From the NCBI RefSeq assembly GCF_000317515.1, contig NC_019738.1:905501-969500 (forward strand): DNA of 64,000 nucleotides, written 5' to 3'. The position numbers were made by a program, and so were the translations under genes. This document shows positions 1 through 64,000 of the stretch, piece after piece. Source of the stretch: Allocoleopsis franciscana PCC 7113. Its GTDB lineage: Bacteria > Cyanobacteriota > Cyanobacteriia > Cyanobacteriales > Coleofasciculaceae. How positions within the stretch are numbered: position 1 is the first letter of the stretch; each line of letters begins with the position of its first letter. The notes below the pieces were generated by a model. It was not told where the DNA came from. It was given only the letters and a program-made list of their open reading frames with translations, and did no database searches.

Positions 1-99
1 GGTTTTCGCGTTCGGCAGAATACGAGCGATCGCCCAAGGTCGGTCGCTAGGATGGCTGAAAAGTTTTACCATTGGTAGAATCTCCTTGATATTGGGGAG

Positions 100-153
100 C
101 CAGAAGCCAGCGTGAGCCGTAGGAAAGTTCGGCGCTGGCTTTTGGTTTTTTTT
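100..153 (+). terminator. Rho-independent terminator
   Basis: A 13-bp stem (100-112 pairing with 133-145, one G:U pair) is followed directly by eight T residues at 146-153. The hairpin is GC-rich and probably ends a gene lying to the left of the window on the + strand. Nothing else coding was recognised in 1-291. Confidence 0.85.
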
Positions 154-291
154 GTGTGCTGCTTAGCTTTTGCAGCTCACGAGAATTAATATAACCCAAT
201 TAGGCTGATTAGGTCAATAAGCATAGTTGACATATTTCGGATTAACGAACCAAATGCGACAATTGGCGTAATTCGTGTTGATAGGGCAGTC

Positions 292-483
292 GTGTCAGAA
301 GAAGAGAAGACGGTAAATTTCAGAGTGTTTCTGTCGGAGTCGGAGCGAACTCGATTTAAGGTCGCCTGTGCCCAGAATCGAACGACGATGAGTCAGCAGG
401 CGGTTGAATTGATTCATGAATGGCTGAAAACTCAGGAAAGCGAAACCCCCTCACCCGACAAAAAGGGCAAGGGGGAAGAATGA
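292..483 (+). CDS. Small ribbon-helix-helix (Arc/ParG-like) protein
   Basis: This 63-residue protein starts at GTG. Residues 6-46 have the pattern of a ribbon-helix-helix DNA-binding unit: a short strand (KTVNFRVFLSE), a first helix with conserved R and F (RTRFKVACAQ), then a turn and second helix (TTMSQQAVELIHEWL). The tail is charged and probably disordered. Cyanobacteria carry many such proteins, often called plasmid-partition ParG-like, but nothing here shows partitioning. It is monocistronic, and no target can be named. A role as a small repressor or antitoxin is inference. Confidence 0.65.
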   Translation: MSEEEKTVNFRVFLSESERTRFKVACAQNRTTMSQQAVELIHEWLKTQESETPSPDKKGKGEE

Positions 484-816
484 GGTGATGACGCTTTATG
501 TCGAATTTTGCTCTCTACCACATTTGGAAGCAATTTTTTTACGGCTTCATCTCAGCGGTTTGATGGCATTAATATAAAGGAATTGACTAGATTCTTCAAT
601 ACTGCCAATCGTTAGAAAGCCTGTGTTCGTAATCTGAGCTAGTAACTCAGATTTTTTCTCTATCCAGAGGTTGATAGGCTCGGCGCGATTTTTTCTTAGC
701 GTCTGTCATGGTTAATTTCTATCAATGAAACTGACGGATGCGACTGAGCGGATGAAGAGAATTTTTGCATCCAAATCCACACAAGCAGTTTTAGGCAGTT
801 CGCTCTAGCCGAATTG
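484..816. other. Intergenic stretch, nothing recognised
   Basis: This AT-rich stretch lies between the small RHH gene and the convergent gene ending at 817. No open frame with a plausible start, no tRNA and no strong hairpin with a T-tract was seen. Confidence 0.5.
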
Positions 817-1806
817 TTAGACTTCATCAACATCGGAGGTTATATCTCTATTTTTCACTGGTTGAATTAGCTCTTCTTCAGAAATGATGACAGCATTAAG
901 TGGATTACGCTGAGAAACAGGTTTTGGATTCTCATGAATATCAATCGTGATCAAAAAAATACTTTTATGATTGTAAGTTACAACAGGTACGTTGGAAGTT
1001 TTGTTCGACAAGGCAAAACATAAGTCTTTATCAGTAACTTTAAAGATGACTAAATAGCCGAAAGGTTCATTGTATTGTTGAGTATAAGTATAAATCTGAT
1101 TGAAAGCTTTACGAATATATCTTTTTCCACGAGCATTACCATCAAAAATCTTAGCATCAGCTAAAAGAGGATCTTCTGTGCCTTGTGCTGCAATGAGATC
1201 AATTTCACCAGATATAGAAGATGGCTCGATAGTAAAATCAAGCCCCTGATCGTGCAAATACGAGTAAAAGTTGAGAGCAAGTGATTTTTCTGCTTTTCTT
1301 GAATCACTTTTTGTTAAATTAAGTAATTGATCGCGATGAAACCACTCAGTTCGATATTTATAGCGAATCAAAAAAATTAGAATAAGTTTTTGATCATCAA
1401 GTTGCTCATCAATATACTCGTAAAAAGGGTCGAGAAAATTTGAACGAATGATTGCTGGAATATTATCTGAATCAGCGTGTCCGCCAAGAATTTGACCAAT
1501 CCGAGAAATTTGAGGTGCATAAGTAGGGTTAGACAATCTACGAAGAACGGAGTACCCAATCGCCGATGCCTCTTCCTCAGACTCACCTAATAATCCTTCA
1601 CCCTGGAATATACGTTCAGTAATATTGTCAAGATCTGGATATTGTGTAACTAATGCATCCATGATACAAACATATATAGGTTGGCTATCAAAAAATAGCC
1701 AAAATCGCTGGAGTGTTATCAAGAATGCATTGATCTTTTCTGTATTTAACCGTTGAACACGCTTATTAAGTTTCTGACGTAGATTTTGAATTATTTGAGA
1801 CTGCAT
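817..1806 (-). CDS. Predicted PD-(D/E)XK nuclease-fold protein, orphan
   Basis: This 329-residue protein belongs to no family I recognise by name. Its informative part is residues 196-220, where E201-x-D203 on one predicted strand is followed about 14 residues later by D217-A-K219 (LLADAKIF). That spacing is typical of the acidic and D-x-K residues of restriction-endonuclease-like folds. The N-terminal 190 residues are helical and have no clear motif. It stands alone with no methyltransferase beside it, so it could be a solitary defence nuclease or a restriction-like effector. The nuclease fold is inference from motif spacing. Confidence 0.5.
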   Translation of the reverse strand: MQSQIIQNLRQKLNKRVQRLNTEKINAFLITLQRFWLFFDSQPIYVCIMDALVTQYPDLDNITERIFQGEGLLGESEEEASAIGYSVLRRLSNPTYAPQISRIGQILGGHADSDNIPAIIRSNFLDPFYEYIDEQLDDQKLILIFLIRYKYRTEWFHRDQLLNLTKSDSRKAEKSLALNFYSYLHDQGLDFTIEPSSISGEIDLIAAQGTEDPLLADAKIFDGNARGKRYIRKAFNQIYTYTQQYNEPFGYLVIFKVTDKDLCFALSNKTSNVPVVTYNHKSIFLITIDIHENPKPVSQRNPLNAVIISEEELIQPVKNRDITSDVDEV

Positions 1807-2035
1807 AGGATTATTTAAAAGTTACACAGCGTAGAAGCATTACACAGACAAATTAATGCATTAAGTAATAGTATTTTGTTTTTTTTTACATCAGCCCAAG
1901 CTACCTCTATGCCATTAGAGATCGTGAAAGACGAGGAGAGATTCGTCAAGGTCAAGAGTAATTTGCATAGAATGGAAATGAATTGGAATGAGCAAAATTA
2001 TTCTCTTCAGATATTAATCAATAGATAGCCCCATT

Positions 2036-2371
2036 TTAAGCAACGCCATACCCTGTGTAGGGGCGTTTGTAAGGGGGATGCAGCCCCAATACAATGTCTT
2101 CTTTAGGAATGCCCATTTCTACTAATTCTTGACCGACATCGATGTCAGTCGTGTTTTGTTGAAGCCAAATTTTGCCGTCTTTGATATCAAAATGCAAGAC
2201 AGTATAATAGACTCGCTTCAAACCTTTCCAACCCACTCGCATGAGTTGGTAATGGTCTCGCACTGTATCAAAAAATAGCTCACTTTCTACATCTTCCTGG
2301 CGAGATTTATACTGGCTATGCTTTTCTAAAAGAGTTTGAATGCAGGAGCGATAATGTTCTAACTTCTCCAT
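2036..2371 (-). CDS. xisI: XisI family protein
   Basis: This 111-residue protein matches the XisI family (fdxN-element excision controlling factor) over its full length. Diagnostic parts are the N-terminal helix, the central HFDIKDGKIWLQQNTTDIDV segment and the C-terminal LHPPYKRPYTGYGVA. XisI is normally encoded just downstream of xisH and overlaps it slightly, as here (overlap 2359-2371). In Anabaena the pair is needed for developmental excision of the fdxN element. Most cyanobacterial copies have no nearby excised element, and their role is unknown. Here the partner is reduced to a C-terminal remnant, so this xisI is probably an orphan. Confidence 0.85.
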   Translation of the reverse strand: MEKLEHYRSCIQTLLEKHSQYKSRQEDVESELFFDTVRDHYQLMRVGWKGLKRVYYTVLHFDIKDGKIWLQQNTTDIDVGQELVEMGIPKEDIVLGLHPPYKRPYTGYGVA

Positions 2372-2541
2372 TGCACAATCTCCTCAATTACAGGTTCGTA
2401 AACAATGAGTTTGAGTTGATAGCGCTCTACTGCCACCTGAGCAAATTGACTTTGAAAAAAGGTTTCATAAGTTTCTAGGGGAACTGCCAGGTAGAGTAGG
2501 CGATCCGGTTCATTGACTTCTAGCATAATTCTATTTCTCAA
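2359..2541 (-). pseudogene. xisH: XisH, C-terminal remnant
   Basis: Only about 55 residues of XisH remain, beginning near NEPDRLLYLAVP and running through YQLKLIVYEP to IVQWRS. These match the end of the usual protein of about 138 residues. The N-terminal nuclease-like part, with its EIK-type motif, is missing. The remnant starts two bases after the stop codon of the Rpn-type gene, so an insertion or rearrangement carrying that gene removed the 5' part. The predicted start is arbitrary and the product is unlikely to work. Confidence 0.8.
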
Positions 2542-2543
2542 AA

Positions 2544-3464
2544 TTAACTATTACTCCTACTCCGATTTTCCTGACCCTGCAACCAAGCCGTCAAATCTGA
2601 AGCACTTGTAAAATCTAACACCGCTTCTCCTAAATTCTCTAATTGCACAATCGATAATCGACGAATACGACTCTGGATATCCGGCGAAATTTCACCAACA
2701 CGACGCTCAAGGAGACGCAGAACTAATTTCAACTGTCCTTCTTTTATACCTTCCTGTATCCCTTTAATAACTGCACCTCTTTGGTCTTCCAGAAACATCA
2801 CCCGTTTCTCTAAGTCGTCCAACTCCTCAAGACTTAAGTTTGCTTCATTTGCGATTGTAAAAGCTTTCTGAATTTCCGGGACAGTTCCCATTGTGTCTGG
2901 AACTGTTTCCAATTGATTAGTGTTTTTCAGGAAATAAATCCACTTATCAGCCAGACTTTCTAATTTATTTAACTCTTTGGTAAATTTAGGTAATTCAATG
3001 AAATAAAGTTCTAATTCATGGTTTGGATAATCGAATAAATCTTCATTTTCTTTGAACACAAAATGTGAAATCACTCTATCTCGATTCTTAAACATTTCAA
3101 AATCTGTAATAGTTAGAGCAATCACAGGTTTTAGCTTGAAGTAGCCTTCTCCCGATTTAAGTTGTGTTGAATAGGTTTTAGCCGCATTGTACAATACTCG
3201 TTTTTCAAACGCTTCTACATTCAACACCTGCATTTCAATAATTACCGTTTGGTTATCAGTAATCTTGGCTTTTACATCTAGATAAGTATCTTTAAGTCCC
3301 GTGACTCTAGATGCTGAATAAGGATTGATAATCTCTAAATCTTCGATAGTCGGTTGGCCTCGATAGATAATTGCGTTCAAAAAGCTAATCAGAATATCCT
3401 TGCTATTCGTGGAACCAAATATTTTTTTAAATGCAAAGTCGGTTTTAGGGCTAATAAATCTCAT
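2544..3464 (-). CDS. Rpn-type PD-(D/E)XK nuclease (recombination-promoting nuclease/transposase family)
   Basis: The start is placed at the ATG giving MRFISPKTDFAFKKIFG, the standard opening of this family; the frame stays open 47 codons further upstream but only through the palindromic repeat. The 306-residue protein has the N-terminal PD-(D/E)XK fold (D in PKTDF, the YLDVKAKI strand and the IIEMQ strand). The C-terminal region has charged helices (GIQEGIKEGQLKLVLRLLERR) typical of cyanobacterial Rpn/PDDEXK-transposase proteins. E. coli Rpn proteins raise RecA-independent recombination, and related proteins act in phage defence. It replaces the 5' part of xisH, which suggests mobility. Confidence 0.8.
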   Translation of the reverse strand: MRFISPKTDFAFKKIFGSTNSKDILISFLNAIIYRGQPTIEDLEIINPYSASRVTGLKDTYLDVKAKITDNQTVIIEMQVLNVEAFEKRVLYNAAKTYSTQLKSGEGYFKLKPVIALTITDFEMFKNRDRVISHFVFKENEDLFDYPNHELELYFIELPKFTKELNKLESLADKWIYFLKNTNQLETVPDTMGTVPEIQKAFTIANEANLSLEELDDLEKRVMFLEDQRGAVIKGIQEGIKEGQLKLVLRLLERRVGEISPDIQSRIRRLSIVQLENLGEAVLDFTSASDLTAWLQGQENRSRSNS

Positions 3465-3575
3465 ATTATTCAATCGATAGTTCAAATTTCTTACTTCGCC
3501 GTGAAAGCTGCACGAACCGGCTGAAAGCTCAAACCCGTTAAAACTGACATCCCGCATTAGTTGCAACAACCCGCT

Positions 3576-3690
3576 AGTGGTTAAAACCACTGTCTCGTAG
3601 CTCAAGTCGTGTAAAAGACGACTGGGTGAGAATTTTAGTCCACTTCAGTGGACTTGAGCTATTAGCCCGGAGTTTAAACTCAGGGCGGGT
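3576..3690. repeat. Run of four perfect palindromes (interspersed-repeat type)
   Basis: Within about 110 bp there are four perfect inverted repeats: 3576-3591 (AGTGGTT/AACCACT), 3605-3623 (AGTCGT/ACGACT), 3637-3654 (AGTCCACT/AGTGGACT) and 3670-3681 (GAGTTTAAACTC). A CCCG/CGGG pair brackets the last. Such arrays are typical of small interspersed repeats in cyanobacterial genomes and would fold into a multi-hairpin RNA. It lies just upstream of the Rpn-type gene. Confidence 0.65.
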
Positions 3691-3807
3691 TATGGGGCTT
3701 ATTGAGAATCGTGCAAGCTCTCAGTTAAAACTTCACAAAGCGATCGCACCAACAGATAAGATGGGCATACCCACCCTACCTGTAAAGCATCATAAGTTTT
3801 AAGACCT

Positions 3808-4338
3808 TTATCCCCTTGGCACTTCCCCTACCAAATAACTTTGAGCCAACTGTGCAGGACTCATCAATTCATACCGTTCAAACGGCTGATGAATCCAAGG
3901 ATTGTCCGCTAAATAATCCACATAATAATCGGGCTTAATTACATAGCAATCTTTGTACCAAAGCACAGCCGTGCGAATCTCCTCAATTTCACCACCATGA
4001 TGCTCTGCCAGCCAAGTGATCGATTCCCGCAGGCTGATACCCGAATCTACCAAGTCATCAACCAGTAACACGCGACTCCCCAATTTTTCAGTCGTCATTG
4101 CCAAATGGCGCGAAAAGTGTATCGTACCTCGAACCCGATTCTCTGCCCCCCCATAGGACGATGCGGAGAGAATCGCTAGGGGTTTGTCGTAAATTCGACA
4201 TAAAATGTCCCCAACTCGTAACCCTCCCTTGGCAATACAGACAATTTGGTCGAAATCCCACTTCGATTCATAGATTTTGGCACCCAGCAGTTCGATTTTT
4301 TGATGGTACTCAGACCAAGAAATGTAAAGGTCAGGCAT
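3808..4338 (-). CDS. Phosphoribosyltransferase (purine PRTase family)
   Basis: This 176-residue protein has the type I PRTase PRPP-binding motif VLLVDDLVDSGISL near residues 90-103 and a preceding flexible-loop region. It resembles hypoxanthine/xanthine phosphoribosyltransferases, which convert a free purine base and PRPP to the nucleotide. The expected length is about 150-180 residues, so it is complete. The exact base cannot be assigned from sequence alone. It is transcribed divergently from the transporter gene at 4484. Confidence 0.75.
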   Translation of the reverse strand: MPDLYISWSEYHQKIELLGAKIYESKWDFDQIVCIAKGGLRVGDILCRIYDKPLAILSASSYGGAENRVRGTIHFSRHLAMTTEKLGSRVLLVDDLVDSGISLRESITWLAEHHGGEIEEIRTAVLWYKDCYVIKPDYYVDYLADNPWIHQPFERYELMSPAQLAQSYLVGEVPRG

Positions 4339-4483
4339 AACGAGCGTCTAAAAAGGCGTCAATAAGTAGTAAACCAAATCGTACAACGAGTCACTTCATC
4401 CTCTGGTTTAGAATTGGACGACTGCCAAAGGTTATATTCGCGTTGTACGATTTTCAGTCCCAGTTGCTAGTTCATCTGCTGTT

Positions 4484-5947
4484 ATGAGTAACACTTCCTC
4501 TTCTGACTCTTCCGTTCCCCCTGATACATTGGGTTCCCAAAAGCTGAGTTTGAGTACCAAACTCGCTTACGGTGCTGGTGATTTGGGGCCAGCTATCACG
4601 GCTAACTTGGGTGTTTTTTTTGCGCTGTTTTTCTTCACCAATGTGGCAGGACTCAGTGCTGGGTTGGCAGGCAGCATTCTCATGATTGGTAAGATTTGGG
4701 ATGCGGTTAACGATCCAATGGTGGGGGTGTTGAGCGATCGCACCAAAAGCCGTTGGGGCCGCAGACTCCCCTGGATGCTCTATGGAGCAATTCCCTTTGG
4801 AATTTTCTTCTTTTTACAATGGATTGTTCCTAACTTCAGCGCTGACAGAAATGCCAATAACTGGGCGCTGTTCTGGTACTACGTAGTTATTGCCATTTTA
4901 TTCAACATCTTTTACACCGTTGTTAACCTACCTTACACCGCCCTAACCCCAGAACTCACCCAAGACTATAACGAACGTACCAGCCTCAATAGCTTCCGTT
5001 TTGCCTTTTCCATTGGTGGCAGCATTTTATCGTTGATTCTGGCTCAGCTTATCTTCGCGCTGTTAAAAATTCCGGTTACTCAACAGTATTTGGTTTTAGC
5101 TGGGATTTGCACAATCCTGTCTGTCTTGCCGTTATTTTGGTGTGTTTTTGGGGTGCGCGATCGCATCCTGGCTTATGAAGCCGAACATAGTAGTACGGAG
5201 CATTCTGAACAAATCCCCATCCCCGAACAGCTACGCATTGCCTTCAGTAATCGCCCCTTTCTATTTGTAGTCGGGATTTATCTATTTTCCTGGTTAGGCG
5301 TCCAAGTTACCGCATCGATTCTTCCTTATTTTGTGGTCAATTGGATGGGTTTACCAGAGGCGCAGTTTCCTCAAGTTGCGATCGCAGTTCAAGGCACGGC
5401 TCTCGTCATGTTATTCGTTTGGAAAGCCATTAGCGATCGCGTCGGCAAAAAAGCCGTTTACTTCATGGGTATGGCGTTGTGGATTATTGCTCAAGCGGGT
5501 TTATTTTTCCTGCAACCGAGTCAAATTGGCTTGATGTATATCCTCGCAATCCTGGCAGGATTTGGCGTTTCTACGGCTTACCTCATCCCTTGGTCAATGA
5601 TGCCAGATGTGATTGAACTCGATGAACTTGAAACCGGTCAGCGTCGGGAAGGTGTGTTCTATGGCTTCATGGTCTTATTGCAAAAATTTGGTTTAGCACT
5701 GGGTCTATTTTTAGTAGGACAATCCTTGGAAATGGCGGGTTTTATCGAGCAAATTCCCGGACAACCCACACCCACTCAACCGGAATCTGCTTTGTTCGCT
5801 ATCCGCCTTGCCATTGGTCCGCTACCGACGGTTGCCCTCATCTGTGGTTTGATTCTGGCTTACTTCTATCCCATCACCCGCGAAGTTCATGCAGAAATTC
5901 TCTTGAAGCTGCAAGAGCGTAAATCTGGCTTGGAACGCCGAGAGTAA
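4484..5947 (+). CDS. MFS transporter, glycoside-pentoside-hexuronide (GPH) symporter type
   Basis: This 487-residue membrane protein has about 12 predicted transmembrane segments. After TM2 it carries the cytoplasmic motif DPMVGVLSDRTKSRWGRRLP, characteristic of the GPH (MelB-like) branch. The second half has the related ISDRVGKKAVY loop, and the segment around TM10-11 (MPDVIELDELETGQRREG) is also diagnostic. Family members couple sugar uptake to a cation, but the substrate here is unknown. The next genes downstream act on glycans (a group 4 glycosyltransferase and an amylo-1,6-glucosidase), which fits a carbohydrate theme but proves nothing. Confidence 0.85.
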   Translation: MSNTSSSDSSVPPDTLGSQKLSLSTKLAYGAGDLGPAITANLGVFFALFFFTNVAGLSAGLAGSILMIGKIWDAVNDPMVGVLSDRTKSRWGRRLPWMLYGAIPFGIFFFLQWIVPNFSADRNANNWALFWYYVVIAILFNIFYTVVNLPYTALTPELTQDYNERTSLNSFRFAFSIGGSILSLILAQLIFALLKIPVTQQYLVLAGICTILSVLPLFWCVFGVRDRILAYEAEHSSTEHSEQIPIPEQLRIAFSNRPFLFVVGIYLFSWLGVQVTASILPYFVVNWMGLPEAQFPQVAIAVQGTALVMLFVWKAISDRVGKKAVYFMGMALWIIAQAGLFFLQPSQIGLMYILAILAGFGVSTAYLIPWSMMPDVIELDELETGQRREGVFYGFMVLLQKFGLALGLFLVGQSLEMAGFIEQIPGQPTPTQPESALFAIRLAIGPLPTVALICGLILAYFYPITREVHAEILLKLQERKSGLERRE

Positions 5948-5987
5948 CATTCTTTTGTATTTGGCTGATCGCCGTGTCGCCTTGATT

Positions 5988-6017
5988 CTCCCGTTGGACA
6001 ATCGATTATAACGGGAG
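5988..6017. other. Hairpin in the gap after the transporter gene
   Basis: A perfect 8-bp stem (CTCCCGTT at 5988-5995, AACGGGAG at 6010-6017) sits about 40 bp after the transporter stop codon. It has no T-tract, so it may stabilise the 3' end rather than terminate by itself. The remainder of 5948-6271 is AT-rich; nothing else was recognised in it. Confidence 0.5.
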
Positions 6018-6271
6018 TCGTCCTGATGAGTGAAGATAGATGACGAAAGCGAATGATTATGGTATTTTTAAGCCAATGTAATACATCTGCATACAGCTAC
6101 TTTTACCTAACAAGCAAATGCCATGTTTTTAGGTTTAATTGGATTGTTGCATTTTTGACCGAAAACTTTACTAATCAGGAAAAATCCCACTTATTTTTCC
6201 AAATTTCGTCAAAAGAACCTAACGAATGTTTTTGACGAATTTACCCTTACCACAGTCGTAACATCCACTCT

Positions 6272-7330
6272 ATGAGAATCGCTCAAATTGCTCCGCTTTG
6301 GGAACGTGTTCCTCCTTTTCGCTATGGTGGAACGGAGTTAATCGTTAGTTTATTAACTGATGAATTAGTGCGGCGCGGTCATGAAGTGACATTATTTGCC
6401 TCTGGCGACTCCATTACCAAAGCTCACTTAGAGTTTGTACACGAGCAAGCTCTGAGATTAGATAAAAAGGTGAAAGAACCGATTCTTTACGAGCAAATGA
6501 TGCTCGCCAAAGTCTATCACCAGGCTCATCATTTCGATATTATCCACTCTCACGTTGGCTGTGCAGTTCTGCCCTATTGCAGTTTCGTCAAAACGCCAAC
6601 GGTTCACACCATGCATGGTATTTTTACGCCGGATAATGAGAAAATGTTTCGGCAATTTGCTTGGCAACCTTACATCAGTATTAGTGAGGCTCAACGAGAA
6701 CCCAAACTCGGTCTGAACTACATTCATACCGTTTACAACGGCATCGATACAACCGTTTATCGCTTCCAAGAGCAACCCTCTCAACCCCCCTATTTGGCCT
6801 TTGTTGGACGCCTCTCACCGGAAAAAGGCCCCGCCGGTGCCATCGAAATTGCCCGTAAACTGGGCTTACCGCTGAAAATGGCGGGTAAAATTGATGCCGT
6901 TGACCGAGATTATTTCAACGAACATCTCAAACCCCTGATTGATGGGGAACAAATTCAATATCTCGGTGAGGTGTCCCACGAAGAGAAGATAGAACTGCTA
7001 GCCGGTGCAACGGTTACCCTATTCCCGATTACCTGGCGAGAACCCTTTGGTTTGGTGATGATTGAATCCATGGCGACAGGAACGCCAGTGGTGGGTATGG
7101 CGTTGGGTTCTGTGCCGGAAGTGATTGCCAATGGGAAAACGGGGTTTGTCTGCGGTAGCTTGGAAAAAATGATTGAATCGGTTCCAGAGGCGATGAAATT
7201 AGACCGCAAAACTTGTCGAGACTATGTGGTGAGACGCTTTAGCGTGGAATCGATGGTGGATGAGTATGAACGCGCTTACCAAATGGTTCTCAGTGGCAGA
7301 GGACAAAACAAGGACTATAAGGTGTCTTAG
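6272..7330 (+). CDS. Glycosyltransferase family 4 protein
   Basis: This 352-residue GT-B fold glycosyltransferase has an N-terminal acceptor domain that opens MRIAQIAPLWERVPP with a PPFRYGGTELIV loop. The second domain has the FVGRLSPEKGP strand-loop and the nucleotide-sugar signature EPFGLVMIESMATGTPVV, whose E-x7-E pair (EPFGLVMIE) is conserved in GT4 enzymes. It is cytosolic or membrane-peripheral. Close relatives in cyanobacteria lie next to amylo-1,6-glucosidase genes, as here (7841). Donor and acceptor cannot be read from the sequence. Confidence 0.85.
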   Translation: MRIAQIAPLWERVPPFRYGGTELIVSLLTDELVRRGHEVTLFASGDSITKAHLEFVHEQALRLDKKVKEPILYEQMMLAKVYHQAHHFDIIHSHVGCAVLPYCSFVKTPTVHTMHGIFTPDNEKMFRQFAWQPYISISEAQREPKLGLNYIHTVYNGIDTTVYRFQEQPSQPPYLAFVGRLSPEKGPAGAIEIARKLGLPLKMAGKIDAVDRDYFNEHLKPLIDGEQIQYLGEVSHEEKIELLAGATVTLFPITWREPFGLVMIESMATGTPVVGMALGSVPEVIANGKTGFVCGSLEKMIESVPEAMKLDRKTCRDYVVRRFSVESMVDEYERAYQMVLSGRGQNKDYKVS

Positions 7331-7363
7331 TCTCTCAGCCTAAACGGTCTATCCTTCATGCGG

Positions 7364-7391
7364 GTAGGGGCATCATTAATTGTGCCCCTAC
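7364..7391. repeat. Short palindromic repeat (GTAGGGGCA/TGCCCCTAC)
   Basis: A perfect 9-bp stem with a 10-nt loop lies 33 bp after the glycosyltransferase stop codon. A second copy with the same core is at 10173-10196, also just past a gene end. These look like a dispersed REP-type hairpin family. The rest of the 7331-7840 gap shows nothing convincing; one 72-codon open frame there was not accepted. Confidence 0.6.
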
Positions 7392-7840
7392 AGGATTAGA
7401 AGACAAATAATGGATAATTATATACAAATCTTTAGTATCATCACATAATCTTATCGTTGCACATTCATCGTAACGGTTTCCAGTACATTCGTATATTGAT
7501 AAAGAGGAAATCTGGACGTAAGCGTTACACCAAAAAGAGGACTCATTAAGATAGACCCATGGACGCCGGAGACATTAGTCAACTGGCGCATCTTTTTGTG
7601 TGCATCTACGACTCAACGGTTGAATCTCTCCCCCTTGGTAGGGATATTAACCTTGAGATACTGTCTAAACTTTTCTTAATGAAGAAATGCAAACCTTGTC
7701 AACGGCATTTTTCTAAACATCAAAAAAATTGGCGTTTCGTTAAGCAAGGTATAAAACAGGTTGTCACACTATATTGACAACAAATTCCTTGCGTCCATCT
7801 ATTCCCAAAGACAACTGTAACGTTGACTGGAACTTAAGGT

Positions 7841-10132
7841 ATGACTACGGATAAACTTGAGCTAGATGGTAAAGTTTTTGTTCCTGCTGAAGAATTGCCC
7901 CTGACAGAGTGGCCGAGTGTGCTAAGTGAACGTCCACAACCGACACTCACGATTAAAGATAATGACCTGTTTTTAGTGACCGATACCCTAGGAAATATTG
8001 GTGGATTGTTAAGAGATGACATGAACGCCAGTATGGGATTGTTCTGTCACGATACCCGGTTCCTCAGCCGCTTGGAGTTACAGATTGAGGGACGATCCCC
8101 GGTATTACTCAGCAGCACCGCTGAAAAAGGCTTTGCTCTTTCTGTTTTATGTACCAATCCGCGCCTAGAAGGCGAACGTTTAGAAGAAGCAGAGCAATTA
8201 GAGGCAGAAGCAGAAGTTGAGGAGGGCGAGATTTCTTACGCACCCCTACGGGCGGAAACCATCGGGATTGCGCGGGACATTGTCTTGAATGGAGCGTTGT
8301 TTGATGAAATTGAAGTCTCCAATTATACCACAAGTCGCATTCGTTTTGAACTGAGTCTCAGCTTTGATGCTGATTTCGTCGATTTATTTGAAGTCCGGGG
8401 CTATGGACGAGGACACCGGGGACAGCTCTTACATGAGATACCGAAAGATGAAGCCGTTCAAAAAGAAACTCAAGAACTGACCCTCGCCTATAAAGGACGG
8501 GATGGCTTAGTGATGCAATCGTCCATCGAATTCGTGCATCGCCAACCCGACTTCTTGAAGGGTAAAACAGCGATATGGCAACTAGATCTAGACTCTCACG
8601 AAACTCTAAAGTTGGGGTATCGGCTCAGAGTCTTGATTAACAGTCGTTCTAGTTCTATTGTCAGTGCGCCCGCTACCTTGGGACAGGCCAAAGCCGCTGA
8701 ATTAGTGGAACAAAGAGAGTGGCAGCAACACGTCACCCAGATTCGCTCGGACGAAAAGACGATTAATCAGGTGATTGAGCGGGCGGAACAGGATGTTTAT
8801 CTACTCCGGCAGACATTTGGCAAAGGAAAAGTCCTTTCAGCGGGAGTACCATGGTTTTCCACTTTGTTTGGGCGTGACTCGATTATTGCCGCCTCGCAAA
8901 CCTTAATGCTCGACCCTACCATTGCCCGCGAAACCTTGTCTATCTTGGCAAAATATCAAGGCAAGGAAGAGAATGAGTGGCGCGATGAGCAACCGGGTAA
9001 GATTTTGCACGAAATCCGCATGGGTGAAATGGCTCGCTGTGAGGAAATTCCCCATACGCCTTATTACGGCACCGTTGATGCCACCCCGTTGTGGTTAATG
9101 CTCTACTGCGAATACCATGCTTGGACCCACGACACCGAAACCTTGGATCGGTTGTGGCCTAATGCTTTAGCGGCAATGGATTGGATTGACCGCCAGATGG
9201 CTGAAACCGGATATATCAGTTACTATCGCTTATCCAAGCGGGGTTTGGCGAATCAAGGGTGGAAAGACTCCGGAAACTGTATTGTTAATCGCAAGGGGCA
9301 GATAGCCAAGGGTGCGATCGCACTTTGTGAGGTGCAGGCTTATGCTTATTCAGCTAAAATCCGTTTGGCAGAAATTGCCCGGATGAAGAAGCGGCTCGAT
9401 TTAGCAGATCAGTGGCAAGATGAGGCAAAAGACCTCAAGCGCCGATTTAACCAGGATTTCTGGGTGGCTGAAGAAGACTTCTGTGCCTTGGCTTTGGATG
9501 GAGAGGGAAATCCGGTGGATAGTATTACCTCCAACCCTGGTCACTGCTTGAATTTGGGGATTTTAGCACCGGAAAAAGCCTATAGTGTGGCGGAACGGCT
9601 GCGTGCCCCAGATATGTACAGTGGTTGGGGGATTCGTACCCTGAGTAGTTTGTCTCCCGCTTACAATCCCATGGGGTATCATATCGGTTCAGTTTGGCCT
9701 CATGATAATTCCATGATTGCGGTGGGATTGCGATCGCTCGGACTCGTCGATCAAGCGCTGGAACTGTGTCAATCGTTAATTGATATGACATTACAACAAC
9801 CCTACAACCGTCCCCCTGAACTGTTTTGCGGCTACGAACGAACGGATGGTAATGCTCCGGTGATGTATCCTGTTGCCTGCTCACCTCAAGCTTGGGCGAC
9901 TGGTAGTATCTTCCAGTTATTGCAAGTGATGATTAATTTGGTACCTGATGCCCGCAATAACTGCCTGCGGATTCTCGACCCAGCCCTGCCAGAATCGATC
10001 AATAAGCTGTCACTGCAAAACTTGCGCGTGGGTTCAACTCTGCTAGATTTAGAGTTTGAACGTTCTGGTAGTGCAACCGCTTGTCGTGTTGCCAAGAAAC
10101 GGGGGAATCTCCGGGTTGTAATTGAAGCTTAA
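7841..10132 (+). CDS. Amylo-alpha-1,6-glucosidase (glycogen-debranching-enzyme family)
   Basis: This 763-residue protein has an N-terminal beta-rich domain with the family opening DTLGNIGGLLRDDMNASMGLFCHDTRFLSRLEL (residues about 46-78). Its C-terminal (alpha/alpha)6 barrel includes GVPWFSTLFGRDSIIAA, TPYYGTVDATPLWL and YHIGSVWPHDNSMIA. The family hydrolyses alpha-1,6 branches in glycogen-like polymers or acts on related glycans. Length and both domains match the usual form, so it looks intact. It follows the glycosyltransferase on the same strand but 510 bp away, so co-transcription is uncertain. Confidence 0.85.
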   Translation: MTTDKLELDGKVFVPAEELPLTEWPSVLSERPQPTLTIKDNDLFLVTDTLGNIGGLLRDDMNASMGLFCHDTRFLSRLELQIEGRSPVLLSSTAEKGFALSVLCTNPRLEGERLEEAEQLEAEAEVEEGEISYAPLRAETIGIARDIVLNGALFDEIEVSNYTTSRIRFELSLSFDADFVDLFEVRGYGRGHRGQLLHEIPKDEAVQKETQELTLAYKGRDGLVMQSSIEFVHRQPDFLKGKTAIWQLDLDSHETLKLGYRLRVLINSRSSSIVSAPATLGQAKAAELVEQREWQQHVTQIRSDEKTINQVIERAEQDVYLLRQTFGKGKVLSAGVPWFSTLFGRDSIIAASQTLMLDPTIARETLSILAKYQGKEENEWRDEQPGKILHEIRMGEMARCEEIPHTPYYGTVDATPLWLMLYCEYHAWTHDTETLDRLWPNALAAMDWIDRQMAETGYISYYRLSKRGLANQGWKDSGNCIVNRKGQIAKGAIALCEVQAYAYSAKIRLAEIARMKKRLDLADQWQDEAKDLKRRFNQDFWVAEEDFCALALDGEGNPVDSITSNPGHCLNLGILAPEKAYSVAERLRAPDMYSGWGIRTLSSLSPAYNPMGYHIGSVWPHDNSMIAVGLRSLGLVDQALELCQSLIDMTLQQPYNRPPELFCGYERTDGNAPVMYPVACSPQAWATGSIFQLLQVMINLVPDARNNCLRILDPALPESINKLSLQNLRVGSTLLDLEFERSGSATACRVAKKRGNLRVVIEA

Positions 10133-10172
10133 GTCGAAGTGAGGATCTAAATCCAAAGCCAGTACCTTCTCA

Positions 10173-10196
10173 AGGGGCATGACATGTCGTGCCCCT
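10173..10196. repeat. Short palindromic repeat (AGGGGCA/TGCCCCT)
   Basis: A palindrome of 7-bp arms around a self-complementary core (GACATGTC). It lies between two convergent genes and shares the GGGGCA/TGCCCC core with the copy at 7364-7391. It could act as a bidirectional transcription barrier. Confidence 0.6.
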
Positions 10197-10233
10197 ACCC
10201 TGTGGAATAGTGTCATGATTAGCCACACTCAGA

Positions 10234-11172
10234 TTAAGGCAAACTCTGCTGTTCTAGCTTTTCCACAGCCTCCTCGGCTGTCGTAAAACCAGCGACATTA
10301 TCACCAATCGCCGAGATAGACAGTACAGCTTCCGATCGGGTTACAGGAGCTTGTGGATTGAGCGTCTTGAGCGCACCAAACGTTCGACTAATGTTGGCAT
10401 TGTTTTGAAAGACACTTTCTACATAGATGGCCGGCCAATATTTCTTGGAGATTTTATTGCTGTCCGTCCAACCCCCCGGTGCACCACCTTTATAACTCTC
10501 AAGGGGCACTCGATGGTCTAGCGCCACTTTCATGGCTAGCATCTGTTCGCGGGTGAGAATCTGCTCCGGCTTAAATGTTTTCTCATCGTCACTGATCGAA
10601 TAGCCTGCATTCGCCAAACCCTGAATGTAGGGGAAGTCTGGATGGGTGGGTGGAACATCCGAAAACGTTGCCTTGCCCGCTTCCGACAGGCGTATCGTTT
10701 TATCGGAAGACCCTGGAAAAATAGCGTTATTCGTCCGAACTAGCCAGCGCGCAAATTCAGCACGGGTGATTGGCGCTTTGGGGTCAAAATTCCCCGATGT
10801 TGAATCGAACACTCCCAACTGGCCCAATTGGATAATTTGCTTCTCTCCGAGTACCCCTTTAATGTCCTCGAAAGCAACAGGTTTAGGCGCATTGGGGGCA
10901 ACGGCTACGGGTTTAGGCGTAGGCGACGGACTCAATTGAGCCACTGGATTATCGAGTTGTGTCTTGAGTTGATCAACCTCCGCCCTCAATTTGGCATTCT
11001 CTGTCTTGAGTTGGTTGATTTCTTCTTGGAATCGATTGACAGGTTGCTCTTTTTTGCAACTACTCAACCAGAAGGAACTAGCTAGGAGCAGCACCAGCAA
11101 TGACAGCGACCTGAGTTTTTTTTTGAGCCTATTGCTTTGATTGGCATCCACTGTTTTTAGACAGTTAAACAT
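10234..11172 (-). CDS. SLH-domain lipoprotein
   Basis: This 312-residue protein has a positively charged N-terminus, a hydrophobic segment and a lipobox ending in LSSC (Cys about residue 39), so it is probably a lipoprotein. A short coiled coil (FQEEINQLKTENAKLRAEVD) and a proline-rich linker follow. The C-terminal part has S-layer homology repeats with the RAEFARWLVRTNN, LTREQMLAMKVALDH and VTRSEAVLSISAIGD signatures. In cyanobacteria SLH domains bind peptidoglycan-linked polymers under the outer membrane. It is convergent with the glucosidase gene. Confidence 0.8.
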   Translation of the reverse strand: MFNCLKTVDANQSNRLKKKLRSLSLLVLLLASSFWLSSCKKEQPVNRFQEEINQLKTENAKLRAEVDQLKTQLDNPVAQLSPSPTPKPVAVAPNAPKPVAFEDIKGVLGEKQIIQLGQLGVFDSTSGNFDPKAPITRAEFARWLVRTNNAIFPGSSDKTIRLSEAGKATFSDVPPTHPDFPYIQGLANAGYSISDDEKTFKPEQILTREQMLAMKVALDHRVPLESYKGGAPGGWTDSNKISKKYWPAIYVESVFQNNANISRTFGALKTLNPQAPVTRSEAVLSISAIGDNVAGFTTAEEAVEKLEQQSLP

Positions 11173-11325
11173 TTAGACAAGCTAACCCATGAATTGAGTT
11201 TTGGGATAAATCAGTACAAACCAAGGTGAAGTTAAAGTCCTTTGGTTAGTTCCCCGGCTGGGGCGTTAGGATGTAGCAAGAATTCTAAATTTCTGTAACA
11301 TTTCTTAAAAAACCCTGTTTAGCCC

Positions 11326-11997
11326 ATGGCTCATCCCAGTTTAGACCAACTCTCGACTCAGCTTGAAAGCGAAAGCTCACGCGATCGCATGGTAGCACTG
11401 GCCTCACTACGCGATGTTCCAGCCGATGAGGCGGTACCTTTGATTAAAAAAGTCATAGACGATAGCAATTTGCAAGTTCGCTCAATGGCTGTCTTTGCCT
11501 TAGGGGTAAAGCAAACCGACGAATGCTACCCCATTTTGGTAAAATTAGTCGAATCTGACCCGGATTATGGGATTCGTGCCGCTGCTGCTGGGGCTTTAGG
11601 CTATCTCGCTGACCCAAGAGCCTTTGAACCTCTCGTTCGGTCTTTCTACGAAGACACCGACTGGTTGGTGCGGTTTAGTGCGGCTGTCTCGCTGGGTAAT
11701 ATTAAAGACCCCCGTGCGCGTGAGGTTCTCACCCAAGCGTTGAAGAGTGAGGAAGTGGTGATTCAACAAGCCGCGATCGCCGCCTTAGGTGAAATCAAAG
11801 CCATAGATGCTATTGATGATATCTTGGACTTTGCTCAGGCAGACGATTGGCTAGTCCGTCAGCGTTTAGCAGAAGCTCTCGGTAATCTTAAGAGTGAGAA
11901 AAGCATCTCTGCGTTAAAATTCTTGGAGAAAGACAGCCATCCCCAAGTGTCTCAATCGGCTTCAATCTCTTTACATCGCTTATCAGAAGCGCCTTAG
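11326..11997 (+). CDS. HEAT-repeat protein (NblB/phycobilin-lyase-like)
   Basis: This 223-residue protein consists almost wholly of five or six HEAT/PBS-lyase repeats of about 31 residues, with repeated signatures such as NLQVRSMAVFALG, YGIRAAAAGALGYL, WLVRFSAAVSLGNI and WLVRQRLAEALGNL. Related cyanobacterial proteins include phycobilin lyases of the CpcE/F type and NblB-type phycobilisome-degradation factors. The next gene on the same strand (12105) encodes a CpcS-type lyase, which supports a phycobilisome-related role. Which of the two functions applies cannot be decided here. Confidence 0.75.
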   Translation: MAHPSLDQLSTQLESESSRDRMVALASLRDVPADEAVPLIKKVIDDSNLQVRSMAVFALGVKQTDECYPILVKLVESDPDYGIRAAAAGALGYLADPRAFEPLVRSFYEDTDWLVRFSAAVSLGNIKDPRAREVLTQALKSEEVVIQQAAIAALGEIKAIDAIDDILDFAQADDWLVRQRLAEALGNLKSEKSISALKFLEKDSHPQVSQSASISLHRLSEAP

Positions 11998-12104
11998 GAG
12001 GGATAGAGGGATTGCCTAGGGGCGATTGCCTCTGGCACCACTCAAAGGGTGATTGCAAACAATCCTGTACAGTTAAACATCGTTAACGCTTTCTCATTTA
12101 CTTC

Positions 12105-12671
12105 ATGGATATTAAAGAAATTTTTGAGCAGAGTGCGGGCAAGTGGTTTTCTCAACGGACAGGTCACCATCCTGCCTTCAAGCAAGCGGAGAGTGGTCAG
12201 TCCAATATTACGATTGAACGGCTTGCCGCTGATGCTCTAGAGGTCGTTCAACTGTGCGAACACTACCACATTGATCCGAAACTGGCTGTGTGTGGTGCGA
12301 GAATCACTTGGGACGGCACGATGGAATGGTATGAAGATAAAGGAAAGCGCAACGGTTCCACGCTGCTGATCCCGATTCCCAACCCAGACCAACCTAACGA
12401 AGGTCGGCTGTTGCGACAAATGGGTGATGCCCAGAAAGCGCCTGTAATGGGTCGCTATATGATTGGAAATGATCATGCCTTAACGATGATTACAGAATAC
12501 GAAACCATGTATTCTGAGGAACGTTTATGGTTTGCCAGTCCAAACTTTCGATTACGCACCAGCATCCTCAAGCACTCTGGCGGATTCAGTATGGCGTGTC
12601 TGTACTCAGAAATTCGCATGGGTGTTTCTCAACCTCCCAAGAAAACAGAAGACGCAGCGGCTAAAGCTTAA
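12105..12671 (+). CDS. cpcS: Phycobiliprotein lyase, CpcS/CpeS family
   Basis: This 188-residue protein matches CpcS-type chromophore lyases, which attach phycocyanobilin to phycobiliprotein cysteines. Family landmarks include the opening [15 protein letters not shown], the central SNITIERL strand, [10 protein letters not shown] and the late [15 protein letters not shown]. The family forms a lipocalin-like barrel and acts in the cytosol. The usual length is about 180-200 residues. Which paralogue group it belongs to (CpcS, CpcU, CpeS) was not determined. Confidence 0.8.
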
Positions 12672-12769
12672 GGGTAAGGGGCGATCGCGTTTTGGGATTT
12701 GGACAGGAATGCGATCGCTCCTGGGATGGACTAACCCTGGCATCTAAGCACTCTTCGCCAACGCTCAAT

Positions 12770-15406
12770 CTACTGCAACGCTCCCATTTCATCAGGTAAC
12801 ACCACTCTCGGAGGTGGCGGTGGGCGATCGACACACAACGGGACGGAATATCGGCTATAAACCACGCTGTTGGGTTCCCAAGGCGGTTGCCAATAAGTAT
12901 CTTGAATCACGACCTTGATTTCCTCTTGACTTTGAGGCCATTTTAAGCTAACCACTCCAAAATTATTGCGCCCAATCACTTCTTCACCCTCTTGAAGCCA
13001 CTGATTTCGCCACAGGAGTGATACCCAATTTTTTACGCCTGTAAGCCATCGACTGGCGTTTTTATGTTTGGGCGGCGCTGAAGCTAGCTGCTTTTTTATC
13101 CAGGGAGCAAGTATGGCTTTCTCTCGTTTAATCCACTCCACATAATACTGCCAATCCGGAGCGAAGTTGGGGTCTTTGAGCGCAATTTCCCAAGCCACAG
13201 CCCAATTCCCGCACAGTCCTTTGATTTGCCTCACTACTGGGCCAGTCTTTGGCACTTCTACATCCAGCATCCGCACTCTGTCTGGTGTAATTTGGATTTC
13301 TACAAGTTGAGGGGGTTCGTTCCATCCTGCCCAATTTTGAGGTAATTCTGGAGCCAGAGATTTGGCTTTCGTATGAACCAAATATGTCTTCAATTCGCCA
13401 TTTTTGAAAGCACTTGCCGTCAGTTGAGCTAACACTCGTGCATGATTGGGGATAGGCAAGGTTTCGATGTTGGATGGTGGATGGAAATTTTGATGTTTGA
13501 CTTTAGTCTGTTGCCGATTCGGATTTAACCAATAGCTGAGGCGAATAGTGGCTCCATAGTGAATATCACCCGAAAGGATTACCACCATCCGTCGCCGCTG
13601 GAAGAGTGCAGCGAGAAGTCTGGATAGGGCAACTTCATTTAAGTTCCAAGCATCGCCCACATCTGAATCATAAACGTTGCCTTTCTCTAGTTCCAAGCGT
13701 TGAACTTCGTCAATCACTTGCAGACTCACCAAGTTGGTTGGCAAAACGACAAAGGTGACTTCAATATCCGACTGACCGATTTGTTTAAGTTGATCGGTGA
13801 GTTCTAAGGGCTGTTGAATTTGTTGTTTAAAGGCTGTGGGACACAAAAGCATGGGAGGCGCGAGCGATCGCTCATCACCTTGGGGATAACCTCGCCAAGT
13901 TCGGGTATCGAGCACAATCACTTCATGCTTCTGAGTTCTAACGGTATAGTGCCACTCTACAGGTTGTGTCCCATCGGCATAATCTCGATCGAGAATGAGG
14001 ACCTCTTCATCCAGCTTCAATTTCGGCCCCTCGGTGCTCGGATCTAGCTGAGGAATTCCTAAGTATTTACTGATTTCTTCTAAAGCTGACTCATCCGTTC
14101 CTGCCGATGCCGACCAACTCACTGCCGCTTGCAACAAATTTCCCCCCGGTTTCCCCTGCTCAAACTGTTCCGGTGTATTCCCCCACGCCTGAAACGCGGC
14201 ATAGGCTAACATTGCATTCTGCACAACGCGCCTGCCTAAGGGTTTACCCAATACATGGTTACACCAAGCGCGATTGAGATACCAATCATCGGTAACATCA
14301 TGGTCATCAAAAATCATGTAAGTCGGCACATTGGCTAAGGCACGCCGCACTTTCCACAACTGATTCATGCAGTCTCTGACATGAACCGCTTCCTGATCCC
14401 ATTGCCTCGCCAGCTTAGAATCTGGATAGACTTTCTTACCCTGCGGTAAGCGATCGGGCCAGAGAATAGGCGACCAAAGGAGTAGATAGCTAGCATAATA
14501 TTCACCCAGGCTGAACAGATGGCTTTTGGCTTTCTCCGGACTGTTGCTCAGCATGGCGGTGAAGCTAGCGTCATCTTTCGCGATATCCGTTCGCTGTCCC
14601 GGCTTCAGTTCACTCGGTTTTTTATAGGTATCACCATGAGGTGGCGTTGAACCTAAAGGCAGATGTTCTTCCCAACCAAGCAGAGTGTCACCCACGGCAG
14701 TGGCAACCCATAATAAAGGGTCAGCGACATCGTCTCCGTAGATTTGGTCACCCGTGAAAAAGAGCTGATGCAGTCGAGCGTTAGGCTGATGGGCATAATG
14801 CTCAATCAAATCATCCAAAATGGGGAGTGTATCTTGCCCACCTCCGTGTAACTTGCGGCAGGAACCATGAGCCATCCGTAAATCGTTCAAATCTTCCGGC
14901 GGCATGGCAAAGGTGGGTAACTGATGCTCAAAGTAGCTTACTGTAACTTGGGGAAACAGCTCTGCTGTCAAAGCTTGGGCAAGATTCTGCTCACGGTTAC
15001 CAAAATTCAGGTCGTAAGCATAGATTTGTCCAGGTTGTAGAGATGAGGGGATGGGGGTTGATAATCCCGGATTTAAGGGCAGGAGTTCTCGTCCTGTGAG
15101 GGGCTTAGCGGTAACAGCGACAATGTGTAAATGCTGACCGAGGGCGACAGTGACGCTCGTACCTTCAAGCACCAAATTCCCGATGATAAAACCGTTGGCG
15201 TCTGTGGCGTAAACATTGAGGGTGACTTCACGAGGTGCTTTGAGAGCCATCCATACGGTAACGGCGTTACTCTCTGTACTGCGTAAAATTGGCCCAGCTA
15301 AGAGCAGTGGTAGATGTTGGAGACGATCGGCACTCAAAAGCAGCGCGGCGAGATCGTCAAGCGCAATGGGTAAGTCGCCTCCTTCCCTTAGGGGTGTCCG
15401 TGGCAT
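12770..15406 (-). CDS. PhoD-like metallophosphatase superfamily protein
   Basis: This 878-residue protein has metal-binding motifs of the PhoD-like calcineurin-fold phosphatases: HGSCRKLHGGGQD, FFTGDQIYGDD, MIFDDHDVTDDW and, later, VVILSGDIHYGA. The N-terminal 170 residues form a beta-rich domain seen in related long cyanobacterial proteins. No signal peptide is visible, so it may be cytosolic, unlike secreted PhoD. The substrate is probably a phosphodiester or phosphate monoester but cannot be named. The gene is transcribed divergently from the esterase gene at 15620. Confidence 0.75.
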   Translation of the reverse strand: MPRTPLREGGDLPIALDDLAALLLSADRLQHLPLLLAGPILRSTESNAVTVWMALKAPREVTLNVYATDANGFIIGNLVLEGTSVTVALGQHLHIVAVTAKPLTGRELLPLNPGLSTPIPSSLQPGQIYAYDLNFGNREQNLAQALTAELFPQVTVSYFEHQLPTFAMPPEDLNDLRMAHGSCRKLHGGGQDTLPILDDLIEHYAHQPNARLHQLFFTGDQIYGDDVADPLLWVATAVGDTLLGWEEHLPLGSTPPHGDTYKKPSELKPGQRTDIAKDDASFTAMLSNSPEKAKSHLFSLGEYYASYLLLWSPILWPDRLPQGKKVYPDSKLARQWDQEAVHVRDCMNQLWKVRRALANVPTYMIFDDHDVTDDWYLNRAWCNHVLGKPLGRRVVQNAMLAYAAFQAWGNTPEQFEQGKPGGNLLQAAVSWSASAGTDESALEEISKYLGIPQLDPSTEGPKLKLDEEVLILDRDYADGTQPVEWHYTVRTQKHEVIVLDTRTWRGYPQGDERSLAPPMLLCPTAFKQQIQQPLELTDQLKQIGQSDIEVTFVVLPTNLVSLQVIDEVQRLELEKGNVYDSDVGDAWNLNEVALSRLLAALFQRRRMVVILSGDIHYGATIRLSYWLNPNRQQTKVKHQNFHPPSNIETLPIPNHARVLAQLTASAFKNGELKTYLVHTKAKSLAPELPQNWAGWNEPPQLVEIQITPDRVRMLDVEVPKTGPVVRQIKGLCGNWAVAWEIALKDPNFAPDWQYYVEWIKREKAILAPWIKKQLASAPPKHKNASRWLTGVKNWVSLLWRNQWLQEGEEVIGRNNFGVVSLKWPQSQEEIKVVIQDTYWQPPWEPNSVVYSRYSVPLCVDRPPPPPRVVLPDEMGALQ

Positions 15407-15619
15407 ATAACAGTTATCGTTGCCTTAGCAGCTAGCAGCTCTATATACGAAGTATGACCAATAACGGCGCTCCTGCCCAGATACTTGAGGCTGATTTGGA
15501 GGATTACGTCCCCCATCAGTTTGATCAATAAGATCCGCTCAGAGAATCTATCGTGCCAAAATTTCCGTCACTTACACCGTAATCATTCATCCCAAAGAGA
15601 GAGTTTTTAGGAGCAAATT

Positions 15620-17311
15620 ATGTCTACGCCTACCCGCCGTCCCCTCCCGTTGATTTTAATTCGTGGGTTTGGCGGTTTCACCACCGATGATGAACGGAAA
15701 CTCACTTACCAAGGATTTACGGATGGCAGCGTCTACCCTCATAAACAAGGCGAAAACTATATCTATGAGGGATTCATCCTGCGCTTCATGAAGTCGCATT
15801 GGCAATACCAAGATGCCACGAATGTGGTGGGCTACTACGGCAGCCGAATTGAAAATGATCCGATGCTTCCTCGGAAACTGCTGTACTTGGAGGAAATGCT
15901 GCACAGTGGCTCCATTCTGCCTCATAAACTTCAGAATTTGATAGATAAAGATGTCCTGAACAAATTCAAGCGCCTGCAAACTAAGGGGTATTTTTCCGGA
16001 GAGAAAATTATCATTGACCCAGCGATGGCGCTGTATCTAATCGAGTCGGCTGACGATCCGTGTCGTTCCCTTTGGGTGTTCCGTTACTACGATCTCAAGG
16101 AGCGCAAGTATGAAACTTATGGCAAAGCACTGGTTCGGCTGATCGATTTTATTCGGGAACTAGCCGCGATGCAGGATGGTATCAAGCCCAAGGTCAATAT
16201 CATTGCTCATTCGATGGGTGGGTTACTGGTTCGTGAAGCTGTGCAACGCACCTACCCCCAAAATGGCTTAAAAGCTGAGGACTATATCAATAAAATTGTC
16301 ACCCTCGGTACACCACACCAAGGTGTTTCTCTGCAAGTGATTAAGTCTTGGCTGCCGATTGAGTCGGCAGAGGAGTTTGAGCATTTCAACCCTGAGTTCC
16401 AAAGCGATCCTACGAATCCTTCGTCTTATCGGTATTTTAAAGACTACTTCCCTCTGTCGCGATTGTTGACTGTAGTGGGTACCAATTACCGAAGTTACAG
16501 CACGACATCGGCTGCCATGTTGAACCAATTTTTCTCCGCACCCGGTGAGTATGGGCCTGCTTACAATCGCAGCGACGGACTGGTAAAGCAGACTTTTGCT
16601 CAAATTCCCGGCGCACCCCGAACCTTTCTGCACAAGTGTCATGGAGGCTTTGACTCACTGCTAACTTGTCGCGAGTCGTTTGAAGTGGCAACGCGTTTTT
16701 TGTTTGGGAATGTACGCACTCGCCTGCGTTTGGTTAAGGCGATGATTACTCGCGGTAAAGATTGGTTCGGCAAGAGTGAATTCTTTCTGGGCGTTTCCAT
16801 TAAGCCACGGGGAGTAGACTTTGAGCTATTTCACCAGAGTTCCGAAGCGGAAAACTGCTATGGCCCCTTCACTAAGGAGGACTTGAGCGACAAGAACATG
16901 GCGTTTCCTTGGGCTGATGAAAACAAGCTGATTTGGGAAGGATACCTCGATACCACACCGATTCTTGAGGATGAGAGTGTTACACCCAAGGATATGGTGA
17001 TGCGGCTTGATTTCTACCTCGGTGAACGGGATCTTTTGGGTATGGGTTTCTCCGACAATGTCATCTTCCGCAAGCAATATTACATTCGGGCACTTTTACC
17101 GCCCAACTTGAAGCTGTATCTTCATACAGGCGAGGAGTTTGCACAACAACGATTTCAGCCTTCACCAGAGAATGAGATGAGGCAGACAACTCAAGGATGG
17201 GAATTTGAGGTCAAGGGAACTGGTTTTGAAGGAACGTTTCGCATTGAGATTGATTCGGTTCCCGAAGAGGGAGAACCCGTACCCATCCAAGAAGTGATAT
17301 CGCTGAGTTAA
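15620..17311 (+). CDS. Alpha/beta-hydrolase, lipase/esterase type
   Basis: This 563-residue protein has the nucleophile elbow GHSMGG-type motif as AHSMGGLLVREAV (about residue 196) after an N-terminal strand LPLILIRGFGGF with an oxyanion-type loop. It resembles PGAP1/triacylglycerol-lipase-like hydrolases. The C-terminal 150 residues form an additional domain of unknown type. The start is supported by TTAGGAGC seven bases before ATG. It diverges from the PhoD-like gene. Confidence 0.75.
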   Translation: MSTPTRRPLPLILIRGFGGFTTDDERKLTYQGFTDGSVYPHKQGENYIYEGFILRFMKSHWQYQDATNVVGYYGSRIENDPMLPRKLLYLEEMLHSGSILPHKLQNLIDKDVLNKFKRLQTKGYFSGEKIIIDPAMALYLIESADDPCRSLWVFRYYDLKERKYETYGKALVRLIDFIRELAAMQDGIKPKVNIIAHSMGGLLVREAVQRTYPQNGLKAEDYINKIVTLGTPHQGVSLQVIKSWLPIESAEEFEHFNPEFQSDPTNPSSYRYFKDYFPLSRLLTVVGTNYRSYSTTSAAMLNQFFSAPGEYGPAYNRSDGLVKQTFAQIPGAPRTFLHKCHGGFDSLLTCRESFEVATRFLFGNVRTRLRLVKAMITRGKDWFGKSEFFLGVSIKPRGVDFELFHQSSEAENCYGPFTKEDLSDKNMAFPWADENKLIWEGYLDTTPILEDESVTPKDMVMRLDFYLGERDLLGMGFSDNVIFRKQYYIRALLPPNLKLYLHTGEEFAQQRFQPSPENEMRQTTQGWEFEVKGTGFEGTFRIEIDSVPEEGEPVPIQEVISLS

Positions 17312-17472
17312 TCGGCATAAAACATTGCATTGCTTGGACGAACAGGGTGCTTCTTTTACAGCAAAAAGTCTGGAACGGATAAGTAGAAATCAGCCAAATT
17401 CGGTCTTGAGAAATAGGATTTTTTGATGTCCTAATAGCAACCTGGGATTAAGTGAGTAACAGAGGTATAGCG

Positions 17473-17676
17473 ATGCCCTATCCAAGCATTGAAGATTTAC
17501 CGGATTCGGTGAAAGACCACCTACCTAAGCATGGTCAAGAGATTTTCCGCGCCGCTTTTAATAGCGCACTCGAACAGTATGAGGAGGAGGACACGGCGTT
17601 TAAAGTGGCTTGGAGTGCCGTGAAGCGGGATTACGAAAAAGGAGAAAATGGCAACTGGCATAAGAAGTCAGAGTAG
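17473..17676 (+). CDS. ChaB family protein
   Basis: The start chosen is the ATG giving MPYPSIEDLPDSVKDHLP, which is where the family begins; an in-frame GTG 21 bases upstream is less likely. The 67-residue product has the two-part ChaB pattern: the N-terminal DLPDSVKDHLPKHGQEIFRAAF and the later AFKVAWSAVKRDYEK. ChaB was named as a regulator of cation transport in E. coli, but its biochemical role is unclear. Its length is typical and it stands alone. Confidence 0.85.
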   Translation: MPYPSIEDLPDSVKDHLPKHGQEIFRAAFNSALEQYEEEDTAFKVAWSAVKRDYEKGENGNWHKKSE

Positions 17677-17822
17677 GAACCGTAGGAAGCGATCGCATTT
17701 TCCACTTGTGGCACTTGTACCAAAGCTTTGAATGACTAGACCTATCTGGATACTCTACTCGTAAGATAGGTCTACTCAATCCTTGTTTTGGTGAGAGTTA
17801 CGCCCATTCCAGGCCCAACAGC

Positions 17823-18699
17823 TTACCAACGGGCTTGCGGCCCTGCCCAAACTTGGTTCATCACTTGACCATAAACCCTCGGTTCATCCTCAAGGGCAAG
17901 ACTGGTTTCACCCTTCAAATCAACAGACCACACAGGCCAGCGTTCATAGCCTAATTCCCCAGCGCGAAAGAGAATTCGATCCGAATGCGTTTGACTCCAG
18001 CCCAGCAACACAGCCATATCATATTCAACCCTCTGAGGGGCTAGAGTCGTGACCAGATTTTGCCGCCGATCCCAAACGACGGCAAAATCCGAAATCTCAG
18101 TGGTGTTAAATAGCCCCTCAAACTGCCTTGCTAGGAGGCGATCGCTTGATTTTGACCAAGAAATAGGTATCAAGATGGTGATTGTCCCCGGCATATCGGC
18201 GTCTTGATCTTGGAGCAGAGAATGATTAACTAAGGGCGAAGAGGCGGTGATCGTCCGTAAATCGCCGGTCTGTAAATTTTCTACAAAAACCACACTCGTG
18301 ACGCGGCTTTGGTATAGCTCCGGCTGTCCTTCCATCTGAATGCGACTATAGGCAGCATACTGACCATCAGGAGAAAGAAGTGACGGGCTGCGATAGTAGC
18401 GTATCCCCGAACTCTTACTAGCACTCAGCTCGGCATGGGTCGCCAACACCCAATTCCAAGGAATGGGATGGGGACTATCCAGGGGGTCAATTTGCACTCC
18501 GGATTGAGTCATGTCTTGGGCTATTTCTTCAGTCACTCTAGATTGAGTCATATTCTTGGGCTATTTCTTTAGTCACTTCGGTTGAGGGATAGGAAGATGG
18601 CACCACTGATGGGTTTATGACCCTAGGCACATTGACATTCCTGAGCCAGTACAGCACCTGCCATGTGCCATAAGTGAGTAGGATGACTAAAAGCAGCAA
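17823..18699 (-). pseudogene. Membrane-anchored beta-propeller-like protein, frameshifted by a tandem duplication
   Basis: The downstream frame (17823-18551) encodes 242 residues with propeller-like blades (LLSPDGQYAAYSRIQ, VVFVENLQTGDLRTI, FAVVWDRRQNLVTTL). The upstream frame (to about 18699) encodes an N-terminal membrane anchor (LLLLVILLTYGTWQVLYWL) and stops shortly before. At the junction a segment is repeated in tandem, once as 40 bases and once as 39: both copies encode VT(K/E)EIAQ. The extra base in the upstream copy causes the frameshift and the stop. An intact ancestor would be a TM-anchored extracytoplasmic protein of about 280 residues. A sequencing error remains possible. Confidence 0.6.
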
Positions 18700-19011
18700 A
18701 CAGGGTTGCTTGCGAAACCCTCCTACTCAACGCAATATTCTTTTGGACATTAAAGATTGGGGTTGCTAAAGTGAGCTTTATGTGTAAGGGGCAACGCCCA
18801 AGGAACGACAGAAATATTCATTATGTTATGTATAACAAGTTAAGAATTCATCAAGTCAGTCTTTTACGAAAGTTTTCACTTTGAGGTTAAGAGTTGGGTT
18901 CTCTCCTCGATGAGGGGGTTGGTTGCGACTTTCATCCTCATGGGGGCATGATTGAATTCATCGTTTGTTTTTATGATTCTTCTATGGTCTGAATGCAATT
19001 CAGGAAAATCG

Positions 19012-19890
19012 GTGACTCAATCCACTAGTTCAGCCACTAAGACTTCCCCTAAGCGATCAACCACTAGACCTTGGTGGTTACTTGTTCTAATTTTCCGCTT
19101 GCTACTGCTGGGTGTAGGTGGGGGTCTAGCCCTGATTGGGGGCATTGTCCTCGCTAATGTCTATCCCAACCCCAATCCGGAGAAGCCCCTCATCCTCAAA
19201 GTTCTGGAAGGTCTTGACAAAAAGTCCCTCGTAAGAACATCTTCGTCCAGTCCCCAAACTCCATCCACTTCTACCACTGGGTCTTTGGAACTCACACCTG
19301 TTCAAAGACAACAGGCACAAGCGAAGCTGAACCAGTTGCAGGCGCAGTTGAATTCAATGAATGAAGCCGTGGAGACCTTAGAAACACAACTGGGCACCAG
19401 CCGTGCTAACGAAACGCTAGAAACGCGAATGCAAGCGATTGCCCTGCAACTCGAAGGAGTATCGTCTGTTAACCCAGATGTCCAAGCCATGGGCAACAGC
19501 AGCGCCAATCAACTCATGCCCGTTTCTGACTCTCTCTTATCCGCTGACAAATTGAAAGTCACATTGCCCAGTGACCTCTTATTCGAGCAGAGCAATAGCA
19601 ATTTGCGCCCAGAAGCGAGTTTGATATTAGACAAAATCATCACGGATTTGCGCGGCTACCCTTCAAGCACAATCCGCATTACAGCCCACATGGACACTAA
19701 TAGTAACGCCGACGCCGATCGCGAACTATCCTTTCGCCGTGCCAAAGCGGTTCAGCAATATCTCGTCAGCGCCTTGGGCGATCAATACCGATGGGTGGTT
19801 GTGGGCTATGGCGGCACACGTCCCCTAATCGCTAACGATACCGATGCCAACCGACAACGCAATCGTCGTGTTGAAATTGCCGTTGATTAG
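19012..19890 (+). CDS. OmpA-family C-terminal domain protein
   Basis: The GTG at 19012 is preferred because AGGA lies six bases upstream; the frame is open further 5' from a TTG. The protein of about 292 residues has an N-terminal membrane anchor ([27 protein letters not shown]), a Ser/Thr/Gln-rich and coiled-coil linker ([19 protein letters not shown]), and a C-terminal OmpA-like peptidoglycan-binding domain. The domain includes [21 protein letters not shown] and [13 protein letters not shown]. It probably links the inner membrane to the cell wall. It is tightly followed by fmt. Confidence 0.8.
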
Positions 19891-19951
19891 GTGTCGGTTA
19901 GCCGATTCCTGTCTTCTGCCATCTGCCTCCTGCCTCCTGCCATCAATCCTC

Positions 19952-20959
19952 ATGAAAGTTATTTTTTTCGGTACTCCCCAGTTTGCAGTGCCTAGCTTAG
20001 AACGCTTGCTTAACCATCCCGACATTGAACTACTGGGTGTGGTTACCCAACCTGATAAGCGTCGTGGACGCGGCAACCAACTAACTCCTTCACCCGTAAA
20101 AGCCGTCGCATTAGCCCATCAACTCCCCGTCTGGCAACCGAAACGGGTGAAAAAGAGTGCGGAAACCCTCGCTGAGTTGCGAGACGCTGGGGCAGATGTG
20201 TTTGTCGTTGTTGCCTATGGACAAATTCTCTCCCAAGAAATTCTGGATATGCCCAAGCTGGGTTGTATTAATGTCCATGGCTCTATTCTGCCCAAGTATC
20301 GAGGTGCTGCCCCGATTCAGTGGTGCTTATATAAGGGGGAAACCGAAACTGGCATTACCACAATGCTAATGGATGCTGGGATGGATACGGGTGCTATGCT
20401 GCTGAAGGCTTACACTCCCATTCAGCTCTTGGATAATGCCCATCAGTTGGCACAAACACTATCGGAGTTAGGTGCAGATTTATTAGTTGAAACGCTTCCA
20501 AAGCTGGGAAGCCAGGAAATTCAGCCTATTGCACAAGATAATTCCCAGGCAACCTACGCGCCACTGATTCAAAAAGCGGATTATTGTTTGGATTGGTCGC
20601 GATCGGCAATTGAGTTACATAATCAGGTGAGAGGATTTTTTCCGAATTGTGTGGCGTTATTCCAGGATAAAGCGCTGAAAGTACTCGCCACAGCTCCCCT
20701 TGGCTCAGCTTACTTCTCCCAGTTACCCCTAGAATTAGATGGGCTGGAGGAACAGTGGTCTTCTCTGGGTGAGAAGTCGGGGTGTCCTGGAGAAGTAGTG
20801 AGCATACTCAAGGGAGTCGGTCCGATTATTCAAACCGGCAACGGAATGTTGTTATTGCGAGAAGTGCAGCTAGCGGGCAAACGTCCCCAGAAGGCTTGGG
20901 ATTTTGCGAATGGGATGCGTTTAACCGTAGGAGAGGTATTGAAAAACGGTCAGCTTTGA
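19952..20959 (+). CDS. fmt: Methionyl-tRNA formyltransferase
   Basis: The start is the ATG that gives [19 protein letters not shown], the standard opening; the frame is open 36 codons upstream but that part is not conserved. The 335-residue enzyme formylates the amino group of methionyl-tRNAfMet using 10-formyltetrahydrofolate. Diagnostic parts are [15 protein letters not shown], the catalytic-loop stretch [20 protein letters not shown] and MDAGMDTG. The C-terminal domain is present. The gene ends with a 10-bp overlap with the convergent gene on the other strand. Confidence 0.95.
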
Positions 20960-21516
20960 AGTTGTGAGTGAGAGGGTTCGTAAAAGCGGCAAGATTCACA
21001 CGGGCCTTCTGGGTTGACGGCACAACGAATGAGTTCAGAATGTGCATTGAAACAGCAACTGGCATCACCCACTACCCAGCGTCCTGCTATTAGGCTTTTC
21101 TCGGTTGGGCGTTGAGCAGATTGGACATAGAGGGCAATTTTGTGTAATCGATAGCGCCCTGATTTGAGTCGATAGCGGTGGCGGCGTTCTAATACCGCGT
21201 AGGTTTGGCCTTCAAAGTCGAGATAGTTTCCGGGTTGGGGTGTCCAATCGAGTTGGATATTTCCCAGAGTTTGACGCGGGTGCGTCAGAATCAGCTCTGC
21301 GGGTAGTGAATCTGGCTCCATCATGTAGGTGTAATGCAGACTACACTTGGATGGTATCGCACTCGCCGCCTGAGGCTCATCTCCTTCAGATTCTGCATAG
21401 AATTGTTGCCAAATCTCATCAACCATTCGATCAGCAATGCCTGTGTCTTTCGATGAGTTCCGGCTAGGGCAATGGCCTTGGGGACAGGGCTGCAATCCTT
21501 TGTTATGGGGAAGCAT
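20950..21516 (-). CDS. DUF6464-like cyanobacterial protein
   Basis: This 188-residue protein is of unknown function. It has a conserved central beta-rich core ([20 protein letters not shown]) and a C-terminal cysteine motif, GDASCCFNA followed by [17 protein letters not shown], suggesting a metal site. It resembles the cyanobacterial DUF6464 family, an assignment from memory that a Pfam search should confirm. It is convergent with fmt. Confidence 0.65.
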
Positions 21517-21688
21517 CTTCCTGAAAACTTCCCAGATTTAGACCACTACATCCCTCAAAATCAAGAAATATAAAACTTAGATTGCTTACGTTTCGTTTTG
21601 TGTATAAAATACCGCTTTAAGCGTTACAAATGACTCTTGGATATCTCTATCATTTGGACGAAAAAAGCTCTACAATTAAGTAAGAAAA

Positions 21689-21726
21689 GGTTTCCCTCAA
21701 CCTGAGGGAAGGTAAGAAGAGAAACC
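21689..21726 (+). ncRNA. Structured leader candidate upstream of the pentapeptide gene
   Basis: A perfect 8-bp hairpin (TTCCCTCA at 21692-21699, TGAGGGAA at 21703-21710) overlaps one arm of a second possible stem (GGTTTC at 21689-21694, GAAACC at 21721-21726), so the two pairings exclude each other. The region lies in a 421-bp gap without genes (21517-21937), upstream of a gene with a strong ribosome-binding site. It could be a regulatory leader or a small RNA; no known riboswitch class was recognised. Confidence 0.35.
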
Positions 21727-21937
21727 TTGAGATACGTCATAAGATAGTTGAACCAAGCAAGACAGGCTCTAGAAAGCACCTATTCAATCTATCCAAAGAG
21801 CCAATTAACCCTTAGTGCCTGAAAAAGGTTCATCTGCAAGGATCATCCCAATGTAGGAAGACAAAAGCCAGTAATATCCAGCAAGCTATTGTAAGAGTCT
21901 AATGACTCGTGGTTAACACCTGAGGAGGTACCCATCT

Positions 21938-22387
21938 ATGCAACTGAAACATCTGGTGACAGTAGCTTTATTAAGCACAACCTTTTTCGCTGGTTCTGTT
22001 AAGGCTGAAAACCCTGCCCAGGTTAAACAATTATTGGAAACCTATCAATGCCCAGGGTGTGACTTATCAGGAGCAGACCTCACAGGTGCCCACCTCATTG
22101 GTGCTGATTTAAGAGATGCTAATTTGCAGGGAGCCACCCTCGTCGATGCGAATTTAGAGGGGGCTGATTTAACAGGCGCTAATCTTAGGGATGCGAATTT
22201 AACCAGAGCCTTTGTCAATAGTACGAGCTTAAATGGCGCTAACTTGGTCAACGTAGATTTTACGGAAGCTCACCTGTATAGTGCAGATGTGGATCAAGCC
22301 GTTATGAGCGACATCACCCTTACGGATGCGGATGTGTTTAATACGGCAATCAGTGTGGGTGGAGAATATCCCGAAGCTGAACCTTAA
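21938..22387 (+). CDS. Secreted pentapeptide-repeat protein
   Basis: This 149-residue protein has an N-terminal signal peptide (about 23 residues, ending SVKA-EN). A CPGC motif precedes a run of A(D/N)Lxx pentapeptide repeats (GADLTGAHLIGADLRDANL and following), which would fold into a right-handed quadrilateral beta-helix. GAGGAGGT lies nine bases before the ATG, a strong ribosome-binding site. Such thylakoid-lumen or periplasmic proteins are frequent in cyanobacteria and mostly lack a known function. Confidence 0.85.
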   Translation: MQLKHLVTVALLSTTFFAGSVKAENPAQVKQLLETYQCPGCDLSGADLTGAHLIGADLRDANLQGATLVDANLEGADLTGANLRDANLTRAFVNSTSLNGANLVNVDFTEAHLYSADVDQAVMSDITLTDADVFNTAISVGGEYPEAEP

Positions 22388-22639
22388 AGCTTGTCTTAGT
22401 GGGCGAACAGTGTTCAAAGGCGATCGCCCTTGGGGGATGCCGCGAAGGTGGTACTCTTCGGACAAACGTTCAGGGTACATCTGGAGAATGAGAATAAAGT
22501 GAATACAATAAGCTGAACTGGTATGCAATCTATCAGCAGAGTAAGGGCATGGCATGGCTGTGCCCTTTGTTTTGGGCGGTTCCAACTCTCACAGGAGGGC
22601 TACCGGATTACGTCTAACTCCCCTCGCGCCTCAAAAATT

Positions 22640-22668
22640 TTGTCAAGGAATTTGAAGTTCTGTAACCT
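22640..22668 (+). promoter_or_regulatory. Possible psaC promoter
   Basis: TTGTCA at 22640-22645 is separated by 17 bp from TAACCT at 22663-22668, a fair match to the SigA-type consensus, about 98 bp before the psaC start. It is a pattern match only and no transcript end is known. Confidence 0.35.
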
Positions 22669-22717
22669 CTTGTCTAAGGAGAGGAAAGCGCTGCGGTAAA
22701 CTAACCCTTGATCCTGA

Positions 22718-23011
<294 letters not shown>

Positions 23012-23096
23012 ACAGTCAGTCAAAATCACTCAATCATTGCAATTGTGGCATTCCTATAGGAATCATCCTTAAGAAGCATTTGGATTTAAATTTATG

Positions 23097-23125
23097 GAGG
23101 GAGCCTTTAGGTTTCCTCTTTTTTT
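23097..23125 (+). terminator. Rho-independent terminator of psaC
   Basis: A 9-bp stem (GAGGGAGCC at 23097-23105 with GGTTTCCTC at 23110-23118, including two G:U pairs) with a TTTA loop is followed by seven T residues. It lies 86 bp after the psaC stop codon and separates psaC from glmS. Confidence 0.85.
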
Positions 23126-23230
23126 GGCGAAATGAGTACCATTGTCTCAGTACAAGGCAAAGCGCCTTGACGTGTTAGTAAGAGCCAAGTAGTTTGAAAA
23201 CAGGGTTGTGAACCAGGAGTGAAAGCGTAG

Positions 23231-25129
23231 ATGTGTGGAATCGTTGGCTATATTGGCACCCAAACGGCTACGGACATTTTGCTAGCTGGATTAGAGAAAC
23301 TGGAGTACCGAGGCTACGATTCAGCCGGTATTGCCACCGTTTTGGAAGGTGAGATTCACTGTGTTCGGGCAAAGGGAAAACTCTACAATCTTCGCGAGAA
23401 GCTAGAACGGGAAGTCAACCCCGCTAAACTCGGTATTGGGCATACTCGCTGGGCAACTCACGGCAAGCCAGAGGAATATAACGCCCATCCTCACATGGAT
23501 AGTGCCATGAGGGTGGCGGTTGTGCAAAATGGGATTATTGAAAATTATCGGGAGTTACGGGAAGAATTAAAAGAGCGAGGGCATGAGTTTCGCTCAGATA
23601 CGGATACGGAGGTGATTCCCCATTTAATTGCCGAGTTTCTGAGGCAGGAGCAACTTGCGAATTCGCAACCGACCAATTCCTTGCTAGAGGCCGTACGCGG
23701 CACGGTGAACAAACTCAAAGGGGCATTTGCGATCGCGGTGATTTCCGCTGACTATCCCGATGAACTGATTGTCGCACGCCAACAAGCGCCTTTATCCATT
23801 GGCTTTGGTCAAGGGGAATTTTTCTGTGCCTCAGATACACCCGCCTTAGTGCCTCATACTAACGCTGTGCTGACGTTGGAGAATGGGGAACTGGCACGAC
23901 TCACTCCTTTAGGGGTTGAAGTTTACAACTTTGCAGGCGAACGCTTAAAAAAATATCCCCGCACTCTCAACTGGAATCCTGTGTTGGTGGAAAAACAGGG
24001 ATTCCGGCACTTTATGCTCAAGGAAATTTATGAGCAACCTGGAGTGGTGCGAAATTGTTTAGAAGCTTATCTGGACGACAATTGGAATCCAGCCGATGTC
24101 ACTCAATCCCCGATTAATTTGGGGATATCGCCGGAACTATACGCTGATTTAGAACAAATTCAAATCCTCGCCTGTGGCACCAGTTGGCACGCCGGTTTAG
24201 TTGGGAAATACTTGCTCGAACAGTTAGCAGGGATTCCGACAATGGTGCAGTATGCCTCTGAGTTTCGCTACGCACCTGCACCGCTAACCGCCAACACACT
24301 GACAATTGGCGTCACCCAGTCAGGGGAAACGGCGGATACCCTAGCGGCGCTGGAGATGGAAAAACGCCGTCGTTTTGGTCAACTCCCCAAGTATGAACCG
24401 CGACTGTTGGGGATTACCAATCGCCCGGAAAGTTCTCTGGGACAACTTGTCAATCAGATTATTGACACCCATGCCGGGATTGAAATTGGTGTTGCCGCCA
24501 CTAAAACTTTTGTCACCCAGCTTATGGCATTTTACGGTTTGGCATTGGATTTGGCATGGCGGCGTCAAACTTTAACCGCTACCCGCATGGAGGAAATTTT
24601 AGTTGGTTTGCGGCAGTTGCCCGCGCAGATTGAGTTAATTCTGGAGAGTCAGGAACGTTATATCGAGGAATTGGCGCACAGCTTTGCAGAGACGCACGAT
24701 TTTATCTTTTTGGGACGTGGGATTAATTTCCCGATTGCCCTGGAAGGGGCGCTGAAATTGAAGGAAATTAGCTATATTCACGCAGAGGGGTATCCGGCTG
24801 GGGAGATGAAGCATGGGCCGATCGCGCTGTTAGATGCTAAGGTTCCAGTAGTCGCGATCGCTATGCCCGGTACTGTCTATGAGAAAGTGCTCTCCAATGC
24901 CCAAGAAGCAAAAGCGCGGGATGCCCGTTTGATTGGGGTGACGCCGATGAATGAGCATGAAGCGGCTGAAACGTTTGATGATTTGTTGCCGGTGCCTGTG
25001 GTGGAAGAGTTGCTCTCACCGATTCTTACGGTGATTCCCTTGCAGTTGCTGGCGTATCATATTGCGGCGCGGCGTGGTTTGGATGTGGATCAGCCTAGGA
25101 ACTTGGCTAAGTCGGTGACTGTTGAATAA
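23231..25129 (+). CDS. glmS: Glutamine-fructose-6-phosphate aminotransferase (isomerizing)
   Basis: This 632-residue enzyme makes glucosamine-6-phosphate from fructose-6-phosphate and glutamine, the first step toward UDP-GlcNAc and peptidoglycan. The N-terminal glutaminase domain opens MCGIVGYIG, with Cys2 as nucleophile, and contains HTRWATHGKP. Two SIS domains follow (CGTSWHAGLVGKYLLE; GRGINFPIALEGALKLKEI). The end is the conserved DQPRNLAKSVTVE. The DNA encoding these last residues is the TnsD recognition site in Tn7 biology, and a Tn7-like right end begins 25 bp after the stop codon. The coding sequence is undamaged. Confidence 0.97.
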   Translation: MCGIVGYIGTQTATDILLAGLEKLEYRGYDSAGIATVLEGEIHCVRAKGKLYNLREKLEREVNPAKLGIGHTRWATHGKPEEYNAHPHMDSAMRVAVVQNGIIENYRELREELKERGHEFRSDTDTEVIPHLIAEFLRQEQLANSQPTNSLLEAVRGTVNKLKGAFAIAVISADYPDELIVARQQAPLSIGFGQGEFFCASDTPALVPHTNAVLTLENGELARLTPLGVEVYNFAGERLKKYPRTLNWNPVLVEKQGFRHFMLKEIYEQPGVVRNCLEAYLDDNWNPADVTQSPINLGISPELYADLEQIQILACGTSWHAGLVGKYLLEQLAGIPTMVQYASEFRYAPAPLTANTLTIGVTQSGETADTLAALEMEKRRRFGQLPKYEPRLLGITNRPESSLGQLVNQIIDTHAGIEIGVAATKTFVTQLMAFYGLALDLAWRRQTLTATRMEEILVGLRQLPAQIELILESQERYIEELAHSFAETHDFIFLGRGINFPIALEGALKLKEISYIHAEGYPAGEMKHGPIALLDAKVPVVAIAMPGTVYEKVLSNAQEAKARDARLIGVTPMNEHEAAETFDDLLPVPVVEELLSPILTVIPLQLLAYHIAARRGLDVDQPRNLAKSVTVE

Positions 25130-25153
25130 ATAGTACACTTGTACTGTACTACA

Positions 25154-25220
25154 TGTAGAAGAATAAAACGATGCAACAATAAATAAAGCGGTTCGACAAT
25201 AAATAAAGCGATTGAACAAT
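25154..25220 (+). repeat. Tn7-like right end with three TnsB-type sites
   Basis: The terminus TGTAGAA runs directly into three abutting 20-bp repeats at 25161-25180, 25181-25200 and 25201-25220, with consensus AAATAAAGCGnTTnnACAAT. Inverted copies of the same repeat occur at the left end near 56.7 kb. They are predicted TnsB-binding sites. The gap up to tnsA (25221-25370) contains a HIP1 site and no gene. Confidence 0.85.
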
Positions 25221-25370
25221 TAACCTGAAACAAGTAAGATCTCTGGAAACAGGTGTGCGATCGCCCCCTAACGCGGTAGCATTCAGGCATCGTCCCAAAA
25301 GGCGATAGCCTCTGGCTAACTACGCTTTGCGCGGCGGCTCTCTTGCCAATCGCTTCCAGAGGTCTTTGTT

Positions 25371-26189
25371 ATGGGCAGGGGTAAACGGGAATGGACACAA
25401 GCCACATTTGATCGTTACATCAAGGAAGGCCGTGGTGAGGGTAGTGGGAAAGACTATAAACCTTGGCACAGAGTTCAGGAAGTTCCCTCGAAAGGTCGCT
25501 CATCACGACCACCAAGCTGGAAAACCAATCGAGAGCATCATTTATTCTCTGACCACGAGAAGCGACTATTCTACCTATTGGAGTGGTCAGATAGTGTCAT
25601 AGATATAAGAGAGCAATTCCCTTTGCTCGATCTTGAGCTGGCAATGAGTATCGCTTCCGAAATGGGGATGGAGTATCCCAGAGACAAAAAGAGCAATACT
25701 CCTTACATTTTAACGACTGACTTCATGCTGAGTGTGCAGCAAAATGGAGAGATAGTTAAAATTGCTCGAACAGTCAAGATGACAAAAGATTTAGAAACAG
25801 AATCAGTCGCTGAAAAATTTGAGTTAGAGAGGCGCTACTACAGCGAAAAAGGTATTGACTGGGGAATTGTGACAGAAAAGGAAATTCCCAGGCTACTAGC
25901 AGAAAATATTGATTGGATTCATTCTGCCTACTGGCTAGAAGCAACTTCTGAAATGGATGTGGCAGAGCTACGCTCTCTAGCAAGCATTTTGAAGTTCAGG
26001 CTTCAGGAAAGCGATACTACTATCAATCAAGTGACAACTGCTTTAGATCGAGAGATGAATATAGAATCTGGCACATCACTCTATCTTTTTAAACATCTAC
26101 TAGCAAGAAAACAAATCATTATGGATATGCTAGATACAAAAATATCAGGCTGTCCTTCGACAAAGACAATTAAAAAAATAATTTTTTAA
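25371..26189 (+). CDS. tnsA: TnsA-type transposon endonuclease
   Basis: This 272-residue protein matches TnsA, which cuts the 5' ends of Tn7 and so makes transposition cut-and-paste. Catalytic candidates are E63 (HEKRLFYLLEW), D117 (LTTDFML) and K136 (RTVKMTKDL), close to E63, D114 and K132 of E. coli TnsA; the Q130 equivalent is T134. The C-terminal region (EIPRLLAENIDWIHSAYWL) is the TnsC-interacting type of domain. It is the first gene of the tnsABCD operon, 28 bp before tnsB. Its presence argues against a type V-K CRISPR-associated transposon, which lacks TnsA. Confidence 0.92.
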   Translation: MGRGKREWTQATFDRYIKEGRGEGSGKDYKPWHRVQEVPSKGRSSRPPSWKTNREHHLFSDHEKRLFYLLEWSDSVIDIREQFPLLDLELAMSIASEMGMEYPRDKKSNTPYILTTDFMLSVQQNGEIVKIARTVKMTKDLETESVAEKFELERRYYSEKGIDWGIVTEKEIPRLLAENIDWIHSAYWLEATSEMDVAELRSLASILKFRLQESDTTINQVTTALDREMNIESGTSLYLFKHLLARKQIIMDMLDTKISGCPSTKTIKKIIF

Positions 26190-26217
26190 AATTAATCAAG
26201 AAAACATTATCAATAAA

Positions 26218-28455
26218 ATGACTAATAATTTATTTGTCAATGAACTCATAGAATGGAATTCTGGTTCAGAAAACCAATTAATAGAGAGAGTTGTGTGGAT
26301 TGACGAAGGTTATATTATTGCGTTTGTTTTTGATATCGCTGCTAAGAAGGGATTTCCAGAACCTAAAAAAGTTTCTGAGATTCTAGAAGCTATTTCTAAT
26401 GGTCTTGCTTTTAAGCAGCAGCAAGACTCTTGGGCAAGAATAGTTCATGATGAAAATTTAACAGATAGAGAAAAAAAATATAGAGACAAGGCTTGGGGAA
26501 TAATCGAAGCCCTTGTTGTCCAAGAACCTTCAATCTATTACAGTAATGAGCGCGGTCCTCTGGTGAGGCAAGTTGTGGAAAAATACAACGTAGGTAGAAG
26601 TAAAGATAAATTGACGGAAAAGATAGTTTATGGATACTTGAGAAGATATTGGCAAAGGGGTAAAACCCCAAATGCTCTTATCCCTGATTATATTAATTCA
26701 ACAGGCAAAGGAAAGATTAGAGGATATAGGGAAGATAAGAAGAGAGGAAGACCGAGAGAATATGCCTATGACCCCGAAATTGGAGAGGGTGTAAACGTAA
26801 CAGAAGAAGATAGGAGGATATTTAGAATTGCCATAGCAAAGTTTTATAACAATTCAAAACAAAATTCGTGGGTAGCCGCATATGAATTAATGATAAAAGA
26901 ATACTATAACGAAGGAATTAAGTATGATAAAAATGGTAGCAAAAAATCAATATTAATGCCTTTCGATAAAATCCCTACCCTTACTCAGTTCAAATATTGG
27001 TCTAAACTTGAGCATGATGATGTAACAAAAACTCTTACTGCTCGAAAGGGAGCAAAACAGTTTGCTCTAGAACACAGAGCAATCACGGGAACCTCCAAAA
27101 TGGAAACTATTGGACCCGGTTCTCGCTACCAGATTGATGCGACTATAGCTGATGTATATCTGGTTTCCAAGTACAACCGCACTTGGATTATTGGTAGACC
27201 AGTAATTTATGTAATCATTGATGTTTTCAGCCGCATGATAGTGGGTCTTTATGTTGGCCTAGAGGGACCATCTTGGATAGGGGCAATGATGGCTCTAGTC
27301 AATGCGGGTACAAATAAAGTCAAGTTTTGCCAAGAATATGGCCTTGAAATTACGGAAGAAGAATGGCTTTGCCACCACATTCCAGATGCCATACTAGGCG
27401 ACCGAGGTGAACTGATAGGTATGAAGGTAGAGAAGGGTTTCATCCCTAATCTCCATGTCCGCATTGAAAATGCTGCTTCTTATCGAGCGGATTGGAAAGG
27501 TTTAGTAGAAAGACACTTCCGCACCATTCATGGCTATGTTAAGCCATTTGTGCCCGGTTATGTGGACACTGATTTTAGGAAGAGAGGAGGAAAAGACTAC
27601 CGACTGGATGGCAGGCTAGACATAGAGCAGTTTACTGAAATTGTTATTCATATTGTTAGATATCACAACAATCAGTCCCTGTCTGTGTATGAAAGGGATA
27701 CAGCAATGATTGCTGATGATGTTCCTCCCATACCTAGAGAGTTATGGAAGTGGGGCATTGCTAATCGTTCCGGCAGACTGAGGACTTTTCCGGAAGATAT
27801 CGTCAAGCTCAACCTGATGCCAACTGAAAAAGCTACTGTTACCGCTAAAGGCATCAAGCTTAGGGGCAAGGAGATGTACTATACCTGTGAGAAGGCTGCC
27901 AGGGAGCAATGGTTTGAAAGGGCTAGGAGTAATTTGCTGTCCCAGTCAGAGAAGTACCTAACCATTACCTACGATATTAGAAGACCAAACTTCATCTACC
28001 TTCCTTCTCCTGATGGTAGAGACTTTGAAAAATGTTATCTTCTCGATCCGGAAGGACGGTATTATGACAAAAACTTTCAGGATATTGAATATATGCTTGC
28101 CTATGAGGAACAGCAACAGCAGAAATATCAAGGTCAGAACCTACAAAATAAGGTTGATTTGATGGCAGAAATTGAAAGTGTAGCCAAACGAGCGACGAAA
28201 ATGACTGATGCTGACCTCAATAATACTAGAGTAAGCGATCGACAAAGAGTAACTGGGATTAGAGACAACAGAGCTTTTGAAAAGGATGAACGACGTAAGA
28301 GTGAAGGCTTTGAATTAGGCAAGACTGAAACTCAGAATCATGAGTTGGCTGTAGATAGCAAACCCAAAGACGCGGAGCAGCAAAAGTCGTTGCAGCCGGA
28401 CTACTTCGATATTCTCAGCCAGAATAGACAGGAGCTTAAACGTGGACAGGAATGA
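26218..28455 (+). CDS. tnsB: TnsB transposase (DDE)
   Basis: This 745-residue retroviral-integrase-type transposase joins the 3' ends of the element to the target. Its DDE triad is read as D307 (RYQIDATIADVY), D395 (AILGDRGEL) and E431 (KGLVERHFRT). The spacings of 88 and 36 residues are almost identical to those of E. coli TnsB. N-terminal helix-turn-helix regions that would bind the end repeats precede the catalytic core, and the C-terminus is charged, as expected for TnsC contact. It overlaps tnsC by 14 bp. It appears intact. Confidence 0.94.
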   Translation: MTNNLFVNELIEWNSGSENQLIERVVWIDEGYIIAFVFDIAAKKGFPEPKKVSEILEAISNGLAFKQQQDSWARIVHDENLTDREKKYRDKAWGIIEALVVQEPSIYYSNERGPLVRQVVEKYNVGRSKDKLTEKIVYGYLRRYWQRGKTPNALIPDYINSTGKGKIRGYREDKKRGRPREYAYDPEIGEGVNVTEEDRRIFRIAIAKFYNNSKQNSWVAAYELMIKEYYNEGIKYDKNGSKKSILMPFDKIPTLTQFKYWSKLEHDDVTKTLTARKGAKQFALEHRAITGTSKMETIGPGSRYQIDATIADVYLVSKYNRTWIIGRPVIYVIIDVFSRMIVGLYVGLEGPSWIGAMMALVNAGTNKVKFCQEYGLEITEEEWLCHHIPDAILGDRGELIGMKVEKGFIPNLHVRIENAASYRADWKGLVERHFRTIHGYVKPFVPGYVDTDFRKRGGKDYRLDGRLDIEQFTEIVIHIVRYHNNQSLSVYERDTAMIADDVPPIPRELWKWGIANRSGRLRTFPEDIVKLNLMPTEKATVTAKGIKLRGKEMYYTCEKAAREQWFERARSNLLSQSEKYLTITYDIRRPNFIYLPSPDGRDFEKCYLLDPEGRYYDKNFQDIEYMLAYEEQQQQKYQGQNLQNKVDLMAEIESVAKRATKMTDADLNNTRVSDRQRVTGIRDNRAFEKDERRKSEGFELGKTETQNHELAVDSKPKDAEQQKSLQPDYFDILSQNRQELKRGQE

Positions 28456-30148
28456 TGAGTGGGAATGGGTTCAAATTCCTAACGGTGAATGGGCTGCTGT
28501 AGCTAATTACATAGATCATAAGCTGCCTGAGTATAACTCTAACCCTTTGATTCAGGCACTCCCTACTATGTTCTCTCCACGGGAATTTGCCAGACGTGTA
28601 GCAAAACTTCCTCAATTTCATCCACAAGAGAGGGAACTTGAGCCGCATTACAGATTTCATTGCATTGAAAGGCTATCTAGATATTTCGATCCACAGAATA
28701 GGTCTGTAGAGCTACAGCAGCAAATTTGTGTGCTAATCATGGAGGGGTATTTGGGTCGGAATCTCTTAAAGCCGGATTACGCACGTCGTTCAAGGCAAAT
28801 TTATCAGGCAATTGAGGCAGGAGACGGGAATAATCTGGAAAACTATGTAGACGTTCCTACTTCTGCATCTAGTTTGACGCTAATCGGTCCATCGGGAATA
28901 GGGAAGACCACCAATCTGATTAACATCCTTAACCTGTATCCCCAAGTAATCATCCATCCAGACTACAGCGTATATCAACTTGTTTGGCTAAAAGTTGACT
29001 GTCCCCATGCAGGTTCATTGAAGGGTCTATGTACAGATATCTTTTTGGCGGCTGACCGATTACTCGGCACTAATTACTTTAAAAAATTTGGTTCCAAGGG
29101 TAATTCTGAAGATTATATGCTGGCGCAGGTTGCCCAACTCGCTCATACTCAACATCTTGGAGTACTGATTATTGATGAAATGCAAAACCTTGCTAAAGCT
29201 AAAAGAGGTCGCGATGAACTGTTGAACTTCCTTGTAAAAATGGACAATATCATTGGAGTTCCAGTGATTCGCATTGCTACCAATGAGGCTTTCCCAATTT
29301 TTCGGGAAAATTTTAGGAATGCGAGAAGAGCGATAGGGAAAGCAGGAGTTGTTTGGAATAGGATGCTGAAAGAGCGGGAATGGGAACAGTTTTTAATAGG
29401 AATTTGGCATTATCAATGGACAAATAAATTTGTTCCTATTACTGAGAAAATTAACGAAAAACAAACAATCAATGAAGAAATTAATGAAGCTTTCTACTAC
29501 GAGTCTCAAGGAATTATTGATATTGCAATCAAGCTTTATAAGATGGTGCAATGGCGAGCTATTTCCCTCAGGAGTGAAGAAATTACCGTCGAGCTGATTC
29601 ACCGAGTTGCCGAAGAGGGACTACAGATAGTCAAACCAATGCTGGATGCTATTCGGTCAGGGAAAAAGGAATCGATGGAAAAATATGGAGATATCGATCT
29701 TCTGGACACGACCGAATATCGTAATCAATGCTTGGCTGAGCTGAAATCAAAGGAATTAGAAGAGATTCGTAAACTAGCTCAGAACCAACAGAGAAAAGGA
29801 AATGTATCGGCAACCCTAAGTCATGTAATCCTTAAGCTTATGGAGTTGGATGTAGAGCCTGCTCTAGCAAAGGAGTGTGCTGATAAAGTTGTTGCTTCTA
29901 AGGATGAAGATACGGACATTCCCTCACTAGTAAAAGAGGCTTACATCCTAGCGTTGCAAGGCGCAAAAGTAAAAGAAAATCAAACGAAGTCAAGCAAGCG
30001 GAAAACAAAGTCTAAACCAAAGTACCAAGACAATGATATCCGTCTTCTTGTCGAAAATGCTAAAAAAGATAAAAAACCTGCTTATGTGTATTTGGAATCG
30101 GCAGGAATTATTAAAAATCCAGTTCAAGATTTTATAAAAACAGTGTAG
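28442..30148 (+). CDS. tnsC: TnsC AAA+ ATPase regulator
   Basis: This 568-residue AAA+ ATPase links target recognition to the transposase. Walker A is GPSGIGKT (149-156) and Walker B is VLIIDE (241-246). The start is GTG, within the end of tnsB, so translation is probably coupled. The C-terminal 100 residues are Lys-rich and end FIKTV. It polymerises on DNA and recruits TnsA/TnsB in characterised relatives. tnsD starts five bases after its stop. Confidence 0.93.
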   Translation: MDRNDEWEWVQIPNGEWAAVANYIDHKLPEYNSNPLIQALPTMFSPREFARRVAKLPQFHPQERELEPHYRFHCIERLSRYFDPQNRSVELQQQICVLIMEGYLGRNLLKPDYARRSRQIYQAIEAGDGNNLENYVDVPTSASSLTLIGPSGIGKTTNLINILNLYPQVIIHPDYSVYQLVWLKVDCPHAGSLKGLCTDIFLAADRLLGTNYFKKFGSKGNSEDYMLAQVAQLAHTQHLGVLIIDEMQNLAKAKRGRDELLNFLVKMDNIIGVPVIRIATNEAFPIFRENFRNARRAIGKAGVVWNRMLKEREWEQFLIGIWHYQWTNKFVPITEKINEKQTINEEINEAFYYESQGIIDIAIKLYKMVQWRAISLRSEEITVELIHRVAEEGLQIVKPMLDAIRSGKKESMEKYGDIDLLDTTEYRNQCLAELKSKELEEIRKLAQNQQRKGNVSATLSHVILKLMELDVEPALAKECADKVVASKDEDTDIPSLVKEAYILALQGAKVKENQTKSSKRKTKSKPKYQDNDIRLLVENAKKDKKPAYVYLESAGIIKNPVQDFIKTV

Positions 30149-30152
30149 TCTT

Positions 30153-32045
30153 GTGGTTAGTTTTTTTCCTTCCCCCTATCCAGATGAAATCCTGTACAGT
30201 ATTTTAGCTAGATATCATATTAGAAGTGGCAATACTAGTTTCAAAGTAACACTTAGAGAGCTTTTCAATGTACCAAGAAACACAGCTACGGCTGACCTAC
30301 CCTGTAATTTGGATCTTTTGGTTAAGAACTTACCACTATTATCAAAGCACACAGTTGAGGAGCTTATTCAAAAGCATACACTCTACCCCTTCTATGCACC
30401 TTTTCTCCCGCTAGAAAGAGCAAGTCTAGTTTTACAGTCTATGCGTTCGGAGTCTGGGAGTGACATTCATAGAAGAGCAGGTATCATGGCAAGTTCGGTT
30501 ACTACGCCGAGATACTTCAGGTTTTGTCCTCTTTGTCTGAAAGAAGATCTGCAAGAATATGGAGAAGCCTACTGGCATCGCCTGCACCAGACGCCAGGTG
30601 TCTTAGTCTGTCCAGTACACGCTATTCCTCTAAGTGATAGCATCGTCCCTATTCAGGGCTTTAACAGGCATCAGTATTGTGCTGCTAGCCTACAAAACTG
30701 CCCAATTGATGTACCTAGGGAAAGTTATGGTAGCACCTTAAAGAAATTACTGCTGCTAGCTAAAGATATTTGTTGGTTAATAAACAGCGACATTCCCCAC
30801 CGGGAACCAAGTTGGTTTCGCAACCAATATAAAGCTCTTTTAATTGAGAGGGGTTTAGCTTCTACCGTCATCCATAAGACGTACCAGAAGAATTTGGCAG
30901 ACAGTTTTCTCTATTTTTATGGTTGTGAATTTCTTGAAAGTCTCAATTCAGGAGTGAGTTATGACGAGCCACACGGCTGGTTGTTCAAACTGCTACATAA
31001 AAGGGTAGATTCATCTCATCCTGTGCGACATTTGTTAATGATTAGGTTTCTAGCGACCTCCATTAAGGAATTTTTCACAACCAATTATGACTATAGACCA
31101 TTTGGTGAAAGTCCTTGGCTTTGTTTAAATGTCGCCGCTACTCATTACCTCAAGCCAGTGGTAACCAATCTTGTCATAAGTCGAAACCACGATCGAAACT
31201 ATGATGCTAGCAAGCCTGTTGGTACTTTTCGGTGTTCGTGTGGATTTATCTATACCAGAACAGGGCCAGACAAGAGGGAGGATGATAAGTATCGAATTGG
31301 TTGCGTTAAAGCCTACGGACAGGTCTGGGAAGAGAAACTTAGAGAATTAGTAGAAACTAGAAAGCTGAATGTTCACGAGATTGCAAGTCAACTCAATATC
31401 GATCCCAGGACAGTCAATCGACATGCTATGTTACTGGGACTTGAAATTCCGTGGAAGTCTTTACCGCAGAGTTTAGAGGAACCCTCAACGGATAATAAGA
31501 CTTGTCTAGAGGAAATCAGAGCCAAACATAGGAGCGATTGGAAAGTCTTACAAAAACAGCATAAAGGGCTATCGAAGACTGCTTTAGGAAGGCTTGCTTC
31601 ATCTACATATGAATGGTTACGCAAAAAGGATAAAGAGTGGTTCGATCAAAACTCACCGAAATCAAGCATTACTGTTACAAGTAATAATAGAGTTAATTGG
31701 GAGAAGAGAGACGAGCGAATTCTTGCTCAGGTTAAGAATGCAGTGCAACTAACCCTTAGTGCTGAGAAGCCTATCAGAATAACGATTGGTAGGATTGGAA
31801 GCACTATTGGACAGCTTAGACTACTCGAACAGCAGCTTGATAAAATGCCTCTCACAAAAGCCTACTTGGAGTCAGTTACAGAAGAAGTAGAAGATTATCA
31901 AGTTCGACGTATCAAATGGGCAATCAATAAACTTGAAGAATTGGGAGAAGAAGTTACGCTTTCAAAAACTCGTATACTTGCTGGTCTTCGGTCAAGTCAA
32001 TCCCAAAAAGTTAGAGTAATTCTTGACAGTGAACTTCGGAAATGA
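30153..32045 (+). CDS. tnsD: TnsD-type TniQ target-selection protein
   Basis: This 630-residue protein, from a GTG start, has the TniQ opening FFPSPYPDEILYSILARY and the zinc-binding set C125, C128, C153, H156 (FCPLCLKED ... VCPVHAIPL). The long C-terminal half contains two helix-turn-helix-like stretches (VHEIASQLNIDPRTVNRHAM; KTRILAGLRSSQ). Long TniQ proteins of this TnsD type read DNA sequence directly. The element sits at the glmS attachment site, so this is presumably the glmS-reading protein. It is the last gene of tnsABCD. A related but broken copy lies at 46718. Confidence 0.92.
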   Translation: MVSFFPSPYPDEILYSILARYHIRSGNTSFKVTLRELFNVPRNTATADLPCNLDLLVKNLPLLSKHTVEELIQKHTLYPFYAPFLPLERASLVLQSMRSESGSDIHRRAGIMASSVTTPRYFRFCPLCLKEDLQEYGEAYWHRLHQTPGVLVCPVHAIPLSDSIVPIQGFNRHQYCAASLQNCPIDVPRESYGSTLKKLLLLAKDICWLINSDIPHREPSWFRNQYKALLIERGLASTVIHKTYQKNLADSFLYFYGCEFLESLNSGVSYDEPHGWLFKLLHKRVDSSHPVRHLLMIRFLATSIKEFFTTNYDYRPFGESPWLCLNVAATHYLKPVVTNLVISRNHDRNYDASKPVGTFRCSCGFIYTRTGPDKREDDKYRIGCVKAYGQVWEEKLRELVETRKLNVHEIASQLNIDPRTVNRHAMLLGLEIPWKSLPQSLEEPSTDNKTCLEEIRAKHRSDWKVLQKQHKGLSKTALGRLASSTYEWLRKKDKEWFDQNSPKSSITVTSNNRVNWEKRDERILAQVKNAVQLTLSAEKPIRITIGRIGSTIGQLRLLEQQLDKMPLTKAYLESVTEEVEDYQVRRIKWAINKLEELGEEVTLSKTRILAGLRSSQSQKVRVILDSELRK

Positions 32046-32603
32046 TGTGAGCTATCTTGGTAGCAAACATAGGATTATATAAGTTAGCTTTTTAGATGCC
32101 GATAGGCGTTGAGTAGTCACTCAGAGTTTCTGTGCAAGTCCTTCACGGAATGTCAATGAGTGTCAACTCTGTTTTCTTGACCGACTATGAAAGCGAACCT
32201 ATCCCCGCAGGAGGTTCGGTTATTACGAATTTAACTTTCAGGAAAACCGAATAAACAAACTTGCTTCCATTAATCAGCGATCGCGTCACCTACCACCAAT
32301 TAACTTAATTTCGATCTGCGGCTCAACCTCTGTTTCGACTTGAGCGATCAACCTCTTAACTACTAGGCTTTTACTTACGACGGATACGCATATTCTGAAG
32401 AGAAAGTCAAGTAGAAAAGCCAGAAATGCTGGATGTGATTTGCGCCTTGCTTAGCGGGAACACTAAGGGAGTAGCCAATCAAGCAAAGCGATCGCGCTCA
32501 AGAAAGGAGCAGTGCTCTGTTGGCTAGCGCACTGCCTTTAGGAGCGATCGCTAGCTTAAAATGGTATCCGGTCAACTCCCGACTCAAGAGGAACTCACAG
32601 ATA
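32046..32603. other. Gap after tnsD with one hairpin
   Basis: No gene was recognised. A 7-bp stem (CGAACCT at 32194-32200, AGGTTCG at 32212-32218) is present without a T-tract. No CRISPR-like repeat and no tracrRNA-like structure was seen. The last 130 bases are rich in HIP1 sites and lead into the hsdM remnant. Confidence 0.45.
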
Positions 32604-33590
32604 GTGCCACGTCGCAGCAAGCAGCAGCCCACTAAATCCATCAAAACAGCGGAACAAACTGAACTGAAATTCCCGGCACCAGAGGATGAGAAGCTGGAAG
32701 TGTCGGCGATGGAGACGTGGCTGTGGGATGCAGCGTGTACGATTCGCGGCACCACTGACGCGCCGAAGTTCAAGGATTTCATTCTGCCCCTGGTGTTCTA
32801 CAAGCGCCTCTCGGATGTGTTTGATGATGAGTTTGCTCGTCATGTGGAGGAGTTTGGGGATGAAGAGACTGCCCATGAGGTGATTGAGGCTGACCATAAG
32901 GATGCCATAGCGACGGGACGCAAAGACCGGATGGTGCGCTACTACATCCCGGATGAGTATCGTTGGCAGAGAATTCGCAATCACGGTGAGGAGGGGTTGG
33001 GGGAATTTATCACCACTGCGACTCGGAAAGTGACGGAACTCAACCCGGAACTGAAGGGTGTGCTGGATATTAAGGACTATAACGAAACTCAAAGCGGTCA
33101 GCGGACTCTGGGGGATGACCGTTTGGCAGCGTTGGTGGAGGTGGTGAGTCGCCATCGGTTGGGGTTGAAAAACACGAGTCCGGATGTGTTTGGGGATGCC
33201 TACGAGTATCTGCTGCGGAAGTTTGCGGAAGGGCAAGGGCAGAGTGCGGGGGAGTTTTTGACGCCGCCAGAGGTGGGTTGGTTGATAGCGGAAATTATTG
33301 ACCCTGCGCCGTACACTACAATCTATGACCCGACTTGTGGTTCTGCGAGGTTACTGATTAAACCGCGTTTGGTGTTTGAGCGCAATTACCCCGACCAGAA
33401 AAGCAAAGCGCCTAAACTCTACGGTCAGGAACTCAATCATACGACGTTCGCGATCGCTAAGATGAATGCGGTCATCTACGATTTTCGCGATTCCAGTTTG
33501 GAGATTGGGGACACGTTTCTCAATCCCAAGTTTGTGGAGACGGGTAAGGGGTTGATGCGCCATGACTACGCGGTAGCTAATCCGATGTGA
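32604..33590 (+). pseudogene. hsdM: Type I restriction-modification methylase HsdM, C-terminally truncated
   Basis: About 328 residues remain from a GTG start (open frame begins 32520). The N-terminal HsdM domain is complete (WLWDAACTIRGTTDAPKFKD, FILPLVFYKRLSDVFDDEF). The methylase core begins with AGEFLTPPEVGWLIAEI and motif I YDPTCGSARLL. The protein stops at YAVANPM, exactly inside the catalytic NPP(F/Y) motif, after ANP. The last 150-200 residues, including the specificity-subunit contact region, and the hsdS gene are missing. It is therefore inactive. Confidence 0.85.
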
Positions 33591-33817
33591 AATCTTGCTT
33601 ACGTCGAACTCAGGAGGAACGGGCGGTGATTGTGTTGGATACGGAGGCGGTATATGTGTTGGCTTCGGGCAAAGTCTCGCTTAGGGGTATAGTCTATGTA
33701 ATATGCATAGGCTCTTTATGGCAATCATTAACGGTTGCCAAGCTTAAATCTTACAGTGTATGCTTATGGGATATAAAAAAAATTCTATAAAAGCATACTT
33801 TCAAGGAGGCGCTAATA

Positions 33818-33925
33818 GTGGGTCAAGGTGTAACAGAAGTTGTCCAGATTGTCGCCCCGATTGCTCTCGAAGCACTGGCTAACGCTGCTTTGGCATTACT
33901 GGCAAATGTATCATATAAGCTATAA
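33818..33925 (+). CDS. 35-residue hydrophobic peptide
   Basis: This small open frame starts at GTG nine bases after a strong AGGAGG. The product is short and hydrophobic/amphipathic (VVQIVAPIALEALANAALAL), like small membrane-active peptides. It overlaps the next open frame (from 33906) and leads a cassette of three genes ending in a protease. It could instead be the start of the next gene after a frameshift. It is too short for family assignment. Confidence 0.4.
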   Translation: MGQGVTEVVQIVAPIALEALANAALALLANVSYKL

Positions 33926-34457
33926 GCCATTAACAATCGAGAGGTTTGCACAACTTAAGGGTGCATCTACGAATGACTGGGGTCAAACGATTTATGAATA
34001 TACCAGCCAGTATATTACGAGCCAGTTTGCATCCACTTACGGATACTATTATCAAGGTATGCGATCTCAACCCGAAACAGGCGCTCTACCTATTTCCGCT
34101 AATCTAGACATTATTGTATACGACCCAGGAAAAGGCATAACTAATATTAATAGTTATCTTCAGACGGTTTTTAAGGACTCGATTAGTCCTGCGGATTCAA
34201 TCGAGATAAGTTCAAATATGTCCGCAATTTTCCAAGCTAGGTTTTCAGAGGAAAGCCTGAACTGGACTCCATTTAACAAACGATACAACTTCCCCGACAA
34301 CCTTATAATTGATGTATATATGGTGACTTCTTCTGCTCGCGATGTTAGTGGAACCCTCGCAGGGGTCGTTACTTATTGCTACGTCGCATATAAATCGGGA
34401 AGCGTATCAATCCATTCAGTGGTGGGAAGCGGACAATACGATGTCACGCATGGGTGA
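33906..34457 (+). CDS. Unknown 183-residue protein of the protease cassette
   Basis: The start is placed at ATG 33906 (MYHISYKPLTIERFAQLKG), inside the end of the small hydrophobic gene; an upstream non-ATG start exists in the same frame. The product appears beta-rich and acidic, with no cysteine pattern and no membrane segment, and matches no family I know. It precedes the trypsin-like protease gene by 266 bp on the same strand. A substrate, inhibitor or sensor role is possible but unproven. Confidence 0.45.
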   Translation: MYHISYKPLTIERFAQLKGASTNDWGQTIYEYTSQYITSQFASTYGYYYQGMRSQPETGALPISANLDIIVYDPGKGITNINSYLQTVFKDSISPADSIEISSNMSAIFQARFSEESLNWTPFNKRYNFPDNLIIDVYMVTSSARDVSGTLAGVVTYCYVAYKSGSVSIHSVVGSGQYDVTHG

Positions 34458-34723
34458 GTTCTATCGAAAAATCCCAAGTTTCTAATAAGACAGCAAGATA
34501 CCATCCTTACAAGACGACAACATTCTTACCGTATGTCCTGTGTTCAAACTGAGTACAGTACTATACAACCTACTATTTCTCCACCTTCTATTTGCCGAAT
34601 TCTAATATTACTATCGTCTTGGCAGTATTAGGTCTATCCTGTGCCTATCTTGATTCTACGTTCTATCGAACAGTGCAGGCAAAATATTCGTAAATCTTCC
34701 GTGTACAAGTACAACAGTGAGGT

Positions 34724-35503
34724 ATGAACCCAATGGCATTTCGCGCCTCTAAAAGTGTGCATATTGTATTTCCTCCTGATAACCGACAGCAAGTTATAGA
34801 GACACGTGTCTTCCCATATTCGGCTATCGGTCGATTAACCATGCTGTTTCCAAATGGGAATTTGTACTCTGGGACTGGCACTTTAGTCGATAACTGGCAT
34901 GTCTTGACAGCCGCACACAATCTGTGGGGGAAAGATATGGGCGGAAACGGCTTTGCAACAAAAGTTACCTTCAGTGCAGCACAGAATCGTAACAATGTTC
35001 CTTTTGGTCAAATATCTGCGACACGCGCATGGATTACAGAAGATTATCAAACAACAGCCCCTCCAAGCCCACTTTTGGAAAATGATGACGTGGGTGACTG
35101 TACCAAATACATTTGGGATTTCGGGCTTGTTCGTCTTAGCCAAGCGGTGCAACCCGATGCTGGATATTGCAGCTTTAAGTCTTATGATGACAAGACATTA
35201 ACGAATAATAACATCCGTATAACAGGTTACCCTGGAGATCAGACTGCTGGCACAATGTGGACTGCAACAGGTCGAGTTACACTCTCCAATGATGATGATT
35301 TGCTATTCTACAACAAAATATCTACCTACAAAGGTCAAAGTGGCGCGGGTCTGATGATACCAGATAATAACACATTTGTCATTTGCGGCATTCATGTTGC
35401 TGGATCTACGAAGCTAAATACCAACTTTGCGGTGCGGCTAAACGATACTAACGTAGCCACGATTAAACAATGGCAATCTTCACCTGTAATAGCTCAGACT
35501 TAG
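34724..35503 (+). CDS. Trypsin/V8-like serine protease
   Basis: This 259-residue protein has a chymotrypsin-fold catalytic triad: His in VLTAAHNLWG (about residue 64), Asp in YIWDFGLVRL (about 128) and Ser in YKGQSGAGLMI (about 206). The arrangement resembles glutamyl-endopeptidase/V8-type enzymes. No signal peptide is obvious, so it may work in the cytosol, as in conflict systems that use trypsin-like effectors. It lies between the remnants of hsdM and hsdR, where hsdS and the start of hsdR should be. A trypco2-like gene occurs 9 kb away in the same element. Confidence 0.75.
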   Translation: MNPMAFRASKSVHIVFPPDNRQQVIETRVFPYSAIGRLTMLFPNGNLYSGTGTLVDNWHVLTAAHNLWGKDMGGNGFATKVTFSAAQNRNNVPFGQISATRAWITEDYQTTAPPSPLLENDDVGDCTKYIWDFGLVRLSQAVQPDAGYCSFKSYDDKTLTNNNIRITGYPGDQTAGTMWTATGRVTLSNDDDLLFYNKISTYKGQSGAGLMIPDNNTFVICGIHVAGSTKLNTNFAVRLNDTNVATIKQWQSSPVIAQT

Positions 35504-35547
35504 TCCATTTGTAAATCTTCTGTTTGTCAATGCACCTGAGCTAGAAA

Positions 35548-35804
35548 TTAAGTCTGCTGCAACTTACCGTTGAGTTGGAGTACCTTGAGCCGTTCCAAAA
35601 TACTGCTGCCTTCAGTCTCTAACTCTTGCCTCTCTGTTTCTGACGCTTGCCAATCACTTGGTCAACCCCTTTCTCCATGCGACTACTGCGAATTGGCTTA
35701 CCAATTTCGCGACGCTGGCCGTAGTTGATGAGCCTAGCCTGATGCTTTTTCAGATAGCCACACAACTCTTGAAGTTGCTCAAGGATAAAAATTAAATATA
35801 ACAA
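35548..35804 (-). pseudogene. Transposase C-terminal remnant (ISKra4-like)
   Basis: The frame 35619-35804 encodes GYLKKHQARLINYGQRRE and RMEKGVDQVIGKRQKQRG, and a second frame (to the stop at 35548) continues ETEGSSILERLKVLQLNGK. These fit the end of an ISKra4-type transposase, frameshifted and lacking its catalytic core. It probably marks the insertion that destroyed the hsdS/hsdR junction. Confidence 0.6.
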
Positions 35805-35821
35805 ACTCTTCCACGTTACCG

Positions 35822-37747
35822 ATGAATGGAAGCAGCAGGGAACCGTCTACAACAACCGTCACCTTTATCGGCTTCACCGGGACACCCATCGATAAACTCT
35901 CCGAAGGCAAAGGCACGTTCAAAGTCTTCGGCGCGGAAGACGAACAAGGCTATCTCGACAAATATTCCACTGCCCAATCCATTGAAGATAAAACCACCCT
36001 CCGCCTCCACTACGCCCTCGCCCCCAACGACTTGCGAGTAGACCGAGAAACCCTAGAGAAAGAATTCCTCAACCTCAAAGAAGCCGAAGGCATCAGCGAC
36101 CCCGCCGAATTAGACCGAATTCTCAGGAAAGCCGTCAAACTCAAAGAACTCCTCAAATCAGACAAACGCATCGACAAAATCGCCCAAGCCGTTGCCCAAC
36201 ACTTCTGGGAAAACGTCGAACCCTTGGGCTTCAAAGCCTTTCTCGTCGCGGTAGACCGGGAAGCCTGCGCCCTCTACAAACAAGCCCTCGACAAATACCT
36301 ACCGCCCGAATATTCCCGCGTCGTCTATTCCCCCAGTAACAGCGACAGCGAAACCCTCAAACAATATCACCTGAGTGAGGCACAAGAGAAGCAAGTCCGC
36401 AAAGCCTTCGCCTCCAAGTGCATCGTCTGGGTTCCCCTGCAACCTTCGGCTGAAGCGTTAACCTTCATCGAATCCCGCCCCGACGATTTTGTCTACGACC
36501 AGACACAAGGCACCCTCACTGTCACAGGCTACTTTTCGGAATCTGACCGCCAAACCCTAGAACGCCTCTGCCCCGAACCCAAATCAGCCGCCGCCATTCG
36601 GGACTTATACGAAGACTATACCAAGCGCTTGCCCAAGATTCTCATCGTCACCGAGAAGCTGCTGACAGGCTTTGATGCCCCCATCCTTTACTGTATGTAT
36701 CTCGACAAACCGATGCGAGACCACGTACTGTTACAGGCAATCGCCCGTGTCAACCGCCCCTATGAGGATGAGGACGGACTCAACAAACCCTATGGCTTCG
36801 TCCTGGATTTCGTCGGCATCTTTGAACAACTAGAAAAAGCCCTCGCCTTCGACTCCGATGAAGTCAACGCCGTCATCAAAAACGTGGAAGTCCTCGAACG
36901 CCTGTTCGCCACCCTGATGACCGAAACCGCCCCGCAATACTTACCCCTAACCCAAGGATTCGATGACAAGGCAAAAGAAGCTGCCATTGAAGCCTTTGCC
37001 GAGAAAGAAACCAGAGAGGAGTTTTTCAAATTCTTCCGCCAACTCCAAACCCTCTACGATGTCCTCTCCCCAAACCCTCGCCTGCAACCCTACCTCAACG
37101 ATTACCAGGCACTCGTCAAACTCTACAGTCTCATCCGCAACGCCTACACCACCCGTCCCTACGTCGATAAAGAAATCACCACCAAGACCAAGGAATTAGT
37201 CCGACAAAACACCGACATCTACAACCTAGAACTCCCAGACGCGATTCAAAGCCTCGGTGCAGCCGAACTCGAACACCTCAAACAAAGCGACACCTCGGAT
37301 ACCGTCAAAGTCCTGAACCTGCGAAAAATGCTAGCCACCGTCGTCCGCGACGAAAGTGCCGCCAAACCCTTTCTGCTTTCAATTGGCGATCGCGCTGAAA
37401 AGATAGCCGAAGCTTACGAAAACCGACAAATCGACACCCAGGTAGCCTTATCCGAGTTTGAAAAGCTAGCTCAAGAATACATCAATGCCAATGCCGAACA
37501 ACAGCAGCTCGATGTCGATGAAAACACCTATGCTATTCATACCGTCCTCAAGCTAGCGGTTGAAGACCTAACCGTAGACCAAGCCAGAGAAATTAACGCT
37601 ATCTTCAGCCACTTCCCAGATTACCAGTGGAACGAACAGCAAAAGAGCGAACTGAGGAAAGAACTTTATAAAGTCGTGCGTCCCCTCGTCGGTGCAAGTC
37701 GTATGATTAATGTCACCAACACCCTTTTGAAACTCCAGCGAGTATGA
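35822..37747 (+). pseudogene. hsdR: Type I restriction subunit HsdR, N-terminally truncated
   Basis: The 641 residues correspond to the second half of HsdR. The frame opens just at the motor-domain motif FIGFTGTPIDK and includes KILIVTEKLLTGFDAPILY and LLQAIARVNRPY (helicase motifs V-VI). The C-terminal assembly region ends TNTLLKLQRV. The N-terminal nuclease domain and the Walker A/B motifs are missing, so it cannot translocate or cut. The ATG at 35822 is fortuitous. The following gene overlaps by ATGA. Confidence 0.85.
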
Positions 37748-38100
37748 GATGCACAACTGAGGCAAATTGTCAAGATACTGATAACTTGCGATCGCTGGTG
37801 CATCACTGGGCAAGCAAAATCGGCGTAAACGTGCAGCAAATTCACCTGCGCCCGATGAAAACCAAGTGGGCATCGATGTCCACCACTGGGCGCTTAACCC
37901 TGAATACAGACTTACTTACCCTACCGCAGGAGTTGGCAGAATTTGTCATTGTTCACGAATTGGTGCATCTGTTGGTTCCCAATCACGACAAAGTCTTCAA
38001 AAGCTTCATGTACGCCTATCTGCCGGATTGGGAGGAACGAGAACAGCAGTTGCAGAGCAACTATGGAAAAACCATAAATACTAATGGTCAAGACGGATAG
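37744..38100 (+). CDS. M48/YgjP-type metallopeptidase (DUF45-like)
   Basis: This 118-residue protein has the zinc-protease motif HELVH (FVIVHELVHLLVPNHDKVF) with a downstream WEER helix. It resembles the catalytic end of YgjP/DUF45 metallopeptidases, which are often encoded directly after hsdR in type I restriction loci. It starts within the hsdR stop codon (ATGA overlap), so it was translationally coupled to hsdR. Its coding sequence looks intact even though hsdR is not. Its role in restriction is unknown. Confidence 0.75.
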   Translation: MRCTTEANCQDTDNLRSLVHHWASKIGVNVQQIHLRPMKTKWASMSTTGRLTLNTDLLTLPQELAEFVIVHELVHLLVPNHDKVFKSFMYAYLPDWEEREQQLQSNYGKTINTNGQDG

Positions 38101-38157
38101 AGTTCAAGTAAGGTTTTAGGATGTGGTGCGATCGCACAGATATTGTAGATTATTTTG

Positions 38158-38466
38158 TCAGCGTGTTGTTCTTTCGTCACTAATTGTTTGACGCGGAATA
38201 GCTGAAGACTCTCTCCTATTAACAAGTCCTCTCTGAGCAAGTTGTTTTTTGAGTAAAAGCATTTCTTCTTTGCGTCTTTGATCAAGTTTTCTGTTAGGTA
38301 GTGCTGCCAGTAAGTATATAGTGGCTAGAGGCCAATAAAGAAGTGAAACAAAAAGCCACAAAAAACCAGAATAACCCATTTTTTTTGCATTTCTAAATAC
38401 TAATATACTAAGAATAATTAAACTAATACTTGATTGTATCAACAAACGTATATATGCACTTTCCAT
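38158..38466 (-). CDS. Small two-TM protein, last gene of the CHAT-kinase operon
   Basis: This 102-residue protein has two transmembrane helices (RLLIQSSISLIILSILVF and FLWLFVSLLYWPLATIYLLA) and a basic C-terminal tail. It matches no named family. It is the last gene of a six-gene minus-strand operon, 18 bp after the PH-like gene. It may anchor the complex at the membrane or be its membrane effector; this is inference from position. Confidence 0.5.
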   Translation of the reverse strand: MESAYIRLLIQSSISLIILSILVFRNAKKMGYSGFLWLFVSLLYWPLATIYLLAALPNRKLDQRRKEEMLLLKKQLAQRGLVNRRESSAIPRQTISDERTTR

Positions 38467-38484
38467 CTTATAGCCTCCTCATAA

Positions 38485-38883
38485 TTAACTCACTACAAAA
38501 GATTTTGCTACAGTTAAATATTCTTCTAATTGATTTGCAAAAATCTTTTTATTTGTAGATTTAGTAAGTAGAAATCTAACAACGCATTTTTTACCATCAG
38601 GAAGCCGATAAGTAATTTCATGTTTCTTACGCCAAAGTTTAGGTTTCTTATACTTCAATATAGTAGAGTATGGCAAAGTTCTAGTTGTGGGAATATATAG
38701 CACTTTTTGAAAAAAGTAACCTAGAATCCATAATTCAAACTTAGGCATATTTCCTTGAAGAATTAATGCATTCTCATTTAAAAAAATGAAACCTTTCCCA
38801 TGAAAACTTAGATTAAGTTGTTTACGAGAGCCAAAGAGGTGAATATCTCCACTAGAGTCTAAGTATGTTACTTCAAATCTCAT
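38485..38883 (-). CDS. PH-like domain protein
   Basis: This 132-residue protein is predicted to be beta-rich with a C-terminal helix (NKKIFANQLEEYLTVAKSF). The pattern fits a bacterial pleckstrin-homology-like fold: the KGFIFLNENALILQG strand pair, LPYSTILKYKKP, and a final helix. It starts two bases after the kinase stop codon. In the CHAT-kinase operon it could be a lipid- or peptide-binding adaptor. The fold assignment is by pattern only. Confidence 0.45.
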   Translation of the reverse strand: MRFEVTYLDSSGDIHLFGSRKQLNLSFHGKGFIFLNENALILQGNMPKFELWILGYFFQKVLYIPTTRTLPYSTILKYKKPKLWRKKHEITYRLPDGKKCVVRFLLTKSTNKKIFANQLEEYLTVAKSFVVS

Positions 38884-38885
38884 AG

Positions 38886-40508
38886 TTACACTCCTACAAT
38901 TTGTTCACATTTATCTTTTAAATCAGAAAATTCAAAACTGTAGCTAGATATAGAAAGATAGCTATTACATACCTGTATACATTCTTCATATAAACCAGCT
39001 TCAAAATAGCCATTGGCTAAAAGTAAAGTTGCACCAAAATTATATGGATCTACCTCAAGTGTGAGTTTTGCTTCAATAATTGCTTCTTCAATTTTTCCTT
39101 CTACTAAAAGCAGCTCAATATACTTTTGACGAACATTCATATTTCCCCAATTGATGTTTATAAATTCCTTAAGAAGTTGAAGTATTTTTTTGCTATCTCG
39201 TGAGGCTTCTCGTAAAGTCTTATGAAGAAGTAGATTTTCTTGTAAATGCCTAACTTTTGTTAAAAAATGTACAGAAATAAAAGAGAAAGGAAGTGTTACA
39301 TAAAAACTAATGAAATTAAATCCGTTGCTTATACTATTAGCCGCTATCTCATCTCCTCCTACAGAAATGTAAATTACTTGGTAAATAAATCCTGAGATAA
39401 TTAAGCCTACTAAAAAACCAACTATCAAAATAAAAATACCGCTTATGGTACGGAAACGACTATTTTTTTCTTGTCCAAAGAAAAAAAGGATTACTCCCGT
39501 CATTGAGAATGCCTCTCCTACTATCCCATCTGGAATAGTCTGTAAAAAAGCAAATATCCAGAAAAATATCCAGCTTTTTTTTAGCTCTTTAATCTCTTTT
39601 TCCTCCCAAGTAGGAATCGAAAAATTTGAACTATTCCTTTGGTCTAATTGTTGAGATGTAATTTCTGTAATTGCAGATTTAGACCAATTTTTTAATTCAT
39701 CTCTAAGCTCATTGGCAGAAGTAGTACGGTTGATTAGTTCCTTTTCGAGCAGATGAGAAAGAATATTTTCTAGTTCAGGGTCAATTTCTCCTAAAGTTTC
39801 GCTAGGGGCTTGTGGAATACTAAAGAATATTTTCTTGGAGAGATTCTCTTCTGTGTCTCCTTCAAATGGTTTAATACCTGTTAGCAGAGTATAAGCACAA
39901 ACACCCAATGCCCATAAATCTGACTGCTCGCAAGGTCGTCCTCTCAACTGCTCAGGTGCCATATAGTAATAAGTACCAGCAATACGCTTGACAGTTTGAA
40001 TTCCTTCTGCCATGCGACTGATTCCGAAATCTACTAATACAAATCTTCGGTTGTGGTCATCACCTGTAACTAAAATATTACCTAATTTTATATCTCGGTG
40101 AATTATATTGTTAGCATGAGCATGAGCTAAAGCATCTGCCATTTGAGCCAGGAAAACTTTGATTTCTTCTACTGTGAGTTTCCCTCGTTGTTCTAAATAG
40201 GATTGCAAATCAATACCATTAATATATTCTGTAATTAGAACGAGTTTTCCAGCATGGATAAAATAATCTTCAAGATTGATAATGTTTGGATGACTTAATC
40301 TAGAAAGTAATTCAGGCTCAACTAAAAGTGAATCAATATTTCGGGTATCATCTATAATTTTTAATGCTAAATTTTCATGAGGTTGCTCCTCGTTGTATGC
40401 CTTGTAAACGATTCCATGACTACCGCGACCGATTTCTTCTAAGAGAATATATTGATTGATACGAACAGTACTTATCTGTGTAGTTATAGTTTGAATATTA
40501 GTCATCAA
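38886..40508 (-). CDS. Hanks-type Ser/Thr protein kinase with TM and helical-repeat C-terminus
   Basis: This 540-residue protein has a complete N-terminal kinase domain: glycine loop GRGSHG (27-32), K50 in LALKI, HRDIKLGN (137-144), DFG (160-162) and GTYYYMAPEQ. After about residue 290 come three or four membrane segments (IFFWIFAFLQTIPDG onward). A cytosolic TPR-like tail (LEVDPYNFGATLLLANGYFEAGLYEECIQVC) follows. It overlaps the end of the FHA gene by 11 bp. FHA domains bind phosphothreonine, so the upstream gene product is its likely partner or substrate. Confidence 0.85.
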   Translation of the reverse strand: MMTNIQTITTQISTVRINQYILLEEIGRGSHGIVYKAYNEEQPHENLALKIIDDTRNIDSLLVEPELLSRLSHPNIINLEDYFIHAGKLVLITEYINGIDLQSYLEQRGKLTVEEIKVFLAQMADALAHAHANNIIHRDIKLGNILVTGDDHNRRFVLVDFGISRMAEGIQTVKRIAGTYYYMAPEQLRGRPCEQSDLWALGVCAYTLLTGIKPFEGDTEENLSKKIFFSIPQAPSETLGEIDPELENILSHLLEKELINRTTSANELRDELKNWSKSAITEITSQQLDQRNSSNFSIPTWEEKEIKELKKSWIFFWIFAFLQTIPDGIVGEAFSMTGVILFFFGQEKNSRFRTISGIFILIVGFLVGLIISGFIYQVIYISVGGDEIAANSISNGFNFISFYVTLPFSFISVHFLTKVRHLQENLLLHKTLREASRDSKKILQLLKEFININWGNMNVRQKYIELLLVEGKIEEAIIEAKLTLEVDPYNFGATLLLANGYFEAGLYEECIQVCNSYLSISSYSFEFSDLKDKCEQIVGV

Positions 40509-42717
40509 AAACCTCCGTAACCATATCTCCTATTGATGCTTCAATGAGAAAATTATCTTGAACTTCAGTAGGGGGATTAATCCTAATTACATTACTAGTT
40601 TTTGCTCCACTTAATTTAACTCTAATTAGTACTTCAAGAGTGATAACACCAGCAATTAAGAGCCTGTCCCCTGATTGCAAGCGAGAAGGTTCATTTTTGG
40701 TCAATATTTTTCCATTTAAGCTAGTCTTTCCTCCACTTTTATCAATTACAAAATATTCTGTATTAATTCGTTGAATTTCTAAATGCCTTCGACTAATGCA
40801 AAGGCTCTTTTTGTCTGAACCTGGAACTCTGATAATTACGTCGTTACCCACATTGTCAGAAACATTTTGTTTGCGGCGTTGACGACCAATAGAAATCGTT
40901 TCCAATCCATACGGTGCTTGATAAGCGTAAGGAGTACCTAGAATTCTGAGATATAGTAATTTGGATGCGTCTGTTGAGTGATTAAGTGTTCTATTAATTC
41001 CGTTAAGTGACTCTACTGTTATTGCTCCCCCTCCAGACTCTATCTGAGCCAGGACAACCTTTTTTAATTCAATAATTTCTTTATAGACAGGGAAAGACAT
41101 TGATGTAGACTTTAACAATTCATTTGTTTTTGCGAGTGCTTGAGCTAATTTACCGGACTGAGCTAGTTTACGCGCTTCATCTAAATATGACTTTGCTTCA
41201 AATATTTTTTCTGTTCGTTTTTTCTGAAAATCATCGTAATCTTGCTGAAGTCTATTTCTGTAGCGTTCAATTATCCAATAACGAGTTAACCTCGAACTAA
41301 GAACTACTACAGACAAAATAAACACTGAAGGTAAATATAAAAAACTAGTTTTATTCCATTTAAATATAGGTGTACTATATATTGGTATACCTGCCGAACT
41401 AGGAGCGGGATGCCAATAAGTTACTTTCCATAACAATATTCCTAGAAAATTACTCTTTTCTATGCCTAGCCAAAAATCCTTTGAATTTTGTTGATTAATT
41501 TTATTTCTTATAATAGATTCTACTGATATATCTGGATTAATATAATCACTGATTTCAACGTTTTTTTTATTAAAAAGACTGGATTTGTTCAAAAAATATT
41601 CTGTTATCTTATCCTTTTGTAAAGACCTTGTAAAAAGTATTTTTACTGATTTATTTGTAGGAAAATTTGATGCTGCCTTTGCTGAAAACCACGAGTGACT
41701 GTCTGGATTTTTAAGCTCTGCGATACACTCATCTATCAACTTACGATCAATTTGATTTATGTTAGGTCTAAAACAAGTAAAGTTTAAAATTATCCCTATA
41801 CCTACAATGAATAAACTACAGAAAATATTTACTTTTCTCATATAGGGGGGTACATCACCTTCTCCTGGTGGTTTTGGTTCTGGTTCCATCCCACCTTGTG
41901 AAGGTTCTAAGTCATTCTCTGTCAGCTTTGTCTCACCCAGAGTTTCTTTGAGTACTATGCTTGGTATAGTTACTCCAACTCTTAAAAAATCGAAGGATAG
42001 TTCACCGCCGTGTTCAAGTAGTTGTTCCTCATTGTCTGTACCAATGAAATGAAAGCCGTCAGTTTCTCTTATAAGGCTACCTAAAGACTTTCCTTCTCTA
42101 AAATTAGGAAATCTTACAACCTCATTAGAGTTCGTACCAAGCAATACTTTGCCCTTTGGTGCAATTATATATCTCGCTACTTCTTCGCCATCAAAGTTGT
42201 GTTGAATAAGTACACCTTGAGATAACAAATCATCTTTGTTATGTTCAAATAAAAAAGATGGAGAGGAACCTAACTGAATTTGTGTTCCCACAAAAATTTG
42301 CATTGGCTCTTCTATCTTTATCCCATTAACGTATGTTCCATTAACTGATTTTAAATCATCAATCCAGTAGGCATTATTTTTTGATTTATAGTAAATAACA
42401 GCATGCAGCTTGCTAATTTCTTTAGAATCGTCATCTATCCAAAAACCATAGGTTGCTGAACGTCCAATAACAGCATTGTTGTCAAAGACACAGTGGACTT
42501 CATTATTAGTCCCCTTTAAATTCAGAATGATTCTATTCTCTCGGAGAAGTTCAACCTTATCTTCAAATTCAAAAATCTCTTTTTCTACTTCTTTAAGTTG
42601 TTGCTCCCGCTGAAGCTTAATTGCAGGATTGGTTTCCAAAATGACAGCTTCTCGCAAAAGACTACGCTTTTTCAATAAGCTTTCGTACTGTTCTTGAATT
42701 TCAAGGTCTCTATCCAT
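40498..42717 (-). CDS. FHA-domain membrane protein with effector-associated coiled coil
   Basis: This 739-residue protein starts with a coiled coil (residues 5-60) containing ETNPAIKLQREQQ. A first FHA domain follows (about 62-158: VIGRS, SKLHAVIYY, SVNGTYVNG), then a degenerate FHA-like or beta region (about 165-255) and a membrane segment near 292-312. An extracytoplasmic-size loop leads to a second membrane segment near 455-475, then a helical region and a C-terminal FHA domain (about 620-735: SIGRQRRKQ, CISRRHLEI, SLNGKILT). The N-terminal coiled coil matches the C-terminus of the adjacent CHAT protein (EVNPAVQLQREVQ), so the two probably bind. It is flanked in the operon by the CHAT and kinase genes. 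Confidence 0.75.
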   Translation of the reverse strand: MDRDLEIQEQYESLLKKRSLLREAVILETNPAIKLQREQQLKEVEKEIFEFEDKVELLRENRIILNLKGTNNEVHCVFDNNAVIGRSATYGFWIDDDSKEISKLHAVIYYKSKNNAYWIDDLKSVNGTYVNGIKIEEPMQIFVGTQIQLGSSPSFLFEHNKDDLLSQGVLIQHNFDGEEVARYIIAPKGKVLLGTNSNEVVRFPNFREGKSLGSLIRETDGFHFIGTDNEEQLLEHGGELSFDFLRVGVTIPSIVLKETLGETKLTENDLEPSQGGMEPEPKPPGEGDVPPYMRKVNIFCSLFIVGIGIILNFTCFRPNINQIDRKLIDECIAELKNPDSHSWFSAKAASNFPTNKSVKILFTRSLQKDKITEYFLNKSSLFNKKNVEISDYINPDISVESIIRNKINQQNSKDFWLGIEKSNFLGILLWKVTYWHPAPSSAGIPIYSTPIFKWNKTSFLYLPSVFILSVVVLSSRLTRYWIIERYRNRLQQDYDDFQKKRTEKIFEAKSYLDEARKLAQSGKLAQALAKTNELLKSTSMSFPVYKEIIELKKVVLAQIESGGGAITVESLNGINRTLNHSTDASKLLYLRILGTPYAYQAPYGLETISIGRQRRKQNVSDNVGNDVIIRVPGSDKKSLCISRRHLEIQRINTEYFVIDKSGGKTSLNGKILTKNEPSRLQSGDRLLIAGVITLEVLIRVKLSGAKTSNVIRINPPTEVQDNFLIEASIGDMVTEVFDD

Positions 42718-42735
42718 AAGAATCTCCTTAAGGAT

Positions 42736-44343
42736 TTAGCCAAGCTGTTGTTCAATCTCGTCAATCTGTGACTTGAGCTTATTAAGTTCTCTCTGTGTTT
42801 CTTCTATTTGCACCTCTCGCTGAAGCTGTACAGCAGGATTGACCTCAGTAGCAAGATCCTTACGCAACCTACGCAGCTTTTGACCTAATAAATCGTAAAG
42901 CTCTTGTAACTCATCCCATTCCCGCTGCAAGCGACGGCGCTGACTAGCCGTTAAGCTGCTTGATGCCTGAAGAATATCAGATGTTTTATTTGTCTGCAAA
43001 TCAGTAGTGAGGGAAATAGCTGCTGAATTAATTTCAGCATCCACTTGAGAAATGGCAAACAATTGACCGCCTTGATTGTCTCGCCAGCGTAGATAGAGAA
43101 CTGGACGATACCACTGATTTCCTTCCACTCCCATCGCCTCTCGCCCCTGACTGACAGCCACCGCCAGGGAATTCTTTTGTCCTAGAGACCAATAAAACTG
43201 CTCGGCAAATTGAGTTGCTGCCTCTACGCTGATTGAGTATTGCATTGCCACTGCTGCTGGTATACGTTGAGCAACCAGATTTTGAGCAGCTCCATTAAAC
43301 ACTGATTCCCCTGTCACCGCCATACCAGATTGACAAGCACTAAGTACGATTAAAGCTACTCCTCCCGTTTGACTGGTGCCATCACTATAGCTGCTCTGTC
43401 GCAACAGGACTCCTAATTCCGCAGCACTAACGTAATCTGCTTCACCTTTTTCATTCTCGAATACCAGAAACCCTTGAGGTTTGGGTAACACCGAATTACA
43501 AACTCGGCATCGCTCAACCTTGATACTCTTATGGATTACCCTACACTGTTGGTTAGAACAGCGCTTGCCATACAACCCATGTCCATCAAAATGCAGGACG
43601 TGAGGAGCTGTATCTCCTCGATGTTCAGTGAGATAGGTTCGTAACTCCTTGAGGGTAGGATACTCCAGCTCGCTTAAACGAATATGTCCAGCTTCACTTG
43701 CCTTTTCCAATCCTTTGTGAATTGCTTGCTGTTCCTGCTTAGAGAGCCTTTGGAGTCCTAGTTCTGGGTCAGATGCTGCTGAGGACACCAGTAGCACATT
43801 GACCTGTTCCACAGGTGGTAAGTTAGGTGGAACCGTGTCGTGGGCAATGTATCGGGAAAAGCTAACTTGGTGATGCAACAGAAATCGCTGCCCATCATGC
43901 AGCAGTTCCCACGGATAATCTGCTAATCGCGATCGCTGCACGACATCTGCTTCAAATTTAAGTTGAATGTGCAGTTGAGTATTTTTATCCTCAGCCACAC
44001 TGAGAGACTTTTGCAAAGCTTTTTCTACCCGACTTCCTGGTGGAAAAAGGGACTGATACAGCGCTTTGCCAATGTTGACAAGAAAACTCGGATGGAAAGC
44101 ACTGTAGTCAGAAGCTAAAATACTGGCTGCTACCATCCAATCCTGTTCTCTATCCCGGCTAAAGCTTTCTGAGTGGAAGCTAGTACTCTCTAAAGTCTTA
44201 ATGAGAGTAATCCGCCAATCTTGAGTGCCTTCCCAAAAAGGCAATTCCGACTCCGTTTCCCCTTCTCCAGCCGAAGATTGGGTCACGATTGCCTTAAAAC
44301 GAGTCCCATCAACAGGCGAGAGGTAGAGTTCAAATAGTTCCAC
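42736..44343 (-). CDS. CHAT-domain protease with zinc-ribbon insert
   Basis: This 535-residue protein has a caspase-like CHAT domain. Catalytic candidates are H255 (LHFDGHG) and C337 (LSACQSG). Between them is a zinc-ribbon-like insert with C262, C267, C279 and C282. The N-terminal 230 residues resemble the region before CHAT domains in cyanobacterial proteins (YPWELLHDGQRFLLHH). The C-terminal 65 residues form a coiled coil with EVNPAVQLQREVQ, a module shared with the FHA protein. CHAT proteases are predicted or shown effectors that cleave target proteins in conflict systems. It lies 18 bp before the FHA gene. Confidence 0.8.
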   Translation of the reverse strand: MELFELYLSPVDGTRFKAIVTQSSAGEGETESELPFWEGTQDWRITLIKTLESTSFHSESFSRDREQDWMVAASILASDYSAFHPSFLVNIGKALYQSLFPPGSRVEKALQKSLSVAEDKNTQLHIQLKFEADVVQRSRLADYPWELLHDGQRFLLHHQVSFSRYIAHDTVPPNLPPVEQVNVLLVSSAASDPELGLQRLSKQEQQAIHKGLEKASEAGHIRLSELEYPTLKELRTYLTEHRGDTAPHVLHFDGHGLYGKRCSNQQCRVIHKSIKVERCRVCNSVLPKPQGFLVFENEKGEADYVSAAELGVLLRQSSYSDGTSQTGGVALIVLSACQSGMAVTGESVFNGAAQNLVAQRIPAAVAMQYSISVEAATQFAEQFYWSLGQKNSLAVAVSQGREAMGVEGNQWYRPVLYLRWRDNQGGQLFAISQVDAEINSAAISLTTDLQTNKTSDILQASSSLTASQRRRLQREWDELQELYDLLGQKLRRLRKDLATEVNPAVQLQREVQIEETQRELNKLKSQIDEIEQQLG

Positions 44344-44366
44344 GAGTTTGCTAGCTGAGTATTAAA

Positions 44367-44735
44367 TTAGAACTGGTCGCTGACGTTGTCGCCGCCACCT
44401 TTAAAGGTTCCTTCTATATTTTGCTCCACTAGTTTTTCCAGTCGTTCCGGATGACGTTTTCTGTAAAGATTAAGCAGCGTCTCTTTATTGATGACGGGAG
44501 AAAGCTTCACTTTCACCTTCTGCACGTCATCCCGGCTACCTCCCCCACCCAACTCCAGAACGTAAATTTTTATTGCTCCCTTGCCTTCCTTCTTGACTGT
44601 CACTTGAAGTTCAAGTTCCACCTCATCCACACTCAACAGAGGGATGTCTGTCTCACCTTCTAGGGAGGGAGCAAGTAGTTCCCGCTTCACCTGCTCAATC
44701 AGTTCCGCCAGTCCGATGCTATTTTCTTCTGCCAC
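44367..44735 (-). CDS. Trypco2-like (trypsin-co-occurring) protein
   Basis: This 122-residue acidic protein has an N-terminal helix (GLAELIEQVKREL) and a beta-rich middle (VDEVELELQVTVKKEGKG; AIKIYVLELGGGGSRDDV; VQKVKVKLSPVI). It resembles the trypsin-co-occurring domain 2 described for NTP-dependent bacterial conflict systems, where it accompanies trypsin, CHAT or caspase effectors. Its function is unknown and it may be a constant adaptor. It is the first gene of the six-gene operon, 23 bp before the CHAT gene. Confidence 0.65.
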   Translation of the reverse strand: MAEENSIGLAELIEQVKRELLAPSLEGETDIPLLSVDEVELELQVTVKKEGKGAIKIYVLELGGGGSRDDVQKVKVKLSPVINKETLLNLYRKRHPERLEKLVEQNIEGTFKGGGDNVSDQF

Positions 44736-44888
44736 GCTGCAATTACTCCTGTATCGGTTGGTTTAATTCTCTAGATGCTAAATATTTGGAGCCTTCCAGG
44801 CACTTGACCCATGCTCTCCAGTTCTTTTATAGCCCAGTCAAATAGAGAGCGCCTCCCTCAGCTAAGGCGCAAGTCAAGAGTCTCTGGG

Positions 44889-45134
44889 TCATTCATCTAC
44901 TTCAATGCCGTAATTTGCAAACAGAGCAGAAACAGTTATGTCCAGCGCTTTGACTAACTTTTCCATAGTCTCTAGCGAAGGGTTCAGTTCCCCCCTCTCA
45001 ATATTGGAAATATAGGTACGGTGAAGCTCAGCCCGTTCGGCTAACTCCTCTTGAGATAAATCCAGTTCTCGCCGTCTGCGTCTTATCGCTTTTCCAAAGC
45101 GCTGTTTGATACTTAGTTGATTGTTTTGACTCAC
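44889..45134 (-). CDS. XRE-family helix-turn-helix regulator
   Basis: This 81-residue protein is a single XRE/Cro-type HTH with SQEELAERAELHRTYISNIERGELNPSLETMEKL, the size of controller (C) proteins of restriction systems and other small repressors. It lies 153 bp upstream of the CHAT operon on the same strand and is divergent from the gene at 45233. The 98-bp intergenic region is AT-rich and would hold its operator. It could control the operon, the divergent genes, or both. Confidence 0.8.
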   Translation of the reverse strand: MSQNNQLSIKQRFGKAIRRRRRELDLSQEELAERAELHRTYISNIERGELNPSLETMEKLVKALDITVSALFANYGIEVDE

Positions 45135-45232
45135 TGCACAATCGTCAGAGAGTAAAGTGAGTGAGTCTACAGATTAGAAATAACATTTTGTGATATATAA
45201 ATAACAATAAGTGATTTAGCTTCACTCAAGTG

Positions 45233-45535
45233 ATGGAAACTACTATGTCTCACCTGTCACCCCAGATACCGCCCTTCGGTCTACCAGAAAACATTCCCGA
45301 AACCCTACCTCAGCAGCAGTTTCAGCTCGGTGATTCAGTACGCTGGCGTCAAGTTCCTCATCCAGACTTTGGTCGTATCCTCGGCGTCATCTACACCCAC
45401 TCCGCCAGTTGTATGGCGACTGGACTGCATTACCTGGTTTTACTCGATGAGCAAAGTCCCTCGCGCCACATCACCAGCTACGACTTCGCCTTCGAGAAGG
45501 ATATCGAACGACTCAACCAGTCATCTACTGTTTGA
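45233..45535 (+). CDS. Unknown 100-residue protein (regulator cluster)
   Basis: The ATG at 45233 is chosen (an ATG at 45245 is also possible). The protein has a Pro-rich N-terminus and a compact core (FQLGDSVRWRQVPHPDFGRILGVIY) that looks like a small beta-barrel (SH3/KOW-like). No family was recognised. It is 13 bp before the next gene, in the cluster upstream of the second tniQ gene, and divergent from the XRE regulator. Confidence 0.55.
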   Translation: METTMSHLSPQIPPFGLPENIPETLPQQQFQLGDSVRWRQVPHPDFGRILGVIYTHSASCMATGLHYLVLLDEQSPSRHITSYDFAFEKDIERLNQSSTV

Positions 45536-45548
45536 GTTAGAGGTCATC

Positions 45549-45821
45549 ATGGCACGAACTCAAAAACATCAACGGGTGCTGCAACTGCACAATCAGATGT
45601 TCATCTCTCCCCAAGAATTCAGTTTCCGATGGGGGATAGAGTATGAGGAACTAGCAGAAATTTGCTGTGTCTCCAAATCCACCACCTATCACTGGTTAGG
45701 CGGGCAAGCTAGCCGACGCGAGGCCGGTGAACCTTACCAACGAATCATGGCTGTGGCTGATTTTCTGCTTTCCCATGCTGAACAAATTCACCCACTTTTG
45801 GAACGCTGGCACACGAATTAA
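45549..45821 (+). CDS. Small HTH-type protein (regulator cluster)
   Basis: The ATG at 45549 gives a 90-residue product (MARTQKHQRVLQ) that fits the operon; the frame is open for 73 codons upstream but overlaps the preceding gene. The central stretch EYEELAEICCVSKSTTYHWL is a good helix-turn-helix. The rest is helical. A DNA-binding regulator for the transposon genes or cargo is likely, but no target is known. The preceding gene ends 13 bp before it. Confidence 0.6.
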   Translation: MARTQKHQRVLQLHNQMFISPQEFSFRWGIEYEELAEICCVSKSTTYHWLGGQASRREAGEPYQRIMAVADFLLSHAEQIHPLLERWHTN

Positions 45822-45840
45822 TAACAGAAATTCCATGTAA

Positions 45841-45857
45841 TTTGTCAAATTGACAAA
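45841..45857. promoter_or_regulatory. Perfect 17-bp palindrome overlapping a -35 box
   Basis: TTTGTCAAATTGACAAA is a perfect inverted repeat (8+1+8). It contains TTGACA (45850-45855), a consensus -35 box with TAAAAA 17 bp downstream. It sits 69 bp before the gene at 45926. A protein bound here would block that promoter; one of the small HTH proteins nearby is the obvious candidate. Confidence 0.6.
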
Positions 45858-45925
45858 ACTTTCTTGACGGTCTAAAAAACGAGGAACTATGGTGCATTCA
45901 AAGTCGTATTTATACTCCTTGTCCT

Positions 45926-46558
45926 ATGACCTTTGTGTGCCGCCCCCCTCATCACAACAAATCTAGCTGCCAAACCGATGAAGAACTAGTTGAGGAGTGG
46001 CTGAACTTAGTAAAAGAGGTGTACTTAGCCGCTGGAGAAGCAATTGCAAGAGTCAAAGGAAAAACGACCAGCCAGCAGATTGAATTGCTCAGAGCGCAAG
46101 CTGAAAAACCAGAGCATCTTGCCCTAATAGCGCTTGAGGCTCTCAACAAGGTAGATCATACAGCAACCCACCAACACAGTCGGTTGATGAACCATGCAAT
46201 TTTGCAGATAGACGTGCTTCGTACTCAGTTAATTGAACGCCTGAGAAAGTCCGAGCGTTTACCACCTGCAATACCCACCTCCATGCAACCCAAGAACCAG
46301 CGCCGCTTAATCGAAGAGTTCCTTACTCAGCTAGTCAGTATGTCCCAGCAGGAAAAACTGGCACTGCTCTACAGGGTTGAGGGCCTAACTTCTCAAGAAC
46401 GTGCGCGGGGTAATTGGAGTACTCGACTCATTGCTAGGTACTTAGGATTGCACAAAAACAGCTATCGCACTGTGGCAAAAATCGTCAAGGACTGGCATAA
46501 GCAAGGCATAGACTCAAACCTAGCTCCTAACTTTCAAGCTGCTGAGTTAAAGGAGTAG
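45926..46558 (+). CDS. Unknown 210-residue protein upstream of the second tniQ
   Basis: The first 100 residues are helical (EEWLNLVKEVYLAAGEAIAR). The C-terminal part, STRLIARYLGLHKNSYRTVAK, looks like a helix-turn-helix of the homeodomain type used by transposases and resolvases. I do not recognise the family. It lies behind the palindromic operator and 160 bp before the tniQ-like gene, so it may regulate or assist the second transposition module. A short SD-preceded frame encoding MKK lies between them (46691-46702). Confidence 0.5.
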   Translation: MTFVCRPPHHNKSSCQTDEELVEEWLNLVKEVYLAAGEAIARVKGKTTSQQIELLRAQAEKPEHLALIALEALNKVDHTATHQHSRLMNHAILQIDVLRTQLIERLRKSERLPPAIPTSMQPKNQRRLIEEFLTQLVSMSQQEKLALLYRVEGLTSQERARGNWSTRLIARYLGLHKNSYRTVAKIVKDWHKQGIDSNLAPNFQAAELKE

Positions 46559-46717
46559 ATGTCATCCAACATTGCCTGTCCTTAGTTCTATAGATGAGAT
46601 TACAGATTGATACTAAAATACAGCTAAATTTCCAAGATTTGTAGGTTTTAACTTAGGTATTCTGCCATAAGAATATGGAGGAATCTAACTATGAAAAAAT
46701 AACAAAGACAGCCTCCT

Positions 46718-48285
46718 ATGGTTAGCTTTTTCCCAAAACCGTATCCCGATGAAATTTTATACAGTGTCATTGCACGCTACCAGATTAGAAGCGGTAACAC
46801 GAGTCCGAAAGTAACGCTCCGAGAATTATTTAACTCAGCTACTACTGTAGCTACGGCTGACTTACCTTCTAACCTTAATTCTTTAAGTGAGAGCCTACAA
46901 CCTTTTTCCAACTATACGGTAGAAGTGCTGATTGAAAGATACACCCTGTACCCTTTCTACAGCGTTTTTTTACCTCCGAACCGAGCTACTAGAGTGAAGG
47001 AGTCGCTGAAGGCAGAGTGTGGCAGTGATATTCACACTAGAGCTGGAATTATGGCAAGTTCCGTTACCATGCCGAGGTATTTCCGGTTTTGCCCCAATTG
47101 TCTAAAAGAAGATTTGCAAAAGTACGGGGAAGCCTACTGGCACCGACTACATCAAACGCCTGGAGCGCTGGTTTGCCCAGTCCATGCTGTGGCGTTGCCA
47201 GATAGCATAGTTCCAGTCCAAGGCTTCAACAAGCATGAATATCAGGCTGCAAGCCCAGAAAATTGCCTGATTACTCACAACCAACCAATATACAGTAATG
47301 ACACTTTAGAGAAATTTTGGCGGCTGGCTCAAGATATCTCTTGGTTAATGAATAGCAAACTCTCTGCTCAAGAGCCAGATTGGTTTCGTAGACGGTATAT
47401 AGCTCTATTGATTGAGAAAGGTTTAGCGACGGCAACGGGTCGAGTTCATCAGAAGAGACTTCTTGATAATTTTATGTTTTTCTACGGGCGTGAAATGCTT
47501 GAAGCCCTTGACTCAATGGTGGATTACGAGGAGGAACACAACTGGGTATTTGGCATCGTTAGAAAGCATCGAAAATCATTTCATCCTATGAGACACCTAC
47601 TGATGATTAGGTTTCTCGCAGGCTCTATTGAAGAATTCTTCAACATAGATTACGATTACAAACCCTTCGGTGATGGACATTGGCTTTGTCTGAATGCTGC
47701 CGCCAACCATTATCTCCAGCCAGTTGTGACCGAATTGGCTATCAGTCTATGCTGTGATACCAAAAAACCTGTGGGTACTTTTCGGTGTTCGTGTGGCATG
47801 ATTTATTGTCGAACAGGCCCCGATGAAACCGAAGATGACAAATACCGAATTGGCAAAATTAAAGCATACGGTCAGGTTTGGGAACAGAAGCTTAGGGAAC
47901 TCGTAGAGATTCAACGGTTGGGTCTTCGAGCAACGGCAAGACGACTCAAGGTCGATGCCAGAACAGTCAATCGGTATGCCTTACGGCTAAACCTCAATAC
48001 CTCCTGGCAATCTTTCCAGGATAACGAAATAGTGCAGTCTCCAGAGCAGCCAGAGGGTGATGTCAACTCTACTGGTGAGAGCGAGACCAGACATCGGCAA
48101 AAATGGTTGACTCTACAACTTGAGCATCCAGAGGCGTCGAAGACAACTCTCAGGCAAATGGCTCCAGCTACCTATGCGTGGTTGTATAAACATGACAGAG
48201 AGTGGCTCAATCAAAATTCGCCGACATTGAAGGTGCCTGTTCCGGGAGCATCCCAATTTTGCAAGAAGGCAAGAGAACGGGAAGT
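46718..48285 (+). pseudogene. Second TnsD-like TniQ, interrupted by an insertion sequence
   Basis: About 523 residues of TniQ sequence remain. They are very similar to the tnsD at 30153 over the N-terminal half (FFPKPYPDEILYSVIARY; zinc set in FCPNCLKED ... VCPVHAVAL) and share HTH stretches (LRATARRLKVDARTVNRYAL). The frame then runs into IS sequence and stops at 48361. The last TniQ residues reappear after the IS at 49980, with about 70 residues lost between. The N-terminus is MVSFFP, as in tnsD. Confidence 0.85.
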
Positions 48286-48372
48286 TTATTCGCGATTTTT
48301 ACTCGCGAATAAAGGCCGACTAGGCGGATGTTGCCCTAACTGCGACAATTTAATTAGTTAGGGAGCCTCTTT

Positions 48373-49451
48373 ATGACAATGACACCAGAAGACAAAAAAC
48401 TTTTAGCCGACCATATCAAGGCGATAGCTAAAATTCTCTATAAAAATACTCCACAAGAGAAAATTGAGACGTTAGAGGGTATTGAAACAGCGGTGCGCGA
48501 CCAAGTGCTAGAACATGTCAGCCCCCAAATAACCTTTTTTTTATCGGAGAAAAGACGGGAACAGAATCGGGACGCATCCGAACGATAAGAAGTTGTGTGG
48601 GTCGGATAAAAATCACTCAAAAACAAGCGTCACGTTTAGGAATTGAGCCGTATCGACGGTTAAGTCCTCTTCTGGAAAAATGCTGTTTATTACTTGCAGC
48701 AAATGAATCATTTCAAGATGCAGAGAATGACCTGAAAGTCTTGACCGGGGTAGAAGTAGGTCACAGCACTCATCATCGCCAAGCCCAGAAAGTAGAGCTA
48801 TCGCCACCTAATATTAAACAAAAACTGACAGAAGTTTGTCTCGATGGTGGGAAAGTGCGTTTACGCTCACAGGAAAAAGGTAAACCCGCCTACTGGAAGG
48901 AGTATAAAACCGGACGACTACAAGGAATATATTACGGAGCCTTCTTTCAAGATAATTTTTCTCTAATTAATTGGGTGAACAGCCAAAACCTGGCTCGAAC
49001 CATTTATTGCTTGGGTGATGGACACGATGGGGTGTGGAACCTATTTGCACAAATAGCCGACGACCAGACCCGACAAGAAATTCTTGACTGGTATCATTTG
49101 AAAGAGAACCTCTATAAAATTCAGGCATCGAAAAAGTTTTTAGAACAAATCGAAGCAGATTTGTGGCAAGGAGTGGTCGAAGAAGCGATTAGTAAACTCC
49201 GGAAAACTAACTATGTCGGGGCTACTAACTTTATAAGTTATCTACGTAAACATAGGCATCGCTTAGTCAATTATATGTACTTTCAAGCCGAACAATTAAG
49301 TTCGATTGCTTCGGGAGCTGTAGAGTCTGCGGTCAAACAGATAGACAAGCGGCTACAAATAGTCGGCGCTCAATGGAAGTCCCAAAATTTACCGCAAATG
49401 CTGCAACTGCGGTGCGCTTATCTGAATCGACAGCTTGCTCCAAGCGCTTAA
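48373..49451 (+). CDS. ISKra4-family transposase in two frames (-1 frameshift)
   Basis: The first frame (48373-48588, 71 residues, MTMTPEDKKLLADHIKAIAK) and the second (48597-49451, 284 residues) together form one transposase. Reading in the -1 frame after the slippery heptamer T TTT TTA (near 48537-48543) gives EKTGTESGRIRTIRSCVGRIK, which joins smoothly to KITQKQASRLG. The catalytic part contains VCLDGGKVRLRS, IYCLGDGHDGVW and LDWYHLKENLYK. Programmed frameshifting is plausible, as some ISKra4 relatives have two overlapping frames. A single-base deletion or insertion cannot be excluded. Confidence 0.7.
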
Positions 49452-49530
49452 AAAACCCAAAAACAGTATGAAAAGAAGCACGCTGCTTTTTTTCGCGAGT
49501 TACAATCGCGAATAATTAGGATTTATCTTT

Positions 49531-49941
49531 ATGCCTCGAAAGACTTCCAAGGATATTGAGCGAGATAAACTCGCTCGATTTGAGCGTATTAAAAAGGCGA
49601 TAGCAGCGTTAGAAAAACAACAAAGACAAATATTAAAACAGGGTGAGCTGGCTCCATCCGGGGCTTGGGTAGCGCGTTATCAAGTTCGGCAAAATAATAA
49701 GAAATATTGGTACTACAAATTACAAGTGCCGACTCCATACTTCCCATGCGCGACCTCCGAAGAGTTGAGTAAATACAAGCATCTGGGGAAAGCTGGTACT
49801 ACTGACCATATAGATGCTGTCATGTCTGTTTTTAGGCGTTCTGTTATCGATGAGATACAGAAGCTCATCCGTTCCCTAGATGATTGCTTGCTGGATATTA
49901 CTTCTGGAGCCGAGCAGGAGGAAGAAAAACCGCAGGATTGA
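49531..49941 (+). CDS. IS passenger protein, DUF6788-like
   Basis: This 136-residue protein has a basic coiled-coil N-terminus (LARFERIKKAIAALEKQQRQ) and a central stretch (YQVRQNNKKYWYYKLQVP) similar to small proteins sometimes found with cyanobacterial transposases. It is enclosed by the second and third GCGA palindromes of the IS. Function unknown; regulation or DNA-binding support of the transposase is a guess. Confidence 0.45.
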   Translation: MPRKTSKDIERDKLARFERIKKAIAALEKQQRQILKQGELAPSGAWVARYQVRQNNKKYWYYKLQVPTPYFPCATSEELSKYKHLGKAGTTDHIDAVMSVFRRSVIDEIQKLIRSLDDCLLDITSGAEQEEEKPQD

Positions 49942-49979
49942 ATCTCCCGAAGTATTCGCGATTATTACTCGCGAATAAT

Positions 49980-50165
49980 GGCTGTCCCTTTATTTTTGCA
50001 CAATTGGGATGCTCCCAACTCGAAGAGCAGGGCAAAGAGGTTAAGCCCTGGAGGGTGATTCGGCTTGCTGGTTTACGAGAGGATTACTCCCAAAAAGTTA
50101 AAGCGGCTCTTGAGGATGAACTGAATAAATTGCGAACTTCCCCCACTGTGTCAAAAATTATTTGA
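49980..50165 (+). pseudogene. C-terminal remnant of the second TniQ
   Basis: The frame includes GKEVKPWRVIRLAGLREDYS and KVKAALEDELNKL, matching the last 40-60 residues of TnsD-type proteins, where tnsD has EEVTLSKTRILAGLRSSQSQ. It starts right after the IS palindrome and ends about 70 bp before the first repeat of the left end at 50234. About 70 residues are missing compared with an intact copy. Confidence 0.7.
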
Positions 50166-50233
50166 AATTTTTTGACTTCCAAACCCCATCAAGATTAATT
50201 GAGCTGCTTTGCGAAAAGCGTGATTTTATCCGG

Positions 50234-50515
50234 ATTGTCTAACCCTCTTGTGTCAGTTTGGGAAAATTTGACGAATTTGCCTTGTTTCAGCTCAACTAAA
50301 ATTCATCTTACAGCCTGCCTGAGCGCAAAATTCGCCTAATATTGCCAAAAAGCCAAATTGTCTAACTTTTTTATTTCATGGTGGAGCGTTGTACCAACCC
50401 AGAGAATCGCTCAGATTTAGAAATTGTTTAACTTTATTTTTAGGAAGTCTGTAGAGTGAACGGAAAATCAAGGGTTGTATAACCTTAAATTGTCTAACTT
50501 TATTATTCCTCCACA
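50234..50515. repeat. Left-end-like region of a second Tn7-like element
   Basis: Four repeats with consensus ATTGTCTAACTTTnTTAT lie at 50234-50253, 50357-50376, 50423-50442 and 50489-50508. The last runs into a terminus whose reverse strand reads TGTGGAGGAATAATAAAG, ending at 50515. Tn7 itself begins TGTGGGCGGAC. The repeats face the same way as those at 56.7 kb but have a distinct consensus, so they belong to a different relative, probably the one that owned the second tniQ. The flanking pentamer is TCTGT (50516-50520). Confidence 0.75.
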
Positions 50516-50537
50516 TCTGTTCCGCGTCTTAGACCCA

Positions 50538-50933
50538 ATGGTGAACGATGAGGATGGTGAGTTACTGGCGAATCTCCAGGGATTGTGTATTGACCCCACT
50601 GCCAGTCTGGCTGATGTTTTGGAAGAGTTGCCTTGGGGCTTAGTCTGGACAACGCGCAGCTTACAAGAAAACATAGCCGACCAGCACCGCCGTCTCACGA
50701 TTTGGGAACAAGCGCTCAAGCGGCAGATGGAGAACTTAAACCGAGCCACCGAGCGTTTGAAGAAAGACCAACGCTACGGACTGTGGCAGCAGCGCGAAAA
50801 AGGCACTGATTACTGGCGCACCTTTCTCAATCAATGTATCGAGCAGCAGCAAGACCAAAATTACGAATTACAAGCAGAGTTGGATAGTCTACGAGAAGAG
50901 TGGGGACGAATAACCAGTACGAGCAACCTATGA
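50538..50933 (+). pseudogene. 5'-truncated gene abutting the transposon end
   Basis: The frame runs into the transposon terminus, so the true start is lost; the ATG at 50538 is the first inside the remaining part (131 residues). It encodes LADVLEELPWGLVWTTRS and a coiled coil (LTIWEQALKRQMENLNRATE). It overlaps the next gene by ATGA. Unknown function; probably half of a protein pair with the propeller gene that follows. Confidence 0.5.
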
Positions 50934-51604
50934 GCAGCCAAGACTACCGACTTGACTTACCCGTGCCAGTAAGCGGTGAGGACTTACCCATCCCCGTCGC
51001 TGATGCGGGACCGCAGGAGGAAAAGGCACGCGAGAAGGCTCATTTAGAGTGGTCTAACATGGCTAGTCAACGGCATATTCGAGATTTAGCCGTAGACCCA
51101 GTTCAGGGGGATTTGTGGCTAGCAACGGGAGGTGGATTGCTGCACTGGCAGTTGGAGAAAAACCGCTTCACCCGCTACGCCAGCGAGCATGGTTTACCCG
51201 GCAATTCAGTGGTAGCGGTAGCCGTAGATGGGTTGGGGCAAGTTTGGGCAGCTAGTGAGCAGTTCGGACTCAGCTACCTAAAAAACGACATTTGGCGACC
51301 CTACCGCATTCTAGGGGAAATAAAGGTGAGCTGCCTCACCCTAGATTCTACCGGACGGCTTTGGGTTGGCACGGCTAGCGGCATCTATGCCATCAAGAGT
51401 CCAGACCGCAAACCTGCGATCGAGCTACCTCCGGCTGGTCATCCTCCTAGAGCGATTCTCCTTCGGAGACGCTACGCTAACGCAGTTACCAGCTCAAATC
51501 AACGGCGGCAAGTAACCTTGAACTCAGCACCAACATCTCTCATCCGTCCGCTGCATTTGAATTGTTATGCCGCATCGCCTTCAAATAATTTGACCGCCAA
51601 CTAA
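50930..51604 (+). pseudogene. Beta-propeller protein, C-terminally truncated
   Basis: About 225 residues from the ATG at 50930. Two or three blades of a two-component-regulator-type propeller are visible (LAVDPVQGDLWLATGGGLLH, VAVDGLGQVWAASEQFGLSY, LTLDSTGRLWVGTASGIYAI). Then the frame degenerates through the common GCGATCGCxxGGCTGGCT-like repeat region. A whole propeller needs six or seven blades, so most is missing. It is translationally coupled to the preceding fragment. Confidence 0.65.
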
Positions 51605-51716
51605 AAGTCTTAGCGGCAAGCACATTTTCCCTGGAGAATAAGATTTTTTCATGGCTCGCTGTGCTACTCCATCCAAATTGATGGCAGAATCGCTCTAATG
51701 TCTATGGCTTGTAAAA

Positions 51717-53111
51717 ATGGGATTCAAATGTATCAATAGACACCTGAGTCGAGCAGGTGCAATCGGCATAGTATTGCTCAGCATAAGCTTGATGCTAGTG
51801 TTAGCTTCTGTTGGAATAGCACAAGCTCCTCAACCTTCTCCGTCTGCACAGGAGCTATTAGCCCAACAAGAAAGAATAAGTACAGATACTACATTTGTAA
51901 CTTTAGCTGCTATTCCAGTTTTTTTCATGAATCTCGGTTATGCACTGTGGTCTACCGTCTTGTGTGGTGAACAACCAGGAAAAGCAATTCGTCAACATCT
52001 GATGATTTTAGCCCTATCTATATTTGCTTTTTGGGCTTTGGGTTTTGGGCTGATGTTTGGCAATGGCAACGGTTTTATTGGCGTAGAAGGAGTGCTTTTC
52101 TTATCTGGTGCGGACAATAGCCCTGCAATTGGCGATGCATATCAAGGAGCTTACTCGTCTATGAGTTGGGCAGGTATACCTCTCAACATTAAATTCTTAT
52201 TTCTCGTTTCTAATGTTGTTGTATCAACTAGTATCTTAGCTAGCACATTTATTCAACGAAGAAATCCTTCTATTGTCTTCATCTTCTGCCTTTTATTCGT
52301 ATGTTTTATCTATCCTATTACTGGGCACTGGATATGGGGAGGCGGTTGGCTTGCTAGGATGGGATTTTGGGATTATGCTGGTTCAACCGTAATTTTCTCC
52401 GTGAGTGGGTGGGCTGCTTTAGTAGGTGTCTGGGTCTTCGGTTCAGATGAGGAACCGCATAGCAAAGTTGAAGATAGCGGTGGAACACAAAGTATCAACA
52501 TCTTATATGTTGGTTTTCTGATTCTTTGTTTAGGTTTGATTGCTCTCAATACTGGTTCAACAATAGGCTTTGGTGATGGCAGATCAGTAAACCATATTGC
52601 TATCACGACTATTGCATCAGCCATTGGTAGTGCTATTGGAGCAATAATTACTTGTTGGATCTATCTTCGCAGACAGAACACTACAAGAATAATACAAGGA
52701 GTTTTATCAGGGCTAGTTGCTATTTCTGCATCTTGTGCTTTCGTCGGTACTGCTTGGGCAGTTGAGATTGGATTCATAGCAAGTATTCTTACGTTCTTAT
52801 TTTTGGATTATTTAAAGAAGAGCAAGATCTCCGACATATCAGGACTTATTTCTATTCATCTTGTAGGCGGTATATGGGGCACTTTATCCGTTAGTTTTTT
52901 TGCTGCTGGAGAAAGTAATGCTTCTAATGCCCTATATTCTATTGGTCCAGCAGTGGGTTTATTCAATGGAGGTTTATCCAATGGAGAAAGTTTTCAACAA
53001 CTATTTCAACAGTTAGTTGGCATCATTGCTGCTGGAACCTTTGCCGCTCTTGTAAGTTGGATGTTTTGTCTAATTATTAAACTTTCTACTAAATCAGATG
53101 CAATTGAGTAA
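51717..53111 (+). CDS. Divergent ammonium transporter (Amt) homologue
   Basis: This 464-residue protein has about 11-12 membrane helices and Amt landmarks: HWIWGGGWLARMGFWDYAG, a conserved Asp at 219, and ISIHLVGGIWGT with the second pore histidine. The first twin histidine, normally VVH in DFAGSTVVHSVGG, is Phe227 (DYAGSTVIFSVSG). Loss of one twin histidine usually weakens or changes conduction in Amt proteins, so a sensor or altered channel is possible. It is convergent with the caspase gene and may belong to that cassette. Confidence 0.8.
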   Translation: MGFKCINRHLSRAGAIGIVLLSISLMLVLASVGIAQAPQPSPSAQELLAQQERISTDTTFVTLAAIPVFFMNLGYALWSTVLCGEQPGKAIRQHLMILALSIFAFWALGFGLMFGNGNGFIGVEGVLFLSGADNSPAIGDAYQGAYSSMSWAGIPLNIKFLFLVSNVVVSTSILASTFIQRRNPSIVFIFCLLFVCFIYPITGHWIWGGGWLARMGFWDYAGSTVIFSVSGWAALVGVWVFGSDEEPHSKVEDSGGTQSINILYVGFLILCLGLIALNTGSTIGFGDGRSVNHIAITTIASAIGSAIGAIITCWIYLRRQNTTRIIQGVLSGLVAISASCAFVGTAWAVEIGFIASILTFLFLDYLKKSKISDISGLISIHLVGGIWGTLSVSFFAAGESNASNALYSIGPAVGLFNGGLSNGESFQQLFQQLVGIIAAGTFAALVSWMFCLIIKLSTKSDAIE

Positions 53112-53144
53112 AAGAAGAATTAAATAACTAAATAAGTTCTGAAG

Positions 53145-55676
53145 TTAAGGCTTGGAATTTTGGAGATTTGAAGGATGATTTGCAAGAGGAGATAACTTGT
53201 CTAAAAAAGGATTTAATCCACTCATAATTGCAAAGGAAGATACAACGAAAAACAATAACATCAGAGTCCGGTTTGAATTGAATTTATTAGATAAGTCGTT
53301 TTGACTTACAGAAACAGTAGAAGTTCGCTTCGGTATGAGGCTGTCAGGATGACTTTGAGTTGCTACTGTTTGCTTGCTTGCTGAAGATGCAGAAGTTCTG
53401 GGTGCGATATCTTTAATGGATGTTGATTTATCTGTTTCTACTACGCTTCCTGTTGCTCTTGATTCAATCGCTGCGGCATCTGAATCTTTTATTTCAAGAC
53501 GGCGTTGGAGTTCCTTTAATTGCCCACGAATATAATCATCATTAATTAACCCAAGATTGACTTTGCTAGCCACTTCCTGCTCATATTTTTTCAGTTTTTG
53601 TTGATATATCTCATCTTTTTGAGAAGTCTGCGAAGTATTTTCTTGTGGTGATTTCTTGTTAGTTTTCGCAACACTGCTTGTTGATTTTTGATTGGACGAG
53701 TCTACATCTGAGGTAGAGTCAGTGCCAGACTGTAACTTTTTATTGTTATTAGCAATGACTTGTTTTTCAATTCGAGCTACATCTCCATCACCAAGTTCAA
53801 GAACCTTTTGAAATTGTCTTAACTCTTCACGAGTAGCATCAGTAAAAGGATACTCATACTGAATTGAACTGATTAAAACTTGTTCATATTGCCGCAACTT
53901 CTTCCAGTGATCTTCAATTTGAGTTATGATTTGAGTCTCAACTGGCTCAATGTCTTCAGCTGTGAGGTTCAAAGCTTGCTGTTGTTGGCGCAATTCTTGT
54001 CGCTTTGCACTGTTCAGAGGATACTGTTGCTCAGCTGCACTAGCAAATTCTTGTTCATACTGTCTTAGATTTTTCTGATATGTCTCAATCTGGGTAGTAA
54101 TCTTAGTCTCGATTGTTGCTACATCTACTTGGTTTAAGCCTAGTATCTGCCAAGTTTGTTTCAACTGTTGGCGCGTTGATTCACTTGGATATTGTTTGTA
54201 CTGAGTTGCTTTGATGAAAGCTTGCTCATACTGCTGCAATTTCTGATGGTAAGACTCTATTTCAGCTGTAATCTGCGCTTCAACTGAAGTCACATCGATA
54301 TCTGATAATTCTAAATTCTGCTGGTGTATTTTAAGCTCATTACGCTTAGGTTCATTTAATGGAAATTCGTGCCGTACAGCCTCAGCAAATGCTTGCTTAT
54401 ACTGTCTCAGTTTTTTGTAATACTCCTTCACCTCAGAGCCTAAACGAGCTTCAATCCGAGAAATATCAGCATCACTTAGTTCCAGCTGAAGTTGTAGTCG
54501 CCGTAGTTCACTTCTTTTAACTTCACCTAGCGGGTACTCTTGCCGCAAAGCTTCTCTCAATGATTGTTCGTAAACTCTCAAATTCTGTTTCTGAGCTTGA
54601 ATATAAGCTGTGACCTTTGCCTCAATAGGTACTGTATCTTCATTCCTTAGTTCTAAAACTTGTTGAAGATTCTGCAATTCTTGGCGAGTCGCATCGCTAA
54701 CAGATTCTTCTTGCTGAAGAAGATCGGTAAAAATTTGTTCATAACGCTGAATTTTTTGCCGAAACTCTTTTCGATAAGGTTCTAATATTTCATCTTCTAA
54801 AACTTTTGCCTCATCAACTGAAAATTCTAATTTAGCTCTCAAAGCATCTAAAATACCTCGGCTAACAATAGTCAAATCTCCTCGTTTACCATAACGTGCT
54901 ACTTCTTTCTGATACCTTTGACGAGGATCGCCTAAAGGAACTTTTGTTAATCGGATTTTAAACCCTTCTCGAATTGCATAGATTTCTGGTTTGACTTCTG
55001 GTTTGACTTCTTTAACCTTTCGGCTAGCATACTCATGCAACTCATCAATTGAAATGACATCATCTCCATCTTGATCAGCCTCTCCGGTTTTCATACCCTC
55101 AATTAAGAAACGGGTATACAGCGATAACTCTTCCCCTTCCTGCTCAAAAGAGTACTGAGTCGAACTAGAAGATGTCAGGACTGCTCGCCCTTCACCGCCA
55201 AGTTGTTCACGAATATTAATCGTTCCATCATCTTTAGCGGATAGACCTTCGGCAAAAGCACCACTAAAGCAACAATCCAAAATCACAATCTGACGCTTTG
55301 AGCGACTACGGCTCATACAGTCATGCACAAATCTAGCTGCAACCGCTGTTGGGCTAATCAATTCTCCATTAGAACTTTTCCGAGTTCTACGAGTTGCCAA
55401 ATAAAGATTGCCCAAATCGTCTTTTATACCATGACCGGAGAAGAAGAGAAGTAATAAATCATCTTTATGTCGTCCTGCAAACAATGAATAAATAGCTTCC
55501 TCCATTGTTTGACGCTCAGGATTTTTTAGCACTGTGATGTTCGGCTTAGTAAATCCCCCGATACCTGGATCAAGCAATACATCCCGCATCGCTTCAATAT
55601 CTTTCGCAGCAGCAAGTAGTGAATTTAAGCCTTGTTCATATTCACTAACCCCAATCAGTAAAGCTACCTTCGCCAT
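53145..55676 (-). CDS. Caspase-like protease with helical tandem repeats and a TM anchor
   Basis: This 843-residue protein has an N-terminal caspase p20 domain (opening KVALLIGVSEY) with H82 in FFSGHG and C136 in LDCCFSG, the expected dyad. After the linker about seven helical repeats of about 58 residues follow (pattern LRQYEQ ... YPL ... RxELRxxQ ... L ... DVxxIE). A Ser/Thr-rich stretch and one C-terminal membrane helix (LMLLFFVVSSFAIMSGL) complete it. It lies eight bases downstream of the EACC1-like gene. The architecture suggests an effector held at the membrane with a long coiled stalk. Confidence 0.85.
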   Translation of the reverse strand: MAKVALLIGVSEYEQGLNSLLAAAKDIEAMRDVLLDPGIGGFTKPNITVLKNPERQTMEEAIYSLFAGRHKDDLLLLFFSGHGIKDDLGNLYLATRRTRKSSNGELISPTAVAARFVHDCMSRSRSKRQIVILDCCFSGAFAEGLSAKDDGTINIREQLGGEGRAVLTSSSSTQYSFEQEGEELSLYTRFLIEGMKTGEADQDGDDVISIDELHEYASRKVKEVKPEVKPEIYAIREGFKIRLTKVPLGDPRQRYQKEVARYGKRGDLTIVSRGILDALRAKLEFSVDEAKVLEDEILEPYRKEFRQKIQRYEQIFTDLLQQEESVSDATRQELQNLQQVLELRNEDTVPIEAKVTAYIQAQKQNLRVYEQSLREALRQEYPLGEVKRSELRRLQLQLELSDADISRIEARLGSEVKEYYKKLRQYKQAFAEAVRHEFPLNEPKRNELKIHQQNLELSDIDVTSVEAQITAEIESYHQKLQQYEQAFIKATQYKQYPSESTRQQLKQTWQILGLNQVDVATIETKITTQIETYQKNLRQYEQEFASAAEQQYPLNSAKRQELRQQQQALNLTAEDIEPVETQIITQIEDHWKKLRQYEQVLISSIQYEYPFTDATREELRQFQKVLELGDGDVARIEKQVIANNNKKLQSGTDSTSDVDSSNQKSTSSVAKTNKKSPQENTSQTSQKDEIYQQKLKKYEQEVASKVNLGLINDDYIRGQLKELQRRLEIKDSDAAAIESRATGSVVETDKSTSIKDIAPRTSASSASKQTVATQSHPDSLIPKRTSTVSVSQNDLSNKFNSNRTLMLLFFVVSSFAIMSGLNPFLDKLSPLANHPSNLQNSKP

Positions 55677-55684
55677 GTTGTTTT

Positions 55685-56062
55685 TTACATTGTTACAAAC
55701 TTTTGCGCTGCCTCGATTGCTGCCATCAACTCCGCTTGGCTACTAGCCTTCACCTTCAACTTTTTGCCATTCGCCTCTACTTCCATCTCAATTGCCTTCC
55801 CAGAAAGGCGATCACCTAAAAAACCGATCAAATTCCTTACATTAGCAGGGTTGACCTCAGTAGTTAGCATTCCCATAAGAAAACCACCTAAAGCCTTGTT
55901 GCCCTCTGGTGGGTTGGGATCAAGAATTCGCTCAACACTCTCAAGCTCATCCAATTCTTTCAACTGTTTTAGAAGTTTCTGAACTTCTATTTCCTGATCT
56001 TCAGGAGATAAGTCTGGATCGTTGAAATTAATTGTAACTTTAATGCTCGATCCCTCTACCAT
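55685..56062 (-). CDS. EACC1-like (effector-associated constant component) protein
   Basis: This 125-residue acidic protein has a beta-rich start (IKVTINFNDPD), a helical middle (EVQKLLKQLKELDELESVER), ALGGFLMGMLTTEV, and an end (KLKVKASSQAELMAAIEAA). This matches the constant component EACC1 that accompanies varied effectors (caspase, trypsin, CHAT) in predicted ternary conflict systems. It is the first gene of the pair with the caspase gene. Its biochemical role is unknown; it probably holds the effector in its inactive state. Confidence 0.7.
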   Translation of the reverse strand: MVEGSSIKVTINFNDPDLSPEDQEIEVQKLLKQLKELDELESVERILDPNPPEGNKALGGFLMGMLTTEVNPANVRNLIGFLGDRLSGKAIEMEVEANGKKLKVKASSQAELMAAIEAAQKFVTM

Positions 56063-56180
56063 ATCCCCTCTCGTTAAACAATATTGTAGATTTCTTAGTT
56101 ATATCAACCAGAAGAGCTCTTGTCACTTTTTCCCAAGCACAGGAAAGCAAGCGTGCAGACCCTAAATCAAGGAGCAAGCG

Positions 56181-56753
56181 GTGAACCAGGTAGACCAAAC
56201 GCAAGTCACCTACAGCATTGAGGAAGTCCAGCAGAGCAAAGTCGCTGTCCGAGTTGGAGAGCAACCCCTCACCCCACCCCAGATTTCCGCTCAAGTTCTA
56301 CGCAAGCTCAAGGAAGATGCCGAGGCAGTCTTGGGTAAGACATTCTCCCAATCCGTCATCACCGTCCCTGCCTATTTCAGCGAATCCCAGCGTCAGGCAA
56401 CCAAGGAAGCGGGAGAACTGGCGGGTTTGCGAGTTCCCCGGATTATTAACGAGCCAACTGCTGCGGCTTTGGCATTTGGCTTGGGTGCCCAACCGCAAAC
56501 AGTAGCCGTGTACGACTTAGGCGGCGGCACGTTCGATATCTCGATTTTGCGGATTGAACGGGGTTTGTTTCGAGTCAAGGCTACCAGTGGCGATACTCAC
56601 TTAGGAGGCGATGATTTCGATCTAGCAATGGTTCTAGAGAAATTGTTGAACCGTTTTATCTCAAAATCAACTCAGAATTTGATAGATTATCAGCTCGGCT
56701 CAACAATTATCGACAAATTGTTTAACCGTTGTTTATATGAGTCTACGGAATGA
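56181..56753 (+). pseudogene. Hsp70/DnaK internal fragment
   Basis: Residues 25-155 match the DnaK ATPase domain ([69 protein letters not shown]). The beginning, with the first phosphate loop, is missing, and the frame crosses into the left-end repeats of the transposon at about 56640, where the real similarity stops. It is therefore a fragment truncated at both ends. A possibly dynamin-like gene at 63166 might once have been its neighbour, but that is speculation. Confidence 0.8.
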
Positions 56754-56800
56754 CAAGGCTTCCAGGGGCTAAAATTGTCGCACCGTTTTATTCGTCTACA
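56642..56800. repeat. Left end matching the glmS-side right end
   Basis: Three repeats at 56642-56661, 56717-56736 and 56774-56793 (consensus ATTGTnnnACCGTTTTAT) lie in one orientation. They are inverted relative to the three of the right end at 25161-25220. The last runs into the terminus ...TTCGTCTACA at 56800, which pairs with TGTAGAAGAA at 25154. Three dispersed left sites and three packed right sites mirror Tn7. The end overlaps the DnaK-like fragment and supplies the stop codon of the gene beyond. Confidence 0.85.
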
Positions 56801-58253
56801 CAATCGCCTGCCAAATCGTCCATAAACCCGAATCTTTTTGAGGCGGGTAAAATCCTAAAGCCTCCTCCTCTTGTCGGTGAATCTCTGTCTCACCCAACAA
56901 AGAGTAATACATGGCAACTTCCGGCCCATACCCCTCTAATCCCAATCTTTCTTTGTCGGAATGCTCCAACATCGCCTCAATCAGTTCCCGCCTTGCCTTA
57001 GCACCTTGAGACGTGAGTTCTCGACGATTAATTAATTCGTTCCAAAGAACAGGAGTTTTGTTATAAACCTTATCGCAAACTTCCGACAGCTTCGTGTTAA
57101 ATGCTTTAGCATTGCTGATAATTTCTTGTTGCCCCTGAATCCAACAGGTATTCCTATTGACTGCCATATCAAACGCTTGGCTCAAACTTTCATCGAGCAA
57201 GCGTTTAGTATGAAATAACCGATACTGCACTTCGCGCCTAGCAACAGCATCGGTTTGCAGTTGTGCCGCTGAAGCTTGGATTTTCTCAAGTGCAGCAAAT
57301 TCTAACGCCTGAATTCGCAGCACCCCTAGTTTTGTCGCACACAAAACAATCAACGGCTTACCATCGGCTGTTTCAGCAGGAGGGTTATCCGGTAATTCTT
57401 CATCCAACCAGCAAGCAATCAACCCATCGGCATCACTATTACAACGCAGCTTAGCTAAATCTTCTGATGCATCAATATATTGCCGTTCAAAATATCTCAA
57501 CGTCCCTGTTTTATAACTATGCCGTTGAGCAACCATTGGCTTAAGCGGATACGTCTGAGATAATAAACTAGCCAGAGGCGATCGCTCTTGCTCTGAGTAC
57601 GCTGCCACCTCAGCATCTACATTAAAATCAGACCCTTCCCAAAGCCGCAATTCATCCCACAATCGACGATGGGTGATAACATTCCGTCTTAATAAGCGAT
57701 CAATTATATCGTCCCATTTCTGCTGCTCATCTTCATCATTCGGTGAATCGCACAATGCCAGTGTCACCAGTTCCGGTGTTGCCTTAACTGCGCCCGTTAT
57801 CGTCACCAAGTTTAAAGTACCAATCGTTTTCAGAACCCGGCGATAATCCTCATCTAGATGTCTTGCATCAGCAATTAAATTCTGAATCTCCACCCACCGC
57901 TGTAAATTAGGTCTAGACCCAAAACCCATGCCTGCGGCTTCCACAAAATAGTCATAAACGCGATCCAGCTTTAGCGTCTCAGGAAGATGTCCATTAACCG
58001 TTTCCTCCTCCAAAAAATTCTGAAACGAATAGGGTTCGGAACTCGTGAGAAACGTAAACAACGAGCGGTCATTTTGCCCATACTTAGCACACAACATCGG
58101 CAACACCAATGCCGCTACTGGATGCAAAGGATAAACTGCCCCTAAATCTTCAGGTGTTAGGTTTTCAGTTGTGGCAATACTTTCTAAATTCTCATACCAT
58201 TCTTGTGCCTGATTAGAAATTGCACAATGAAAATTATCAGCTTCAGAACTATA
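56796..58253 (-). pseudogene. Large unidentified defence-type protein, truncated on both sides
   Basis: The minus frame is open from the IS boundary at 58253 (its annotated-like start at 58127 is only a TTG). It ends in a TAG supplied by the transposon terminus at 56796-56798. About 480 residues remain (HPVAALVLPMLCAKYGQNDR, SLFTFLTSSEPYSFQNFLEE). The remaining protein is helical and resembles large ATPase-like proteins of phage-defence loci. The gene is flanked by a DUF4007 remnant, which often accompanies DNA phosphorothioation systems. Both ends are missing. Confidence 0.6.
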
Positions 58254-59402
58254 GACATCTCCGAAATATAATTAAAAACCGAAAATAAAGTGGTAATATT
58301 ATAATTTACTTTTTAATTTTTACAGTAAAATGAGTAATATACCAGAGTACCTTGAAAAAAATCAACAAGAAAGTAAACGATTAATTGGACTAGAGTACGA
58401 ACAGTTACAGCAATTAATAGCTGCCGCTGAATTATTACATCAACAGAAAGATATCGAGATTGAGCAAAGAAAAGTAAGGATAAACAAGGCAGGAGGAGGT
58501 AGAAGACCAAAACTATCAGTCAAAGACCAAATAATATTAACTTTGGTATATCTACACCCGGAGCCAACATTCCAGATGCTAGGAGTCCAGTTCGGAGTTA
58601 GTGAATCAACAGCGAATGACATATTTCACTACTGGTCAGAGCTATTGAGGGAATTGCTGCCTGCTAGTCTGCTGGAACAAGTAAAAAAAAATCCCGGTGA
58701 GTATAAATGGGTGCAAGAAATTCTCGCCGAGTTGGAGTTAATAGTGGATAGCTGTGAACAGCCAATACCGAGACCCAAGGACTATCAAGAACAAAAAAAG
58801 TTTTATTCAGGCAAAAAGAAAAACCATACTTTGAAAAATCAATTAATTGTCACACCAAATGGACAAGAGATTGTAGATGTTATAGTGGGAAAGCCAGGGC
58901 CGACTAGCGACATAAATATTTGGAGAGAAGGTCAATCCAAGTTAGCTCCAACACAAAAATTCAAAGGAGATAAAGGCTATATAGGAGAAGTCCAAATAGA
59001 AACTCCTCAAAAAAAGCCGAGAGCCAGGGAATTAAGCCAAGAAGAAAAACAAAAAAATCGAGAGAAAGCGAGTGAGAGAATATTTGTTGAACACGTAATT
59101 AGATTACTAAAGATTTTCCGTGTAGCCCAAGAAAGGTTTCGCCTAAGAGCCAAGAGTTATCAGAGAATAATTCTTCTAGTGTGTGGATTAGTCAGATTAA
59201 GGATTGGGACGTTATTTATAAATAGCTCAGTCTGCGACTAAATCGATAAACATTTTAGATAAAAAATAGATATATTTGGGATAATTATTGATTTGAATTA
59301 GCTGTAGCCCTAATAAAAACGTTGAAATGGTTCAAATTACCCGGCTGCGTTAAATACTTCAAAAGCAGTCAGAGACTGCTTTTGGCTATTTTCGGAGATG
59401 TC
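58254..59402 (+). mobile_element. IS5-family insertion sequence, 1149 bp
   Basis: The element has terminal inverted repeats beginning GACATCTCCGAAA at both ends and a TA dinucleotide duplicated at the borders (58252-58253 and 59403-59404). Its transposase gene is at 58330-59241. It lies between two gene remnants of the same defence locus, so insertion or an associated deletion broke both. Confidence 0.85.
58330..59241 (+). CDS. IS5-family transposase (DDE superfamily)
   Basis: This 303-residue protein has an N-terminal coiled coil, a helix-turn-helix (TFQMLGVQFGVSESTANDIF) and a DDE_Tnp_4-type core: the first Asp in LELIVDSCEQPIP, the second in FKGDKGYIGE and the Glu near RIFVEHVIRLLK. It appears intact and so is possibly active. 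No frameshift was seen. Confidence 0.85.
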   Translation: MSNIPEYLEKNQQESKRLIGLEYEQLQQLIAAAELLHQQKDIEIEQRKVRINKAGGGRRPKLSVKDQIILTLVYLHPEPTFQMLGVQFGVSESTANDIFHYWSELLRELLPASLLEQVKKNPGEYKWVQEILAELELIVDSCEQPIPRPKDYQEQKKFYSGKKKNHTLKNQLIVTPNGQEIVDVIVGKPGPTSDINIWREGQSKLAPTQKFKGDKGYIGEVQIETPQKKPRARELSQEEKQKNREKASERIFVEHVIRLLKIFRVAQERFRLRAKSYQRIILLVCGLVRLRIGTLFINSSVCD

Positions 59403-59806
59403 TAATACCAAGCAGCCGCCTCGCAGGTTGGCTTGAGCAGATTCCAATGTAGTAACCACAGAGACGCGGGATCTTCTAGAAACTCATCCCATCCATTTTC
59501 AGCCAAAAGCTTTTCGCCAAAATCTGATAGCGAAGCGTTAGCGAGTCTTCGAGCGTCGGGAGTATCATTTTCCAGCACCTTGAACGCCGAACACCAGTAA
59601 CGAATTGAGCGCACCATGTTCTTCCCGACGCCTAAACGAACAGGTGCATCTTCCTTCAAGAAAATTTCTGAATCTCGCTTTGCCCAATCAAAACCCTTTT
59701 TGAGCCAACCAAACCGAGGATGAAACGTCTCGTGGCGGGCGAAGGCGGGATTTACATTAGGGACTTGAGTGATAATGCCCTCTAAAAGCAGGTCGATTTG
59801 TTTCAT
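59402..59806 (-). pseudogene. DUF4007 family protein, C-terminally truncated by the IS
   Basis: The 134 residues (FARHETFHPRFGWLKKGFD, LGVGKNMVRSIRYWC, LWLLHWNLLKPTCEAAAWY) match the N-terminal half of DUF4007. The reading stops at a TAG made by the IS end. The family is known from loci linked to DNA phosphorothioation. The other half and the genes between it and the unidentified large protein appear deleted. Confidence 0.8.
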
Positions 59807-60205
59807 CAGGAAGTGCAGTTATATGTTTTAAGCAAGCCAGTGCAGAAGCTATGAAAGTTCTAATTGTAGTTGGAGCAAGCGATCTGCCATAGGCTTATCG
59901 CCTTATTCATCCTCCCCCATGTTCTTCCCGATGCCCAACTGCACAGTGGCATCATCTCCTAGGAAGACAGCTAGATTGAGAGAAACGGTAGGAGGCAAGG
60001 TGGAAGGATGAAGGTATCTCCGGTTACTCTACGATAATGCTTGCACGAGTAAAGCGAAGCAGCTCGCAGATAGGTTATGAATGTTAGCAAACATCAGATG
60101 TTGGGTTGACGAAGTAAATGCAATTTACAGTATGTGCGATCGCTGATCTTGTAAGTTGGGTTGAGACAACGAAACCCAACACCCACAGAGCGATCGCTCT
60201 CTTCT
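59807..60205. other. Gap with a palindromic repeat
   Basis: No gene was recognised. A perfect 8-bp stem (GTTGGGTT at 60155-60162, AACCCAAC at 60173-60180) belongs to a very common cyanobacterial repeat, and HIP1 sites are nearby. Confidence 0.5.
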
Positions 60206-60588
60206 CTACTGCCCTGCCGCAAAAACCTGATCTACCGTCAGCGCCAGGTTAGGGAAAGTGGGTGAAAGCAGGCGATCGCCTGCTCGAAATTGCTGCAACT
60301 CGTATTCCCCATCCACCAATTGACAAACAGTGAAAGTGGCTTGTTTGGGATTGCCAATGAAGCGTCGCCCACCCAATGCGGCATAATCCACAATCCAATA
60401 TTCCTGGATGCCCAATGCTTCGTATTCTCCCAGCAAGCGTGAAGTAATCATCCCGCCAATTGGTTGAAACGACTTCCACAATGAGCTTGATTGATTTGCC
60501 CAGCGTGATGATAGAACCACTTTCCCAATCGGGTTCATCAATCAGTGCCGATTCATCCAAGACAATTACATCCGGTTCATAGCTACTT
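60206..60588 (-). pseudogene. Uma2-like (DUF820) nuclease remnant
   Basis: Two overlapping frames encode parts of one Uma2-type PD-(D/E)XK protein: LDESALIDEPDWESG and VEVVSTNWRDDYFT in one, and GEYEALGIQEYWIVDYAALG with FPNLALTVDQVFAAG in the other. A frameshift lies near 60440. The N-terminal half is absent, because the insertion sequence at 60589 splits it off. These proteins are very numerous in cyanobacteria and their role is unknown. Confidence 0.75.
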
Positions 60589-62261
60589 AGGGCTTGCTGA
60601 ATAAGTCGGCGAAAAACAACCGATGGATTAATCAGTTATTTAATCCTGGAATAATAATGAGCTTTTGTTGTTGTTAATTCCCACAAGCATAAGCCGAATT
60701 AATAGTTATCGAGAAAAAAGGCGTGATGTTGTGTATTGCACAAAAAAAGACAAAAAAACTGCCGTAGCAGGGTGGAAAGATTCATGACTAAAAAAGTGAT
60801 AGCAATAGCCGTTTGAGAAGTATGAGGCAGTTTAGCCATGACGCGATTCAAGCTAAATCTTCGCTTTGAGATGCCAAATTTTCCTTCAATAGCATTGCGA
60901 ACCTTCTCGTCGTCTAAGGCTTGTTTCTTTTTGTCTGAGCTGACATTAGCTGGAGGTCTGCCTAAGGGGGGGCCACTTATTCTAATCCCTCTTTCTTTAC
61001 AGAATGCTCGATTCTCGCGATTTCGATAAATTCTATCTACATGTACTGATTCGGGATAGACTCCTGTGTGCTGTTTAAATGCTTCTATTTGGGCTTTTAA
61101 GTCTCCGGCTTCATTAAAGTTATCCCAGCTTATACGGTCTAAAAAGACATATCCATCTCTGACGCTTGCTGCTAGTTTAGCTCCAAATTCTACAGGTTTT
61201 CCGGCTTTTCCTCTCACAATTGGACGGATATGGGGCTGACTTAAACTGACTATTCTGTCGTCAATTCTCTGGGCTTTATTCTCATACATCCATTGCTGTT
61301 GACGGTAAACTTCCGCCACCACCAGCAAGCTCTTATATTGAGAGATGCTCAAACCCTCAAGTGCTTCTCCTGTCTGAAGGAGCTGGTCAATGTGTGATAA
61401 ATTTCTTTTTATATATTTCAGTTGTTTTTTTATAGCTTTTCTTCTCTCTTTTCTTGACGATCTCCGTTTTTTGGCGACTTTCAAGTAATCTTTCCGAGCG
61501 AGGTTTCTATAAGTTTTTGGCTTTTTCTTTAGTCTCCCTTTTAGGGGCTTATAGAGAGTATCTATTATCTTTTCCGTTTTGACTCTGGCTTGATTTAATA
61601 GACCCAAGTCATTGGGATAGCTGATATCTCCTGGCGCACAGGTAGCATCCAGAATTAATTTCCCTTGATTCGGGCTTTCTCTTGTTTCTTGCCTTTCTGA
61701 GAGTGAGCTTTTTTTTTAGATTCCTCCTCTGTTTCTTCCTGAATCTTCTTTACCATTCTTTGATTTATTTGATTTACTAAATCAACATTTATCCTTTCTC
61801 TAAATCTTACCAAAAGTGAGGCATCATAAGGGGCTTCGTTGCTGTAATGCTTTCTCCCTATAAAGTATTGTAAGTAAGGGTTTTCTTTTATTTGTTCTAC
61901 TGTTTCCCGATCGCTTATTCCTAATCTTTCTTTGATTATTAATGAACCCAATGCCATCCGAAATGGCAGCGCAGGTGCCCCCATATCAATAGAAAAAATT
62001 TTGGCGTATTCCTCTTCAAATTCATCCCAGGGTATCAGATTTGCCATGATTACCCAACGGTTATCTTGTGATAACTTTCCCTCAAAGGGCAGCTCAAAGT
62101 TTTCCGGTGGGGTCGGGCTTGAGGAAGCTTTTCTGTACATTTTCCCTGCTCTTGGTACAAGGATTTTGTGGGATTCTACCAGATTTCCTGGGAGCTGAAC
62201 AACTTTCAAGACCGCTCAAACTATTTATAGCTAAGGGTTTCCGGTTTTTACAGCAAACCCT
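60589..62261 (-). mobile_element. IS5/IS1182-type insertion sequence, 1673 bp
   Basis: The ends are AGGGCTTGCTG (left) and AGGGTTTGCTG (right, inverted), flanked by a duplicated ACTT (60585-60588 and 62262-62265). The transposase is on the minus strand. It interrupts the Uma2-like remnant. Confidence 0.85.
60699..62209 (-). CDS. IS5/IS1182-type transposase split in two frames (-1 frameshift)
   Basis: The N-terminal frame (61655-62209, 184 residues) carries the DUF772-type region (PALPFRMALGSLIIKERLGI; YLQYFIGRKHYSNEAPYD). The second frame continues NQGKLILDATCAPGDISYPND, VKTEKIIDTLYKPLKG and on to VDRIYRNRENRAFCKERGI. Moving to the -1 frame on a run of nine A residues (ending A AAA AAG) keeps the frame open between the parts. 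This fits programmed slippage, but a one-base change in the A-run would do the same. Confidence 0.7.
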
Positions 62262-62265
62262 ACTT

Positions 62266-62631
62266 AACTCTAGCGAATGAAGCGATCGCCGATCTTGTAG
62301 AGGCAACGAACCCAGTGTCAGGAGGGATCACAACAACTTGCCCTCTAGATGGATGAGTCAAACTTCCATCCGTCAAATCTAAGAGGAATGCGATCGCACA
62401 ATCTAAAAATCTCAAGTCGTACTGCTTGGCTTGCTGTTTATTGCCTGAAAAACTAGCAACTATATCTTCATCCATCGCACCTTACCGATCTGCGATGCCA
62501 CCCTGAAAAAGACAGTACTGAAGCCAACCGACATTAACTAAGTCTTGCTATTTGGGGGGCAAACCCGCCTCCCAGCCGTGAAAGCAGCACTGCGCGATCG
62601 CTTTAAAGCAATAGCACTTTCAGTTACTGAA
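62266..62631. other. Gap with no convincing gene
   Basis: One 71-codon minus frame (62260-62475; DLTDGSLTHPSRGQ) is of uncertain reality and could be the split-off start of the Uma2-like gene. Otherwise nothing was recognised up to the left-end-like terminus. Confidence 0.4.
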
Positions 62632-62658
62632 ATTGTCCAACCGTTTTTTCCGCCTACA
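62632..62658. repeat. Third left-end-like terminus
   Basis: These 27 bp match the terminus at 56774-56800 at 22 positions. On the minus strand the sequence begins TGTAGGCGGAAAAAACGG, which is also close to the Tn7 end. No further repeats were found just upstream. The site lies 22 bp after the stop codon of the DUF2949 gene. The next five bases are GTTAC. It may be the outermost scar of an older insertion. Confidence 0.5.
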
Positions 62659-62680
62659 GTTACGGTAAGAACAAACGTTG

Positions 62681-62872
62681 TTAAGCCGTTTCCAACCAAT
62701 CGAAAATTTGATCTAACTGCTGGAGTGTTACCAATCCGTACTGCCAAAGAATCATTGGTACCAGATTGAGAGTATCAGGGAGATGGCGTACAGCCAAATC
62801 AATGGAAGTCGATGGAATTGCCAAATCATCCTGTAAAAAACAAATTAACCCTTGCAAACGTTTTGAATTCAT
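62681..62872 (-). CDS. DUF2949 family protein
   Basis: The ATG giving MNSKRLQGLICFLQDDLAIP is preferred (63 residues); the frame is open to 62929. The end LPDTLNLVPMILWQYGLVTLQQLDQIFDWL is the family signature (highly conserved LWQYGLV). It is found only in cyanobacteria and its function is unknown. It is probably normal chromosome beyond the glmS island. Confidence 0.8.
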   Translation of the reverse strand: MNSKRLQGLICFLQDDLAIPSTSIDLAVRHLPDTLNLVPMILWQYGLVTLQQLDQIFDWLETA

Positions 62873-63165
62873 CGCTCCAGCCCTGCATAAGTGATTTCTT
62901 ATTGCTTTCCTAGTCAACTTACAGGGCAATTGTGATTATTTTGTGATTTATTTAGGTCGGATGCGCTGTGAAATAGATTAAAAAAAGTAAACTCAGTTAT
63001 CTAAAGTTTTGTAAATATAAACTCCATCTCTGGCATACCAATTTGGGCACATTTACAGTTCGTTATATGAAGTTAACGTTACATTGTTAAGTATGACCTA
63101 TGTTTGGAAATTGACGCTTCAAAAGTCCTACAGCCTATACCTCTCAACTCAAAGGATGACTACTC

Positions 63166-64000
63166 CTACTGGATGAGAATAACAGCCTCTTCCGCCTTAT
63201 TATTGAGAGCATTCTTTAACTCTTGTCCAACCTTAGCAATCAGTTCATCAAACGCTTCCTGATTCGCCGTCAGTTGTTCTCTAAAAACCCGTTCTAACTC
63301 AGGATTCATTTGCTCACAAATTGAATCAAGCTTACTATCATTCAAAAGCATAGGACGACTCCAACTAGGAACATCCACCTTTGTCTTAATTGCGTCTTGA
63401 GTTTTGCTGCGAGTTATCTCCACACCTGCCGCCAGCACCGAAACTCCATAGATGAGCACAATAGGCCAAGTTAAATGTCCGGTTAATATCAAAGCGATGA
63501 TGCTACCGACAGTACCCCCACCAATCACGACATTGACGATAAACGAGACGGTATCAGCAAGAATAGTGTCTCCAATTGACAACTCCGGGTTGACCACATC
63601 AGGGTTAATCCCCTCCTCAAACCTCAAACTACTTCTAGGTATCTGATATTTGCGACAAATTGAGTCAGTTTCTTGTGCCAATTCAGGTTGAATTTTACTG
63701 TTAAACCAAGTCACACATTGACTATTAACAATCTGCCGAGTTCGATCGCTCTTAATCCAATCCTCTGCCTGCTTTTTCATCACGTCTTCCAGGTCAGCCA
63801 AAGTCCGGATTTTGTTGTTTCTCCAATCTTTCAAACCGGGTTTAATAGCCTTGTCAATCAATCCCTGTGAGAGGGGCTTCACCAGCAGTTCAATTAACTC
63901 TGGAATATGCCTCTCAATCAGGTCTTTTAATTTCTTTGAATCAAATACTTGATTAATTTCTGATTTAAAGGCAGATGCCCGCAAATCCCATCGTCCAACC
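63166..64000 (-). CDS. C-terminal part of a membrane-associated protein (possibly dynamin-like)
   Basis: The frame is open through the window edge, so the N-terminal part lies outside. The 278 residues visible are helical, with a membrane hairpin in the middle (TVSFIVNVVIGGGTVGSIIA; LTGHLTWPIVLIYGVSVLAA) and helices on either side. This layout resembles the tail of bacterial dynamin-like GTPases, but no GTPase motif is in the window. The family is therefore uncertain. Confidence 0.4.
   Translation of the reverse strand, partial: VGRWDLRASAFKSEINQVFDSKKLKDLIERHIPELIELLVKPLSQGLIDKAIKPGLKDWRNNKIRTLADLEDVMKKQAEDWIKSDRTRQIVNSQCVTWFNSKIQPELAQETDSICRKYQIPRSSLRFEEGINPDVVNPELSIGDTILADTVSFIVNVVIGGGTVGSIIALILTGHLTWPIVLIYGVSVLAAGVEITRSKTQDAIKTKVDVPSWSRPMLLNDSKLDSICEQMNPELERVFREQLTANQEAFDELIAKVGQELKNALNNKAEEAVILIQ

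Follow-up and report, generated by a model that had tools for sequence, protein, structure and literature searches.

The glmS-adjacent end of a Tn7-like element in a cyanobacterial genome and its relation to type I-B1 CASTs

In the cyanobacterium Allocoleopsis franciscana PCC 7113, a short series of repeats and genes resembling those of Tn7 follow glmS closely. We analyzed a stretch of 64,000 nucleotides around them (hereafter the window). The locus raises the question of whether the DNA next to glmS is the end of a transposon inserted at attTn7 and, if so, where this element stops and how it relates to the CRISPR-associated transposons (CASTs).

The right end beside glmS and the transposition genes

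The glmS gene (23231-25129, plus strand, 632 aa, Pfam SIS and GATase domains) ends with the C-terminus DQPRNLAKSVTVE, directly followed by the stop codon TAA at 25127-25129. The terminus TGTAGAAG (25154-25161, plus strand) starts at the 25th base past this stop, with 24 bp in between, and this is precisely where the homology with ends in other genomes sets in. The five bases adjoining it, CTACA (25149-25153, plus strand, read from the sequence), are those expected to be duplicated at the target. Three abutting 20-bp repeats (25162-25221, plus strand), presumably TnsB sites, come next. The units are arranged head-to-tail at 25162-25181, 25182-25201, and 25202-25221, with 80% identity to the first one. 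The preliminary description had proposed a terminus around 25 bp past the glmS stop followed by three such repeats, and it was right in both the coordinates and the account of the end. In a 20-mer scan allowing at most 3 mismatches, the only matches in the 64 kb were these three units, against 0.02 expected in shuffles. Many genomes have this arrangement of an 8-bp terminus and three 20-bp units at the corresponding place. It is thus extremely improbable that the repeats are fortuitous or an unrelated intergenic repeat 3' of glmS, and the scan and the comparative data together rule out a chance origin.

Four codirectional genes on the plus strand span 25371 to 32045, and all four products match Tn7 proteins of solved structure. 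They are tnsA (25371-26189, 272 aa; Pfam TnsA N and C domains; Tn7 TnsA, 1f1z), the DDE transposase gene tnsB (26218-28455, 745 aa; Tn7 TnsB, 7pik, at 6.6e-109), the AAA+ ATPase gene tnsC (28442-30148, 568 aa; Pfam AAA_22 and TniB; Tn7 TnsC), and the target selector gene tnsD1 (30153-32045, 630 aa; Pfam TniQ and full-length TnsD; Tn7 TnsD, 8glu). The genes tnsB and tnsC overlap by 14 bp, and 4 bp separate tnsC from tnsD1. The catalytic residues of TnsA (E63/D/K) and TnsB (D307, D395, E431) are intact, as is the Walker A motif of TnsC (GPSGIGKT). The element had been described as devoid of Cas genes, in agreement with our negative results from Pfam, PADLOC (on the main cargo ORFs), and tblastn with I-B1 Cas proteins. 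Rfam matched no family, and neither Rfam nor a simple array search revealed a CRISPR array. The combination that marks a type I-B1 CAST, TniQ with cas genes and a CRISPR array inside the element, was not found. The Pfam matches likewise contained no TnsE; the ORFs examined in this search lay between 25371 and 56753.

The C-terminus DQPRNLAKSVTVE is common to the cyanobacterial and Bacillota glmS loci inspected and is the same GlmS tail as at the E. coli site of Tn7, consistent with the earlier remark that this glmS end encodes a conserved tail. At the DNA level, BLASTN with the 3' end of glmS as query gave no match in E. coli genomes. Among the other loci of Cyanobacteria and Bacillota where the glmS end and a right end occur together in the sequence, more than 30 have a right end that starts 23-26 bp past the stop. 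The one in the window is oriented to glmS and lies within the expected distance of around 20-25 bp downstream. Relatives of TnsD/TniQ are located 2.5-40 kb downstream of glmS in the eight genomes (8/8) having both on one contig; in a ninth genome, the TnsD1 relative and glmS are on different contigs.

Compact TnsB sites at the right end and dispersed ones at the left are the layout of Tn7. The window element shares this layout in its predicted sites, and it also shares with the E. coli element the tnsABCD order, the GlmS tail, and a right end directed toward glmS some 20-25 bp past the stop. It differs from Tn7 by the lack of a detected TnsE, the three abutting right-end sites, the 630 aa TnsD, and a second TnsD nearby. 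With its position next to tnsABCD and an offset found in so many other loci, the interval 25154-25221 is very probably the right end of a Tn7-like transposon, presumably of the cut-and-paste type, that occupies attTn7, as initially proposed. The kind is already described: this is a further member of the ordinary Tn7-like elements of TnsD/attTn7 type.

In E. coli, the TnsD footprint at attTn7 covers positions +23 to +58 from the center of the duplication (PMC2918618). Transferring these coordinates with base 25151 as 0 would place the TnsD-binding region of the window at 25093-25128 (plus strand), over the last codons of glmS. If the element works like Tn7, TnsD1 would bind these codons, TnsC would be recruited and mark a downstream site at around 24 bp, TnsB on the 20-bp repeats would pair both ends, and TnsA with TnsB would cut and join them, leaving the right end facing glmS. 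Protein binding, cutting, and any present activity of the window element are read across from Tn7.

The insertion in comparison with other genomes

We used positions 25130-25400 as a DNA query against 389 genomes of the order. The alignments of the element end begin at query base 24-25, i.e., at 25153-25154. Homology from 25154 is found with different flanks in six other genomes, where the end is either 3' of glmS (G006, G409, and G643) or within unrelated sequence (G602, G400, and G664). In G657 there is a further match 3' of glmS, with a degraded terminus. According to the preliminary description, an uninterrupted copy of 25130-25400 in relatives lacking tns genes would have spoken against an insertion; no such uninterrupted copy was found in the 389 genomes.

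A genome of the same genus (G001, GlmS 98%) has no tns genes at glmS and no close relative of TnsB. Its collinearity with the window breaks off at 25145 and comes back near 60.2-62.3 kb. Since homology in other genomes starts at 25154 and the match with G001 ends at 25145, the sequence from 25154 onward is inserted DNA. The suggestion that relatives would have an empty site is borne out to the extent that G001 lacks this sequence, but its site is not pristine. Bases 17-24 past its glmS stop differ and the flank carries an older left end (L3, see below), so G001 was rejected as a plain empty site, and the genus yielded none that is pristine.

Left ends and stacked insertions

The best left end, L1 (56641-56800, minus strand), has the terminus TGTAGACG at 56793-56800 and dispersed sites at 56773, 56716, and 56641. 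A matrix derived solely from the three right-end sites ranked 56773 and 56641 directly behind those sites in the window, with 56716 among the weaker matches. Both ends have a terminal TGT/ACA and multiple candidate TnsB sites, compact at the right and dispersed at the left. The far boundary of the element is probably at 56800, for a length of around 31.6 kb from the right end to L1.

L1 sits between a truncated dnaK-like ORF (56181-56753) and a fragment of sspC (region 56181-58130). The latter (56796-58127, minus strand) is cut at L1 and matches positions 309-759 of the 1104 of SspC; in a six-frame search the match covers positions 271-763, with the cut at about position 760 of 1104, and a search of the rest of the genome did not turn up the missing C-terminal part. 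The CTACA beside the right end is unmatched by the five bases at 56800 (CAATC), 50515 (TCTGT), or 62658 (GTTAC), and a comparison of the bases next to all the ends identified gave no target duplication in this genome; the left side of the locus is rearranged. The left ends of G032, G211, and G223 likewise adjoin ORFs or gene fragments, with no duplication. Deletions adjacent to the ends and recombination between stacked elements are candidate explanations for these three ends and for L1.

The central motif of the 20-bp unit is of the CG type (ACGGTT, TCGGTT, GCGATT) in the TnsB clade of the window (G000, G211, L112, L114, and L122) and of the AAAGT type in the remaining members of the group from Cyanobacteria. 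The type of motif follows the TnsB clade, as TnsB binding would predict, which supports the repeats as TnsB binding sites, even if this covariation is probably a single evolutionary change and hence amounts to few independent cases. The ends of L155, L156, and L158 (also L116 and L148), of the AAAGT type, are very similar to the right end of the window element and are not 3' of glmS. In L116 and L148, a TnsD of around 440 aa comes directly after tnsC and there is no adjoining glmS; perhaps they use another target site.

A second left end, L2 (50356-50515, minus strand, terminus TGTGGAGG), has AAAGTT-type sites 66 bp apart. The exact spacing makes these sites (50356-50508) look like a short CRISPR array, which they are not. 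L2 lies 2.2 kb after a second tnsD, tnsD2 (46718-48361, plus strand, 547 aa; 58% identity to tnsD1 and 63-65% to the TnsDs of I-B1 CASTs), and an ISKra4-family transposase is encoded between the two (48597-49451). The element could be shorter than 31.6 kb, or truncated, if its left partner were L2 (50515) or if its own left end had been lost. L2 is indeed nearer than L1, and no duplication joins 25154 with 56800. However, the right-end sites are of the CG type, like those of L1 and of other elements of the same TnsB clade, whereas L2 has AAAGT-type sites. We thus disfavor pairing the right end with L2, and a left partner other than L1 is somewhat less likely than not.

A third left end, L3 (62631-62658, minus strand), consists of TGTAGGCG and one site. 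It is also present in G001 and is older than the split from this sister genome. The short ORF adjoining it was seen, among the sequences compared, only in the same-genus one. The further left ends at 50515 and 62658 and the CAST-type tnsD2 show that the locus is a stack of several insertions. An intact layout is provided by our positive control, G137: the duplication CCTTT (5 bp) flanks its right and left ends alike, and the right end of an element inserted earlier follows immediately. Hence, diverged elements do enter the interval between glmS and an element already in place, and do so repeatedly; the window shows a decayed version of such a layout. Repeated use of attTn7 has left the newest element nearest to glmS, with remnants (L2 with tnsD2, and L3) behind. 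Such repeated insertions at one site are relevant to the question of target immunity among Tn7-like elements that have diverged. The locus of G211 (L088, L089, L108) is also a stacked attTn7, comprising tnsAB with no tnsC found, a left end, a tnsD, and a second left end separated by 3 bp from one more right end.

Relation to type I-B1 CASTs and cargo

A review (PMC11406308) describes type I-B1 CASTs as closely related to Tn7 and as using both a TnsD that reads glmS and a TniQ; loci with dual tniQ/tnsD are common (PMC10293859). We found 39 loci with TnsB and judged the content of the cyanobacterial ones with enough sequence, most of which have TniQ and cas genes after tnsC (in G092, Pfam identified Cas6 and Cas5). 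The nearest relatives of the window element are mostly type I-B1 CASTs. Those of Cyanobacteria (G092; L112, Nostoc calcicola; L139, Nostoc parmelioides) have the closest tnsABC (TnsB 67-72%), share the glmS site and the architecture of the ends, and encode a TnsD like tnsD2 (64-65%), whereas the window element has neither TniQ nor a cas6/8/7/5-type block and carries a full-length TnsD right after tnsC. Bacillota tnsABCD elements (L128, Ruminiclostridium; L147, Desulforamulus) also have a full-length TnsD right after tnsABC, the glmS site, and no cas seen, but their TnsB identity is about 50% or less and their end motif differs. In two Bacillota glmS loci (L144 and L146), an extra TnsD-like gene lies between glmS and tnsA.

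The TnsB tree places the window protein inside the CAST group with support of 100/99, and the AU test rejects a tree in which the TniQ/CAST loci form a single clade (p 6e-14). In the TnsC tree, such a clade, with the element outside the CASTs, is not rejected (p 0.16). The product of tnsD2 is most like the TnsDs of I-B1 CASTs. The placement of TnsB and the affinity of tnsD2 would both be expected of an element that was once an I-B1 CAST, lost its cas genes and tniQ, and now depends on TnsD alone. We regard this scenario as unlikely, since the TnsC tree is compatible with an element outside the CASTs, tnsD1 starts 4 bp after tnsC as in the Bacillota tnsABCD operons and looks ancestral, and no cas or tniQ relic was found. 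The element may instead be a mosaic, with a tnsC-tnsD targeting module of ancestral type on the one hand and, on the other, a TnsB and fitting ends obtained by exchange with I-B1 CASTs. The TnsB and TnsC trees disagree, also for the CAST L112, and the end motif goes with TnsB; but the placement of TnsC is weakly resolved, and we give this exchange a little under an even chance. We favor exchange over loss of the CRISPR components because the arrangement with tnsD1 immediately behind tnsC resembles the ancestral operon.

Swapping of target selectors is already described in this group. For the window, a reading that is somewhat less likely than not is an element derived from RNA-guided I-B1 CASTs that returned to purely protein-guided targeting, or one that swapped transposase and ends with them, beside a CAST-type remnant at the same site. 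The preliminary description saw in it a DNA-reading counterpart to CASTs. This holds in that it is a TnsD element without Cas; it is not an independent counterpart, given a TnsB inside the CAST clade and a CAST-like tnsD2. A clean attTn7-type element and its RNA-guided closest relatives nonetheless make a natural pair to compare TnsABC working with a DNA-reading TnsD or with a Cas-bound TniQ. Its history is also informative, as older insertions have left remnants behind it and its TnsB belongs to a family known mostly from CRISPR transposons.

The interval 32520-37747 contains partial type I restriction-modification genes, with HsdM matched in part and HsdR missing its N-terminal part. On the minus strand, the cargo cluster at 38485-44735 encodes a Ser/Thr kinase, an FHA protein, a CHAT protease with EAD9, and a Trypco2 protein, and it looks like a protease-effector defense module. 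Beyond this cluster, a caspase-like protein is encoded at 53145-55676.

Follow-up and report, generated by a model that had tools for sequence, protein, structure and literature searches.

What is the function of a compact group of six genes, encoding an adaptor, a caspase-like protease, an FHA protein, a Ser/Thr kinase and two small proteins, which resides within a 64,000-nucleotide stretch of the Allocoleopsis franciscana PCC 7113 genome (hereafter the window, to which all positions refer), and do the products of these genes act as one unit? The original prediction was that a membrane-located protease is switched on under the control of phosphorylation, and the set was named as a candidate for a new system. 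Judged from sequence comparisons, the six genes probably constitute a bacterial self-defence or cell-death circuit.

The operon and its mobile carrier

The operon lies on the minus strand of the window (38158-44735) and all of its ORFs are intact. The predicted arrangement of six same-strand genes with gaps of 23, 18, -11, 2 and 18 bp was borne out by the ORF positions; if the kinase starts at the ATG at 40505, its overlap with the FHA gene amounts to 8 bp (the gap of -11 bp corresponds to the ORF boundary at 40508). The first gene encodes a Trypco2 adaptor protein of 122 aa (44367-44735; PF19631, E 5.7e-18), the sole Trypco2 in the whole genome, and the second a CHAT caspase-like protease of 535 aa with a zinc-ribbon insert (42736-44343; PF12770, E 1.9e-20). 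These are followed by a 739-aa protein of the structure EAD-FHA1-TM-loop-TM-coil-FHA2 (40498-42717), which contains two FHA stretches (E 5.7e-27) and two TM segments (about residues 293-311 and 459-477) placed about 150 residues apart, and by a 540-aa Ser/Thr kinase (38886-40508; Pkinase, E 1.5e-51), which combines a Hanks kinase domain with a membrane region and a TPR-like tail. The final two genes encode a small protein of 132 aa with a putative PH/GRAM-like fold (38485-38883) and a two-TM protein of 102 aa (38158-38466).

All of the catalytic residues named in advance were located: H255 of the CHAT protein within HFDGHG, C337 within LSACQS, and D139 of the kinase within HRD. They are also kept in related proteins, i.e. 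H255 and C337, as well as Cys262, Cys267 and Cys279, are invariant across six aligned CHAT proteins (that of the window and five related ones), and the two relatives whose kinase is full-length both retain HRD. A PDB sequence search with the CHAT protein gave no match.

For the fifth and sixth proteins no convincing Pfam family was found. The description of the fifth as PH-like is weakly supported: its relative in genome G574 gave a weak GRAM match (E 0.0076), but the window copy has no Pfam match, a PDB sequence search with the profile of this protein returned nothing, and AlphaFold, run without an alignment, yielded poor models (mean pLDDT 38) of both this protein and the greater part of the FHA protein. 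A weak match of the two-TM protein to MASE2 was judged to be due to chance. Upstream of the operon, at a distance of 153 bp and on the same strand, lies a gene for an XRE-type HTH protein (44889-45134; HTH_3, E 6.6e-18), which is a possible regulator.

The view that the operon is carried by a transposon is supported by its setting. The gene glmS (23231-25129) is followed by the TnsA, TnsB, TnsC and TnsD genes of a Tn7-like element (25371-32045, plus strand), then by type I restriction remnants and then by the operon, which is thus cargo of a Tn7-like element adjoining glmS. A candidate pair of terminal repeats of this element (25154/50515) was dropped, as it did not exceed the best matches obtained by chance. 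The type I restriction system within the cargo looks broken, since a gene for a trypsin-like protein (34724-35503, plus strand) interrupts it between the hsdM (32520-33590) and hsdR (35822-37747) pieces. The window also contains a second TnsD-like gene with a curtailed C-terminus, whose 3' end overlaps an arm of a probable insertion sequence; the inverted repeats of the latter are 24 bp long and 92% complementary. These features occupy 46718-48361 and 48244-50016. Outside the Tn7-like cargo, a second caspase (Peptidase_C14, 843 aa; 53145-55676) and a 125-aa protein without a family (55685-56062) are encoded side by side on the minus strand.

A shared adaptor and a conserved threonine motif

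Three features had not been part of the original prediction: an adaptor common to the CHAT and FHA proteins, the two TM segments of the FHA protein and a TxxD in the tail of the two-TM protein. The adaptor is seen in related terminal segments of two operon proteins. The C-terminal 60-70 residues of the CHAT protein (about aa 462-534; 42741-42960, minus strand) are homologous to the first 60 residues of the FHA protein (42526-42717, minus strand), with 37% identity over 51 residues (E 3e-10; z 11.4 against shuffled sequences). The CHAT tail aligns over the full length of EAD9 (PF19962) at 21 bits, against a curated cut-off of 25, and the FHA-protein head gave no match to this family; we therefore refer to the adaptor as EAD9-like. 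According to the AlphaFold model, the adaptor of the FHA protein is a hairpin of two helices with a break at Asn-Pro (residues 11-50, pLDDT 85-89). An adaptor profile searched against the whole 8-Mb genome matched the CHAT tail and the FHA head only; both copies had been included in building the profile, and the informative part of this result is the absence of other matches. EADs have been predicted to act as homotypic couplers between core proteins and enzymes, EAD9 being placed among those that recruit signalling parts (Kaur et al., PMC7159879). Because the two adaptors are homologous and present nowhere else in the genome, the CHAT tail and the FHA head probably pair with each other.

The second feature that may link the gene products is found in the tail of the two-TM protein, which contains the sequence RQTISD (Thr94-x-x-Asp97). 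A phosphorylated threonine in the context pT-x-x-D is the canonical FHA-binding motif (PMC6375734). RQTISD is invariant in all four available copies of the protein (effectively three lineages), the preceding part of the tail being variable, and none of the few other TxxD sequences in the six proteins of the window is conserved in every relative. Between G574 and the window, this peptide differs at three of six codons, all synonymously, while the flanks diverge, which suggests that selection acts on it. The charge distribution of the protein moderately favours a cytoplasmic location of the tail. No cognate phosphatase or sensor for the kinase/FHA circuit was found.

Interchangeable proteases on a syntenic core

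Among 386 genomes sampled across the phylum, the FHA protein was found in the genome of the window only, and one other genome matched the FHA domain alone. A denser sample of 389 genomes of the order yielded four relatives (G589, G557, G574 and G609), the last of which consists of fragments only; a profile search with the two-TM protein recovered the three relatives that retain this gene, together with one marginal partial match. Searches of plasmids with the FHA and PH-like proteins and a scan of viral contigs with the FHA protein gave no match. The FHA, kinase, PH-like and two-TM genes follow one another in this order in G589, G557 and G574, thus forming a four-gene syntenic core. The relatives are 46-57% (FHA protein), 43-47% (PH-like protein) and 56-60% (two-TM protein) identical to the window proteins, and the intact kinases of G589 and G557 are 62-64% identical. 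Conservation in other genomes, proposed at the outset as a check (scattered neighbourhoods counting against the prediction), holds for the core, but all six genes together were encountered in the genome of the window only.

It is the region in front of this core that differs. In G589 it encodes a trypsin-like protein with this adaptor at its end, the only part that resembles the window CHAT protein (53% identity over 74 aa). In G574 a CHAT domain, distantly related to that of the window, is fused directly to the FHA protein, at the place of most of the adaptor. Three protease arrangements are thus joined to one core, twice via the adaptor and once via fusion, and this provides the strongest evidence that the protease and the kinase/FHA core belong to one circuit.

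All four relatives (L023-L026) carry damage to the protease, FHA or kinase gene, for the most part to one of the first two. FHA1 of G589 is interrupted by a single in-frame TGA, and the truncated trypsin-like gene of this genome is abutted by a TnpB-type gene; G557 has lost its front and contains stops, and a deletion in G574 extends from the middle of the FHA gene into the kinase gene. The kinase, PH-like and two-TM genes are still open in G589 and G557. This rarity and damage would fit a costly or transient mobile system; all four relatives being damaged, selection on the whole circuit is not evident in other genomes. In the genus of G557, a divergently oriented gene for an AAA_35-NACHT-membrane protein lies beside the core or its remains (L023 12902-16072, L024 3812-6715 and L026 10982-13873).

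The Trypco2-CHAT pair, in turn, occurs elsewhere with various backs: NACHT (Nostoc C057 plasmid), VMAP (G328), FGS (G360) and a short tail (G320). It is therefore a known interchangeable front, which in the window is joined to an apparently undescribed core. The same pair is present at the VMAP loci L009 and L011, and in G376 it precedes VMAP, an AAA (MoxR-like) gene and a third gene whose product has an FGS domain at its end (the MoxR-like and third-component assignments were made by reading the sequence, with no family search). When the whole collection was scanned with the CHAT protein of the window, a single weak match was obtained, in a Solibacteraceae MAG. A close relative of this protein resides on the Nostoc plasmid, where Trypco2 and a CHAT-NACHT-TM fusion are encoded together with an alpha/beta hydrolase (L005 1-4755). 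In G320 (L008, L012) the pair lies at a contig end, and its CHAT protein carries a different, unrelated short helical tail, possibly another adaptor.

A proposed phosphorylation-gated switch and its alternatives

With reasonable, though not high, confidence, we regard a membrane-tethered, phosphorylation-gated protease switch as the most likely explanation of the operon. Its core would be composed of the membrane Ser/Thr kinase, the double-FHA membrane protein, the PH/GRAM-like protein and the two-TM protein. A signal, sensed perhaps by the inter-TM loop of the FHA protein or by the membrane/TPR part of the kinase, would activate the kinase, which would phosphorylate Thr94 in the RQTISD tail of the two-TM protein. 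An FHA domain could then dock on the resulting pT-x-x-D, and the clustered FHA protein would gather the CHAT protein via the matching EAD9-like helical hairpins. Crowding may switch the protease on, with Trypco2 as its usual partner, and cleavage of a target by the activated CHAT protein would probably result in dormancy or death of the infected cell. The model draws on the gene set, the conserved core, the homology and exclusivity of the adaptors, the exchange or fusion of the protease and the conserved TxxD, and from these we infer the phosphorylation, FHA binding, protease activation, trigger and role in defence. The syntenic core, the protease swap, the CHAT-FHA fusion, the shared adaptor and the TxxD lend good support to the proposal of phosphorylation-controlled protease activation at the membrane. 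The switch model offers predictions at the level of single residues (T94, FHA residues, C337, D139 and the adaptor hairpins).

The same wiring could serve ordinary physiology (envelope stress or differentiation) instead of defence against phages or mobile elements, and the TM and TPR parts of the kinase, together with the inter-TM loop of the FHA protein, would suit envelope sensing. We consider such a role rather unlikely, since the operon is Tn7-like cargo beside restriction-modification remnants, is distributed patchily (four of the 389 genomes besides its own), shows protease swapping and decay in its relatives, and has a protease/adaptor front common to predicted conflict systems. It is less probable still that the kinase is the toxic effector, acting on host translation factors in the manner of abortive-infection kinases, with the CHAT protein releasing or degrading a restraint. 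The kinase matches the PADLOC models mad6 (E 3e-66) and PD-T4-6 (E 1.5e-55), which might point to such an activity, but only through its generic kinase domain; in addition, its gene overlaps that of the FHA protein, and the proposed substrate is encoded within the same operon. The persistence of intact kinase genes beside a broken protease or FHA gene in G589 and G557 would agree with an effector kinase, but fits a harmless upstream kinase equally well.

Finally, the Trypco2-CHAT pair could belong, as a satellite, to a VMAP/MoxR/vWA or STAND system located elsewhere in the genome, the four downstream genes being unrelated to it. Other genomes do indeed contain such pairs linked to VMAP, NACHT or FGS modules, but in this genome the sole adaptor partner is encoded by the adjoining gene; moreover, the adaptor pair and the order of protease before core recur in G589, and CHAT and FHA are fused in G574, which makes this reading very improbable. 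Chance adjacency of front and core, as well as coupling of Trypco2-CHAT to a distant core, were rejected.

How does a protease switch of this kind relate to known systems? In predicted bacterial cell-death systems with caspase-like proteases, gating is mostly attributed to NTPases. Trypco2-CHAT is known from the VMAP ternary conflict systems (Kaur et al. 2020, PMC7159879), with which the operon shares this front (its adjacent Trypco2 and CHAT genes correspond to the Trypco plus peptidase front of that class), adaptors on both the protease and a core protein, and interchangeable proteases. It contains, however, no VMAP, MoxR, vWA, STAND or GTPase component, and the VMAP, MoxR AAA ATPase and vWA families had no match among the six operon proteins or the tested neighbours; the core consists instead of the kinase and the FHA, PH/GRAM-like and two-TM proteins. 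Because the class-defining core is absent, the operon falls outside the VMAP ternary class. In the wide sense, an EAD-coupled system has one adaptor on a core component and another on a neighbouring enzyme, as is the case here (FHA head and CHAT tail). The NTPase regulatory core required in such systems (STAND, MoxR or GTPase) is absent and the kinase stands in its place; we regard the operon as a variant of the EAD-coupled conflict systems with a kinase/FHA core.

No description of such a core was found in the open-licence literature. The claim of a new system is to be narrowed: the Trypco2-CHAT front is a known module, and only the core of kinase and FHA protein, with its wiring, appears to be new, taking the place of an NTPase core. 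We tentatively suggest, as a somewhat less secure idea than the switch itself, that a phosphothreonine relay (kinase, pTxxD membrane tail and FHA scaffold) may represent a new class of core replacing NTPases, in which adaptor-mediated clustering would activate a freely exchangeable caspase or trypsin protease. If true, this phosphorylation-gated version would parallel eukaryotic kinase/FHA signalling.

In the threonine pathway of T6SS, PpkA phosphorylates the membrane protein TssL and Fha binds the phosphothreonine (PMC3953482). The combination of kinase, phosphothreonine-bearing membrane protein and FHA recruitment, shown there, is the one proposed here, but the operon lacks a secretion apparatus and PppA, and its output would be a protease joined by an adaptor. 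Neither secretion apparatus nor phosphatase families were found in the operon or the tested neighbours, apart from a distant, unrelated PhoD-like gene. Trypco2 also adjoins a CHAT-TIR protein at the DGR 2 locus of Thiohalocapsa (PMC10907252), where, in contrast to the operon, the DGR target has a TIR domain and a kinase/FHA core is not reported. The likeness to MADS is that of the Mad6 and PD-T4-6 kinase domains, and among ten proteins scanned the kinase alone matches a MADS model; the hsdM piece near the operon is a type I restriction remnant, not a MADS methyltransferase.
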